A DNA stretch of 64,000 bases from Gymnopilus junonius (taxonomy: Eukaryota > Basidiomycota > Agaricomycetes > Agaricales > Galerinaceae). Made by a program: the position numbers and the translations under genes. Shown here piece after piece: positions 1 to 64,000 of the stretch (position 1 is its first letter; each line of letters starts with the position of its first letter). The notes beneath the pieces were generated by a model. It made no database searches and was not told the origin of the DNA. It saw only the letters and a program-made list of their open reading frames with translations. The DNA lies in the NCBI GenBank assembly GCA_015501075.1, contig JADNYJ010000072.1:123671-187670 (forward strand). The letters run 5' to 3'.

Positions 1-1188
1 TCCTTGGAGTCAAGAAGTTTGTAATCGCTACGTTCTTTATCCTGAGGCGCTGAAATGCGTTACGTCCTTTGTCATTGGAAGTGAGTTTATGGTTCCGTCC
101 GTGCCTTTTCTTCTTCTCAACCTACTCCCAAGTGATCTTTATTATCAGGCTATATGCGATATATTCAAGAAGCCTGACAATATTGTTAATTGGAGTCTGC
201 TTCTTAGCCCTCGAACTCGCGTTAAAGATAGTACGTTCCTCAAAGCGAAGTCAACCAGTGTCTGATTTCCGAAGTAGTGGGCATTCACTGATGGAACGAG
301 CATCAGCTTACCTGCGGGTCTGTTTCATTTGGACTGGACATAGCAATTATGGCCTCTTAACCGCTTGCAGGACTTGTTGGATGCATTCTTGTGGGGCAAC
401 AATACAGGTAGGTTTCCTATTCATGAACTGTCCTGGCCATTGATATGAAAACGACTCTGCAGCCGCTTCGTATTCACTTGGGTCGCTGAGCTCATATTCG
501 GTACGTTAAAGACCATGACAGATGCTCCTATCTGAGCGTTACTTGAATCAGACACTGTGGTTGTTTTCTTGACGTTTTGGCGAACCGCAAGAGTGCGTCA
601 AGAGAGGAGCGGAAACACGATGTCGCTCTATAATCTGATCCTCCGCGACGGTGCGTATCTCTCTAATCGTTGAAGCTCTTGTATTCAGAATTGACTGGCT
701 AGGCCTCGTATATTTTGCTGTAATATTTGGCGTCAACTTGGCTACGGTCTTGGTGTTTCTTGTAAGCAATATTATTTGCCCCTTTTGTTATTTTTGATTT
801 GATGCTACTTTCATGTAGCTTGCACCTGTGAGTTTTTTAATTACAGTTACCGGAACCTTCCAATATATTTATTAACGTCACCAAGCCGAATTTGAAGGCC
901 ATTCCTGCCAGCTTCACGACCTTGTGAGTAGGGGTATTCCAGTGATTTCCGAAAGATGTATACTGACGACATCGCCTCAGGTTGACTAGTTTGATGGTCT
1001 CGCGACTAATTCTGAACCTCCGCGATGCTGGTATGAAACACGAAGATCATAATGCAACCTATGCCCTCGAACCTGTTACTACCGAAAGATTCTCGGTAAG
1101 AAAGAGCATTGAAAGTCAGTCATTTATAAATTCCCATATTGGACATCAAGTTGGGCTTACTACTTCAGTGCTTCCTAGCCGAATTTGA
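1..1188 (+). CDS. DUF6533-type integral membrane protein, 5' end outside window
   Basis: Multi-pass membrane protein of the fungal family that starts with a DUF6533 domain; its biochemical role is not known to me. Exons read as <1-80, 133-230, 278-317, 371-407, 463-500, 552-650, 703-761, 847-923 and 981-1188, all with GT...AG introns of 47-85 bases and matching phase. Family landmarks appear in order: IIRLYAIY in the second exon, WAFTDG, GLVGCIL, FLTFWRTAR followed by YNLILRDG, and SLMVSRLILNLR in the last exon. The N-terminal part, with the usual YDH/LLTL stretch, lies left of the window. The last exon adds a hydrophilic tail ending at 1188. A second member of the family lies at 4969-6303 on the other strand. 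Family assignment is confident; function is not inferred. Confidence 0.82.
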
Positions 1189-2180
1189 TGCTCAGTGAAC
1201 GCCTTTCACTCTCAGAACAAGTGGCATAACCAAATTGAACCTCAGTTGTACCAGTCGTCCTCCGTAAGCTAGAGTCTGGTATTACTTATACGTTCCCTCC
1301 TTCGTGTGAGTCTTGTCATTCGTTTTCTGGAGCTTCTCAAATGGAAAACTTCAATATAGCATCGAAGCAGCTTCAACATTGCCGCTAGACTGTTAGCGTT
1401 CCGTAGGGCACACTAGCATTGCCCATTTCTCGCTTGTAGTAGTAACCTTAGGCTAAACTGAAATAATACAGGAAGCCGGGTTTTTAGTACTGACAGCAGA
1501 CTTTGAGAAGAACAGTCCCTGATTCTCGTAAAAGCCAAGGTGCACGAAATTAAGATGACTCCTAGTTTCTCCTCAAGCCAAATATTTCTGTCTATCGATT
1601 TGTTCGCCTTCCTTGTATTATCGTCGTCTTCATTCTTTTCCTTACTTGTGATGTCCTATGTTCTCCAGTGGATATTTCCTCAGTCTCCCCTATGTCGTAC
1701 GTGGACCTTGCCGATCGCAGGCCTTTCATAGTAATAGTTCCCAGTGATCCAAAAAAATTGTTACTTGATTCGAGTCCAATGATGGCTGCACCAGACTTGT
1801 AAGTAGCTTTAAATTATTCTATTTGCGTGCCTTGAAAAAATATTTATTTGCTTTAGGATGCTGCGGGACAGTCCATCCTTTGGGTTTGGTCACAACGTTG
1901 CAGGAGATGCGCTTATGCCTGCCAATCTTGCTGGTCAACAGCACGTGTAGTAATACTAAATTTTGGAAGCCAAATCATGTCAATTTTTGCTTTCAATTAA
2001 CTTCGCCCAGTCGAAGTACACTGCAGCAGTAATCTTGGATTGTTCTGCCTGTGAAATTTAGGTGTGCAGTCCACAAGGCCGTCTCGGCAAGTGGATGCCT
2101 TGTCGTTCTAACACGGACAAACATTTTCGTCACCGCGGTAGACAGCGACAAACGCCATTTGCTCATCATTCAAAACCCTC
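1189..2180. other. No supported gene
   Basis: Short open frames occur (for example 1540-1731, hydrophobic), but none has splice partners or family motifs. It probably contains the 3' flank of the first gene and the promoter of the next. Confidence 0.5.
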
Positions 2181-2537
2181 ATGGCACCCAAGTACACGCC
2201 CTTACCCACCGACCCCGCTTATAGCCCATCATTGCGCCCCGATACACCCTCATATCCTCCTCCCTACGACTCTAACGAAGAACACCCAAGTTTATCTTTC
2301 TCGGAGGACATCGAGGAGGAAGCTCCTCGTCGTGGTCGAGTGCGGCAAGAACATTTGCCCGCCTTCGACTCAGACCCAAGATTCAGATTACCAACACCGT
2401 CACCATTCGCAAGAGCTGGTTTACTCTTATTCCTGTTTGGGATGTTTTACCTCGCCTTCACGATGAGGAAGGCTGTGTGGGTCGCTGGCGGAAGGGCGAT
2501 AAACAAGGATGTACCGGAGGTCGATCCTTCGTATTAA
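2181..2537 (+). CDS. Small single-pass membrane protein, hypothetical
   Basis: An intronless reading frame of 118 codons. The first ~75 residues are rich in Pro, Ser, Tyr and acidic residues and contain an Arg-rich patch (EEEAPRRGRVR). One membrane segment follows at about residues 77-98 (GLLLFLFGMFYLAFTM), flanked by Arg before and Lys after, with a short C-terminal tail. The shape suggests a tail-anchored or type II protein. The ATG at 2181 is the first one that precedes the whole coherent frame; a competing frame at 2062-2466 has no such composition and is taken as a shadow. Similar short proteins with one helix are common in Agaricomycetes, but I cannot name a family. Confidence 0.6.
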   Translation: MAPKYTPLPTDPAYSPSLRPDTPSYPPPYDSNEEHPSLSFSEDIEEEAPRRGRVRQEHLPAFDSDPRFRLPTPSPFARAGLLLFLFGMFYLAFTMRKAVWVAGGRAINKDVPEVDPSY

Positions 2538-2920
2538 GGTACGTTAAGATCTCTGTAGCTTTATTTCCTGCACTCATTGCCGCTCTATAGGTCTCTAACG
2601 TTATTGCAGGCGCTTTCGTTTTGACCTGAGACTGAATTTTTTCATGTAACATTATATAGTTTACCCTTCACCACACGTTCCTTGGACCTTTTGGACTGTA
2701 ATACCCTCCCTTCCTTACTTTCGTCATTCTATTCTTATATTGCGCCCCAGGATCCAAACCCCTATCAAAACCACCACTGTCGTTCCTAGTATTCCCGCCA
2801 TGCGTAGTGGCTGCATGTATAATCAATATACCCTATGCAATGTCAATAAGGAATGTAAAAGTTTCCTCGTCTTTAGTATAAGACCCATGTAGACGACTAT
2901 AATATCTTCAGCGCCCCAAC

Positions 2921-4475
2921 ATGTCAAATGTCAAACTTGAGAGCCATCCCATATATAGGCTAATCACAGCCTCCATTTCCGACGAGTCTACCTCTCAGTT
3001 TCCAGACAGTATGACCACAGTACGTAGCCTGATACTCTCTTGGCCTTCGCTGAAGGCTCAGATTCTAAACTACTTAACTCAATCATCCTTTCAAGGCAGG
3101 CACACCTTCTCCCGCTCAAACACTGCCTTTCGACATTCTCTCGGAGATATTCGTCTTATCTCTGCCACAAGTACACGACCCGCAGGAAGATCTTCGACTC
3201 CATCCTTCACAACCGCCATTTCTGTTCTGCAGCATCTGCAGATCTTGGAGGATCGCCGCTTTGGATGTACGGCGACTATGGGACTTCGTCTATCTGTCGT
3301 TATGCTATTATGAGTTTAAAGATCCCGAGGGCGCAATACACGTCCTCGATAGGAAAAGTCTGGATCTCATTCAATGGTGGAACGAAAATCATCCCTCTAT
3401 ACATCCTTCTATTTACCTCAGATGCACAGGTTCGGGCGAACCATCTCCAGGATTATTATCACCCTCCCATCAGCCTCTTTCCTCCAACCCTTTTTTCATC
3501 TCAGTACGCAGACTTGATCTACATCGGTCAGTTTTTCAGTTCTCAACGATCTTTTCGCCCAATACGCATTTCGAAAACCTGGTAGACTTGAAGATCCCTA
3601 AATTCAATGAGAACAAGACCATCTTAACTGATTTCATCTTCTCACCCTCGCCGAATTTGCGGCGCCTCTACCTTCCATACAGCCGTTTCGAACCCTTTAG
3701 GACTATATCTTCCGTCTTTCCTTGGCGTCAGCTCACGCACATCTTTATGCCTGAATATATATACCGGGACTCTTGGAGGGAACTCATGATGGCATGCCCC
3801 GCTATGGAATGCGGAGCGTTCTGCATATATCAAGGGTCATTCGATACATTGGCGGAAATCACGATGCCTAATCTCCACCATTTTTCCATTTCCTGTAGCG
3901 AGCTTTACGTCCCCACTCCATTCCACAAACTCAAGATGCCTAGGTTGAGGGCTCTCAGAATCGTCAGCCTGCAACATAATCACGTTTACACGTTGAAGGT
4001 TTTAGAGATCATGCTTGGTGCTGGGTCTTCACTCACTGAATTACATCTCGATTTCTGTCTGTCTTTCCGTATGCACTCGAGCTTTTCTTTTGATCAGCCG
4101 CCGGAGGGAAGCCGACTCAGTGATCTCACCCCTCATCTCCGCCGATTCGTTGTCAATTATATAGATCCAGGTGACAATGTTGTCGGGAGGAATATCATTC
4201 AATTCCTTCGGTCTGATTGGCTCTCTTCGGGATGGGATATATTACCAGAAGGCGATGAATGTCGACGTCTTGAGCTTATCGTGTTGCAGGGATCGTACTT
4301 CACTTCCAGACTCTTCTGCGACTCTGTCATGCGAGAGGTGGAGGACTACTTACGTGCGAGCCCAAGTCACTGTGCCTTTTCGATTTCTATTTCCAAAGAT
4401 CCTTCTCAAAAACTCTTGAAGTCTAAGGACTTCGAGGAAGGGATTATGAGGCGAGCATGGATAGAAATGTCCTGA
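2921..4475 (+). CDS. F-box-like / leucine-rich protein
   Basis: Probable substrate adaptor of an SCF-type ubiquitin ligase, inferred from the F-box family. The CDS is 2921-3019 plus 3096-4475; the intron 3020-3095 (donor GTACGT, acceptor TTTCAAG) removes in-frame stops and keeps phase 0, giving 492 residues. Right after the splice comes the F-box core: LPFDILSEIFVLSLPQ near residue 42, then ICRSWRIAALDVRRLWDFVYL about 35 residues on. The rest is an irregular leucine-rich solenoid with repeated 'LRRLYLP', 'LTHIFMPEY', 'LRALRIVSL' and 'LTELHLDFC' units. The gene appears intact. This class forms large, fast-evolving families in mushroom genomes, so the target cannot be guessed. Confidence 0.82.
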
Positions 4476-4968
4476 TTTTAACGCGCGTGTACTAACCTTT
4501 CGATGTATATACCAAAGGTCCTTGGTCTGACTCATTACCGGTACCATTCACATAACTGAATAAATAATTCCGATACATATCATGTACAATACTCAGTCCT
4601 CTATGCTGTACCATTGTGCTTCCACAGTTTTCGATCAGGATCTGCGAATACACTGGACCGTTGTACGATGGATAACGTTTTCGGATGTCAATTGCAAAGT
4701 GTAGTACCCTTCGTCGACGACAACGACGACAACCAGTTGGATAAGATGGGAGAGGACGGGCCTGTCGTGGAGCCCTAAAGGAGTATCTGCTGGCTCTTCG
4801 CTGGCTGATGTAGTATGAATGCCTCCGTGAACCAGTCGACAACACCTGAAGCAGGACTTGACCTCTGCTGACCGAGACTGCCGGAGCAGTGTAAATTTAT
4901 GTTACAATTCAAACCTGAAACGTCAAGACGGAAAACCAGTGAAATCCTCTCAATCGATCCCGTGGGAG

Positions 4969-6303
4969 TCAACCTTCTTGGATCCTTTCTTCTGATAATT
5001 GAGTCTCCAGAGATAGTGTATCCAGACTGTCGTCGACGTTAAAGCTAGTGATGCTCTCATCATCGGCTTCAACGTAATCCAGAGTTTGCATGTTCATAAT
5101 GACTCGACAGCACTAGATTGGAGAGATTCTTAGACGAAAATATTCTTAGTGCCTTTACATACCGCTATTGAGATAAGAGCATTTGGCCAGCTGCAGTGGA
5201 CGAAGCGGAAAAAGATGACTTCATTAGTATTTTCGTTGGTACTCAAATTCACACTCACCCAAAAATTACATGTCCCTGCGCTACTTGCTGATTCATGTTG
5301 TATGGTACAATTGTGGTAAAAAAGGCTAAATTCTGTTGATATCCAATGGGTCGGGAGTAGAAACAGAAAATAAAGCTTACAGCATATTAACGCAATGACC
5401 CATGCACCATCTCGGATGAGTCTCTTTACAACCGGTGCTCCCAACGCAACTAAATTATACTTGATACCTGTCAATATCCCTAAGGAAATGTGGATAATCC
5501 AAATCGAGATACTACAAGACTGTCAGCCGGGCGAGCTGAGCGTAGAGGTCAAGAGAGCGTACCATAAGTAAATGAGTTCCGAAGGGGCCTGCATAGCATC
5601 GCATATGGGATCATACGTCACTTCCACTGCCTTCTGCGCAACAAAGACTTCGACTGCGATGTGGGAGAAAAATAAAATAGCCAAGAAGAGCCCAATCCTC
5701 CAATCCTTGCGATATAATGCGTAAACTATGTATATAGGTACGCTATCTCAGAACTGCGAAAGAATGTGGCAAGAGCGACAAAACTCACTAATAAGCATAA
5801 GAATGAAATCCAAGGCAGCGACAAGGGTCGCTGAAGACGCCACCCCAAATGCAAACCAAGCTTTGCAGATGCCTTCCGATATTGGTATGACATTTAGATG
5901 TGGGCTAAGGATAAGATATGTCGTGATACTGGGCTCAAAGTTCAGGACACCTTTATTTGATGCAACGAGAAGCAGACCTTTGGGTGATGATGCCAAAGTA
6001 GCGCGAGAATAGATACGTGGCTCGAACCATCGTAAAGGGGCGTCTAACATATAACGGCGTTAGAGTTCATTGCTTGCTAATAAATGAATAAACAGGACAG
6101 ACCTCCAGATATGTCGGATTTCATGCTTGAGAGTTATCGAATGTTCATACAATAGTATGGCTAGGGTCGCAACTGCGATATATTGTCCAGTCAGTGCCAA
6201 ATAATTGATTGATGAAAGAAGAGGAAATTCATGGCTCACCGGTGGACCATTTGCGAATGCGTAAATTCTCCAGCAATCTTCCATATAACGCCGATTCGAG
6301 CAT
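4969..6303 (-). CDS. DUF6533-type integral membrane protein, complete
   Basis: Complete member of the same membrane-protein family as the gene at the left edge. Nine exons on the minus strand: 6303-6240, 6172-6103, 6043-5978, 5904-5789, 5725-5563, 5511-5381, 5325-5259, 5190-5163 and 5112-4969, totalling 849 bases or 282 residues. All phases match. Landmarks: VATLAILLYEHSITLKHEIRHIW early (DUF6533 hallmark), RPFTMVRATYLFSRYFG, CKAWFAFG followed by a helix LVAALDFILMLI, IYALYRKDWRIGLF, VKRLIRDGAWVIALIC and the ending CRVIMNMQTLDYVEADDES. The start at 6303 was chosen because it gives a short leader spliced in phase to the family N-terminus. The cytosolic tail is acidic and Ser-rich. There are no frame breaks. 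Function is unknown. Confidence 0.85.
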
Positions 6304-7289
6304 TGCCAACTGAGGCTGGGAGTAGAAGGAAAGAGGTATAGAAATGATTAGACAGTGAGAACAGCGTTCAAGAGATCTGACGTACCCAACACTGAGTATT
6401 ATATACATACTTGATCACGATGGATAAGCAACATCAAAACCACTGCCCTGTTGCCGTAGTCCGTGGAACATTTTTAACTGGTGGGGAGGTTTACCGGATT
6501 GGCTGCCGAGGCGACGATTTCGGTAACATGCTGTTTGCGCTCCCTCAAGCCATTCTTCGCAATTTAGTGTTCTAAGTATTTGAGACTTAAGTGATTTCAT
6601 ATGTAGAAGAAAAAGTAAAACTTGTAAGGCTGTCGAGGTCGAAGCTTTGACTTGACAGAATCTATCGACGTACAGGTTCTGAAGCCTTTGACTTATGACG
6701 CATGATGGATCAGATAGTGTCACCGCTCATTGATCATAGATCCTTGATGTGAGATTATTCATGAAGTCCACTGAGCAATAAGTAACGTCAAGGCGACCGG
6801 CTCCGGCAGTAAGTTTCTTACATTGCTATAAACGCGTTTCATTACTACGAATTGACAAGACCTAATCACTAGTAAGAAACACTTTTGGGCTTCAAGGTCA
6901 TGGTCAGAACAATGGGTGTCGGGCAATGAGGTCATTTTCTGCAGAGACGACCGTTCAGACAAAACCTCCGCGACAGCAGTTCTACGTGTGTCCCACAGGG
7001 TAAAAATATGGAGATACATGCCGATGAGATATAATATCTTATATTCAGGATGTCGAAGGTCGGAAATTCTTGAACCAGCGCCTTGCAAACTTGATGTAAA
7101 AACATACTGAAGAATGCCTAAAACTCAGAACAGGCTCTCGTTGAATCAAGAAAGATTCGAAAAGTTCAGGACGAACGATGATATGATTAGGGTATAAATG
7201 ACAAATCGTTGGTCAGGTCTACATATCTATCGTGAGTCAGTAAAAACGGTCAGGAGAAAGAAAAGGGGACATTATACACTATTAGAACG
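6304..7289. other. No resolved gene
   Basis: Minus-strand open stretches at 6415-6723 and 6759-7088 have coding-like composition in places, but I could not join them into a gene or match a family. They may be a decayed gene upstream of the DUF6533 gene. Confidence 0.4.
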
Positions 7290-7863
7290 CTATCTCCTCT
7301 TCTCCGCACCAGCTGCCCGCTTCGACTTCGATTTCGAGTTACGACTCCTCTGTTTCCCACTGACTTTTCCCGTTCTGGCCTTTTTTTTGAGGGGTTTAGG
7401 TGGATCTGTCGGGGTCGGAAGCGCGCCTCTGATCCGTATACGCCCGTCTCGCAAAGTTTCCGTAACAACAGGGCTGGCGGCGGGACGGAATAGGTGCTCC
7501 TTTGAGTACCTGCAATGATACATGGGATCATAAGAAGATTTCGGGGACCAGACGCCGCGCAAACACGTACCTCGAGGCATAGATGACCTTGGAATCATTT
7601 TTTCCGCTCAGTGAGGGCGGACACATTTGGAATCCGAGCCAGAAAACGAAAGCCAGCATGATCACAAGGGCCAGACGTTTGAGAGGAGAGGCTAAAGGTC
7701 TAGCAAAATGGGGATCCTCAAGAGGATCAGAGACAGAGAGGTCGTCGGAAGGAGCGGGGGAGGAATCGCGAGAGGAGATGAGGTGTATTTTCTCATCGTC
7801 AGTTGCTGTGCCGAGATCGTCATTCGAGATGTCGACGGGGATGCGTTTCTCGTCGGGCGACAT
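7290..7863 (-). CDS. Conserved one-helix protein with basic C-terminus, hypothetical
   Basis: Two exons, 7863-7571 and 7509-7290, with a 61-base intron (GTACGT...TTGCAG) in phase, give 170 residues. The N-terminal ~55 residues are acidic and Ser/Pro-rich. One membrane segment lies at about residues 63-78 (LALVIMLAFVFWLGFQM). After it comes a stretch spanning the splice, KVIYASRYSKEHLFRPAASP, then VTETLRDGRIRIRG, which I recognise as a conserved block in basidiomycete proteins of unknown function. The tail is Lys/Arg-rich (KKKARTGK and KSKSKRAAG). Continuity of the conserved block across the exon junction strongly supports the splice. The topology suggests a type II membrane protein with a basic lumenal or nuclear-facing tail; this is inference. 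Confidence 0.72.
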
Positions 7864-8137
7864 GATGGTTGCACTGGAATTTCAAAGTCGTTGGTGGCGA
7901 TGATGGCAGTTAACCAGGCGGACTTTGAATGAGTAACGTGACCATCCGACGCGTTTTCCTGGACTTCGCTTCATTTTTTCTTCCATTCCTTGCCATTCCT
8001 CTCTCCTCGATAGATTAACGCCTTCAATAAGACGCGCGTCGAACATAGCGTGTAAGTAGAAAATCTTTAGTCTAATGAAGTTGCTGTCCGAATTTCACCC
8101 CCTTTCGAGTCGCCTGATGTACTGTTACTCTTCCACT

Positions 8138-8637
8138 ATGAAACCTGTCTTTTCGTACAGTTTCCTGGCTGTCGTATTTGCTGCATGCACTTCCATAAGT
8201 ATCAATTTCTTCTTGTTCTGTGTATTACTCGTCTCCGTATTTTCTGCCTCTACCTATCTCAAGGTGAAGTATTTGATCTCTTCTAACCTCGGTCAACGCC
8301 CTTCCTCCTCCTAGCCGACGATACTCTATATGAAGCCACGTACCAGCAGGAATATGAGCCTTCGTAATTTCACTCTCTCATGCTTCTCTTAACTCGGCCA
8401 AATACGACGGCTGGTTCTCTGGATCCGCCACCAGCATCTCCGGCGACAAGATAGAGACGGCTCCTATCTATTCTCCCGCAACCACATCCCAAATTTTCGC
8501 CGCTCCTAGGGTTGTTCTTCTCGATGTAAGTGTGCGTTAAATCCATACTTCTTCCAAAAATACTGACTTTTTGGCGCAAGGTCAATCCAAATACTTCAGG
8601 ATTGGTGAACAACCCTTTCAACCTGATAATACAGTGA
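8138..8637 (+). CDS. Possible small secreted protein
   Basis: Tentative four-exon model: 8138-8198, 8315-8363, 8435-8525 and 8581-8637, in phase, 85 residues. Residues 1-20 look like a signal peptide (MKPVFSYSFLAVVFAACTSI), followed by an acidic Tyr-rich stretch and a Ser/Thr-rich middle. There is a stop right after the last exon. Splice sites are canonical, but the second acceptor (CCACCAG) is weak, and the frame stays open upstream of it as well. No cysteine pattern or family was recognised. It could equally be noncoding. Confidence 0.35.
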
Positions 8638-9240
8638 ACACTGTAAGAATACGGTCGACATCCTGGTATAGTTAACGTATCTTCTTACTTTCGCACTTGT
8701 TATAGATGCTCGTTTATAACTCGACGCGATTCTTATTCAGCGTAACTCCAACCATGCGGCAATTCAGATACAGAAACCGGATCACATACTTTTCTATGTC
8801 CATGCTCACCTCGGATTAGGCTTGATAGCCTAATTGGACATCTAACGTGTACGTTCCAGTGATCTACCTCCTTTATTGACTAGTTTGATAACTACCACGT
8901 CGCTCATTTTTTGATTTAAAGTTCTCCCTTCCAAACGCTTTGTTATTCTCAATTAACCTTCCAGCTCTCCGAGCCTTTCTTTTGCATGGATTTATAGCCC
9001 TTTCTCCATTTTCCTGGTCGGGTGAACACGAGGAAACTGAAGGTGCGACCACCCTGTTCCACTATTCTACATTTCAAATCTAATCATGTTTGGAATAATT
9101 GCAAGTCGACTGTGGAATTGGTGTAATGCTGTGCTCTTTCCCAAACTGGACGTTGGTAAGAGGGTCTCGTGCATCGATTTCCCACCGCCCCTTACTTGCC
9201 TTTTCACACTCAGCGGCCTCACGCGGAAGTCAACAATCAA

Positions 9241-10678
9241 ATGGCAAGACATTCAAGTCGTTACATGGACGGTGCTGACCCGTAAGTATGGGAAGAATGA
9301 TACTACGAAGGCCCATACTTACCCAAAATCTGTAGACCACCCAACCGCCAAGCTTCGCAGGGCGAACCTACTAGTACAAGTCGTCCTATAATCATAGTGA
9401 GGTCCCTAGATGAAACGGAAGGCCTTTTGCGTGCTACTGGTCTATCATACGGGACATCCACACAACCTGTCAGGAAAGCTCGCAAGTTGCATGCAATAAA
9501 GCTACAATTCTCGAAGACCACCCTTCAATACATCGCAGGCGTTTTCGTTGTCTTGATTATAAGCGCCATTTTATCTCTTTGCACTTACGGCTTTATAACG
9601 CAGGAAGATCTTCGCCGTGAATGGGCCAGAGAAGAGAGTCGTCGAGCCATGATAAGGGAAGAATGGGTGGTTGAAATGCGTAACACGAAGATTTGCGCCT
9701 CAAGCTGCACCGAGAAATCACGGGTTTGGAGGGGCAGAAAACTGATGCTGAAGCGAGATGGGAGTCTGAGCGTAAAGCTATGGATGAGGAGCGACAGCGG
9801 TGGGTTGAACGGGGGTTTTGAACGAGAGGAGCAGGCGAAGTGGCTTGAGAAGGAGCGTCAGGACTGGGCTCGAGAACGCGCGAAGGAGGAGAGGATCTTG
9901 GAAGAAGAACGTCGAGCAGATGAGGAGAGGAGACAATCGGAGCGCCGAGAGAAGGAAAGGAAAGAACGGCAGAAGAAGGAAGAGGAAGACAGGAAGCGGG
10001 ATGCTATTGCGTGGACGGATTTCGAAGTTGGACATTGCTTGCGCTATGGCATTAGAGAATATTCGGCAGTGATCTCTCAAGTCCCAGTAGGCTTCGACAG
10101 TGTTGAGGAATGTCGGAAGAAACCAATAAGTATCCATGGACGTGAATGGCTTCCAAGTAGTTGCAATCCGGAAGATCAGGTAACTATCGTCAACTCTTTT
10201 CATTAAATAATGGTCACTTATTTTGACTGTCGCAGTGCCCGTCTGGAAGGGTAACTGGTCATTGGGAGATTGATATCGATGAAGTAACCTGTAGACCGTA
10301 CTGGGACTCCTTCAATGATAAGGTCGGTATCACTCACTTTACCCAGCGGACACAAAATCTAATCTGCTGTTAGGGCTGCCTCGAAACTGGAATACGGGTA
10401 CGTGAATTTCAATTCATGACCATCTCTTCTATATATCCTGAGGCGCATTCAGCGCTACAAGTCCCACTTAATGAACGTCCAAGATTATACACATTGGGAA
10501 GCTGTTTGTATTACTGCTCCAGCTGATATCAATGGTCGTCACTACGATGGACCAAATAGTTGTGAAAAATGGGTATGTCTTTTCTTATGCTCTGTCATTT
10601 ATCTACTTCATACTTCTCATGCAGGCCATGTACGGTATATTGGGGATTTGGCATATCCAGGACGATACTTGTCGATGA
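9241..10678 (+). CDS. Membrane-anchored coiled-coil protein with Cys/Trp-rich C-terminal domain
   Basis: Six exons: 9241-9281, 9336-10179, 10236-10322, 10374-10397, 10453-10572 and 10625-10678, in phase, 389 residues. One membrane helix lies near residues 70-92 (YIAGVFVVLIISAILSL), then a long Glu/Arg/Lys coiled coil. The C-terminal domain carries Cys/Trp landmarks spread over four exons: CLRYG, VEECRKKPI, GHWEIDIDEVTCRPYW, GCLETGIR, ICITAP-like and SCEKW, ending WHIQDDTC. I recognise this arrangement as a common Agaricomycete family of unknown function. Two single-base shifts that cancel each other lie in the coil (near 9683 and 9812), so about 43 residues are read in the wrong frame while the ORF stays open. 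The start at 9241 was chosen because its short exon splices in phase. Confidence 0.78.
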
Positions 10679-12172
10679 ATTCTTTGGATACATTTTTTGC
10701 GATGATTGATATCCTCAATTCCTTGTCTTAGGCATGCGTTATGCATTATATGAAAGTTGACGGAGAACGTTCTGAAACTAAATCAAATCAATAAAAATTG
10801 GCGGCTTTCAGAAAGTTTAGTTACTTTGACTTGGAGCAAGACGTTAAGAAAACCGATTCGATGGCCTCAGAACTGAAACCCGCTTACCCTCTTTATCCGT
10901 CGGTTCTTAGACTATGGGCGAAAACGCAACCAGAAAGAGTTCCTTTCCTGTAATAAATAGGAAGGTCGGAGGCGAGGTCCCGTATCAGGGTCACGTTCGA
11001 AACTTTTCGACAGTAGACTTAGGGCTCGGAGAAAGAACTTGAGTCAAGGACTTCATCAGTGCCAGTGTACCTCAAGTTATGGAGAACCTGCGCACTGTTC
11101 AAATGTATTAGGAGACAATCACCCAGTGGCTATTGAACCGGCGGACAATACCGCGCAATTGCAAGATGCTTGACGTGATCAACTCCACAACCGCCGGGTG
11201 CATCGGGACTCCCCTCCTCACATTTTGATAAAATTAAACGCAGTTCATGTGTTAATATACTAACTCCTCGATAATCAACTGTATGGTGACTGGTCCGAAT
11301 CGACATAAATTTTTCGAAGTAAAAACTACCTCGAATAACACTGTGATTTCCAAACCAGAAGGTCCGTTTACCATCCCCCATTGGGGCAAAAGGCCAACGG
11401 TGGAAGCGAACAGTATTATTACTTTCCAACGGACTGAAGACTTTACCATCGGATCGCTCGTAAGTTCTCCTTTATTTTTATCCATACGTTCCTCACTATA
11501 TTGGCAGACATCGAACTATGACTGTGAATGGTAAAAGCTACGCCTGGGTTCCAGGTTCAAATAGCATAAATGTACTCCAATTTCTGATGACTTGCTAAAG
11601 ATATATGCTCAAAATGAATCACAGCTGTACACAAACGGCCCAAATCCTCAGCAGTATGCAAGGCTCAGCTTATCCAGTAATCACTCGAAGGGCGTCCTCG
11701 AAATTATAAGTGTTGAGCCATGCATCGTATCCACGATTTTGCTTTTTTGTATGAGGAACATTGATTGACTAACGAGTCACACTACTCACAAGCGTGTAGA
11801 AAGGCTCGGAGGAACCGCGACCACGGGCGTTTATTTACCCTTTGACTTGTCGGTTTCATTATATACCCCTACCGTGATCGTATACATCAGTCTGCTCTTG
11901 TATCCAATATTCTCACCCTAAATTATTGCGGTAGTGTCTCTACAGAGTTTAATAGTGTAATACTCAAACTTGGGTAGCATTAATTTAAATGGCTCATTCA
12001 AAACTATTCGTTTTTACGCGTGAAAGGAGGAAGGGCCCACAATGGCCCAATGCACGGTGTATAAGTCCCGTTCATGTACTCTATAGATTTATAAGATCCC
12101 AGAATTTAAGATGTATGTGGCTGACGTACCTTGGAGGATTTCCGTGGAGTATCTGAACAGTAACTTTCAACG
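10679..12172. other. Gene-poor; one weak ORF at 11283
   Basis: The only candidate is 11283-11459 spliced to about 11509-11534 on the plus strand (donor GTAAGT, 67 residues, with FTIPHWGKRPTVEANSIITF). It has no recognisable family and no clear promoter. The rest shows nothing. Confidence 0.3.
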
Positions 12173-12436
12173 TTATATAGTTCGCGAATTCTTCCAAATT
12201 TGATTCTTCCGCCCCTTCTCGAACCGTCTCATATTTCCTTGTTTATAGTGCTTCGTGCTCGGTATAATTACTGCATCTCCTATCCCGCCTCGACGAATGT
12301 ATTCCTCAAATCCGTTCTTGAAGCGCTGGAAACGACGAGGTACCCGCGATGCATTTGAATCCAGATGTATTTGAGTTTCCTGGGGCTCAGTGAAGAAATG
12401 CGGAGGTAATATGACAGAATAGTAGAAGCTTGACAT
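12173..12436 (-). CDS. Small hypothetical protein
   Basis: An 87-codon intronless frame on the minus strand, basic towards the C-terminus. It is preceded by a good TATA-like box on the same strand (TATATAAAG at 12581-12573), about 140 bases before the ATG. No domain was recognised. The promoter-like element is the only reason to prefer it over chance. Confidence 0.3.
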   Translation of the reverse strand: MSSFYYSVILPPHFFTEPQETQIHLDSNASRVPRRFQRFKNGFEEYIRRGGIGDAVIIPSTKHYKQGNMRRFEKGRKNQIWKNSRTI

Positions 12437-12572
12437 TTCTGGTGTGATTTTTGTGTTGAGACAATTAAAATATTCCAGGAGTCCGAATGAAAGAGGGAAG
12501 GTGGAGGCAACCTCCAGTCCTCGACTTGTGAAAGGGGGGGAGTAAGGAAGGAGTATGCTGGATTGGAGTGGG

Positions 12573-12581
12573 CTTTATATA
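12573..12581 (-). promoter_or_regulatory. TATA-like box
   Basis: TATATAAAG on the minus strand, about 140 bases upstream of the ATG at 12436. The intervening leader is pyrimidine-rich, as is usual near fungal transcription starts. Confidence 0.4.
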
Positions 12582-13345
12582 CAAGAACGGGCGGAGTATA
12601 TGGGCCACTGGGAGACAATGCAAACTCGCCTAAAGAAACCGACTGTTACTTGATTTCGAAGATAACTGTGGCCCTAGTATAAGGCCACACGACCGTCATT
12701 ATGCGGAGGCGGAACATATTGCTATGTGGCTCCCATGTGCGCTGGCTTGCCTTCAAGGTATGAAGTCGGAGTTCGTCCAAGAGTTTCCTTATCTCTGGAT
12801 GCGGAAGATTACATCGTAAAAGAAGCATATTGCCAGTATTACTACTAAACGACTACTGAGATGAGGCTCAAATACTGTAACTTAGGGCCGGAGACATTGT
12901 CGGTATCCAAGTCCAGCCAATTAATGTGCCCGACGTCATGCGGGCATCCCAACTTATTGATCTTCACCATGACAGAAGGCGAGGCGTGCGACAAGGAACC
13001 TAATAAGGCCTTAGGTGAGATTCGACATGCATGCGCCACAGTTGTCCAGCCACTGACTAATGGTGTGCCTAGTCATAACATTCAAGGTCAGGGGTCAAAG
13101 GGACGTCAAAGGATTACAGTGGCCAAACGGGTTCGATACATTCAAAATAAGATTATAAGATGAAACAATGAGTCCAACAACGTACTAAGATATTAACAAG
13201 CAGGAGCATAGTTCTAACTATTGATTCCCTGGAAAGAACTGAACAAACGAATAATGTAAGCCTTGAGGAATCGGTCTGTCAGAGAAAATCTTACTAGCCA
13301 ATAGTAGCGAACTCGCCAGCATCACCGTCACCATCACTGGAACTG
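12582..13345. other. No supported gene
   Basis: Short overlapping frames on both strands, none with splice partners or motifs. Confidence 0.5.
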
Positions 13346-15003
13346 TCAACACTCAATGCTCGCGTCCAACTGACTCAGAAGCGGCAGTTGTCGCCAGAAA
13401 CCTGAGTGTAAGTGGGCTGGAGGAATTGGAGTGCGGTTCATCGGCCAAGACATCATTGACGACCGATCTCGGTCTTCCTTGGGGTGGTGGAGGTACAAGG
13501 GTGGATGAAATGTCAGGCTGAGCGTCGCCAGGGACGACGTTCTCCCTATTTTTCCTCCTCGTCCAGCACCAACCTGCTCATCTTTGAGTACAACCTTCTC
13601 CTCCCGATCCCTCATCACGATATCTCCGTCTCCAACTTTACCGAGTAAGGCAACGCGGGAGGAACACTCAAACTCGGGCTGGGAGGCACGCTGGCGCTGA
13701 GGCCGGCTTGGCCTTTTGTACTGGCGGTGGCGGTGGCGATGGACTTGCTGACAATCGGCGAGAGCGTCTTCCCCGACGCCAAAGATTCCGTCGGAACAGA
13801 GGCCGAGCCAGTCGATTTCCAGGTCTGAAGTTGAGGCGATTTTGCCGCTGCGCTCGCCGGACTGAGCTTATCAGAGTCAACCACAGTCCCAGTGGGCACA
13901 GAAGGCACCATTTTGACAGGCATAGCATTGCATTTCACCCCAGCACCACCACAGGCGACTTGACGCTTCTCACGGTACTAGCCACACTGCCAACGCTCGT
14001 GCTGGAGATCTTCCGGTTTCTCTCGTTCACGGGCGAGTTGCCCGCGGGGCATCCAGCAGAACCACCGTCCAGTCTCCACGCTGACCGTACTCGCCGCCGA
14101 CGTCTTCCTCGACCTCTGATTGACAGGCATGGACAAGCCACTAGAGCCAGTTTTGAATGACGTAATCGTCTCCGTCCTATCCGTCGCACTGTACAGCGTG
14201 GAGACGGGCCTGTTTGCAGAGGGCGAAACTGACAAGGTAGACACGTGGGAGGAGGTGCCTGAGGGTCCAGTCCGATTTGTGGAAGAAGTAGTAGTCGCCC
14301 TCAACCTCGTACTCCCACGTGAGCTGGGCCTGAGAGATGGAGAAGAGGGAGAAGCAACACTGCTCAAAGTCGAGGAAGTGAGAAGGAAGAGGTGTGGGTC
14401 CAACTGGAGCCGCCGTTGCATGCAATCTTTAGTACCGGAAACGAATTGTTACTGAGAGTGAATTAATGACGTGGCGGCAAAAAATCACACAGAATCACGT
14501 ACGTTGGTCTAGTCACTTCGTCCTTGCCATCCATCTTCAGCACTGTCTTCACCGTGTTAACTGCATTGAGCGGCGTTAATACCTATTGAAATTTCTAAAG
14601 AATACAATGAAATGATGAGCAGTGAAATGATGAGATAGTATACTTACTTAATCAAGGTTCCGAGGTCGCTGCGAGTAAGTGTGCGACTGTTCGGAACATT
14701 CGAGCTCACAACACGAACGAGGTTGTGAAAGGAACTCCGTTGAAGGGATTTGTTGGACACAGAAACACTACACGATATGAAGGTTAGATTGTAAGAACGA
14801 TTTACGATGAAGTGAAAAGAACGTACCAAGAGGTGGCAGACTACATTGCCCATTCTACAGAGGGAACTGAATAAAAGAAGGGGCGCAAGCAGTATAAGTG
14901 CGGCCTTCCAGGAAAGAACCAACCGGTTACCAACCTCGCCAGCCTCAGTGCCGCTATCGCTATCACCATCCAAATCCTTCACTTGCTTCACCCCAGCATC
15001 CAT
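13346..15003 (-). pseudogene. Ser/Thr-rich membrane-anchored protein, frame-broken
   Basis: The minus-strand start at 15003 begins an acidic leader, followed by a hydrophobic segment (AALILLAPLLLFSSLC). The first exon runs to the GTACGT donor near 14825. In-phase exons follow, with SNKSLQRSSFHNLVRVVSSN and VLTPLNAVNTVKTVLKMDG. Beyond 14421 a Ser/Thr-rich stretch (STLSSVASPSSPSL) continues for hundreds of bases, but the coding frame changes near 14070, 13935, 13625 and 13555, mostly at short homopolymers. The last part reads DISSTLVPPPPQGRPRSVVN in yet another frame. Coding-like composition persists through each shift, which suggests an ancestral single exon now carrying indels. No family name. 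Sequencing error is the alternative. Confidence 0.5.
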
Positions 15004-18000
15004 GGAGCTCGCTCCGAGGCGGTAGTTGTCGCAAGAGATCGCCTTTCGAAGATGGATGGTGATTGTGTCGCCCAGGTGTGGTCAGTACCACGTATCGCAG
15101 ACAACAGGGTTATCTCGCATACCAAAGAAAGGGCTTGAAGATAGAGGATGAGAGTGGCAAGAGATGATGGCGATGGACTCGAGAAGGGATATGGGTCCGA
15201 ATGGAGGCGCCGCTACATACAAGCTTGAAGAGGCGGAACAATATTCAAGACAAGTTGCTAAATGAGGGTGAATTCAATGACGTGGCGACAATTATAACGC
15301 AGAATCACGTACGTTTGTCTAGTTTCTTGGTACCAAATATTCCTCGCAGTCAAAGGTCTAATGTGTACAAAGAAAGATGAGCATAGAATGGAAGACACGG
15401 GAAAGGGTCATACGCACCTGAATTCCGACAGCTAGGAACAACGGATTCAATTCAGATGTGGCCTGCAGGGTCTTCTGTGTACAAAAAAGAGAATCAGACT
15501 CCAGTCCGCTGAGAGGATGGAGAGTGATAAAAAACGCATACCTGGAAATACAGTAACTGACTCCGGACGCGCAGCCCTGGCTGCATTCCAAGATAGACAC
15601 CTCCCTCAACTACGAAAACGAGTTAGAACCGGCACAGGGGGAAGCGGCAACAAGGGGAAAACCCAGGGACGCGATGATGAGTGTAACTACAAAGAAACCT
15701 AGGTAGAATACGACAAACGATTAGTAACTCTTACGACAGAAACACACATGCAAACGTACGTAGTCTCGGATCCCCTCTAACCCTCCCTGACACGTAAAAC
15801 TTCGCATATTCGGCCTCTGAAGAACGAGCTGAAAGGTTCCGAGGCCATGAGAGGGTTCAGCTGCGCAGATACGTGTACCGGCTGTAAATGTGCTGTAATT
15901 TCGCTAAAGGTGAAAATAAGATGTGGGGAAGATGAATGATCAGACAAGGCGGAAACACACCTCAGCGGTCTTCATGGATGCTCTGAACAGAGCTGTTCGT
16001 GTACTACGAGGTGCGTTCAAAGTACAGGGCTAACAGCAGGCGGAACATTGAAGAAAGGTATGGTGAAGGATGAGATCGATAGAGGTGAGCGGGCTGCACG
16101 TTGAACTGAGATTATTCTCACGGTGCTCTATAATGCTCTTTCGAGCTTTTTCTTTTGCGTCCTTCCTTGCCACCTCCGTCTATTCAACTCGATAGGCTCT
16201 AGGTAGGCACTGGGCAGCACGTACTATTTACGAAATACATGGATAAATAGTCCATTAAGACCTGTAGTCTAACATTTTCCCTGTGATCACGGTAGCTACG
16301 TCGACAATATTCTGCAATGAGTACAACAAACTTTGCGCAGGAAATTCACTCCTCAATCGCTGAAGGCTCTTCAGTGCAGCCGGTAAAATGGGCGTGGCTC
16401 GTAACTTTTGAGGCCTGAAGCCTGAGCCGTCCATAAGAAAGTTGGAAGCTGGGATGGCCCCAGGATGACGTCGACTTGATTCATGCATGTAGATTAGCAC
16501 TGGAAGTTGCCATCCTCGCATTCCTTCAATTCCACCATAGCAATGACCAGCTTGTTAGGCTACAACTTCACCGCCGAGGACATCACGTCTGAGTCCGTGA
16601 AAGAGACTTTCGGCCGTTCAAAGCTGGTGGGAAGGGTTATGGGAGAATAAAAGTGAAAGTGAATTGATCAACATACCTGTGTTGCATGTCGCGATCACCA
16701 GCACTACGGAAAAGATGTTTAGGACGACTTCATTATTTGATAATAAAACCGAGTTAATAACGCGGCAAACATTGAGAATTAAGGAATACCTTACCTTAGT
16801 TAAAGTTCCACAGCACAAGACTTCCCCGCGATAGGGATAAGCTGAAGCAGCTCTCTCCTGTCGTTGCCGTCGTCTCCATATTCAGTACTGCAGCCTTTTC
16901 GAGAGAAACTGACGCGAAACTTATGCCTAGGTAAAACGGTCAGCATAATGCGGAAAGAGTAACAGGGTATCATACTTAAGTAGCGCCATTCTTGAGAGTC
17001 GGCGCCGAACTGGAATAGTTTGATCTCCCTTGGACATGGCTGGAATGTCCGCATAAAATGAAATAAATTTATAGTCAACTTCTACTGAAAAGAGGAGCAC
17101 GAAACATACCGAGAAACGACGAGGCCAATTAGCTAAGATTGAGCAGTTCAAGCCAGAGCTGAAGTCCACCCGAAGTTCAAATCGTCACTCTTGAGGGAAA
17201 AGCTCCTTCAACGAGGATGGGGATCGGCTCATGCGCTGGTGGCAGTGAAGAATGCCCAGAGGTATGACCACGATAGGAATGTCAGAAAGGTCGTATCAGA
17301 GCTACGGTAAGAGAGTGGGTCAATGACTCCGTGTGACCATGCATTTTGAGTAAGAGTAGAAAACGTACATAAATCGCCCCCGAACATCCTAACGTGTAAA
17401 ACTTCTCATATTGTCTTTCCGCGCGTAGCAACGGACCAGCACCTGGAGCCAGCGCGTCTTTTGTTGTCGGACTGCATAGATTGACGAGCCACAAGAGATC
17501 TGTAGTTGCATTAGAGTCTGGAATGGTAAGTCAGCTGCGAAGGAAAGGATCAAATGAGCCTGAACACGAATTTACCATACTCAAGGGCGCGATGCCACTT
17601 TGTTCAACGAGGTTCCTGGGTTGAGAAAGAGACGAAAGTACGCAGTCCACGAAATACAGGAGATCGCTCAGCGACATGACATGGAAGTTGGGGAAGAAGA
17701 GCGGACCTGGTGTTTGCGTCGTGCTAGTCGCGTGTTGAGGTTAGTTCTCACGGTTCCTGATAACGTTCGCCTCCTGGTTTTGTCCTGGCTAGAATACGCG
17801 AAATGAGAAGAAATTTTCTGACACTCCAAAGTCCCGGTAGCTGGTGTCTAGTCACGTAAATACGTCCAGGCTTCCTAAATTCAAAAATTTCAATGTGAAA
17901 GGGCCTTGATCTAATGCTATTTTGCACCTTATAGACGGATCCGTCCCGAACTTTGTCTCCTCGTATTTGAATGTAGATATGTCTTCTGATATTGTGGAGC

Positions 18001-18248
18001 TTTAGAACATGCTGAGAATAAGTCGGTCCTCGTTAGTAACCAATAAACCAGCAGGAAATATTTCCGAAGTCCAGAAATTCTTTCGAGAAAGCACGCTTTA
18101 ACCGTTTTGGGCATAGATACCCATTCTGGCAAAGAGACCTCATCCGTCCACGAATTTTCACATGGGACATGGGCAGAGGCAGTCGAGTCTGCTAAATTTT
18201 AAGATCAGATAGTCAGGCTCCCACACTTCACACTACCCTTTCTTTCTA
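15004..18248. repeat. Diverged partial copies of the preceding gene and unassigned sequence
   Basis: The stretch around 15185-15330 repeats 14390-14515 imperfectly (both contain GACGTGGCG and end in AGAATCACGTACGT, a shared splice donor). On the minus strand, the fragments AEYAKFYVSG near 15810 and RQYEKFYTLG near 17410 look like two diverged copies of one exon. No complete gene can be built. Longer minus frames at 16800-17078 and 16255-16521 remain unassigned. Confidence 0.4.
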
Positions 18249-18251
18249 CGA

Positions 18252-18258
18252 TATAAGA
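18252..18258 (+). promoter_or_regulatory. TATA-like box
   Basis: TATAAGA about 106 bases before the ATG at 18358 and only 13 bases before the upstream ATG at 18265. This argues that the upstream ATG is not in the transcript. Confidence 0.4.
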
Positions 18259-18357
18259 GTCCGCGTGTTCCTCTCCACTACTTTACGACCCATCTTTCGC
18301 TCGTTGAAATCTAGTCTGCTACCCATCTATTGCTTCTCTGCGATATTTTATACACAT

Positions 18358-19179
18358 ATGGCCCAAGATTTCCCCGATGATATGCCCAGTCTGCCGCCAC
18401 ATGCGTCCCCTCCTATCATTCGTGTCTCTGACGCTCCTACCGTAACCCCAATCAATGCAATCGGTACACAATTCCCCGATAGTAGATATCTCGCCCCACA
18501 TCGCGAGGCTCTTGCTCTTACTCTGCCAAACTCTGAAGGCGTCGTTATTTCTGGCGCCGGCTCTAGGCCAAGCGCTCCACCCAAACGGAACCTCCGCACC
18601 CTTTTGGACCCATATGACAGCAAATCTCCTTATGCTACTCCAGTTGACGACTTGCTCGGCCTGAATAAGAGCCCCAGTCAGGAATCATTCAATGCATTAA
18701 AACCCTTTAGACGAGATCAGATCCGACAGAATGACCATTTGTCAACTGCACGAGATGGCCGATCGTCAACTGCGTTTATGATCCCCGACGAGGATAGACC
18801 GACAATAGCTTGGCCAGCTTTTAAATCGGTCGACAATCTTCCGTTGAAGAAAAACAAAAATTTCTTCTCATCTGCCAAGCATCGCTTGCTCGGCCTTTTG
18901 ACACCTTCTGGTAAGACCCAACCCAAACCCGCACCGACAGCAGACCATGCATACGATGGCCCTCTCCCCGTTCAGTATGGAAACAAAGATATAGCGTTAT
19001 CCTCAAGCCATCCGTACTCTGGCTCTAGACGTGTTCACCTCAAAACGGATTGGGAGGGCTTTGACGACGTCACCCGAGAGGCTAGTATAAGAGCCAGAGC
19101 TATATCAGAGATCTGGGCTTATGAACGAGTTGGAGACCGAAAAGAAGTGCGCGATGATGGACCAGAGGCGGAAAGTTGA
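18358..19179 (+). CDS. Hypothetical proline/serine-rich protein
   Basis: A single open frame of 273 codons from 18358 (304 if started at 18265). The later start is preferred because of the TATA-like box at 18252 and because the extra N-terminus would be a hydrophobic leader out of character with the rest. The protein is hydrophilic and probably disordered: Pro/Ser/Asp-rich at first, then basic patches (LKKNKNFFSS), a Pro/Lys segment, and a C-terminal amphipathic helix (REASIRARAISEIWAYERVG). No signal peptide or membrane helix from 18358, and no domain recognised. Codon use and length make it likely to be real. Confidence 0.6.
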   Translation: MAQDFPDDMPSLPPHASPPIIRVSDAPTVTPINAIGTQFPDSRYLAPHREALALTLPNSEGVVISGAGSRPSAPPKRNLRTLLDPYDSKSPYATPVDDLLGLNKSPSQESFNALKPFRRDQIRQNDHLSTARDGRSSTAFMIPDEDRPTIAWPAFKSVDNLPLKKNKNFFSSAKHRLLGLLTPSGKTQPKPAPTADHAYDGPLPVQYGNKDIALSSSHPYSGSRRVHLKTDWEGFDDVTREASIRARAISEIWAYERVGDRKEVRDDGPEAES

Positions 19180-19402
19180 TAAAAAATGGAAGATTAGTCA
19201 GGGGAAGGGATCGACAAGGTGGCGGAAGAAAGAAAGAAATGCTAATTGTTATCGATTAACCCGGACTGATAATGTGGCTAACGGTGATCTAATCTTATCA
19301 ACTGAGTCTAGACTCTGAGGATACTAACGATTTAAATATGAACTAGTGACTGGACATCTATGTACTCTCTATCATCAAGAACAAGTAATTTCCTAAATAC
19401 CT

Positions 19403-20809
19403 TTATATGTCAAAGTAGCAATAGGAGTTACATATCGTACAAGGCTTGAGGAATTGCAACCGGTAACTCCTTGGCAAATTGAGTGCTTCAAGTTTCGCGT
19501 GAAGACTTCTCCTTGCCGCAGGTCTCAAAGAAGTCGTCACCATGTTGAGCGCCATGATGGGTGAATATCCAGAGGAAAGACCAGCTTCATTCCGCAAATG
19601 AACCATATTGAAGATGTCATCTGAACCTCCGTTCGTGGAAATTGAGAGTGAGTTGAGGCATGGGAGTAAACTGCCTGTTGCCAATTGGACAAGAATGGGG
19701 AAGACGACATGGATACCAGGAGGAAGGGAGAGTGATTTAAGATTAGGAAGCATTCGGAATAGGGCTTCTAATTTGCTATTGTCGGATTGGGGTTGATTTG
19801 GCCCACATTGGATGCGATTACTTAGAGGAAAGTCTGTCAGGAGGAGCTGTGTAAGAGTATTCGACGAGTAAGAGAGCCATCGAGTGTATAATGCCAGATC
19901 CCATTTGAATGGGAAATTATTATCCCCCCATTCGACCCAAAGAGATCTAATGGCAGGGAGATGGATAAGGTTCACGAAGTTAGAGTTATTACTTGTATCA
20001 ATGAGCCGAATACGAAGTTTAGTAAGTTTTCGCATAATTATTGGCTCGGTTTGAAGAGTAGATTCAGGTACGAAGGTGACATAGAAAAAAGCATCCATGA
20101 GAGTGTCGCATGACAAACGTGCCATCGCCATGAACACGTCCGGAGACATACTGAGGGATCCCATGTCGATCTTCTTCATTACACGCAGGTGCGACATGGT
20201 GTCTAGCGGTGGGAGGCACGGAGGTGGATCAACATGCCCAAAGCTATAGCGGGTGTGGATAATGAGGGTTGAAGCAGGCTGAGTGCCGATGCTGACGAAG
20301 GTAACGTTGATGTCCTCTACAACCTGAAGGGACGCATCAGGTAAATATGAGCGGAATCGTGAATGCGCCTCCAGAGAGAGAATACAGTCGACATATAGGA
20401 GTCGGTGAACATTGGGCAGGATAATCTCATCCAAAATATCAATTCCACCCCCTCCAAACAGAAGGTTTTCGATGCGCACATTGGCGAGGTTAATCCCATG
20501 ATGGTCGAGAGCAGAGACGAAATGAAAGGAAAATTTGTCGACCACACTCCATCTAATGATGAACCGAAAAGCCTCAAGTTGATGTTCCATGTTGTCGACG
20601 GCTCCCGGTAAGAAAATGAAGTGCTCTAAAGAGGACGGATTCAAGATGACTGCATTTAAGAGATCTCTTGAAGTGTTGTTAAGAACAATGCGTATATGTT
20701 CGGCGGATAGAGGAAAAGTGATTGAATTTTCCAGAGACCTCCGAGTTACAGGAATGATGATGTCGGGTTGTTGAAGTAGGCGCATTTGGTTGGTACGAAA
20801 AAACGACAT
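19403..20809 (-). CDS. Leucine-rich solenoid protein, F-box family type without visible F-box
   Basis: An intronless 468-codon frame on the minus strand. It reads like the leucine-rich half of Agaricomycete F-box proteins: repeated units such as SLEHFIFLPG, LPNVHRLLYVDC, MRKLTKLRIRLID, LPAIRSLWVEWG, LTQLLLTDFPL, LPNLKSLSLPPG and LPCLNSLSIS. I searched about 300 bases upstream of the start for an F-box (Leu-Pro-x-Glu and Cys-x-x-Trp patterns) and saw none, so either the F-box exon lies further off, is very diverged, or has been lost. The frame itself is clean. A role in ubiquitin ligase targeting is inferred from the family and would need the F-box. Confidence 0.65.
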   Translation of the reverse strand: MSFFRTNQMRLLQQPDIIIPVTRRSLENSITFPLSAEHIRIVLNNTSRDLLNAVILNPSSLEHFIFLPGAVDNMEHQLEAFRFIIRWSVVDKFSFHFVSALDHHGINLANVRIENLLFGGGGIDILDEIILPNVHRLLYVDCILSLEAHSRFRSYLPDASLQVVEDINVTFVSIGTQPASTLIIHTRYSFGHVDPPPCLPPLDTMSHLRVMKKIDMGSLSMSPDVFMAMARLSCDTLMDAFFYVTFVPESTLQTEPIIMRKLTKLRIRLIDTSNNSNFVNLIHLPAIRSLWVEWGDNNFPFKWDLALYTRWLSYSSNTLTQLLLTDFPLSNRIQCGPNQPQSDNSKLEALFRMLPNLKSLSLPPGIHVVFPILVQLATGSLLPCLNSLSISTNGGSDDIFNMVHLRNEAGLSSGYSPIMALNMVTTSLRPAARRSLHAKLEALNLPRSYRLQFLKPCTICNSYCYFDI

Positions 20810-23800
20810 TCTATAACGATCAAAGAAGATTAGTGTCTTATGGTGCTAGAATATAGTGCCGGCATACTTGGAGTTATATATCAACATGGAAGGGAACCCT
20901 CTGGAGGTGAAAAGTGGGGAAATAAACAGAGCGGATTTCAGAGTCCTCACCGTTATATTTGAAATGAAAGTTTACATTGAAATTCGGCTCGACCCAGTCG
21001 ACTTTTCGAGAAGGGCTCTCGGAGGAAGCGCTTCAGACCACGTTCAGGGGTGTATTTCATATATTCAAAACCGACTTAGTGGACTGGAGGGACAGAGGAT
21101 GTGGTAGGTTAGCCTCATGCCTCGGTTGTGACTGTATGAGATAACTAGATTATAATCGTAGTCCGGAATGGTTAAGCCGTCCCCCTCAATGCCTTGTAAT
21201 CCGCACTACAGGCAAAAAGAGCATGACCCAGGAATTCAACATCCTGTCACTTTAAGAGAACCGAAACCAAAACGAGAACCCTCCGTCCACCCTTATGCAG
21301 GTGACCAGAACATGCTTTTGTGGATTTTCGAAGGAAATATCGTGTTCGCGACATCTGTGGGAACTTGTTCGGCTCCACCAACAGAAACATCGAGCTGTTG
21401 CACAATAATGCTCAGGACATTCCGAACACACATGAAAAAAAGTTCACAGCATTATTTGTTGGGTCAGGAAAACAGTGCACTTCGTCCACTAAGGGGACGT
21501 AGCAGTGATCTTCAGTCTACACAGATTTTACTTTCGGCTTTCAAAAAGGCTCCCGACTTCGCCGTTCCTATGTGTGACCAGCGGAAAAACGTGGCCTCAG
21601 TGTTCTGTCACCCAAGAGCCTCTCTGATCAAAACCCTGATATGCACGTAATTTCAAGCTACGTGCATGTTGTCAGGAAGTTAACAAGGATATGCGATTTG
21701 CTCGAAGATATTCCCTTCCACACCAAAATTCGGGAAATAAGACAGGATTGCCTTCGAAAAAGCAAGTATGACAACAGTCTCCAATCTTCAAGCTATACGT
21801 AGTCATTGCATCCCACCCAAACATATGAAGCTCCGTGGACAGATTAAGCTCTGAAGATGAGCCGTGCGATAGTGCTTGATCAGAATAAATGAGTCCGCAC
21901 TGCACAGTCACATAAACAGCAGGGACCGCTCCAGGGTCGTTCAAGCGAAAGGAAACACAGGAAATCAGAGACAGAGAACACAACGGAAGCCAGTAAGAAA
22001 TGGTCTCTACATAATAAGTCATAGACATTGATTATAGTGAATGAAGAGGTGTACGAAAGGATGAGGGAGAAGGTGGAAAATGTTTTGGAGAGTTTGACCG
22101 ATGACGCCGAAGGGATCAAAGCCGTAAGTCAATAGAAGTCAACAAATCCGACCGCTTGCTTCTTGAACTTATCATTGGCTGAAATCGCACACTTGGAAAC
22201 TCGAAATGAGGGTAATCTGCACATGACACTATAATTTACATTTCGAAGCGAAAACTTAGTGAGCCTCTGACCATTGCTTTCATCTGGCCTGTTTAGTGAC
22301 ACGTCTTCAAGTTTCAAATTTTCACAGTTTGCTTCGCCCTAGATGGCGAACAACATTCCCTATGAACCATAGACTTCCTGTCTGGTGCGAGATGCTCTAG
22401 TCATAGCCCCTACACCGATGCCACAGTAAGTTCCCGTTATGTATATTTCAGTGGGCCTGGCCACCTTATCTTTGTTCTCAGAGTTCCATATCATCCTCAC
22501 GCGTATGGTCATCACCGTAATTAGTCTCTGCGGCATCCACGTCATGCATTATCTAACGTCTTTCTATTTTCTGGTCCTAAGACGTGTTCTTTCAGCCCGT
22601 CTAGCTTCTACTGCCACCTCAACGTCCCCATACGCCTCTTCATTTTTGACTTCAACACACAGTCCAAAATCCCACTTTGATTACGCGGTCCAGGTCGTTA
22701 CGCATGCAATGTAACCAGCCGGTTTCCGTTTTACAGTCAAATCTGTTGACCAATCTGCTTCTCACCTAGAACATGACACGGAAGCATTGGGATGAATCAG
22801 AACGGATGAAGTGGTATATTTTCACGCGATGGAAGGCGTCTTTGGAGCATTGCTGTTGGTAAGCTCGTTTTGACTTTGTCGACCACTTTCCTGACTGCTT
22901 ATAGCTGTCTATAGAGTACCTACAATTGCTCTACGTCTTCAACGTTGGTTAGGAGTAATCTTTACGTCCTTCAACGTTGGTGAGTCCATTCCGCAGCTCT
23001 GCTTGGTGGATGCTCTGAAATTTAAATATTTCCTTGTCATTCAGTTCTATCAACGGCAAACACCTCTGTACTGGACCAGTTATCTCTGACCTTTCAATGG
23101 CGACCCCGTCTTATGTTTTCTTGATCGCCCGCATGTGTAAATGTGTAATCATTTTTCTCGAGTTGAAAGAAGTGAATCGTAATATCTATTGCGTACAAAG
23201 GGATCTGTGCTATTAGGGTAGCTTCTGTACGTCCTCGCACACATGTCTGAATTCGCGGTGCCAGCTACTCCTGCGTGAATCATTGTAACGGTCTCAGCAC
23301 TTTTAAATAAATCTACATGAAATCAAATACGCGGAATCGTCCAAGGCTCAATGGAGTGAAACTTACTTTTTGAAGAGGCACCAGAAATTGGACAGAGCCC
23401 TTTTTCTTGATAACAATAAATCAAGTGACAGCTACTGATAACTCGAAAAAGCGCTAGAACTGTCCGTCCAGGAAGTCGAAGTTCCTCCCAATATCGAGAT
23501 AACGCATCTTTTAAGATAAATTTAGGGAAACGGGAAACTAAGGAGGTAGTCACAGACAGGTTATAAGATCCTATATTTCAATCACGTCTTACAGTTCATA
23601 ATATGTCAGTCGGAAGAATTGTTCAAATGAATCGTTGTCAGGCTTACCTTGAGTTTGCCTTGGGAATCAAGCAATACATCCGACTCTACAGCGACAAAGC
23701 TAGCCATAATCAGGTGAGCGGTGATGCTTGGCTGGGTACTACAATACTTTATAAGGTATGAGCAATGGCCCAACGTTAACCCAACTCAAAAAAGAGTCGA

Positions 23801-23971
23801 AGGACAGTCATTCTCGGACTCGGAGACAGTGCCGTAGATTACGTAACACTGACGCGTTCATTCCGGGCTTGGAGCTCCTCATGTTGTCCCGACCTCCCAT
23901 TATCACATCGCCTTTTTTGAAACTTCTCGCCTCTTCTCATCTTTTTACGTTCCCCTTATAACCATCTTAGC
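20810..23971. other. Gene-poor region
   Basis: Open frames of 60-160 codons occur on both strands (for example 21168-21650 plus, 21672-22119 minus, 22439-22714 plus with two hydrophobic stretches), but none could be joined or matched to a family. Confidence 0.45.
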
Positions 23972-24292
23972 CGATGTGGAAGCATCGTCTATTGCGTTTG
24001 CTATGGTTCGACATGACGGCGATTCCGGATTTTGAGCTAGGGATGGAAGAGAGGATGGGCGGAACGGGTTTAGATAGATATCTGAGCAGGTATGGGTTGA
24101 TTCGTCCCAGGGCACGTATGCGGTACTAATACACTCTGTAGTGTTCTTTCCGTATTACAACTACGTCCCGCGATCATTAATCGTGCTCGAGCAACCCGAA
24201 ATTTTCGTGGACATCTGCTCGACAACGGAACACTTGCCAGGGCGCAGCACTGTGCTGCTCTATCTCTATTTCTCTCGCGGACGGTTTCCTAA
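23972..24292 (+). CDS. Possible small hypothetical gene
   Basis: Weak two-exon model. The first exon begins near 23972 and ends at the donor GTATGG near 24090. The acceptor CTCTGTAG lies near 24142, and the second exon has composition typical of a folded protein (VLSVLQLRPAIINRARATRN, then GTLARAQHCAALSLFLS) to a stop at 24292. The join is in phase. The true start may lie further left. No family recognised. Confidence 0.25.
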
Positions 24293-27200
24293 GATTGAAG
24301 ACCGTCCATCTCTTGTGTCTATTGCGTATGTTGATGCTACCCTCCCTATCTACTCTCTGTCTAACAACTTGCTCGAGTATAGTGCCCTACCTTCACGGCT
24401 AATCTTTGACGTTTCCACGCTCCTCAACCCCACCTGGAAACTCGAACGTATCATGTAGAAGCGGATGCGACAAGCCTTTCGACAGCCTCTTTCTGCCCCA
24501 CACTTCCTCACTGCAGTAGGAATTCCGCGAGGCTGAGCTGCCCCTCGCTTATCTATCATCTTTGCGTCCCAACCCGGTTTGCGGTGCTCCTGTGGATCAG
24601 ACCTCAAGATGAGGAGTCCGCCGTGGTCTGCAAAGATGTTGACTCTGACTTTGGAGACATCATGGCTTCAGGTGGGGGAGGGAGATGTACGGGATATGTG
24701 GTGGTGGCAGTGTCTTGATGGAATTATTAATATGACGACGGAGGCACAGATGGAGACGAAGAAGTTGGGGTATGAGCGCAGCCAGAGGAGTCCGGCTGAC
24801 TGGCCCTGTGCATGCTGGTCGAGTTGCAGAATGGAGTTCGCATCCAAGTCCAACTGGCCGTTCCTCAATCGCCCCCTCCAGCGGATGGCTGTAGCAGAAC
24901 ATCGTCCCACTGACCCAAGGGAGAACATAGTGCTATTTTGCACCAATGCCATCCAAGGACTTTCCCTTTTCCTTTGGTGTCACTGAAGATGGCGCCGATG
25001 GTTCTTGAGGCACTCCTATCTTCCGCTGCCACCGCCACCATCATGATCATCCGTCAAGCAGACCGTTCCAAGTCCATCCCTCCACCTTATTTCTTCAATG
25101 ACAATGCCAATACTTCCATTTATCTTATTTTTCTGCCTCTACCGCCAACAGTTCTGCGAGGCCGGACGGGTCCAGATCCACGTTTCAGTCCTCTTATCCT
25201 CCAATCCGCGCTGTCCAACAACTCTTCTCCTCGGTCGTTACAGAGATCACTGGCAATGTTCCTCACTTTCAACATCAGCATTGCCACTTGTGATTCGTAT
25301 TCGCACCTCAATGTTGAATCCAGGCTGGTGCTGACGCTCGTAGCGGCGGCGATGAGGATGATATTGTTGGGCTGGGTGAAGGCTCAGAATCCTGGATGTT
25401 TTGGTGGCAATACGATTCTCTATCAACAGGTCACTGTCACAGGCGTGACTTCGAAAATCGACCGTAAACCAAGTTTAACCAACGACTGTTCAGTTTGTTC
25501 GGTCCAGAGGCTTTGCGTTGCAGCATGTCCTTCCAGCACTGTACCCTCCTCTCACCCTATAACTACCTTCGATCCCCAACGCAGCTGACTTCGTGGTCAT
25601 ACCTCTTCCCACTGTAGAGCATGCTGGTCGGTTCATGGATTATGGATGTTCATTTCGACGTTCTGGGCCTCCTCCGCTTCGCAGGAAATTAAGTGTTGCT
25701 CATCCAACGACTTTGACCCTCGGCGTTGCGTTCTACTGCTAGATCTACGCGTATCTTGAAGTCACCTCCTCCATCAACCCTCCGCCGGCTCCTGCCTTCA
25801 GTACGTGAATATTGAATATTACACATATATCGAGTGCATGAAAATGGAGAGCGGCAGGTCAGGTGCAGGTGTGGATGGTCGCGAGGAGAGTGGGTTCGCT
25901 TTGTACTTCATTTGTCTTGGGAGCGATATTCAGCGCCTGCCTGCGCTCAACCATCCTCTCACACATAACGTTCCTCCGTCAGAATTGACCAGTGGGTTGA
26001 ACGGTTCCTCCAAGGTTCCTTGGAAGTTCAGGCCTCAGGTTGCTCTGGACATGGGTCGTGGGTCGTGGTTCGTAGGTCGTGGTGGTCTTGGTACGATCCT
26101 GCCTGGTCGTGGCGTGAGGCACAACATTGGTCGAACAGCAGGAGGAGCAACGTTCAGTTAAATGGGTGGGGGGAAGATCTGTAGTGGCGATGAACATGGG
26201 CAGGAGTAAGAGTATTGGTATGGGTTTAGCAGGCGAAGAAGAGTGAACTGTCTGTGAACTCAACTCGACTTCTGACTTGACTCGCCCTCGCCGCGTATTG
26301 CTGTAATCACGTGTTAAGAAATAGCCATTGCCATCACCGTTCGCCACAACATCGTTGGCATCCATACCGACATTCGCCAACATCTCCGCCTCTCCTTAAC
26401 CTCTTCAACACCCTGCTACCAGTGCTCTTCTTCACCCCTGGTCTCACAATGAATATGCTGGCTTCCAAGTTCAAACCAACGACTCTCATGTTGTAGAGCT
26501 CACTGGCACTGTTAGTGCGACTCATCCTCTTCGCTTCATCTCCACTGCGTCCTGTGTGAAGGAGGATCACAGTTCGAGCTTTGGTACATCGTTTCCTCAG
26601 CTACCCTTCCTTATTCTAACTATTGATGTTCCTCGACGTTCTTTAGCCCACCGACACTCCTCCCCAGGCCGACTAAGAAGCAAACTCAATCCATGACGCC
26701 AACTACTGGACCCAGCAGATGCACATACGATGCAGGGAGAGTTGATACACCTACTCCCAGTGTTCCTTCAACCCTTAGTCTTGTCACGAACATGTCCACT
26801 TTCAAGATTCCGGCTTCCTTCTACACTGACATTCTGCTTCAAAGAAAAGTACATTTGAACTCTGGTACGGCATCACAGCAACAGTCCTTCCCTCTTCTCA
26901 GCTGCTGATGTCCCTTGACGCACTCTAGCTCACATATATCACGCCGCATATACTCCTCTTCAGGTCAAAGATGGGAGGCGGATCCAAGGCAGTTGGCTCT
27001 CCTCGACGCCCAAAGAACCTTTCCATCGACATAAAACCACCATTCGTCATGATCCCAGCATGGCTTCTTCATACAAGGTCATAAAGTCATTGCGGACGAT
27101 GGGGTCTGCTAAGCCCTCAAGTTCTCCCCCGCCCTCTTGGTTTCCGAACCGCCGGTGGCACCGTCTCTGCCACCGTCTTTGCTACTGCTTCTGCTGCAGT

Positions 27201-27748
27201 CATCGCCAACATCAACATTAGCTTCCAAGCATGACGTGTGGGCGGTGTGCAGTGTGCGGCACTATTGGCATTGGTCGTTGGTCATTGGTGGTGCATGTTT
27301 TTGAGGACATTGATGAGATGTGGCGGTAAGGGACAATAAGGCGCGATGGGCGCTGGTCATAGGTCCCCTCTTTAAGAAGACAGCCGAAGCAGGGAGGATG
27401 GGCAGGCGATGTGGGTGGGTGTTGAATCCATTTCCTCCCGAACTGATTCGACTGATTGACAAGTCTTTAGATACCCTCATAAAAATTCTAACGGTTGATC
27501 TATTTCCGAGCTTGAAGAGTGTCGATTTGCGTATCCTTCATCTAGATAGTGAAAGATTTGATTTATTAAGCCAAGGGAAGGCTGGAGCACACTGCATAGA
27601 ACGAGGGTGGTCGGTATTATCAGTACCGTAGTAAACCTCTGTCGACTTTCGTTGTCTTTGCAGCCCTATGTACGGAGTAGATTAAAATTACTATACTATT
27701 CAAATAGGACCACTCTGATGTTATAAGGGCTAACACTCGAACAATACC
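24293..27748. other. Gene-poor, low-complexity region
   Basis: About 3.4 kb with many short C/T- or G/A-skewed frames and no spliceable gene. It could be decayed intergenic or repeat sequence. Nothing specific was recognised. Confidence 0.45.
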
Positions 27749-29074
27749 TCACCGATCAAAGCCCAACCAGTCCTTATCATCCGTTTTTCGCTCAGCAAGC
27801 GCCGAGACAAACTGATTGAACCGTTTATAGTTGCTGCCAATTGAACCCGTCATAGGATACAAGTTGACATAGCGCGTTGTATGAATATTGCGCTTGGTGG
27901 TGAAGATAAGAATGGGTGCTTTGAAGCCTTCGTTCCTTATGAATTCGGTTATATGTTCTCCGGCTTTGCGATTGTTGAATACCTCTCCACGGTCATTGAG
28001 TTCGCGTCGAGCTTGATCGGAGATGAAACGGAGGTCCCCAGATGTATCGTGCTTTTTGAGAATGCCTACGGACAGGAAGAGTGAGATTGCTATTCGAGGA
28101 GAGACGCGTGAGCTTACTTTTATTGACCTTCAGCCACGCCTTGGCTGTCTTTGTCGATGATAGTTGCACCACGCAGACACCCTTCTTCTGAGCGACAGCA
28201 ACCTTAGGCTTATTGATGCGTAAGTCGTCGGAAATCCACACTAGTAAGGGAAATACAGGGTCTAGGGAAGTATGAGTCTCACAAACATCGAGGACCGAGT
28301 ACAGAGAACGTACCTGCCATGTATAAGTTGACTACTTTCTTCATATCGTCGTCCCGAACGAGGTCTTGCAGAGTCTTCAGCGTTACGTGGCCTGTGTTGT
28401 TCTCGTCGAGCCGCAGCAGGAGGCGCTTCCGAGATACAAATTGAGCTTTCTTCCCAGCCAACGTGAGAGCGCGTTGCAGAACTGCTGAGCTTCAGCAACC
28501 TCGAGCTATGACCGGAAAATGTAAATATGCACGATAAGACAGAAAGAATTGAATAACTCACATCACTTCCTACGCATGAACGCCAGAACTGGCTCGCACC
28601 ATCGTCTCTCTCCAACTTCTTTAAGAGCGGCCTGGCCTGCGTTTCCACCTCCTTGATGTGTTGGCCATCGGTTGAGGGTCGACTCCGTCCGGCAAAAGCA
28701 GGTTGTATCCCTTTACGTGGTCGATAACTTGCATAGCGCCCATAAGCATGATATATTGGTGCATCAGCTGTACCCTGTCTTCCCTAATCTCGCTCGTAAC
28801 CGCCCAGGGTTCACCGCTGCAAACACTCGTCGCGTACGGCTCTCCTCCATGACCGGAGGTGACCATCAACAGTGGAGAGGACGTGTTGGAGAGATTGCAG
28901 GACTTGCTTGAGCGGTTCATCGGCGATATCATGCAGCATCAGAGGTGCGACGACGCTCTGGATTTGCACCACAATGCTGGAGATCTGATCGTGTAGAGCG
29001 TCCTTGTCTTCATGCTCGGAGATGAAGTTCACGATGCCCACAGTGAGGCTATAGACAGTGCTGGCGATATCCAT
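27749..29074 (-). pseudogene. MLKL/HeLo-like helical bundle fused to TIR-like domain, frame-broken
   Basis: The start at 29074 (MDIASTVYSLTVGIVNFISE) opens an all-helical N-terminal domain of the fungal MLKL/HeLo-like type, a class of membrane-disrupting cell-death domains. It continues with NPWAVTSEIRED-like and LMHQYIMLMGAMQV blocks. After a splice comes CNALSRWLGRKL, then an EF-hand-like loop (LRLDENNTGHVTLKTLQDL), then a TIR-like C-terminal domain: VWISDDLRINK, VCVVQLSSTKTAKAW, a 52-base intron, then SGDLRFISDQARREL, ITEFIRNEGFKAPILIFTT and YPMTGSIGSNY, to the stop at 27749. Introns are canonical. The frame must change near 28838, 28818, 28662 and 28448 to follow the conserved blocks, so as read the gene is broken. 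The domain names are inference from motif patterns. Confidence 0.62.
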
Positions 29075-30087
29075 GAGTGAGTCATATAGGTAAGGTTGAG
29101 GCGAGCATCCTTCTCCACATACCTGTACTCGTCTGATTCCCACAATTTTCAAGAACCGAAAGCGGCGGAGCACTGCCCCACCGAGTCACCACTCTACGAG
29201 CCTGACTGAATGAAAAGATGGTGAGAGTTGCAGTTAAAAATCAATAACTTACATGAGCATTCGCGGAGGATAATTAAGGGTTCGTTCGACATCCACGGGA
29301 ACAAGGTCGTGGATCGTCGACGGTGGTGGCCGTATGCCAGTGCACGCCGTAGATCATCCAGCCTGACGCTTTCGTGATTTGCTTATGTGATGACACATTC
29401 CTCCGATTGTTGAATACCTCTCCACGGTCATTGAATTCGCGTCGAAGTAATAAGTGGGTATGCGATGTGGAATCGTACCCTGCCTCACTCCGGTGCCGGT
29501 GCTGCTCTAAGCGCGAAACCACTGGTCGTTGATGTTGGAGTTACTTATGCTCATACCTAGGTCTTGGTTCGAGTTCGAGGAAGTTAGAGCTGTTGAGTGG
29601 CGCATGGTATTAGAATCAATGCCGTTTGTGGCAATGATTAGCATAGTTATTCGAGTCGTAAAACGAGAAGATGGAGGACTGCGGTGTATATTGATTTTTG
29701 GTCCCGGCTGGTTGAAGGCTGTGATATCAATGTAATTAAAGAAAATTTAAAAATAAATTAGCAAGCTCTTTATCATCGCGGCGAAGAACCAGATGAGTCG
29801 GAATCTGAGGGGGTGAAGAGCTACAAAGAGTGCGCAGCCATTCCTCTGAAGAGTGCCAAAATAATAACGCCAATTGGGAGTACAAACACCATAGGATGCA
29901 ATTTCGATTTCAAGCAATGGTGAAGAGTCCTTATAGTCTAGGTCAAGACCAACTTGCGCTCTATGATCACTGGACATAGGGTATTCATTGCGGGATGTTC
30001 ACGAAAGTTACAGAAATTTTTGAGATGTGAGATAGGGAAGATCAAGTTAGGTACTCGAAAAAGCGTAGGTGAGTGTCATTGCCATGT
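29075..30087. other. Intergenic with a fragment of the TIR-like gene
   Basis: 29404-29446 repeats about 40 bases of the TIR-like exon (matching 27975-28015), coding FNDRGEVFNNR on the minus strand. The rest shows no gene. Confidence 0.5.
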
Positions 30088-31243
30088 TCAACCTAACATG
30101 ATAAGCCTCTGATCGTCAAACATTGGACTTGGACCAGCAAATTCAGACTTACCCAGTCACGCAGTATACCAAGAATCAACTCCAGATTAACAACTGGGTC
30201 GTGACGTTCCCCCAGAGGAATCGGATCCAACCAATATACAGTTTTGCCTTGTCCATGCCCGGGGTCCTCCGCATAGTAGACGAAAAATACCCACCTTTTT
30301 CCGCTAGTAACACAACCTCGAAAGGTTTTCAACCTAAGGAGGTATGTTTGTAAGGTCATATTCATATCAGATAGGAACCAACGTACTGCAGGCCCTGCGC
30401 CTTAATGATAGCGGCTATTGCCGCTTGAGGAAGAGACGTCGTGGGAGTGAAAAGGTCTTCAGGCTTCGCTTCATAAATGTTGCACTGGAGCATTTTGTAT
30501 ATCTCGGGGTCGCTGAAAGCAAAAGCCTTAGATTTAATGATTCGATCTACATAGGCGATGTTAGACACAGGGTCAGGCAGCCACGAACATACTGACCTCG
30601 TGCGGTCTTGTCACCGTAGGCGAGCATGTAATCCACCACCCCTCCGAACGAATTTTCTGTGCGTTCGAGCACTTTGGACTCAATTCTAAATTCTGGGGCA
30701 ATCACAGCTCCGAATTTTTCTGTCTCAAGGTTGGATGCGACATGGATCAAGAGGGTGTCGATGAGAATACGACAGCCAGCTTCTGACTACAGCAAAAATG
30801 AGCAGGCTACAAGGAACCAAGAATGGACTCAAACCTCAAGCGACACAAATTTGAAAACGTCGGAGATCTTCTTTTTTGTCTCCTCGACCGATATGGCTCT
30901 GGATACTGTTGTATGTCCATATGCCTTCGCGTCTGTCTCACCGTTGGAGCGCCATTCCATTGGTTGAATCTTGACGCCCATTTTACCGAGAGTAACGAGA
31001 GAGACATCAGAAAATGGGATATGCTATAAGACTGTCATACCGTAGTTCGCATCATTCGCGCGATATCTAACGCACCTTCGTATTTTTCAACTTATCGATG
31101 ATGCTATTAAGGTCTTTGACCCCCTCGTCATCTTCATCGATCCCGAATTGATCAAATGCCTCACGGCAGGAAATAAGGATTTCCATGACTCGAGAAGTTT
31201 GCTCCGTAGATAGCTCAGAGAACTTGCGCTTTTTGTTCGACAT
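30088..31243 (-). CDS. PD-(D/E)XK nuclease-like protein
   Basis: Six exons on the minus strand: 31243-31076, 31023-30835, 30786-30597, 30546-30387, 30333-30153 and 30108-30088, in phase, 302 residues (an unspliced end would stop at 30093). The N-terminus is basic (SNKKRKF, a possible nuclear signal). The central part fits a PD-(D/E)XK nuclease core: GGVVDYMLAYG with Asp171, then IYEAKPEDL with Glu208 and Lys210, followed by helices and a strand-rich stretch (RGCVTSGKRWVFFVYY). Similar cores occur in expanded basidiomycete orphan and Crinkler-like proteins. The gene is clean, unlike its broken neighbour at 27.7-29.1 kb. Nuclease activity is inferred from the D...ExK pattern only. Confidence 0.68.
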
Positions 31244-31451
31244 TGGAGGTGGGGGTGGATGTGTATCGTTAGCTGAGAGCTGCGAACACGATTGCTGGCA
31301 TCATGTGTAACTTATCTAATCACATATCCGTCATGGGTGTGACGGTCGCATGATCTGTTGGACCGACTGACTCTTCCAATTGGACCAAGTTTGGATACAC
31401 AAACACTCCTAAGTAGGCTTATCGATTGTCTATGCCCGCTCTCGGCCCTCT

Positions 31452-31946
31452 GTAAGAAATCTAGACATGAAGAGTCTCAGTGTTTGGGAAGATCACTAAG
31501 TATATATTAATAGTTACCCAGACGTGAAGAGTCTAGGCGATCGAGTAAGTACCGTGACGAGTAGAATAAGATGTAAGTAACTCACCTCAGTGATTGGGAA
31601 GATCACTGAGGTGCTCGAGAAAGTATCTACAGCTTATATACTTTTGAGAGAGCATCCTGTAATATATCTCGAAGAGGAATGGGATGTAACATTGAGGCTA
31701 AAATGTACTATAAAGGCCGTCTAAGATAAAAGAGTAAAAATGCAGAGAAATACCAAGAAAACTAATAAGACACTATAACTAATAAATTGCAGGATGACGA
31801 AGGGGCGGCAAGGAGAACAAAGCAGTAGAATAGAAATGGAATAGGCCAGGTATCACTTAGCTGCTCGGAATGAGTACGCGAGGCTCGAGGAAAGCGCGAG
31901 TTAACGGAGCGGCGCTCGTGTTCGGTTTGCATATGTCATCCCAACA
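31452..31946 (-). repeat. 3' LTR of a Copia retrotransposon
   Basis: Directly after the polypurine tract (GAGGGGGAG on the minus strand, about 31947-31955) a TGTTGGGATGA sequence starts at 31946, the usual Copia arrangement of tract followed by LTR. It carries a TATATAAG promoter-like box near 31640 and a hairpin (31585-31612). The inner end at 31452 is set only by a TG on the plus strand and is uncertain. No matching 5' LTR is in the window. Confidence 0.5.
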
Positions 31947-31953
31947 CTCCCCC

Positions 31954-32499
31954 TCAAACCAATACGAGGCCGAGCTCAGATGCGAAGTGCTTGACCTTTG
32001 GCGAAGGGAGAGCCTTGGTGAGAGCGTCAACAACCATCTCTTCGGTTGGGCAATAAACGAGTCGGAGAGTGCCGTTTTCGATGATCCAGTGGATGAAATG
32101 TAATCGGATGTCAATATGTTTTGTTCGTGCATGGTACTGGTGGTCCTTAGCGAGAGCGATGGCGGATTGGTTGTCAGAAAAGAGGGTGGTGGCGTCAAAG
32201 TTGATGTCGAATAATTGTGAGATAAGGGAGCGGAGCCAGAGTGCTTCTTTCGAAGCATAGGTTGCCGCAACATACTCACTCTCCATCGTGGAGAGAGAGA
32301 TAATTTCCTGCCGCTTAGTGGACCAAGAAACGGTGCCGCCATGAAGAATGAATGCGTACCCAGAAATAGCATGTCTGCCCTCAGCCATGCTCCCATCCGT
32401 TGAACGTCCAACAGACAGCAAGATGCCAATGTCGAGATACCAGAGCAACGTTCCAACCGTATATCCACAGCTTATAACCCCGATGAATTTATAGGTCAA
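31954..32499 (-). mobile_element. Copia retrotransposon RNase H end, 5'-truncated
   Basis: A minus-strand frame of about 180 codons corresponds to the C-terminal RNase H of a Ty1/Copia polyprotein: AISGYAFILHGGTVSWSTKRQ, LSTMESEYVAATYASKEALW, then SDNQSAIALAKDHQYHARTK and HIDIRLHFIHW. It ends right before the polypurine tract and LTR. Protease, integrase and reverse transcriptase are absent; upstream sequence changes abruptly near 32,500, so the copy is truncated. Unable to move by itself. Confidence 0.85.
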
Positions 32500-32776
32500 G
32501 CTATCAAGATGGATCTAACGCTAATACGCTGGCAGTCCCGAGTCGTAAGCAGCTTTAGATTTGTGTTAGAAGAAGAAGCCAGCTCACTTTTTACAAAAAA
32601 TGCGAAAGAATAACTCGTAATTGTAGGCAGAGCTCGCGGGGGGAAGGGGAAAGTGAGAAAACGAGATTATCTGAATCAAGCAGCAACGAAATTTACTCGG
32701 CCCACACGTGCCTGATGGGTTTCGGTCCGTTAAGCCGACACCCAATCGGGGAAATTTACACGGCGCAACGTGGTTG

Positions 32777-34374
<1,598 letters not shown>

Positions 34375-37300
34375 GCGTCGTAGGCAGGATTTGGTTTGTT
34401 GGTGGCTTAATCATGTCCTGGGTAGTTTTTTTTTATCTGCTGGTATTCATATTCGTCTCACAAACCTGTACGGTATTCATCATTGTCGCCACAGTAATTC
34501 GCTGAGCTCGAGGATGAACGTGAAGGAAAATGACATGGACAAGCGAAGAATTTCTGTTCTGCATCAATTGAGTGAATTATGTAATGCGTTTGTAAAAAGG
34601 CTTGTCGAAATTTATCTTCTGATTCAATCTCTGCCCCGACCTTTGCTCTGCCGGTGCTCGCTCTCTTTTTTTTCCTTGAGGACAACGCTCCATTGTTCTG
34701 CTACCCAACACCGCAACATGAAATTCACGATCACCGCCCGTTACCACCTTCAAAGATTCCAACCAAGCCCGGTTCTCAATCTCGACAATCAAGCCCTCAT
34801 CTCATCCGCATGAGGTGTTCGGATCGTCAAGCCCACATCACACGGCTACTTAGCGCTCTGCACTACTATGATAGTCTGTGAGCTGGGGTTGTGCAGGCCA
34901 ACCCTAAGCTGTAAAGTAAACCGGGTTTCTTTCATCCTTTTAATATTATGGGTTACTTTTTTCTAATGTTTCTACGTTCAGACTCTGATTATTAAGAAGC
35001 AGTAGCATTCAAGTCGCTTCTGGGCTTGGACTCTGCTTCATTTTCAGTAAATTTTCAGAGGGTTACATCTTCCCTATGACCAGCGTCGCCCACCCCTCTA
35101 ATTCAGCCGAGCATTGGCGACGCTGAGTACACTGTGGCGTGTCTACCGGATGGAACTTGGAAGGATGGAGCTGGAGCTTCAAGGAGACCGGTGAGGGTGA
35201 GTCTGGCTCAAACTTTCCCGAACCACTTTCGCTGATGGCCTTTTACGCCCTTAGCTCCAACTTAAAGGCCTAGCCTCCGCTTGGTCCTCACATGTAGCAT
35301 GCCATTCCCTACGCTTAGAGGATATTCGGCCACCTTATCTGTGATGTTATACGTGAGTAGGCTCCTTCTCCCTGTCCCTGTCTTTGGTCTGCCATCCTCC
35401 AGGTGCCAATTCTCCATCGGTTGAGAATGAAACTAACGCGACATATTCGTTTTTCTCACTTGTAGGTCGACCTGAGACGACAACCACGACGGTGATAGCA
35501 GCAGCTGTAGTGATTTACTGCCCTTTTTCCTTGGTGAAGGTTCAACCACCTCAAGGCCTTGACCTCCTATTCGCGTTCGCGTCCATGTCCATCATGATTC
35601 ATGAAGAGCTCGACCCTCAGCGCTTGAGCTGCTGCGTCCATACCGTACCATCTCACAGAACGGGAGCCGTGCTTACCCCTTCCTCTTCCTCTTCCTCTTT
35701 TAATCCAAGTCCCCTTCCGTTCTGCGCCATTGCTTCTTTGACTAGCAGTCAAGTCCTCGGCGAGTTGCTGCGATCGGTGACATGAGCTGTGTTGTAAGCG
35801 TGGTGCCACTGCTATCTGTTGGGGCCGTGCTGTGATATGGGCATGTACTCCAAGCTCCGTCTTTCAAGATTCCCAGGTCAAAGTTCGACGTGCGATTGGG
35901 ATCTTGTGCCGGAGTGCGATTGCGAACACGAATGCGAACGTGAACGCGAACACGAACACGAACTCTTTTGGGCGAATGAGCTTCATCAAGAGCAGAGCGG
36001 AGCGGAGCAAGCAGTGTTGAAGTTAGGATGGGATGGGATAGGGATCAAAAGTGCTTGATAGCTTCCTGAAGTTGAAACTTGACGCTCTCAGGATAATTCG
36101 GTTGGGGGGCTAACCATCGTGGACGTGTAGACATGGAGGAGTGATGAACCTCAACACGCCAACCTTAAGATTGTCTACTTTCAACCTTTCTATCTTCTTG
36201 CCCATGTTATCAACGACCCCCCGGAGGTGTTGTGCTCATACCTCCTCCTCCTCCTCCTCCTTGAATGACGCCCAACACTCCCTGTGCTCGTCTTATGCGG
36301 ATACACTCCATCCGCGCTGCTGCAGCCCCTAGCGGCGGAACCCAAGTATCAAGTCATATCAAGCTGCTTCTGCTGCCAATTACAAAGCCGTCGCGCTGAA
36401 GATGCTCCTTTGCATATCGTTCTTGAGGGTCAACTTGCAAGTCGATTCTGGAGGTCAAACTTCGTTCTGGAGGTCAAACTTCCAAGTCGCCTTCAATTCA
36501 GACTCCCCCGTAAACATTGGGTTGGGTTGGACATTGGAGAGGTCGGCTGTTGGAACTTGGAGGAGGAGGAGGAGGAGGGTATTATTGCATGCGTGCTTTA
36601 AGGCTGTGCCCTGGGTTGCGGCAGACCGGTGGACACTGGTGACTGGAGCTAATTCGTCTGGAGGTTTGAGGCATCTACTCAGGTACCCTCCTCGTCAATA
36701 GAACACCCAGCATCGCCGGCAACTTTAGAGGCTCTTCCTCGACTTGAAACTTGACGCGCCGCGCTCAGCTTATGATCTCTACTTCAATTTGAAATATGAA
36801 GGGCTTTAAATTTCCATCCAGCTCGCGGTCGAGTACTTGCTGGGTTGGGAGGAGGGGTGAACTGTGTTTCAGGGAGAGACTTTTGCCGTTATGGATGGGA
36901 TCGAGAGGATGGGGCGCATTCTAGAAGGGAAGGAAGGAAAGGACTCGAGGTTGAAATGAGGGCGAGGGCGAGGAGGAGAGTCTATGAGATGTGACTCGTC
37001 ACGCGTCACTTGAAGGTAGCTCAGCCGACTGGGATGATGATGAATTCAGTGCGCTGAGCTGCCCGTTGCCAGCTGTCCTCTTGAGTTGTCATCGTATCCA
37101 TGTAACTCTTGAAAAGCTTGAAGTATTGAAGTTGTCTGGTCCTTCCGTGTCTATAGGTATGCATTGCTCGATTTCCTTCACCGTTCTGTGCTGTTCTTTT
37201 TCCGCTTGATTGATTCTCTTTTTCATTGGTTATAGGTTTGACAAGACATCTGTTTGACCTTGATCGTGCCCCCAGTCATTGTCATCGTCGACGTCGTCCT

Positions 37301-38834
37301 CAGCGCCTCTTCTTGTCCATCCATATCTCTCGGTTCTGTCTCCACCCCAGCTTTCAAGTTCGCGCTTCAAGTTTCAAGTTCCGAGTTTCATCATTCCCCT
37401 TCCATGTTGTCGACCTCAATTTTTCACTTCAAATAGTGACTCAAGACCTTACAGCATATACCGCCAATGCGGACTATTAATTCCTCCACGTCGGTCGTCA
37501 GTCGTCTGCGTCATCGTTCACCGTTCATCTTCAAACGCCGGACCAAATAGACGCTGGTACTTGCTTCTGCTACACGCACTACGCCGTGATGTGGATGGAT
37601 ATTCATGCTCATCGACTCGTTACTGGTATGAGATCTCAGGCTCCCTTCTGGACCCATATAGTGGATGGGAACTCCTAGCTTGATGCTCGATCGGAGCCTG
37701 GGTGTCGCACATTATCATCACCCTGCCTCGTTTGCTGGTCCTACAGGTGTGGGTGCTGCTATCAGTACCTTTGCGTACGAGGCAGGAATGTATAGTAGAC
37801 GTTGGAATTGGGGTTGAAGTTTGTGTTGGTGCGCAAGCACTTCAGCGGCTGGTATATCGTATTTGGGTTTTGGAGGATACTGGGACTTTGGGTGAAACTC
37901 GCAAAGTGGGCGTTTGATTCTGGCGCTCGCCTTTTTCGGGCATCGCGGTGGTATTGTATTAGTCAACGATTATTCATGTAATTCTACACTTTAACCGCTT
38001 CATATCCAAGATACCCTCTTTCGACTTGGTTCATCGCCTACTGTTCTACCTTCTCGGACGCGTCTTTCGAGGCAATGACAATTCGGGACGATGTGAATGA
38101 AGACGGCATCCCCTACCTCACCGTTCAGGCTATCAAGAACATGATAGAAGTTATGGGACAGAGAATCAATTATTCACATGTGAATTGGCCAGAACACTCT
38201 GATGAGGGTGCTGAGGACCCTTGTTGGTATGGGTAATAGGCCGGGTTGACTCCAGAAGACGAGCCATACCACAAACTGCAAGAGGCCCACTTTTGAATGA
38301 GCGGCTCCCTCGTCTTGACTTGGTTCAGGCTATCAAGGATTTAACTATGGAAGATGAGGCGTGGTTCCGCTCTCGTTTGGGGTTATGCGGCCGTATCGGG
38401 TACCTTTGTCTCAATTAAGATATCAGCATGGAAGAAAGCCTGGAGATCTGCTGAATACCTTTGTTCCTGACTTGGCGTTGAAACAAGGGGTGTATTAATG
38501 TATTAATACTTTTGTCGAGTTTCAAGCGAAATTTGTAGTGGAGATTAATAAGATGTCAGTGAAGTGTATGTATGGAGGAATTTCCTGTGCTTTTCGAATG
38601 TGCTTTATCGCCCATCATTCCCACTTGAAGGCAGACGTTACTGTAGTAGGGTAAAGACCTCTCGAGTCACAAGACTGTGTGAGCGGATAATCAGAATCAA
38701 ACCTTTTCACGTTGTATTTCTTTACTCTATCATAAGTCATCGTCAAATGAAGTACGTCGCTTTCTTTGGCTATGGAGAAATATATGAGAAATATACAAAC
38801 CAGCTGAAATCTTCTGGCTCCTTAGGTTTACGCG
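34375..38834. other. Gene-poor, low-complexity region
   Basis: Triplet runs (CCT repeats near 36240, GAG repeats near 36560) and a hexamer-like GAACRC repeat near 35924-35965 occur. Many short frames, none supported. A small clean frame at 38076-38238 (MTIRDDVNEDGIPYL) could be coding but has no partner. Confidence 0.45.
35924..35967 (+). repeat. Short tandem repeat of GAACAC/GAACGC units
   Basis: About seven imperfect six-base units in a row (GCGAACACGAATGCGAACGT and onward). Confidence 0.7.
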
Positions 38835-39131
38835 ATGAAACAACTTCTCCGCGATTTACTGAGCAACAATGTTCCTCCCTCTGAAGATATACTGTGTGAA
38901 GTGGAAGAACATCTTGCTATCCCTCGTCAGAAGCTCTTCGAAACCGAATCGGAGGTCCGAAAACTGAAAAATCAGCTCAAATTCCTTGAATCCAAACGTG
39001 AAGACATCCAGAAATCGATCGATGAATATCGGCCCATCACAATTCCGATACGTCGAATCCCCCCAGACGTGCTCGCAGAATTTTTCAGAGTACCTTTTTT
39101 CAGTCAGAGGGTTGAAAATAACCAACTTTAA
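38835..39131 (+). pseudogene. F-box protein, 5' fragment
   Basis: The frame starts with the leader typical of Agaricomycete F-box proteins: a Leu/Pro start, a coiled coil (ESEVRKLKNQLKFLESKRED), then SIDEYRPITIPIRRIPPDVLAEFF, where the F-box itself begins. Homology to the family ends right there (about 39,085) and unrelated AT-rich sequence follows, so the F-box and leucine-rich part are missing. An insertion or deletion is likely. Confidence 0.7.
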
Positions 39132-39546
39132 AAGTACCCACTCTCTGTACCATGGACTGTGTCAGACTTCAGGGAACATCCTTTATAAGAAATGGTGATT
39201 TTTGGGTGAGTAGAACAGAAGATATGACCTGTTCATTGTCTATATTTAAAAGGCCACTAAAAAAATACTTAGAGTTGTCTAAAAATCATGTTATGCTTTG
39301 TTTAATTATTAGAGAGGCCTACAGTACGTCTTGACTGAGTGGTATGAATTTAGGAGCATGTTGTAGACGGATAATTTGTAAATACCACTAGATATAAAAA
39401 TGCAATATACAACAGGCTACAGAGCTTTAAAAATCATAGAGTTGATCATACCAAATCTCTACCAGTCCTCTGGACCCATAGCCGGGGTGGTTTGAGGCTA
39501 GGCCTAAAATTGCAGCCAAGGCACATTTTTTAACTCTAAGGCTGGA

Positions 39547-39584
39547 ATGGTCACGTGCTGGGTATCAGAAATTTCTACCCTGCA
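39547..39584 (+). repeat. Palindromic hairpin, copy 1
   Basis: TCACGTGCTGGGTA ... TACCCTGCACGTGA around a short loop (TCAGAAATTTC), a stem of about 13 pairs. Nearly identical copy at 40224. Confidence 0.8.
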
Positions 39585-40223
39585 CGTGATTTATGTCACT
39601 GTTACATGTGACAATGTCATATGTAAGGGAGACCACACACATGAGTCCATAAATGAGAAATCCTACTCGGAATGGCTTACCAAATGTATGGATGTGCCTA
39701 AGATTAGATTACAATAGCCTGCAACAATGGCTATTATTAGATTATCAAGAAATACTTATCCTCGCAATGAAATCAACTTGATGGCCCTTGCATCCTCCCA
39801 GTAGAGGTGTCCACCGCGCCATAACAGCATATGGCTGTAAGATTATGGGTACTCTACAGGGATGGGGCTGCCATTGCCATACCTTAAGTTAGTTTTTCTA
39901 ATGCTCAGTGGTAAGGTGATGACATCAATATTTATCAGTGAAATTTAGTCCCTAAGTTTACTTACTGCTCTGTTGCCAATTATAACCATAGACGGCTGTA
40001 TTTCTATGGCCATCATCATGGTTCACCATACCGTAGTCTTACCGACATAGGAGTTCCATCGAGGGTCAAGGTATGCCGACGGTAGCTGAATGTCGGTAAC
40101 CGTCAACAGTAAACATGGCATCAGTGGACAGCCCTACCTCCCAGGCTCAACAAAAAAAATTGCACACTTCAATTATCTGATGGCAAACGACGTGATGGAC
40201 TGAGTTACTACTTATAAATTGAC

Positions 40224-40263
40224 GTCACGTGCCGGGTATCAGAAATTTCTACCCTGCACGTGA
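40224..40263 (+). repeat. Palindromic hairpin, copy 2
   Basis: Same palindrome as at 39547 with C for T after TCACGTGC; the similarity continues about 35 bases further downstream in both copies. Confidence 0.8.
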
Positions 40264-40295
40264 TTTAGGTTACCGTTATATGTGACAATGTTATA

Positions 40296-40349
40296 GAAAT
40301 TTCGCAGATTTACTTATGCAACGAAATTTCGCAGATTTACTTATGCAAC
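40296..40349 (+). repeat. 27-base tandem duplication
   Basis: GAAATTTCGCAGATTTACTT plus ATGCAAC occurs twice back to back without a mismatch. Confidence 0.9.
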
Positions 40350-40707
40350 TGTAAGGATGAATATTTGCATGGGTTAGCTGCATAGCATGTTTCTGTTATT
40401 CACCATCTAATCTCACCTCAGGACCCACACTGACAGTGATGAGTCTTTCCTTTCTTTCAGAATGTCTCTTGCTGTTTTACTAGTACTGATCAACCTGTTA
40501 TATTCTGTTCATATTTTAAAGTTGTGCAATACTGTGTGTGTCACTCTAATACTTCCACAGAAGGCAAATATTAGATTTCAGGTCAAAAATGTCTTTTCCA
40601 GTTACAAACACCCCAAATTCACATTTACTGGGACCCAAGTGTTCCATGCACTATGTCCATTGTCCATGCTCCGCACACCCAGGACCCCTGATTACTTTGA
40701 AATAGGT

Positions 40708-40875
40708 CGGATAAAAATCCACCCTTCTGCGCGGCCGAAGGCCGCGTGAGCTCAGATAATATCCACCCCTATAGGGCAGGTTCGACAGCCTTGGGTACGA
40801 TCCTATATCCACCCCAAGCCTGGGCCCTAGGCCGTAGGTAAGATACTGTCCACCTATGCCGAAGGTCGGCACCAT
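40708..40875 (+). repeat. TCCACC-plus-hairpin units, block 1
   Basis: Four times, a TCCACC(C) tag is followed at once by a short inverted repeat: GCGGCC-GAA-GGCCGC; CCCCTATAGGG; CCTGGGCCCTAGG; and GCCGAAGGTCGGC. The tags are spaced roughly 40-50 bases apart, and the stems differ in sequence from unit to unit. Confidence 0.6.
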
Positions 40876-41056
40876 GCCATCATTTGTCAGCGGCATGGCC
40901 GGAGTACACGATGATAGTTCGTTGGCCCTTGGACAATGGCTTTGGTCATTAGAGGATGTTCAATAATGGGCCTCCTAGATATTTTCTGCATTATATACGC
41001 TTTAACGTAGATGAACATATTTTTCCTCCTTTCTTCCCCATTTTTACTGCTTTGCA

Positions 41057-41452
41057 ATGTCCATTTCTAGCCCCGGTGACCTCTCCTCATGGATGAATTC
41101 AGGAAAATTATACAAAGACATTCCAGACTTTGTATCTGATGAGCTTTTGCATCGCCTTTCCCTTTCTGAAAAGCTTGAGAGGCTTCTACCACCCCCAACT
41201 CTCACTATTTCAGAGCTTCTCGACTTCGATATTCCCCCAATCCAAGACGCCGCAATTATTACGATTTTTTTACGATTTTTAGGCAATTTTATCCATTTTT
41301 TTTCGATGTCAGATACGCCGTCCACCCATGGGGAGGAAATTTTTTTCCTCGGATACGAAATCCACCCAAATTTGGGTCAAATCGGTCACTTTTGTGTCCA
41401 CCCACGGCGGGCAAAAATCCGGGATTTCCGTATCCGACGTATCTCAGAGTAA
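41057..41452 (+). CDS. Hypothetical ORF running into hairpin repeat
   Basis: 131 codons; the first ~60 residues look protein-like (acidic/Ser-rich, with LHRLSLSEKLERLLPPPTL). The second half is simply the hairpin array read as protein. It may be a truncated gene start; no family recognised. Confidence 0.2.
   Translation: MSISSPGDLSSWMNSGKLYKDIPDFVSDELLHRLSLSEKLERLLPPPTLTISELLDFDIPPIQDAAIITIFLRFLGNFIHFFSMSDTPSTHGEEIFFLGYEIHPNLGQIGHFCVHPRRAKIRDFRIRRISE
41318..41420 (+). repeat. TCCACCC-plus-hairpin units, block 2
   Basis: Three more units: TCCACCCATGGGG; TCCACCCAAATTTGGGT (14-base perfect palindrome); and TCCACCCACGGCGGG. Same layout as at 40708-40875. Confidence 0.6.
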
Positions 41453-41459
41453 TCAGGGG

Positions 41460-42214
41460 TCCTGCACACCCTTTGCATACGCGCGACCCACACGCCCACG
41501 GGACAAATAACGGTCATGTGCATGCCATGTGATGTTGATCCAAGAATGAAGAACAGCAATTGATGTGTGGGCCCTTCTGACTGGAAGGCCTCAATCTCGG
41601 TCAAAATTTGGTCTTCCTTTGAGCTTGAAGTTTTGCTAATGAAATTAGCACCTCCTCTGCTGGATCATTTAATTTCTCAGACATTTACCCCAATCCAAAT
41701 GATTACATGGGAATTTATTAGTCTTATAGGAAGCCCACACTATAGATGAAGTGTCATGACTTCCTGGGGATCAAAGCTTGTGTAAATTATTCTAAAGACT
41801 TCTGAGATGCAAGACTCATGATATCAAAGAAATTGTCTGCCTAGCACCTCAACAAGTGGTAAGTACAGATTGCCTTATTGATGAGACTGAACCTTGACAT
41901 GCCCAAGACATGCCTTCGCATGCCCGGCACGTTGTAAGCTGATAACCGGTTATCACCGAGCGTCCTTCGGCCTTGACGCTTGGCAAAGCTAGTTTTCAAT
42001 CTCCGATCTGCCAGGCACATCGCCATCTCAAAATGATAGAAGACGTCTTCGGGAACACAGTTTATCAGAATCTCAACGTTAATTATTCGAGAACGTTTTT
42101 GACCACTATTTGCACCATACATCAGTGAGTAACAGAGCGATCAATTCTCCATTCCACCGACCCATAATGAGGGTCTCCCTCATAAATATCTTCCCTCCAA
42201 GTCACTTTTTGAGA
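41460..42214. other. No supported gene
   Basis: Short frames only. It contains the hairpin TGAGGGTCTCCCTCA at 42168-42182, which recurs at 58242-58256. Confidence 0.5.
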
Positions 42215-42261
42215 ATATTGAATCCAGAAACTCATTCAGCGGACTCAAAAAAAGCTTTTAA
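42215..42261 (+). pseudogene. Remnant of the 3' end of an F-box gene
   Basis: CAGAAACTCATTCAG (intron end) followed by a short exon coding GLKKSF and TAA. It matches the last intron and exon of the F-box gene at 47996-49892 in inverted orientation. No upstream exons are present. Confidence 0.6.
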
Positions 42262-43890
42262 CTACTCTGAATAATGTTGGTGACAAATTCCTCGACTATA
42301 CACTTCTCTAAACTAAGTTGACTTACACCTTCAGTGAATCCACCGAGTCTTTGCATCCAGTAGGTCTGGATGCATTCTTGAAATTTTTCTAAAAGGTCAT
42401 TGATAATAAGCGCATACCTGGCTGGTCTAGAGAAGACATAGTGAAAATGGCATCAATGCTATCGGGAAGCTGCTTGACAACACATCTCGCAATTATATGG
42501 GAGGACCTTGTCAGGCCACCGGAAGCATTAAATTGTGGATGACAGTAATCATAATGTATTGGCCCTGTACACACTTTGGATGGTTTTGAATGGCATTCAC
42601 TTAGGGTTACTTATCTCCAGAACACATTGGGTCAAGAAAAACAAAATAATCCATTGAATTTATGCCTCCCATACATTTAAATGACTTGCAAGAAAGATAA
42701 TACGACATTCAATACACCTGATGGCTGACCCATTGGCATGGCGGACTGCAGCATGAACAGGTCAACTTTGCACTGACCATCGATTTTCCAGCTTTCACCT
42801 GGAAGCGCCTTTCGTGCTTATGCTCATTGACCACATCAAAGTAGACTGCGTCGATCTCACTGGGTCCTACGCAGGTGTTGAAAAGGTGACGAATAATGGG
42901 ACCATCGGGTAATTGACCACGATAGGTAAAGCTCAATGTCAAAAGGTTCTTGAAGGCTTTCATTGCTGAAAGCACATTGCCTATCATTTCAGGTCGGAGA
43001 TCATCTTTGTGTAGGGCATCGATGGCTATCACAAGGCGGTTAGGGGCGCCTTTGAATGCAGTAAAAAAGTCAATGAGAAGTCCATCGAAAACATGGACCC
43101 CTGAATGAATAAATTGTGAGTTGCAGTGCATACATCAGACAGTAACTTACCTTGCTCCAATGCAATTGTCACATATTTCAGGTTGCGAGCAGATGAGATA
43201 AAGCGAGCCAGTTCCGAATGGATCTGGCGGGAGCCAGTGGAGGTGCAAAGACAATGTTCAGCTCCCGGAGGACATTGAAAGCGCAAGGGCGCATGTCAAT
43301 CAAGTAAGAAGCAAACCATTTGTCGACTGTGAGGGTGTGGAGTTAAACCAGGTAAGTGTTGACGGGCAGTATCATTGGCTTGAGGCTTGGTGCGGTATTC
43401 GTGAGCATGATAGAATGAAGACGTTGCTGGAATATGGTTAAAGGAACCTCACCGAGATCGATAAGCTCAACCTCTCCGTCTACAGCATGCTTCAATAAAG
43501 ACACCACGGCGGTGAGAACTGCGTCTCGGCGCTCAACCTCCACCTCGTAGCGACTATGATCCCACATAATCCTTAGTTTGACGATCTTAGATGGCGGATT
43601 GGGCAAAACATATTGCGGATCAACTCGATTTTCTTTTCATCGACGTCCGCCGTCAGGGTAATGTTGAGGCTGTATGCATCCCGAAGTACGTGTGTCTGGG
43701 TTTCGGCGCTGAGGACAATGGTCAGCCCTGTCATTTCATCGCTGGAGGTGGAAATAGCGACGTGGCGGAAGAGAGCTTTCTGATTCGTGAGCCGCCGGAT
43801 GAGGGCTGTGGTTCTGGGATCACCAGTATCAGCACGGGCGATATGGACAAGGGTATCGGAGAGGACCATGGGGGAAGTGGGAACAGACAT
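42258..43890 (-). pseudogene. Leucine-rich, F-box-family-like gene, frame-broken
   Basis: Minus-strand gene starting MSVPTSPMVLSDTLVHIARA at 43890. Exon blocks follow with SKIVKLRIMWDHSRYEVEVE, CAFNVLRELNIVFAPPLAPA, RNLKYVTIALEQG, a 50-base intron (GTAAGT...ATTCAG), VFDGLLIDFFTAFKGAPNRL, AFKNLLTLSFTYRGQLPDG, and final short exons ending EKCIVEEFVTNIIQSS with a stop at 42258. The reading frame must shift near 43615, 43215 and 42790 to follow the coding sequence, so the present copy is probably inactive. The stop codon overlaps that of the F-box remnant on the other strand at a shared TTAA. No exact family; the pattern is leucine-rich like its neighbours. Confidence 0.5.
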
Positions 43891-44240
43891 TGCTCGTTGG
43901 GGGCCTTCTACATCTGACGATATATAGGCTGCGTGATACCGCCCATCATTCAAGCTCAGTGTCACTGGCCTATCGGTATTTTTAGTATTTCTGTGGGTTT
44001 CAAATTGAGTATCAATTTTACATGGATATTTCGCCCTCTGCTTAAATTTATTATTGTCATGCACTATATAGCAATGAATAGCATGGTTGACTTGAGTGCA
44101 ATTGTCCACCGATGCCCAGAAACCCCACATTGATGCAGTAATTCCATGTTACGATATCAAACACCGCCTCTCTTTGGATGCTAGTCTCCACACTACTCCC
44201 ACCTTGATTTCATTATTTCGAGCGGCGGTTGGCATAATAG

Positions 44241-46018
44241 CGTATTTCTTCTCAATATATTTCTTTCTTTTCTCTCTCTCTACAAATCAATCATCTGGAC
44301 GCGATCCCAGGCTTCTGTTCTTGTATGCAGGCCATAGACTTATCTTATCGGTCCACGGATCATTTTTCGATTCCCGCTCCGACTTGTCTACCGCTTCCAG
44401 TGTAGCGAGTGCTGTGGATTGTGGCTACCATATTCTGTCACTGTCCCCAGTACCCATCATTTTTGTAGTGATGATGTGGTATATATCCTTTTAGCTTACT
44501 CATACATGAGCTTGAATCCATCCAGATATAAAACTGGACTTTCTTTCGGTTCTCTTTCTCTCTCCGTCACAATGACCCTTTCTCATTATCTGGAATCTGA
44601 CGGTACTCTGCTATCTCAGCAGAGAGACTATTTTATGACCAAGAATATATTGTTTGATATTCCCGAGCTCATCAGGAACCACACTCCTTCACGTCGAGGT
44701 CGCCTTTGAACAAGTTTTATTCCATCCTGCATCTCGATAGCCAAAGGAGACCCATATCATCGACACTGTTCTCCCTTCTTTCTCAACAAAACTGGATATT
44801 AGTTATGTTTCCAGAGTGGAACCAACAATGGAGCGATTTTAGGTATGAATATCAGGTGATTGAGAGGTTAAGAATGACCTTGAGGCTTAACTGTACTTCT
44901 TTGTGAGCAAATGGGCTTTCCATTCACTGAGTGGGTGCGGTACAAGTCTCTAGAATTTATACTATAGCTACAAGAATGATTATTCTACCATTCAAGTGAG
45001 AGAAACTTTATGAAGCACATGAGCTCCTGGAACTTATGAGAGAATTTTTTGTATATATGCACTTGTCTGAAAGTTGTTGTCAAAATAAGCATGGTGGTGG
45101 GTGATAAATAAGGTGAAGAGCGACCATAGAACCATGTGGTGAATATGGTCAAGCGTGTATTGACTAAAGAGGGTCACCTTGACACCGCGCACATCGACCT
45201 CTGTTTTATCCCTCCCTACTGCCGCCTTCTACCACCCAGGTTGTTGGATTCCTCTGCCGCCACCCTCCCTCGTGAACGATTTGTGGTCAAAAACATCCGG
45301 TAGCAAAAAAAAAAATAGATTAGTACGGAAAATCACACAACTAAGCCTGTATCGACTACCTAGGACAACCTTCCTCCATTTTCTGTTTCCTCAGTGGGTC
45401 GGTTGCTCTCATTTCAGGTGACCAGGGATGCCAACCGCACCTGCGGACGCTACCTTTATATATGAACTATGGGATAAATCCCACTATGTGTGATAAATCC
45501 AGCCCGAATTAATCCCAACTCCCTTCCCTCTAATAGTACGCCCTACCTGTAGGAGGGCTCGAGGATGGGGCAGGTGGTGGTAAACAACCATCAACATGCC
45601 TGCCCATGATGGAGGCGCAGTGGTCGCGCCGTTGCTCGTCGTCGACAGCACTTTTCATCAGGGAAAAAAACACATTCGAAATCCCCGATTTTTTATACCC
45701 AAATCAGTCGTTTGCGCGTTCAGGGAGGGGTGGACGGAGGAGGATGGGTTTGGATAATGCTCTAAATATTGCTGTACTTTGGGACAACATGTATTGTAAT
45801 GACATCATGTAATTGATCTCCGCTTAGAGCAGTCCATGCATCCGTTCGGATTTAATTAGGCGCTCCAAAGTAATTGTCCCGCGCCTGATATTGGTGGGCT
45901 AGATTCCCATCTGGTAGGTCTCTCAATAGATAATCCTCCAATAATATTTAATAGATTACCTTTGTAAGTAACTAAAAGTATATTGGAAGTATTTTTACAT
46001 TCAAAGACGAAGAGGGAA
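44241..46018 (+). repeat. Left arm of large inverted repeat
   Basis: Every position x from here to 46018 pairs with 92204-x on the other strand; small ORFs mirror one another (44419/47785, 44706/47498, 45179/47025, 45606/46598). One substitution (45324, Arg/Trp in the mirrored frame) was seen in the stretches I compared. It contains short frames (for example 44572-44709, MTLSHYLESDG) without recognisable family. No transposase motif seen. Confidence 0.9.
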
Positions 46019-46185
46019 GGAGCTGAGACGATTACCATAACTGGCCTCGTATAATTGATGGATGAGCGTTATAAATAGCTACCATTGCTGCAACTGATTC
46101 CGCAGGGTGCCTTGGCCTCTATTCAACCGTCCCTCCATATTTTATTGTGCATATTTAATCTAAGCACATTTTTATTCTAATGCTA
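46019..46185. other. Spacer of the inverted repeat
   Basis: 167 bases of unique AT-rich sequence between the arms, with no ORF of note. Confidence 0.85.
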
Positions 46186-47963
46186 TTCCCTCTTCGTCTT
46201 TGAATGTAAAAATACTTCCAATATACTTTTAGTTACTTACAAAGGTAATCTATTAAATATTATTGGAGGATTATCTATTGAGAGACCTACCAGATGGGAA
46301 TCTAGCCCACCAATATCAGGCGCGGGACAATTACTTTGGAGCGCCTAATTAAATCCGAACGGATGCATGGACTGCTCTAAGCGGAGATCAATTACATGAT
46401 GTCATTACAATACATGTTGTCCCAAAGTACAGCAATATTTAGAGCATTATCCAAACCCATCCTCCTCCGTCCACCCCTCCCTGAACGCGCAAACGACTGA
46501 TTTGGGTATAAAAAATCGGGGATTTCGAATGTGTTTTTTTCCCTGATGAAAAGTGCTGTCGACGACGAGCAACGGCGCGACCACTGCGCCTCCATCATGG
46601 GCAGGCATGTTGATGGTTGTTTACCACCACCTGCCCCATCCTCGAGCCCTCCTACAGGTAGGGCGTACTATTAGAGGGAAGGGAGTTGGGATTAATTCGG
46701 GCTGGATTTATCACACATAGTGGGATTTATCCCATAGTTCATATATAAAGGTAGCGTCCGCAGGTGCGGTTGGCATCCCTGGTCACCTGAAATGAGAGCA
46801 ACCGACCCACTGAGGAAACAGAAAATGGAGGAAGGTTGTCCTAGGTAGTCGATACAGGCTTAGTTGTGTGATTTTCCATACTAATCTATTTTTTTTTTTG
46901 CTACCGGATGTTTTTGACCACAAATCGTTCACGAGGGAGGGTGGCGGCAGAGGAATCCAACAACCTGGGTGGTAGAAGGCGGCAGTAGGGAGGGATAAAA
47001 CGGAGGTCGATGTGCGCGGTGTCAAGGTGACCCTCTTTAGTCAATACACGCTTGACCATATTCACCACATGGTTCTATGGTCGCTCTTCACCTTATTTAT
47101 CACCCACCACCATGCTTATTTTGACAACAACTTTCAGACAAGTGCATATATACAAAAAATTCTCTCATAAGTTCCAGGAGCTCATGTGCTTCATAAAGTT
47201 TCTCTCACTTGAATGGTAGAATAATCATTCTTGTAGCTATAGTATAAATTCTAGAGACTTGTACCGCACCCACTCAGTGAATGGAAAGCCCATTTGCTCA
47301 CAAAGAAGTACAGTTAAGCCTCAAGGTCATTCTTAACCTCTCAATCACCTGATATTCATACCTAAAATCGCTCCATTGTTGGTTCCACTCTGGAAACATA
47401 ACTAATATCCAGTTTTGTTGAGAAAGAAGGGAGAACAGTGTCGATGATATGGGTCTCCTTTGGCTATCGAGATGCAGGATGGAATAAAACTTGTTCAAAG
47501 GCGACCTCGACGTGAAGGAGTGTGGTTCCTGATGAGCTCGGGAATATCAAACAATATATTCTTGGTCATAAAATAGTCTCTCTGCTGAGATAGCAGAGTA
47601 CCGTCAGATTCCAGATAATGAGAAAGGGTCATTGTGACGGAGAGAGAAAGAGAACCGAAAGAAAGTCCAGTTTTATATCTGGATGGATTCAAGCTCATGT
47701 ATGAGTAAGCTAAAAGGATATATACCACATCATCACTACAAAAATGATGGGTACTGGGGACAGTGACAGAATATGGTAGCCACAATCCACAGCACTCGCT
47801 ACACTGGAAGCGGTAGACAAGTCGGAGCGGGAATCGAAAAATGATCCGTGGACCGATAAGATAAGTCTATGGCCTGCATACAAGAACAGAAGCCTGGGAT
47901 CGCGTCCAGATGATTGATTTGTAGAGAGAGAGAAAAGAAAGAAATATATTGAGAAGAAAATAC
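46186..47963 (-). repeat. Right arm of large inverted repeat
   Basis: Reverse complement of 44241-46018. Its outer end abuts the F-box gene junction at about 47964; the two arms differ by one T at the outermost edge. Confidence 0.9.
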
Positions 47964-47965
47964 GA

Positions 47966-47999
47966 GGGATTGGTCACCAACATTTTTCAGAGCAGTTAA
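47966..47999 (+). pseudogene. Remnant of the 3' end of the leucine-rich gene
   Basis: Codes EGLVTNIFQSS and TAA on the plus strand, matching the end of the gene at 42258-43890 (EEFVTNIIQSS). It is cut off on its 5' side by the inverted-repeat arm. Confidence 0.65.
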
Positions 48000-49892
48000 A
48001 AGCTTTTTTTCAGTCCGCTGAATGAGTTTCTGGGTCCATTAATCCTTTCATATATAAATATAGCTTACATGGCTGCCAACCGCTGAGAGACCTCCTTCCA
48101 CAGGTGGATCCTTTCGAAAGCGGCTGAGGGGGATCCCTGGCTGTCAGAAAGCAGAGGAAATACCACGCCACTTGAAAGAATGCAGTGGGGGGGTAGCAAT
48201 TGGGAAAGGAAGGTCGAGGTGCCCACAACGGATTCTTGCGAGATGATGGAAAACCCCAGATCAAGCTGTTTGAGCGAAGAAAATCTGCAGAGGGGTAAAA
48301 GGTTACTTGTTACAGCAGCGCCACCTGTGGAGAGCTTGTGGCATTCCCGGGTATCGATGAAGATTCTGAGCTGCAGAAGCTTGGGACACCTCATGGCGAA
48401 TGATTTGAGAGACGCCAGCGTCAAGTTGGATTGATTGATCGCTGTTGCTGCTGCACCCAAGAGAAGTGTTTCAATCACCGGCCATGATGACGCAAACTTG
48501 TCAACTTCAGAATCTTTCAGGGCGAGGGGTTGATGGTGGACAATGTTTAAAGACAATAATGCCATTAACTCGAGTAAAGATTTGAGATGGTCGAAGCTGA
48601 GGCTGGCATTTCTTTCTTCCTCATGCACTCCCATTTGTAGAATATTCTTGTCACAGGAAGAAACCAGCCCCAAGTCCTTGAGAAGCGGAAAGGCCGTGAC
48701 GATATTGGAGAGAAATGCATAAACAGAGGGTGGCTTTTCAAACTCGTCAGATTCGACATAGATCCAGGACAAGTGGCTGGGTTCATAGTGCAAACCATAA
48801 AACCTCGAGGCATCCCGGTAATTCACAGACATATAAAGTCGCTGTAGATCCGGAAACGCCCCTTCTGTGAGGATAGGGCAGAAGGGCTGAAATTCGAGAG
48901 GGGATTCCTCAATCAGATCCGGGTAGTGCTCGAAGTCTATGATCTACACTTTTGGCAAAGTGGATATGGTTTCTGCCACCTGGGAAGTAAAATATTTGCT
49001 AGGAAAGGTCACCCACTCCAGCTTTTTGAAAGAACCTAATGCGTTCACCATGCTTCCTTCCACCTCGTCCACCGGAAAAAAGATCTGAATGTCGAACTTG
49101 CGGACATTGGGCATGAAAGTTTGTACTGCCTCAAACAACAAGCGAGAGGCTGATCTATCAAGCTCCATGTAGGGAAGGAGTGTCAAATTCGTGACTGTTG
49201 AGCTTGAAAGTAATGAAAGGAATTTTGGAGGCGCTCCCCACGATAGGGTGTGTACCCTTGGTAATAAACATTGATGCATCTGAGTTCTCGACATCTCGGC
49301 GACGGCCGACTCGCACAGCGGGAAGTAGGTGCATGTTAGACGACGAACTCGCCTAGCGTAGTGTTCAAATCGAGCCCAGTCTGTCTGTATCAGGCAGCGC
49401 TCAAATTTCTTTTCAGCCCATGTAACAAATCAATGAAATGCTGACATCGCCAAGGTTAGGACTCACATAATCCCCCATGGAGTCATCGTCATTTTCTTGA
49501 AGATCCCCCAGGAGCTGAAAAAGGCAGAAAGTATCATCCAGATCCCACCACAGAACATCGAGCGCAACGTCAGACCACCCTCTGCAAACTCTAGCACTGA
49601 CTGCAAGAGTAGCTGGATCCATCTGCATGAATAACAGCCCAAGTATTTCAAAAACTTCAAGAGCACGATGCTGTGGGTGGGTGGGCGCTATACCATCTGA
49701 AGAATGTCCAACTTTGTCTGCCAAAGTGGAGTAGTGGGACTCCCGTCCATCGTTCACCAGCGGCAGTACCTGCAATCTACATCAACATGCCAAAGGGAGC
49801 TTCTAGCATCTTATGAGACTTACTGTTGTCAAGTGCCTCCCTGGCGCTGTGGAGCTTGCGCTCCGGTTGCGCATGGAATTAGTCATTTTCAT
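47996..49892 (-). CDS. F-box / leucine-rich protein with one in-frame stop
   Basis: Four exons on the minus strand: 49892-49824, 49769-49467, 49408-48069 and 48017-47996, in phase, 577 codons. F-box at about residues 59-95 (RALEVFEILGLLFMQMDPAT and RVCRGWSDVALDVLWWDL). Then FEHYARRVRRLTC, typical of the family, and a leucine-rich solenoid (LLPRVHTLSWG, STVTNLTLLPYMELD, FSSLKQLDLGFS). A TAG at 48946-48944 interrupts the frame after STLPKV; the frame continues unbroken on both sides for hundreds of codons, and the family would allow Gln here (CAG to TAG). Treated as a single nonsense change in an otherwise complete gene, or an error. Role as an SCF adaptor is inferred. Confidence 0.72.
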
Positions 49893-50599
49893 GCTCACAA
49901 CGGATGTATGAAGATCCAGGAATTGAATGGTCGCTAGACGACCACAGGCAAGTTATTCCACCACTCAATTCATTTTATTTTTAGACACCTATGCATCAAC
50001 TAACAGGCGCTCGTCGATCTCTCGTTGTCGAGCTCCCTACTTAAAAAGGACTCTCTGAGTCATTTCTATCTCTTCATCTTTATCCCTTCGAAATTTTTAA
50101 AAGAAAATTTATTAGCTAGTTAGGTATAAAAACCTGTAGTAGCTAGCCTTTTCTTTAGCTCGTATTCGGAGGATTTAGCTCACCCTCACATTTACATTCT
50201 GCCCCGAGTTTGGCAGCAAGCAGAGTCGCAAGTTCAGACTCACATTTATTATTCAAATTCTCTATCTACCTATGGAATTGTTTGGGTAGCGACTGACGGA
50301 GTCACCGCCTTACTCTGCCCTTGGGATTTCCCCTCGTCTTATACCGTTCCCACACAGAACGGGTTGTTTACAGCGCCCTTCCTGAGCAATTGACATGAGA
50401 AAGAGCTGTAGCCTGTAGAGAAAATGCAGCACCCACCGCCAGTGGCATTTTTACAAGTTTGCTGCAAAAGAGGAGTTAAGTCAGGTATCTTCAATGTAAG
50501 GGCGGAATATAGATGTACGCACCTTTGTACGAGCCATTTAGGGTTCAAAATATGGTGGCTGCACACAAAAAAGATCTCGTTTCTATCTTCAGTCCGTCC
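49893..50599. other. No supported gene
   Basis: AT-rich intergenic sequence; short frames only. Confidence 0.5.
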
Positions 50600-50740
50600 A
50601 CAACTCCCAACGAACTGGTAGGCCGGGATATCTGAGTTTAAATCCCCGTAGCGCGCGTTTCCCACACTTTTTGGCTGAGGCAAACGACTTTGGAATAGTA
50701 AAATTCGACCAACCCTAAACTCTCACCCGCCTCATTCTTT
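50600..50740 (-). repeat. Inverted repeat flanking helicase, left copy
   Basis: On the minus strand it shares AGTTTAGGGTTGGTC and GCGCTACGGGGATTTAAACT in the same order with 52125-52186 on the plus strand. The block includes a run resembling a Pol III B-box (GTTTAAATCCC). Confidence 0.55.
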
Positions 50741-51118
50741 ATGATTCCCAAGACCGCCGCCGAGATTCTTGCTGCTGAAAGGCCGCCACCTCCTAAGGCA
50801 CCTAGGAAAAGACGCGCACCGAAACAGCCACCGCCATTCAGTGCCCAAATGTCAGAATTTTCCGCCACGGAACCTATTTCAAATGCTACGGAACAACCAA
50901 AACACCAAAATCACAACCGCTTTTCTCTTTTGGTTCCACCTGACTTGTGGAGGGGTTTATATTCGAGCCCCCTGTGTCTTCAGAATCTTTTGAAGGCTCT
51001 CACAAACTGGCTTTGGGCAGGGATAGCGAGGGCGTGAGGGGTCTTAATGAGGATTTAGAGAATATGTTCAGGGTTTTCTTTCCTGTCTTTAATCGGTATA
51101 TTCCAATCAATATTTCCT

Positions 51119-52020
51119 TTAGCTTCTTACATTCGCTTCATCCGAGTTATCATGAAAGATGAGTGTCTTTGGCAGATGGAAGTCAGTGGGATATGGGGTA
51201 GGAATGAGGAAGTTCAGATTCTGGATGTCCGATAGCTTGTTAACAATTTGGTGAGTAGCGTAAGTGATATTAGGTCGATTACTTGAAAGCTTTATTGAGT
51301 AAAGTTTTGATTTGTCAAAGAGCAAGCACTTAATGATAGCTTTTTTGATATGTTCTGGTTGCATTCCAGAGAGAGCCTGCACAACAACGTTCTTTCCAAG
51401 TTTAATGCGAAATTCACCAAGTCTTCCCCATGCTGGATGGAAGGCAGGTAAATCGTAGTGCTCAAGCCCAGTGCTAGGCATATGCCCATTGTTCATAAAG
51501 AGTTGTTCCGGCTGAACGAGAAGAGCCGAGTAACCTCCGTTTGTGATGCTCTGGGTCATGAAGAGGGTTATGACAGTAAGTATACAGTATTGTTCTTGAG
51601 GCAAACCTTCCAGAGATCCTGGTCATGGGGTGTGTCCTCATTTATAGCAACAGCCTTGACATGATAGTGCTCAAATTCAAGGACTTGAACAATTTGCAAT
51701 TGCTTGAGAGGATAAAATATAACAGAAATAGTCCTTGGAGATAGCAGACAGGGTAGAATCATGCAGAGAGTTTTGCCCTTTCCAGTACCAACGTCGATTA
51801 AAGAGTCTTGTCCAGACATTGTCACTATTATTGCACACAGTTGAAATTCCCGAGGTATCATACAAGACCCAGATATAGTCCAGAGCAAAAGACAGCTTCG
51901 AATACCAACATGGAGTTGCTTTTCGTCGAATACAGACCAGAATTCCTGGGCAGGAGCGAGTTCAGCTGGCAGATTGCGTATATTTTCGATTGCTTCACGT
52001 AGAGAATCTGTGGTAGGGTC
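51119..52020 (-). pseudogene. RecQ-type DNA helicase, truncated and missing DEAH segment
   Basis: Minus-strand frame with the motif I / Walker A region of a RecQ-like helicase (MSGQDSLIDVGTGKGKTLCM), then LPCLLSPRTISVIFYPLKQL. An intron (51605-51549, GTTTGC...CCCAG) leads to YSALLVQPEQLFMNNGH, then LPAFHPAWGRLGEFR, VVVQALSGMQPEHIKKAI, SNRPNITYATHQIV and PKTLIFHDNSDEA. Between MNNGHMP and LEHYDLPAFHP the family normally has a stretch with the DEAH box; here the two blocks are almost joined, so motif II is deleted. The protein also ends before the second helicase domain, and no start is evident. Helicases of this kind are spread with transposons in mushroom genomes. Confidence 0.7.
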
Positions 52021-52109
52021 AATAACAACGTCTTCTCATAAGCTATACGCCTTACGGCGCGCCGAATGCGCGCGGACTGTACGAGGGAAGACGCGACGCG
52101 ACGCGCCTG

Positions 52110-52200
52110 GCTGAGGCGAAGTTTAGGGTTGGTCAGATTTAATGGTTCTTAGAAATACTTGGAAGAATGAGCGCTACGGGGATTTAAACTCATATACCCC
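52110..52200 (+). repeat. Inverted repeat flanking helicase, right copy
   Basis: Counterpart of 50600-50740 in opposite orientation. Followed by a self-complementary stretch (CTGTCTATCGACAG and CTTCATAGACAG). Confidence 0.55.
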
Positions 52201-52443
52201 AGTCTGTCTATCGACAGATTACAGCTTGCTGTCCTTCATAGACAGATCGGCCTCCGGTCTAACGAATTGGCAGGGGAAATGCCATTAAGTATGTGAGGCA
52301 GGTAACGTGATGAAGCACCGCAAAAGTTTGAGACCACATCATGTGATGAATGAATGGCTGAGTGTGACTCAATGTCATACCCTGTCACACTTACACTTCA
52401 TTTTGATCTGCATCTGCCTTTTCCTTCACCTCGCAATACTACT

Positions 52444-55400
52444 ATGTCTGCAAGCCCAACCAATTCCTCTCATCTTAATTTGGGGATTTTAAACAGCCCT
52501 ATAAAATTTCCCACTGGTTCTCCGATGCGCGTAATCTCGGATCAACTCAGAAATGGGCCTTGGACCACCCAGGCGTTGCTTTCAACCCATACACTTACTG
52601 AGCTTTTGCCCTCTGATCACAGTTTTGCGGTACGTAAAGTTTTAAAATTGAAATATGTAAATTTAGACATGCCATTAGCCCTTCTTGAAGAAATTGAACG
52701 CTTTTGAGGAGGCCCTTCTCACATCTAGCCGTCCCGAAGCCAAAGAACAGCGGAGAGCAGTCCAGCTCTCCCTTTCAGAATCCAACACCTTAGGTGCTGC
52801 AACTTCTCGTGTTTCTGATGGAGACAACGCATATTGGGGACTAAGGGCTGAAATAACCATGGTTTATCGCCTTGCTGACATCCTGCACAATATCTTCTCA
52901 CCTGACAAAAGCAAAGCTCCCATCCGACCTGGGACACAACAGCCACTAGGCCGGGTACGCATTTTATTCCAAGTAATTTACAAAAGGCTGAAATTCTAGT
53001 GAATCAGAATTGGAAGACTCTGGAAGACTGGCCACTATTGCTTACATCGCTTCCCGATTTAGTCGGAAAAACATTGGCAGAGATCTCCTCCCTGGATGTA
53101 GAAGACAGCACTGACAATCAAGATTACCTCCTCCGATGGAGTCGCTTCTGCACAACGAAAAGGAAGGGTTTGAAGATCCTTTCAAACTTCATTGACGTGG
53201 CTAGCATCATTGCTGGATTTAATAAGCCAGATGAAGAAGGCGCGCTGTTAAAGCGAGGTAACAGATCTAATAGCTTGTGTGTTACATATTAATTCCTATT
53301 CTCTGAAATTAATGTTTCTTCATTGCAGAGACTCGGTTGAAGCGGATAAAGCAGATCAACAAAGGCGATTGATTCTCCTTCACGCATTATTCATCAGCCC
53401 GCTCTGCCTATTTCAAGCGAACAAGACGGCATTCACCACAGGCAAACATGCCCTGATTCAGGCAGGTGTCTTTTTTCATTGAGAGTCATGAGCTGATTGA
53501 TTTTTTTCAAAGGCTTTTGAGAGTCTAGGCAACGAAAAACCCCCTCTTATTGTAGAAGTTGAACAAATACTCTGGCTACTCATTCTCAAACTGTCATCAA
53601 GGGAACTGAAGCCTTCAGATTTCTTGGCCAGCTTATTGAAAGCCCTCCCAGTGGAGAAGGTGCAAAAATGTACACCTGACGTTAGGCAGTGGTTCATCAG
53701 AGGTAATTCCATTATAGCTTTGTCTTTCTATAGTAATTTCACAAGCCACAGGATCTCATCCCATTCCTGAAATTGGACTCGGTCAATCAGAGCCCAGCAA
53801 TGGTAAAGGTCACCCTTATTTTATCTCCACTATCACTGTCTCACTTGAGTGCATCCTGGCCAATACAGCCTCAACTACCACCATGTCTAATGCAAAGTCA
53901 TTCTCAAATAGACAAAGAAAGTCAGCTGAATCAGAGAATTCCATCGGACTAGCCCAGGCGCTCAACGCAGCATTTAATGCCAATGCAATGGAGAGCGGTG
54001 ACCATATTTCTCCAAGTTCTCCTGTCGTTGAAGAGATGGAAACTGACGCTCAGACCACCAGCTTCAGAGGTGCGGCTCTTTTTTCTGGTAGGTAGCCTAT
54101 AAATGGTCTGACCCCTTTGAAAAATGTGCAGTTTCAGAGCAGGGAGACTCATCTGATGAGAAGGAAGTTGAGGATGAGGTTCTCGGTGCCCAAATGGACC
54201 TCAACCAAGAATGCCTCCCTATGAATGACCAAGTTATTTACTTAACAGCAGCTTCAGGCCAGACCACAACAACAGGAAATGCACCTCCTCAGCCATCAAA
54301 TACACCTCCAGTGGGCAATGCTTCAGTTCGACCCATTTTAGCCCCCACTCCCTCCCATCCAAAGCGAATTACAGATGGTGCTCCTTCCAGCTCACCTTCC
54401 CAAAATGAGAGTTCAGCGAAGTCGACCTCTATCACCCCTTCCAACGGCGCAAAGCTCTCATCAAGAAAGCGCTCCTCTGGGAGGCGAGCTGACGCTCCTT
54501 CCGCGCCACCCTCCGACGACAAGAGTTCAGACAATTCCAATGAAAGGTCTACCTCTGTCGCCTCTTCCAACGGCGCAAAGCTCTCATCAAGAAAGCGCTC
54601 CTCTGGGAGGCGAGCTGACGCTCCTTCCGCGCCACCCTCCGACAATGAGAGTTCAGAGAGTTCAGATGATTCCAATGCGAAGTCAACCCCTATCGGCCCC
54701 TCCAATGGCGCAAAGGTCTCATCAAGAGAGCACTTTTCCAGGAATTCCACCAAGGGTCCCTCACTTTCCTCTTTGAAGCCTTCCAAGCCAGCTCTTGCAT
54801 TTTCCAAACAGCCTCCCAGGACAGGTGCAGTGAGAAAGAAAACCCCAAGGTCTGCAGAATTGCGGGCCCAGATTGTTGGATTGGCCAGCAAGAAGAGAGA
54901 GGTGATTGACCTCACAAAGGCTGAGGTGATTGACCTGACAATGGATTTGGAGAAGGTTTGTTTTGAGCTTGGCTGAAATTATTTTGTAGTGGGAAAGGGG
55001 TCACTAACTGTTTAACAACCTCTTTAGGACCTTCCGCGACCAAATGATCTTCCTAAGGGTAACTTCAAAGTGGTGAGTTGATTCCTGCAGAAAAATAGCC
55101 TGTTTCCCTTTGAAATTCAACTTCTGTTGAAGCTGCGTGGGCCTGAGATAAAAATACGTGGTGCGAAAGAAAATGGAGATGTGAAAGTTACGCCTCGCTT
55201 CCATGTAAGTTGATGATTTTGCTTTCAGCACTTTCTTTAACCATTTCCCCAGTTTCAAAACAATTTGGATGCTTTCATGAATATCATCAAAGTAGCGCAG
55301 GCCGTTCAGGATTCTGATGAACCAGGGGGAGTGAAAATATTATCCAAGGAGGAGTTTGAGCATAGCTCAACAAAGGAGCTCCAGGACATTTTCTCGACGC

Positions 55401-57039
55401 ATAACCTGCTAATAACAGGCAATAAAGCTGCGAATAAATACCCTCACTTTGGCGCCGAAGAAATAGGGAAGCTATTTAGACGTACTCAAGCGATAGAGGT
55501 CAATGGTAATCACTTTCTTAATGAAGGATGAATGCTTCGAGTGCTGATCACATATGCTTGACAGACATGAGCGTGGATATATATGATGAAAGGTCGAATG
55601 CCGACGTGGGGACAAAGAGGCTCAGGTTAGTCAACCGAGCGGAAATCCTTCATCAGTTCAATCAGCCCGATGGAAAGGCGTTGAATGCCCTTAGCATCGC
55701 AGCTGTAAACAGGGTCCACTTACCCTTCCAGCTAAGCTCAGACAACCATGCATGGCAGATGACGGTGGGGCTTCCATTGTGCAAAGGCACGGAGCCTGAA
55801 CTGGTCCACGAGTTCCATTTTTCTTTGGTGGCAACCGCGGGTGCTCACAGTGACTGGCATTGCGATGCTGAAGGCGTCGCAACCATGATAGAGATTAAAA
55901 ATGAAGAAGGAAAAAAGCTGTGGGTTATAGCAACACCACCCAAATCTAACCCAGACTTCGCTAACATCGACACTTTTCTGGGGGACCTGGACGTCGGCCA
56001 GGTGAACGATGACAGATGGAGCATGGTTGTCATTCCCCTAACCGCTGGAGATATGCTGTGAGTCGTAACCAACCTCAATTTTGATCAAAACTCAGTCTTT
56101 GAAGCTTGATGCGGCCAAATACACCACATTATGTCTTTACACCTACGCCCACCATTGCTCATGGTGGTCATTTCTTGGCCACCTCAACCATAAGGCAAAC
56201 GTGTTACGGGCTCATACACACCACACTTTCTGGTCACCTCATTACAAACACCACTCACGCAGAAAAATGTAGAAAGCTCCTTGGACGTTTGGTTTCTTTT
56301 TATCATGAAGAACTCCTAGAGGTTACTGCCGATCCAACTCCCGGTGCGCCATAAAATTATACCTGAAATTTTAGACTACTGATGATACATAGACCACCAC
56401 CTCATAGAAATTGGAACAAAAAAAGGACTAATTGACTTCCTCACCCTTTACAATGCCGTCACCCTTTTCCCGGTCTTCTCAGCCATTTCGAGCAATGAGC
56501 GCGATATTCGTGAACCCCTGAAAGACCAACATAACTGGGAATTATCACAGAATAACTGCGCGGAGATCCTCTCCTGGTTCCAAGAACGCTACGATGTGTC
56601 TATGGGTTCCATGATGGTTCCCCCAAGCGAAATTCGGACACAATATCTCTCTGGTCAAATCAGAGCGATCCTGCGCTATCAAGAAAAACTGGATGCAAGC
56701 GATTACGACACAAATGCGACAAATGCGCCAAATGCTACCAAGGTGCTCAAGGGCATGCAGAGCCGGCTTGCCATGCTGGTCGAGCTGATCGAAGGATTCC
56801 TTGAGGACGGAGCGTCACATGTAGCCGCATACCGCCGGGCACTAATAGAGGATCCAGAAGACCCATATTTGAAAAGCTTTGCTTGGTCTGAAGACATGGG
56901 ATTAAATGTCTCCTTGAAGAAAAAGCTGAAAGGTACGTGCTTGAGACTCCCAAATATAAGTCTCTCACTATATCATTCAGGTCGTCACTCTACGGAGCAT
57001 AATATGCAACGGTCGGAAAAAAGGGCTCGTGGGGCCTGA
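52444..57039 (+). CDS. JmjC-domain protein with tandem SUMO-interacting motifs
   Basis: Fifteen exons in phase: 52444-52629, 52679-52954, 53008-53257, 53331-53461, 53513-53702, 53752-53802, 53869-54069, 54132-54955, 55028-55072, 55133-55204, 55253-55505, 55565-56057, 56105-56343, 56393-56932 and 56981-57039, giving 1269 residues. One donor (53462) is GC. The JmjC-like core lies at about residues 880-1030: SDWHCDAEGVATMI with His925 and Asp927, the strand GKKLWVIA, and LMRPNTPHYVFTP with His999, then HGGHFLATSTI. These would bind Fe(II) for a 2-oxoglutarate oxygenase. Residues about 500-640 hold tandem Ser/Arg-rich repeats (SSRKRSSGRRADAPSAPPSD twice, a third diverged), and residues 686-698 hold two VIDLT motifs, as in SUMO binding. 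No frame break. A chromatin or transposon-linked role is inferred. Confidence 0.8.
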
Positions 57040-58303
57040 AATTCAGGGCCTGTGAGGCCGCCTTTGTCGAGCTTTCGCCCAACATTACGCCAGCATTCGC
57101 ATTCCAAACATATATTCATATTTATTACTGTGTACTCCCATTTTTTATTTCAATGATTTGTTCGTGAAACAATGCCTGCATTTTCAACCAGAGAGGCCCA
57201 ACACGTTAGAAAATGATCTCAAAGACTATAATTAATTTGGTATTCCCGAGGAACTGAATGCAAAAACTACACTCCCTCCTCTGATACGGAGTGCATGCAG
57301 GGAATTTGCCAATCTTTATGCTGTGGATGTCCAACAATTATTTAGCGCCCAGTGCAGCTCGGTTTCTCAGCAGTTCCTGTATTTGTGGGGGGCTAGTTGC
57401 AAGACGCCGTCAGTTAGACTTAACGTGTGGCGCGTGGAATGATGGCTCCAGTCGACATGTCGTTGGAGTGCTACCGCTGATTCATACTAACGCCTGTTGG
57501 AAGAAAATCACTGGAGGTATTTCTGGGTAGAAGATGCCTTCTTCACTTAGTCAGTTTTTAGAAGACCCCAGAAACATTTTACCTATTCGAACCGACAAAC
57601 TGCTAGAGTTTCTCTCACAACCTCTGGTGGGTGTCAAATATATTTAGTGCAAAAGAAAAAAAAAAGAATTAGATGAAGAGAAAACTACGAATGCTCATTC
57701 AGATTAGGCATTTGAAATGCAGTAAGGTGCGTCGAGTTCGGAACGAGTCCTGTATTTGACTCGGTGGCAAACTCCATTTGCTAGAGGTCCAGAAGCATAG
57801 TTTAGAGTTGATAAAATCGAAGTAAATCGAAAATATAAATGCTCAGATGATAATAGAGCTTCTTAGCCAGTAAATGGGTGCTAAATTCGATTGTTAGCCA
57901 CTGTACAAAGGTTTGAAGTATTTATACTGTAGCTAGAATATAAAAACGAGTTGGATTTGAAACAGGAGAGTAGGAGAAAAGCTATGAAAAGGTGAATAAA
58001 ATATGATATGGACCTGTGCTTGCTGCGCAAGAGGGCACCGTATCAATTATTATGCTCCGAAATGAAATAGAGAGGTCACGGGTATGGTACAAATCAAAAA
58101 TGTGTGCTATGCAGACAGGAACAAAGGTATAAAACTACGGAAAATGGACCAAGAACTCAGTCAGTACATATTTGGAAATTGATGGAGGGTAGCGCATCGA
58201 TGAGCTGTGATGATTAAAATCTCCATGTTACAGACCCAAACTGAGGGTCTCCCTCACACATTATCTAAGTAAAATATTTACAGAAGCTCCAGCTAATGCT
58301 ACG
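57040..58303. other. Region between convergent genes, one open stretch
   Basis: 57250-57440 on the plus strand is open without an ATG and looks coding in places (LIRSACREFANLYAVDVQQL). It could be a gene fragment. The rest is AT-rich. It holds the second copy of TGAGGGTCTCCCTCA at 58242-58256. Confidence 0.35.
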
Positions 58304-60636
58304 TCAGTCGAAGGTGGTAAGCATAGATACTACTTCATTCATCTCCTCCATGTTGACGTCGACAGTGTGGACTTGCTGGGAAAATGCCAGGTTCACTTGC
58401 TCAGCCGAGCTGATGGAGCCCGACATCCCGGCATTCCTGGCCTCAGTCAAAGTGTTGAAGCCCATTTCAGACCCATGGTACATGCTTGCTTGGTTGAAAA
58501 ACACCAGGCTTCCTCTTCCTTCGTCTCCTTCTCCGCCAAGAGGTGTCGAGTTTTCGGGAGTGGGCTTCTCACCATCAGTCAGAACGAACCTGATATCTAA
58601 AAGAGGCAATGAGCTTGAGACTTAGCTGCAAGAAAAGGCGTCACTCACCTTCAACATCAATATTAAAATGATATAAGAGAGAGGAGGGGTAGAGGAAGAC
58701 CACCCACGGAGGGAGCTCTACCACGACGCCCGCCTCCCAAAGGACGAGCCAAGCTTTCTTCTGGTGGTTGAAAGCTTTGCCTTCCAAAAGAAGTCAGTGT
58801 CTGAGATGAAAAAGTTCCATTTGATTTGCTTACCCGGGATGACGTAGACCACGATAGCGCAGATGCCTATGATATTCTTTGCGTCTGCATGGGGGGAGGT
58901 GAAGATGCGCTTCTGCCCAGAGAACATGCCATTGATGCAGAAGTTCCAATAGAGGCCAAAGAGAGGCTTGATGTCATTCCTCTCCTTGTGCCATAGCGCA
59001 GATTTTATGGCACGAAGGGCAACACCAGGGAAAATGGTGATGATGAGCCTAGACACTAGCTGGCTGAAGGAAGGTGAGCTGCATCGATAGCACAAACCTG
59101 GCTAGACACTGACCTCAGCCTCTGAATAATGGGGCTTTCACAGAATTTCTTTACCGCGTCCACATTCTGGATGTGGAACTGAGTCAAAGTTGGTGCCTGT
59201 GAAGGTGAAAATCGTTTCAGCCTGCTGGGTCCGTAGCCCAAGAAAGCAGTTACCTTGGTGTACTGTTGGTGGTGGCCAATGACGCAGGGGAAATGCGGGC
59301 CACGGGACCCATTCGCATGCTCAGCAGCCAGCTTGGGGTTGTCAAGGTGTGGTCGGAGTACACTTTCAATGGCGGAGTGCAGAGCGTCGGCGTTGTCTTT
59401 GATCCAGTCGAACTGGGTCGTTCGATACCCAAATGTTCTTAGCTCCCTGTCGATGAGAAGGGCTGGTTTCGGCTTAGACCTGAGAGAAATGAGCATCCTG
59501 TTTCGGAAATGTTTGGAAGGGGAGCACTCACAGGCTGTAAGAGATTGGGTAGAATTGCTCACCCAGGATCTGCTTAATTCTCCCCGACTTCCATAACAAG
59601 GTTATCTCCTTCCTGCTCTGAACAGACGGAGCCCTGCCGTGCCAGCCAGTCGATACGTAGGATCCATCTTCAACAGTGCTGAACTTCTGACTGATGTGAA
59701 GAGCTCCAGTCTGGTAGGCTCTCATGGCGAGAGATAGGTGTTTCGCTATGAAACCGTTCCCTTGGGCAAGCTCATTCACTGCCCTGGCTCGAACTCCGCC
59801 CCGTTTGCTGCGCTTAGGAGCAGATGCATTGCTTGGGGGCGGTTGGAGGGAGCTGACCTTTTCCAGAAAATCACGCATGATCGACGTGCCTTCAGTGCTC
59901 AAAAGAGCAGCAGCTCCCCCTCGAAGGTTGAAATTGTTGGCATCAGTCGGCTCATCTTCAACGCATACGCCTAGCTTCTTCGCCTCTTCGAAATAGACGG
60001 GGAGCGTACTCGATAGGGAAAACTCCGACCAGTAGGTCGAAGACGCATCCTTTTCCTCCTGTGAACTCTCCGCCGCCGTGCTCATCGCAGCTGGCTCCGC
60101 GACTCGCCTGTGTGTGGGCGAAGAGTCCTCCTGTGCGCTGCTTGCTCGGCCTGACTCAAGGCTGTCCACCGCCGGGCTCATCGCAGCTGGCTCCGCGACT
60201 CGCCTGTGTGTGGGCGAACAACCCACTGGCTTCTGTCGAGAGTCCTCAAGTGCAGCAGGCTCCGCACCGAGAATCCTCGTTTGAGGCCAGTTGAGGCAGG
60301 GAGGGTCGGGTTTTGACGCCTCATGAGCACCAACTCCAGAGCTCTCAGGTGCAGCTGGCTCCGCACCGAGTTCTCTGGAGGACTGGACTGCCAACGCAGC
60401 AGATTCGGAGGGGAGATGGCCGCGACGCAGAGCAAGGGCGTAAGCTGCAGTGGACACAGTTCTCACAGCCCTAGTCCGAAGGGGGTACCGGCAGGCTGAG
60501 TTGCTGGGTTCGACGAGCATTTCTGGGGCATCGTAGGGACGCATTCGCACCCCAGAGGAGAAGACGTTGGCTGTCACGACAATGAGAAACTGCCGTCTTG
60601 AAAGCCACGCAAAGACTTACGTGGCACTTTAGGCAT
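58304..60636 (-). CDS. TET/JBP-like 2-oxoglutarate/Fe(II) dioxygenase
   Basis: Seven exons on the minus strand: 60636-60621, 60570-59532, 59479-59254, 59196-59114, 59063-58834, 58780-58649 and 58596-58304, in phase, 672 residues. The N-terminal half is disordered and contains repeated SPTHRRVAEPAAMS and LGAEPAA units. The C-terminal half fits a double-stranded beta-helix oxygenase: FTSPHADAKNIIGICAIVVY with His512 and Asp514, AWLVLWEAGVVVELPPWVVF, and LLYHFNIDVEDIRF with His569 and Arg578. The HxD...H...R spacing (about 57 residues) is that of the family, and the ELPPW/YPSSLLYH block resembles fungal TET/JBP proteins, which oxidise 5-methylcytosine or thymine in other lineages. The short first exon was accepted because it restores phase. 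No breaks. The substrate is inference. Confidence 0.7.
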
Positions 60637-61113
60637 TTCGACGCGACTAAACGGTGGGCAGTTGAAAACGACAATGAGAGGGCCTGAGACAGTGAGACAG
60701 AGAGATGAGAAAGTAGCAGGCTGACGTCGAACGACAGTACTGCCACGAAAACCAGAGCCTAGCAAAGTTCAAACACGAGAAAAAGGCTTCCAAAACGGGA
60801 CGCGGCGCGGCACTGTGCGGCAGAAGATGTTGCCAAATATAAACAACGCGATCACGTCCTGACTTGGAAATTACGATCGAGAAGACGTCTTCTTACTCTC
60901 TCCTCACCCTCCTCTACCCTGGTAATCCTCGAACGCCGCACCCGTAGACGCAGTGCCTTCTTTGAAAGGAGGTCTGCTTCTCTCTTCCCCCACCTACTGC
61001 TCCCACTCAACTCTCTCCTGGCAGTCCTGGAACGACGCTTTAGTAGTCACAGTACCTTTCTTTGAAAGAAGGTCTTTGCAGCCCTACACTATCACATAAA
61101 TACTGTCATTACT
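60637..61113. promoter_or_regulatory. Shared divergent promoter with imperfect tandem repeat
   Basis: This 477-base interval separates the divergent starts at 60636 and 61114. It contains two related units (about 60919-60980 and 61018-61080) with CCTGG, AATCCTCGAACG / AGTCCTGGAACG, and TTCTTTGAAAG.AGGTCT in the same order. Confidence 0.45.
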
Positions 61114-61792
61114 ATGTCTGCAGTAGCTTCAAGTACGCGTTACGACTCCTTGCCTCCTTCGTCCCAATCACTGACTACCTTTTTTGCCCTTAGCTGTCGA
61201 CGTATGTGCTAAGAAGACGTCGGAGGGAGATGGTATGAGCTTTTCATTCCCGAATCTAGCTACTTTCTGACTTACTTCCTTTTACTCTCAAGATCCACAA
61301 ACGTATTTCGACAACCGCGTCAAAGTTACCTCGAAGAACACCCACATTTACCGCTCCTTCTTCTCCAACAAAACTCCAGGAAACCGCCACGCCGCCACCG
61401 GGACAATTTGGTTCACCTCTCCCTACTATAGGGACGATGCCATTACTGCCCGCGCACTTAGCTCTTCTCGAGCCGATTTTCAGCACGTACTCGATGGTGC
61501 GGAGCTTTTTTATCGAGAAAATGAGGGCTGGAAATCCGTGCCTCAGGATCTCGTTGGGCAAAGTTTCACCAACATCCTACATCCTGGAGATAGTCGCTAC
61601 ACTGGATGCAAAGCGCCTGACTTGGAGGACTTGAGGTCTCTGAGTTCAGTGGAGTCCAAGAGAAAGAAGCGTACGGAGAAGCTAGGCTCCAGCGCTCACG
61701 CGTCGAAAATTGCGTGTCCAAGGCTCGATATCCAAACCCCCTTTGAAGCTCGACAACCAGGTTGGAAAATTTGGGGCATCCCCATCTGCTGA
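61114..61792 (+). CDS. Hypothetical protein, unrecognised
   Basis: Three exons, 61114-61132, 61194-61232 and 61293-61792, in phase, 185 residues. The last exon is coherent: YFDNRVKVTSKNTHIYRSFF, GTIWFTSPYYRDDAITARAL, LDGAELFYRENEGWKSVP, FTNILHPGD. After a Lys/Arg patch (SKRKKRTEK) the +1 frame also looks coding (QVGKFGASPSAEEDAGK) and leads to a donor at about 61808, so the true C-terminus may differ, or a frameshift may be present near 61740. It shares a promoter region with the TET/JBP-like gene. No family found. Confidence 0.5.
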
Positions 61793-62215
61793 AGAGGACG
61801 CAGGAAAAGGTATGCAGAGTTACTTTCAGAGAACATTTGAATGCCGACTTACATGATGCTCAGAGATGGAAGTCGAGTAGAATCTAGCAACAATGAAGTG
61901 CGTCAAGACATGTAAATGTCAGGTAGAGCCTAGCACTAGCAATGATGAAGTGTATCAAAACGGTATGAATCCTCTCTTTATTCTCTCTGCCCCTTTTGCT
62001 GATGCTCTGCTGCTTAGTTCCGCTTGCCCAGAATCAATGGATCGCCAGTCTTCTTGAGGAGTTCCAGTCTATGCCTATCTCTTGTCAAGCCTAACCAAAA
62101 AAGAGGAACTGCTGCCCTTCAGCTTTTGCTGAATATCAACTCCCTCTCTTACCTACTCCTGGCCAACTCCCAGTCTTTGTGGGTTTCGGAGAGGCCATCC
62201 TGAGAAGACCCCACC
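61793..62215. other. No resolved exon
   Basis: Contains an imperfect direct repeat (about 61876-61912 and 61923-61962, with GTAGARYCTAGCA and ATGAAGTG). The second unit would code EPSTSNDEVYQNG, so it may belong to an exon of a neighbouring gene. Confidence 0.35.
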
Positions 62216-63080
62216 ATGAAGGCATTCATGCAGGAGCTGAAGTCCTCTGAAGGCTGGCAAGGAGTCAACCACTTCACCGAAGAGGAAGACTGGGAAGTGA
62301 AGGCAAAAATGTCTCGTGTTTTTGGAACAGATGTCCAAACCCACTGGCAGGAGGGCGATCACTTTTTATCCGTCCTCAACTTCCCAATTCCAAACGTCAT
62401 TCGCGTTGCAAACCTGGCCATCCCGCTCTCTGGATCCGACCTCCCCACCAACTTCCACTTCTCAATGGAGGAGGGCGCTATACAACCTGGTTTGGGGCTG
62501 TTGTTCCACTCTCTGCCATCACCTCCTGCCATCTCGATGAGTGGGCGATGTCTTTATATCAATTCCACTGGCCGGAAAAAAGCTCTGGCTAGCTTGGCCT
62601 CGACGAAGAACAACTTCGGTATATGCCTTTTGGCTAAAGATGCACGGTAGCACCTCCCCATCGAAATCGCAATCAGCAGGCTAGAGGGCTTGAAGTTCTT
62701 CTGGTAGATACGAAGCAAGTGGCTTGGTCCCTCCCTCCCGCGACGCTGCACGCGGTGATAACTTTCTCTCGGACGGCCGCCCACATGAGTTCGTATTATG
62801 TCTCGTGGATGGCTTCAAGACCTCCAAGCTCGCCGTCTCCGTTCTGCTTGAGTGTTTGGGAGGAGACGAGATGGTGGCTTCAGAAGGCTCGGTGCAAGAG
62901 GCGTTCGACAACATACAACAATGCAATTTCATTGGCGAGGTTCCTGTTTGTCAGTCGGGTCGCCAGGAGGCGCTGAGGGCACTTAATGACCTTCACATGT
63001 CAAATCTTGCTTGCTGGGAGTGTTTAGCAGAAAAAATGAAGGACATGAGTTTGCTCGGCAAGGAGATCATCATTGGGTGA
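62216..63080 (+). CDS. Hypothetical protein, unrecognised
   Basis: Two exons, 62216-62646 and 62708-63080, with a 61-base intron (GTAGCA...TGGTAG), in phase, 267 residues. The start has a good context (CCACCATG). The protein seems globular: WEVKAKMSRVFGTDVQTHWQ, IRVANLAIPLSGSDLPTNFH, FNNFGIC-like, then after the splice EFVLCLVDGFKTSKLAVSVL, IQQCNFIGEVPVCQSGRQEA and LACWECLAEKMKDMSLLG. Both halves keep coding-like composition right up to the splice. No family recognised; it may travel with the neighbouring oxygenase genes. Confidence 0.55.
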
Positions 63081-64000
63081 AGAGGTGAAGAAAAGGCTCT
63101 TCCCCTCACCAGGTTAGAAGAGAGCTTGAAGAGGAAGACAGGTTGAACAAGCACTCTGCCTGAGGAAGACATAAGCATCTTTTTCATCTCAAGTCCATAC
63201 TGGTCTCTAAATCAAACCTGTCTTGTTTTCAGGAGGAAGGATGTCAAGATGTCTGACTCAAAATCCCCAAGAGATCAAGACATCTTCTACTAAAGAGGGA
63301 TGTACAGCTACCACTGCCTGCCCATCCTTCCCTCTGTGGACAAACGTCTGTGTCATACTTTAAGCTCATTTTTTGCGTCTTCCTAGCCCCTTAAATGTGT
63401 ATATAGATCTTGGTATTCTTTCTACTTGTATATAATCTTGTATACCCCCTACTAGCCTTCTAATTACATATATAGATTTTTCTAATCTTTCTACTTGTAT
63501 ATAGTTGCATATGCCCCTTGCTCTTAGTTCCTCTTACTTTTCCTATAATCTCTTCCATACTTCTGCCCTACCTTGTCATGTTGTCCATTAGAGCCTGTCT
63601 AATACACAATTGATATCCAGCTAATCAAAGTAAGGGCCACTTTCATTTCTGCCTCTGATACCTATGGTCTGCATCTTGTCCAAACAGCTGTTAAACTCAT
63701 CTGGCAATTGATGAATGCTGCATATCCACATTCTTCCACTTCCCCTGACACCTTCTCAACACTCAGCTGCTTCTTGACATCTGCCAGCCTCCCATATTTT
63801 CATGTCTTGTTCAGATTTTTTACAAATTTAATTCTTTCCCCTCAGAGGCTGGTTCATACACATATAGCACAACTGCATGAGTACTCGAACATATAAGGCT
63901 CTAGAAGCCTCACAGTTCATAGATAATAAATTTATTAATTGAATCATAAACTCCTCATTACATTTGGGTGTATCTATGAAAACTACTTTTGTCTTCTACA
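63081..64000. other. 3' flank, AT-rich, no gene
   Basis: Two related units of about 65 bases (63393-63457 and 63461-63520) share TATATAGATTT/C, TTTCTACTTGTATATA and a pyrimidine run. Otherwise nothing. Confidence 0.5.

Follow-up and report, generated by a model that had tools for sequence, protein, structure and literature searches.

Two neighbouring Fe(II)/2-oxoglutarate oxygenase genes at a contig end of Gymnopilus junonius, one of them from a Helitron-linked family

The genes and features of the locus

The window analysed here, meaning the whole stretch of DNA under study, comprises bases 123671-187670 of contig C690 in the Gymnopilus junonius assembly (58.0 Mb in 898 contigs). The contig is 187670 bases long and the window is its terminal 64 kb. 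The right edge of the window is therefore the contig end, 3.4 kb from gene B, and nothing can be read further to the right. The features discussed below are as follows, in window positions.

52444-57039, + strand: gene A, a JmjC-type Fe(II)/2OG oxygenase by sequence and motif, about 14 exons, about 1300 aa
55565-56057 and 56105-56343, + strand: the JmjC core of gene A, in two exons, placed by the KDM2A alignment and motif positions
55858-55866, + strand: HxD codons of gene A (H962 and D964 of protein P0042; coordinates by eye)
56127-56129, + strand: distal His codon of gene A (H1036 of P0042; coordinates by eye)
60636-58304, − strand: gene B, an oxygenase of predicted TET/JBP fold, 7 exons according to the annotated protein P0001, 672 aa
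57713-58258, no strand assigned: intergenic 546-bp TG..CA repeat with CATT at both flanks
51571-52035, − strand: DEAD-box helicase fragment upstream of gene A (PF00270, E 5e-7), mostly within the block duplicated on contig C39
51590-57038, + strand: segment duplicated on C39, 98.0% identity outside gaps, with sharp ends and no gene B
60258-64000, no strand assigned: 5' end of gene B and upstream DNA, duplicated piecewise on contig C346 at 90-94% identity

An earlier note on this DNA, made from the sequence, described intact JmjC and TET/JBP-like genes lying tail-to-tail about 1.3 kb apart. This is confirmed by open spliced models for both, with 1264 bp separating gene A on the plus strand from gene B on the minus strand. 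The model of gene A has 14 exons and encodes 1298 aa; the annotated protein P0042 has 1306 aa and is 100% identical across the region searched. The intergenic repeat has 24 further matches of more than 400 bp in the genome, and an exact 4-bp duplication flanks both the window copy and four of the five other copies checked. It is most simply a solo LTR, and prior to its insertion the genes would have been about 715 bp apart. Pfam comparison of 10 larger frames outside the two genes (from 40 frames of at least 130 aa in the window) gave only the DEAD-box helicase fragment, while NCBIfam comparison of two frames gave nothing useful. An Rfam search over 50000-64000 and a tRNA search across the whole window gave nothing.

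Gene A is not found by the family models. P0042 matches no Pfam family at E ≤ 1, PF02373 (JmjC) included, and for its metagenomic relative P0045 the PF02373 match (E 0.16) is below the cut-off. Comparison with solved structures was more informative. The core matches KDM2A with E 0.002 using P0042 alone, E 0.005 with a profile of three sequences, and E 6e-7 when P0045 is substituted for the C39 copy in the profile. The iron triad HxD...H and the core align with solved JmjC domains, the best matches being the demethylases KDM2A and KDM7/PHF8, over about 110 residues at low similarity and with the HxD and distal His aligned. Unlike those proteins, gene A matches no PHD, CXXC or F-box family at E 1. 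Structure prediction of P0045, made from only three sequences, gave a pLDDT of 38, and gene A is therefore called JmjC-type by its sequence and motif and not by its fold. By analogy with its family it would hydroxylate methyl groups on a histone lysine, or demethylate that lysine. Its close protein relatives are few. A search that scored 7972 candidates found three, of which two are from G. junonius, and a further search gave one among 6152; in both cases the candidates had been preselected by shared words and length and were capped in number.

For gene B the nearest fold to the predicted model is that of Coprinopsis CcTET, which places the model in the TET/JBP fold. The iron triad of P0001 is H513, D515 and H569, together with R603, and the motif reads PHAD. 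Across 41 homologues, which are spread through several groups of Agaricomycetes, the three iron ligands are nearly invariant and R603 is invariant. Solved structures gave no match to the profile of 41 gene B sequences, and none to four other oxygenase frames of G. junonius. A solved TET is thus reached by comparison of folds only, not of sequences. On hhalign those four frames align with the gene B profile (probability 98%, 68 columns), and three of them lie within 10 kb of a KDZ match. They were rejected as canonical TETs because their Pfam matches are all sub-threshold: Tet_JBP for two of the four, 2OG-FeII_Oxy_3 for two and nothing for one. We infer that gene B may oxidise 5-methylcytosine or 6-methyladenine in DNA, by analogy with enzymes of this fold.

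The position of gene B relative to the classes described by Kojima in 2025 (PMC12730594) can be given as follows. Its likeness to CcTET is one of fold model, and it is at most a candidate for the AG type. It differs from AG-type TET/JBP dioxygenases in that none of the 41 homologues matches PF12851 (Tet_JBP) at E 1. It differs from AG-type transposon genes also in having one complete copy in the genome and no KDZ on its contig. Gene B and the PE type are both strongly diverged members of the TET/JBP fold in Agaricales. Yet the PE hallmark is HxE, whereas gene B has an HxD that is nearly invariant among its homologues, which sets it apart from that type.

Separate duplication and CpG decay

Both genes are duplicated elsewhere in the genome, gene B only in part, and the duplicates do not coincide. 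The alignment between the window and C39 extends over 5.49 kb and takes in gene A; gene B is absent from the 40 kb examined around the C39 copy. The duplicate ends abruptly in flanks that are not shared with the window, and since homology stops sharply at both ends we rejected C39 as an allelic haplotig. Helitrons have 5' TC and 3' CTRR termini with a hairpin and insert at A|T. By eye, the ends of the C39 duplicate display neither a terminal repeat nor a Helitron-like terminus. Exons of the C39 copy of gene A carry single-base indels; the copy also has a premature stop and reads HCN instead of HCD. As DNA, only the first 379 bases of gene B and the sequence upstream recur, on C346, where the 30 kb examined contain no gene A. 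Protein queries with P0001 and P0019 find a single complete gene B in the genome, the one in the window, the other matches being short or distant. The earlier note had suggested a search for other copies bearing both genes; these two duplicates carry one gene each.

The duplicates have lost CpG. At 84 of 376 sites a CpG in the window is TpG on C39; the reverse holds at 5 of 218 sites, and for C346 the corresponding numbers are 95 of 192 and 2 of 12. The ratio of observed to expected CpG is 0.047 for the C346 copy compared with 0.67 for the window. In the window genes A and B are intact and moderate in CpG, whereas the copies are decaying. Retention of CpG in the window and its loss in the duplicates is what would be expected if repeats in G. 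junonius are CpG-methylated.

Pieces of the 5' part of gene A are also present on contigs C169, C801 and C149. All stop at window position 55123, beyond which the three contigs continue into sequence common to them. On C801 about 1.2 kb separates the gene A fragment from a 55-aa remnant resembling gene B, and a frame that we take to be Harbinger-like is adjacent. The observed/expected CpG of this DNA is 0.07, and mobile-element fragments seem to be nested here. The earlier note had made its view of the pair depend on copies of the two genes being found together. At the level of domain matches they never are within 10 kb of each other outside the window, and C801 is the one ambiguous place.

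Transposon domains near JmjC-type and TET/JBP genes

In fungi an expansion of TET/JBP genes was reportedly described by Iyer et al. in 2014. The earlier note associated TET/JBP genes with KDZ-type transposons and supposed that a JmjC partner could complete a chromatin-control cassette of such an element. We have compared the positions of the relevant domains over the genome. Expected counts take loci to be placed uniformly across 58 Mb and use the first positions of clustered matches. The association of TET/JBP genes with KDZ is clearly seen. PF12851 has 20 matches in the genome, 11 of them over the cut-off, and nine of the 20 lie within 10 kb of KDZ (79 matches, 54 loci), at distances of 3-5 kb, where 0.37 would be expected. 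Five of seven distant gene-B-like matches likewise fall within 10 kb of KDZ.

Neither gene of the pair takes part in this association at the locus itself. No PF12851 match falls in the window or elsewhere on C690. The earlier note had found no transposase in the window, and this can be extended to all 187.7 kb of the contig, which has no KDZ, Plavaka or Helitron domain match; the search that it proposed for KDZ beyond the 64-kb window found none of the 79 matches on C690. Genes of the type of gene A were collected with P0045 as query, giving 36 matches at 23 loci, the window and C39 among them. One of the 23 is within 10 kb of KDZ (0.43 expected). Of the 22 loci outside the window, not one has a TET/JBP-like match within 10 kb; the JmjC-type locus on C591 has a TET match 15.6 kb away. 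No terminal inverted repeat of at least 40 nt encloses both genes; Kyakuja elements have no TIRs.

The JmjC-type loci are linked to a different element. PF14214 (Helitron_like_N) has 29 matches in the genome, merged by hand to 24 loci, and none is on C690. A Helitron domain match occurs within 10 kb of nine of the 23 JmjC-type loci, against 0.19 expected, with loci counted individually although several may derive from a single element. In eight of these nine the JmjC-type gene is upstream on the same strand, with the Helitron match 3.7-8.1 kb downstream. If that arrangement had a probability of 1/4, at least eight in nine would arise by chance with a probability of about 1e-4. The remaining 14 loci, the window included, have no Helitron match within 10 kb. 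Three JmjC loci (on C220, C591 and at C322:2580) are on the minus strand less than 3 kb from the contig start, so that a downstream Helitron would fall off the contig. Plavaka (71 loci) served as a control for general repeat crowding and was rejected as a linked element, with none of the 23 loci within 10 kb (0.56 expected) and two within 12 kb. Just one of the 20 TET matches has a Helitron match within 12 kb; it is on C591, where JmjC-type, Helitron and TET matches all occur inside 16 kb. PF02373 gives only six matches across the genome and none on C690 or C39, so the gene A family escapes the Pfam JmjC model.

The arrangement is best seen on C127. The JmjC frames there carry HID and a distal His, and one matches gene A with E 4e-12. 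About 2.2 kb past them is a 451-aa frame with DUF6570 (E 3e-44), which stops where the PF14214 match starts; there is one TGA inside that match, and this Helitron copy is therefore not fully open. C143 repeats the gene order, JmjC then Helitron, with an identity to C127 of 60% over 73 residues for the JmjC gene and 71% over 241 residues for the Helitron. Because the order is conserved at this divergence, it argues for the JmjC and Helitron genes forming a candidate two-gene element. On tblastn with the N-terminal 451 aa of the C127 Helitron, neither the window nor the 40 kb surrounding the C39 copy gives a match at E 0.01. Gene A is therefore a member of the family without a Helitron.

Origin of the neighbourhood and relation to known elements

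What brought the two genes together? We consider it probable that two intact oxygenase genes of the Fe(II)/2-oxoglutarate class, with no relation to each other, became neighbours by chance in a repeat-rich contig end, gene A coming from a Helitron-linked family and gene B having on its contig none of the three transposon domains searched for. Their adjacency would then be accidental. The window copy of gene A would have lost its adjoining Helitron, or never had one, and gene B would derive from a clade represented across several groups of Agaricomycetes. Some observations sit less easily with a chance meeting. Both genes have been kept side by side while their copies decay, as joint use would also predict, and there are the proximity of a gene A fragment to a gene-B-like remnant on C801 and the cluster of JmjC, Helitron and TET matches on C591. 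It could instead be that both are accessory genes of one KDZ-type or other DNA transposon whose transposase has been lost or lies off the contig, together stripping histone and DNA marks. The closeness of so many TET matches to KDZ, the alignment of the gene B profile with frames near KDZ, and a contig that stops where a right-hand partner might be missing would all suit such a cassette. But C690 is devoid of matches to the searched transposon domains, the genes were duplicated separately, the C39 duplicate ends in no visible terminal repeat, and we reject the cassette on the co-location counts, which make it very improbable.

A less extensive alternative is that gene A sits inside its own degraded Helitron, the Rep-helicase having been lost later and the remainder split by the arrival of gene B or by the LTR insertion. 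The eight same-strand loci and the C127 match to gene A are in keeping with this. Yet no relic of the C127 Helitron protein was found by tblastn around either copy, and no Helitron-like terminus was seen at the ends of the C39 duplicate, and we regard it as rather unlikely. Finally, genes A and B could be domesticated host regulators whose adjacency is kept for use, for example as a methylation-sensor locus that needs two erasers. The preservation of both with moderate CpG, and the breadth of the gene B homologues, would be consistent with a host role. Against it, close relatives of gene A are scarce among the preselected candidates scored, and the two contigs that carry its other homologues, 114097 and 18007 bases long, agree in length with none of those bearing the 40 other gene B homologues; this is the least probable of the explanations. 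The reading as chance neighbours is thus the one we prefer, and the pair does not behave as a cassette. What stands of the earlier idea of a mobile-element eraser is its application to the JmjC family alone, in company with Helitrons.

Helitrons carrying an eraser gene as cargo have been described before. PMC12730594 gives TET genes in Helitron1 of Puccinia graminis and Helitron2 of Agaricus bisporus, rolling-circle elements like those considered here. In the present family, by contrast, the linked gene is JmjC-type and precedes the same-strand gene for the Helitron protein; JmjC has no occurrence in the main text of that paper. Fungal Helitrons with extra genes are known also from Pleurotus ostreatus, where the captured genes capA/B/C are of unknown function (Castanera 2014, PMC4289320), and the words JmjC, jumonji, demethylase and histone do not occur in its main text. 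Among the open-licence papers listed for such a link, titles and opening lines of abstracts gave no report of a Helitron-borne JmjC gene, and prior publication elsewhere is possible. A new transposon-borne eraser is nonetheless a credible description of the Helitron-linked JmjC family.

The JmjC proteins linked to these elements might take silencing histone marks off the chromatin of the element itself and so aid its escape from silencing, which would parallel the role proposed for transposon TETs (PMC12730594). It is possible, though we would put it at somewhat under an even chance, that a mushroom Helitron lineage bears a JmjC anti-silencing gene upstream of its Rep-helicase much as KDZ elements bear TETs, and that gene A of the window is an escaped or domesticated member now beside a TET-fold gene. 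Since the Pfam JmjC model does not detect the family, ordinary annotation overlooks such genes. Fungal transposons with DNA-demethylase genes are already known. The repeated linkage of JmjC-type genes to Helitrons suggests how rolling-circle elements might resist silencing, and would extend the same principle to histone marks.

Inverted repeats and contig end

The window contains a near-perfect inverted repeat of 1774 bp (44245-46018 / 46186-47959) with a loop of 167 nt, which could be an assembly fold-back or a true palindrome. It is enclosed by 82-bp inverted arms of 89% identity (42213-42294 / 47963-48044). Directly upstream of the intact JmjC-type oxygenase gene lies a DEAD-box helicase fragment, bracketed by a 40-nt inverted repeat (85%; 50620-50659 / 52166-52205). 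At the contig end (63001-64000) the observed/expected CpG ratio falls to 0.10, compared with 0.83 for the whole window.

Neighboring domains on other contigs

Among the JmjC-type loci of the genome, the only one neighboring a KDZ transposase match lies at C801:43501-53500, where a JmjC-type gene, a 397-aa frame and KDZ all fall inside 10 kb. We take the frame to bear KOW-like repeats. The genome's TET and Helitron matches are neighbors (≤12 kb apart) only on C591; there, in a short stretch (3-15799), the contig begins with a JmjC-type match, and the Helitron match lies at 11298 and the TET match at 15575.

Repeats and partial copies of the oxygenase genes

The TET/JBP-fold gene has a 57-nt repeat with 96-nt spacing in its N-terminal region (60066-60218), and the JmjC-type gene a 126-bp tandem repeat (54421-54657). 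The 5′ part of the latter recurs as three partial copies (C169:16537, C801:148748 and C149:9456) with a common breakpoint at window position 55123, beyond which all three run into one common foreign sequence. These pieces represent a repeated derivative.
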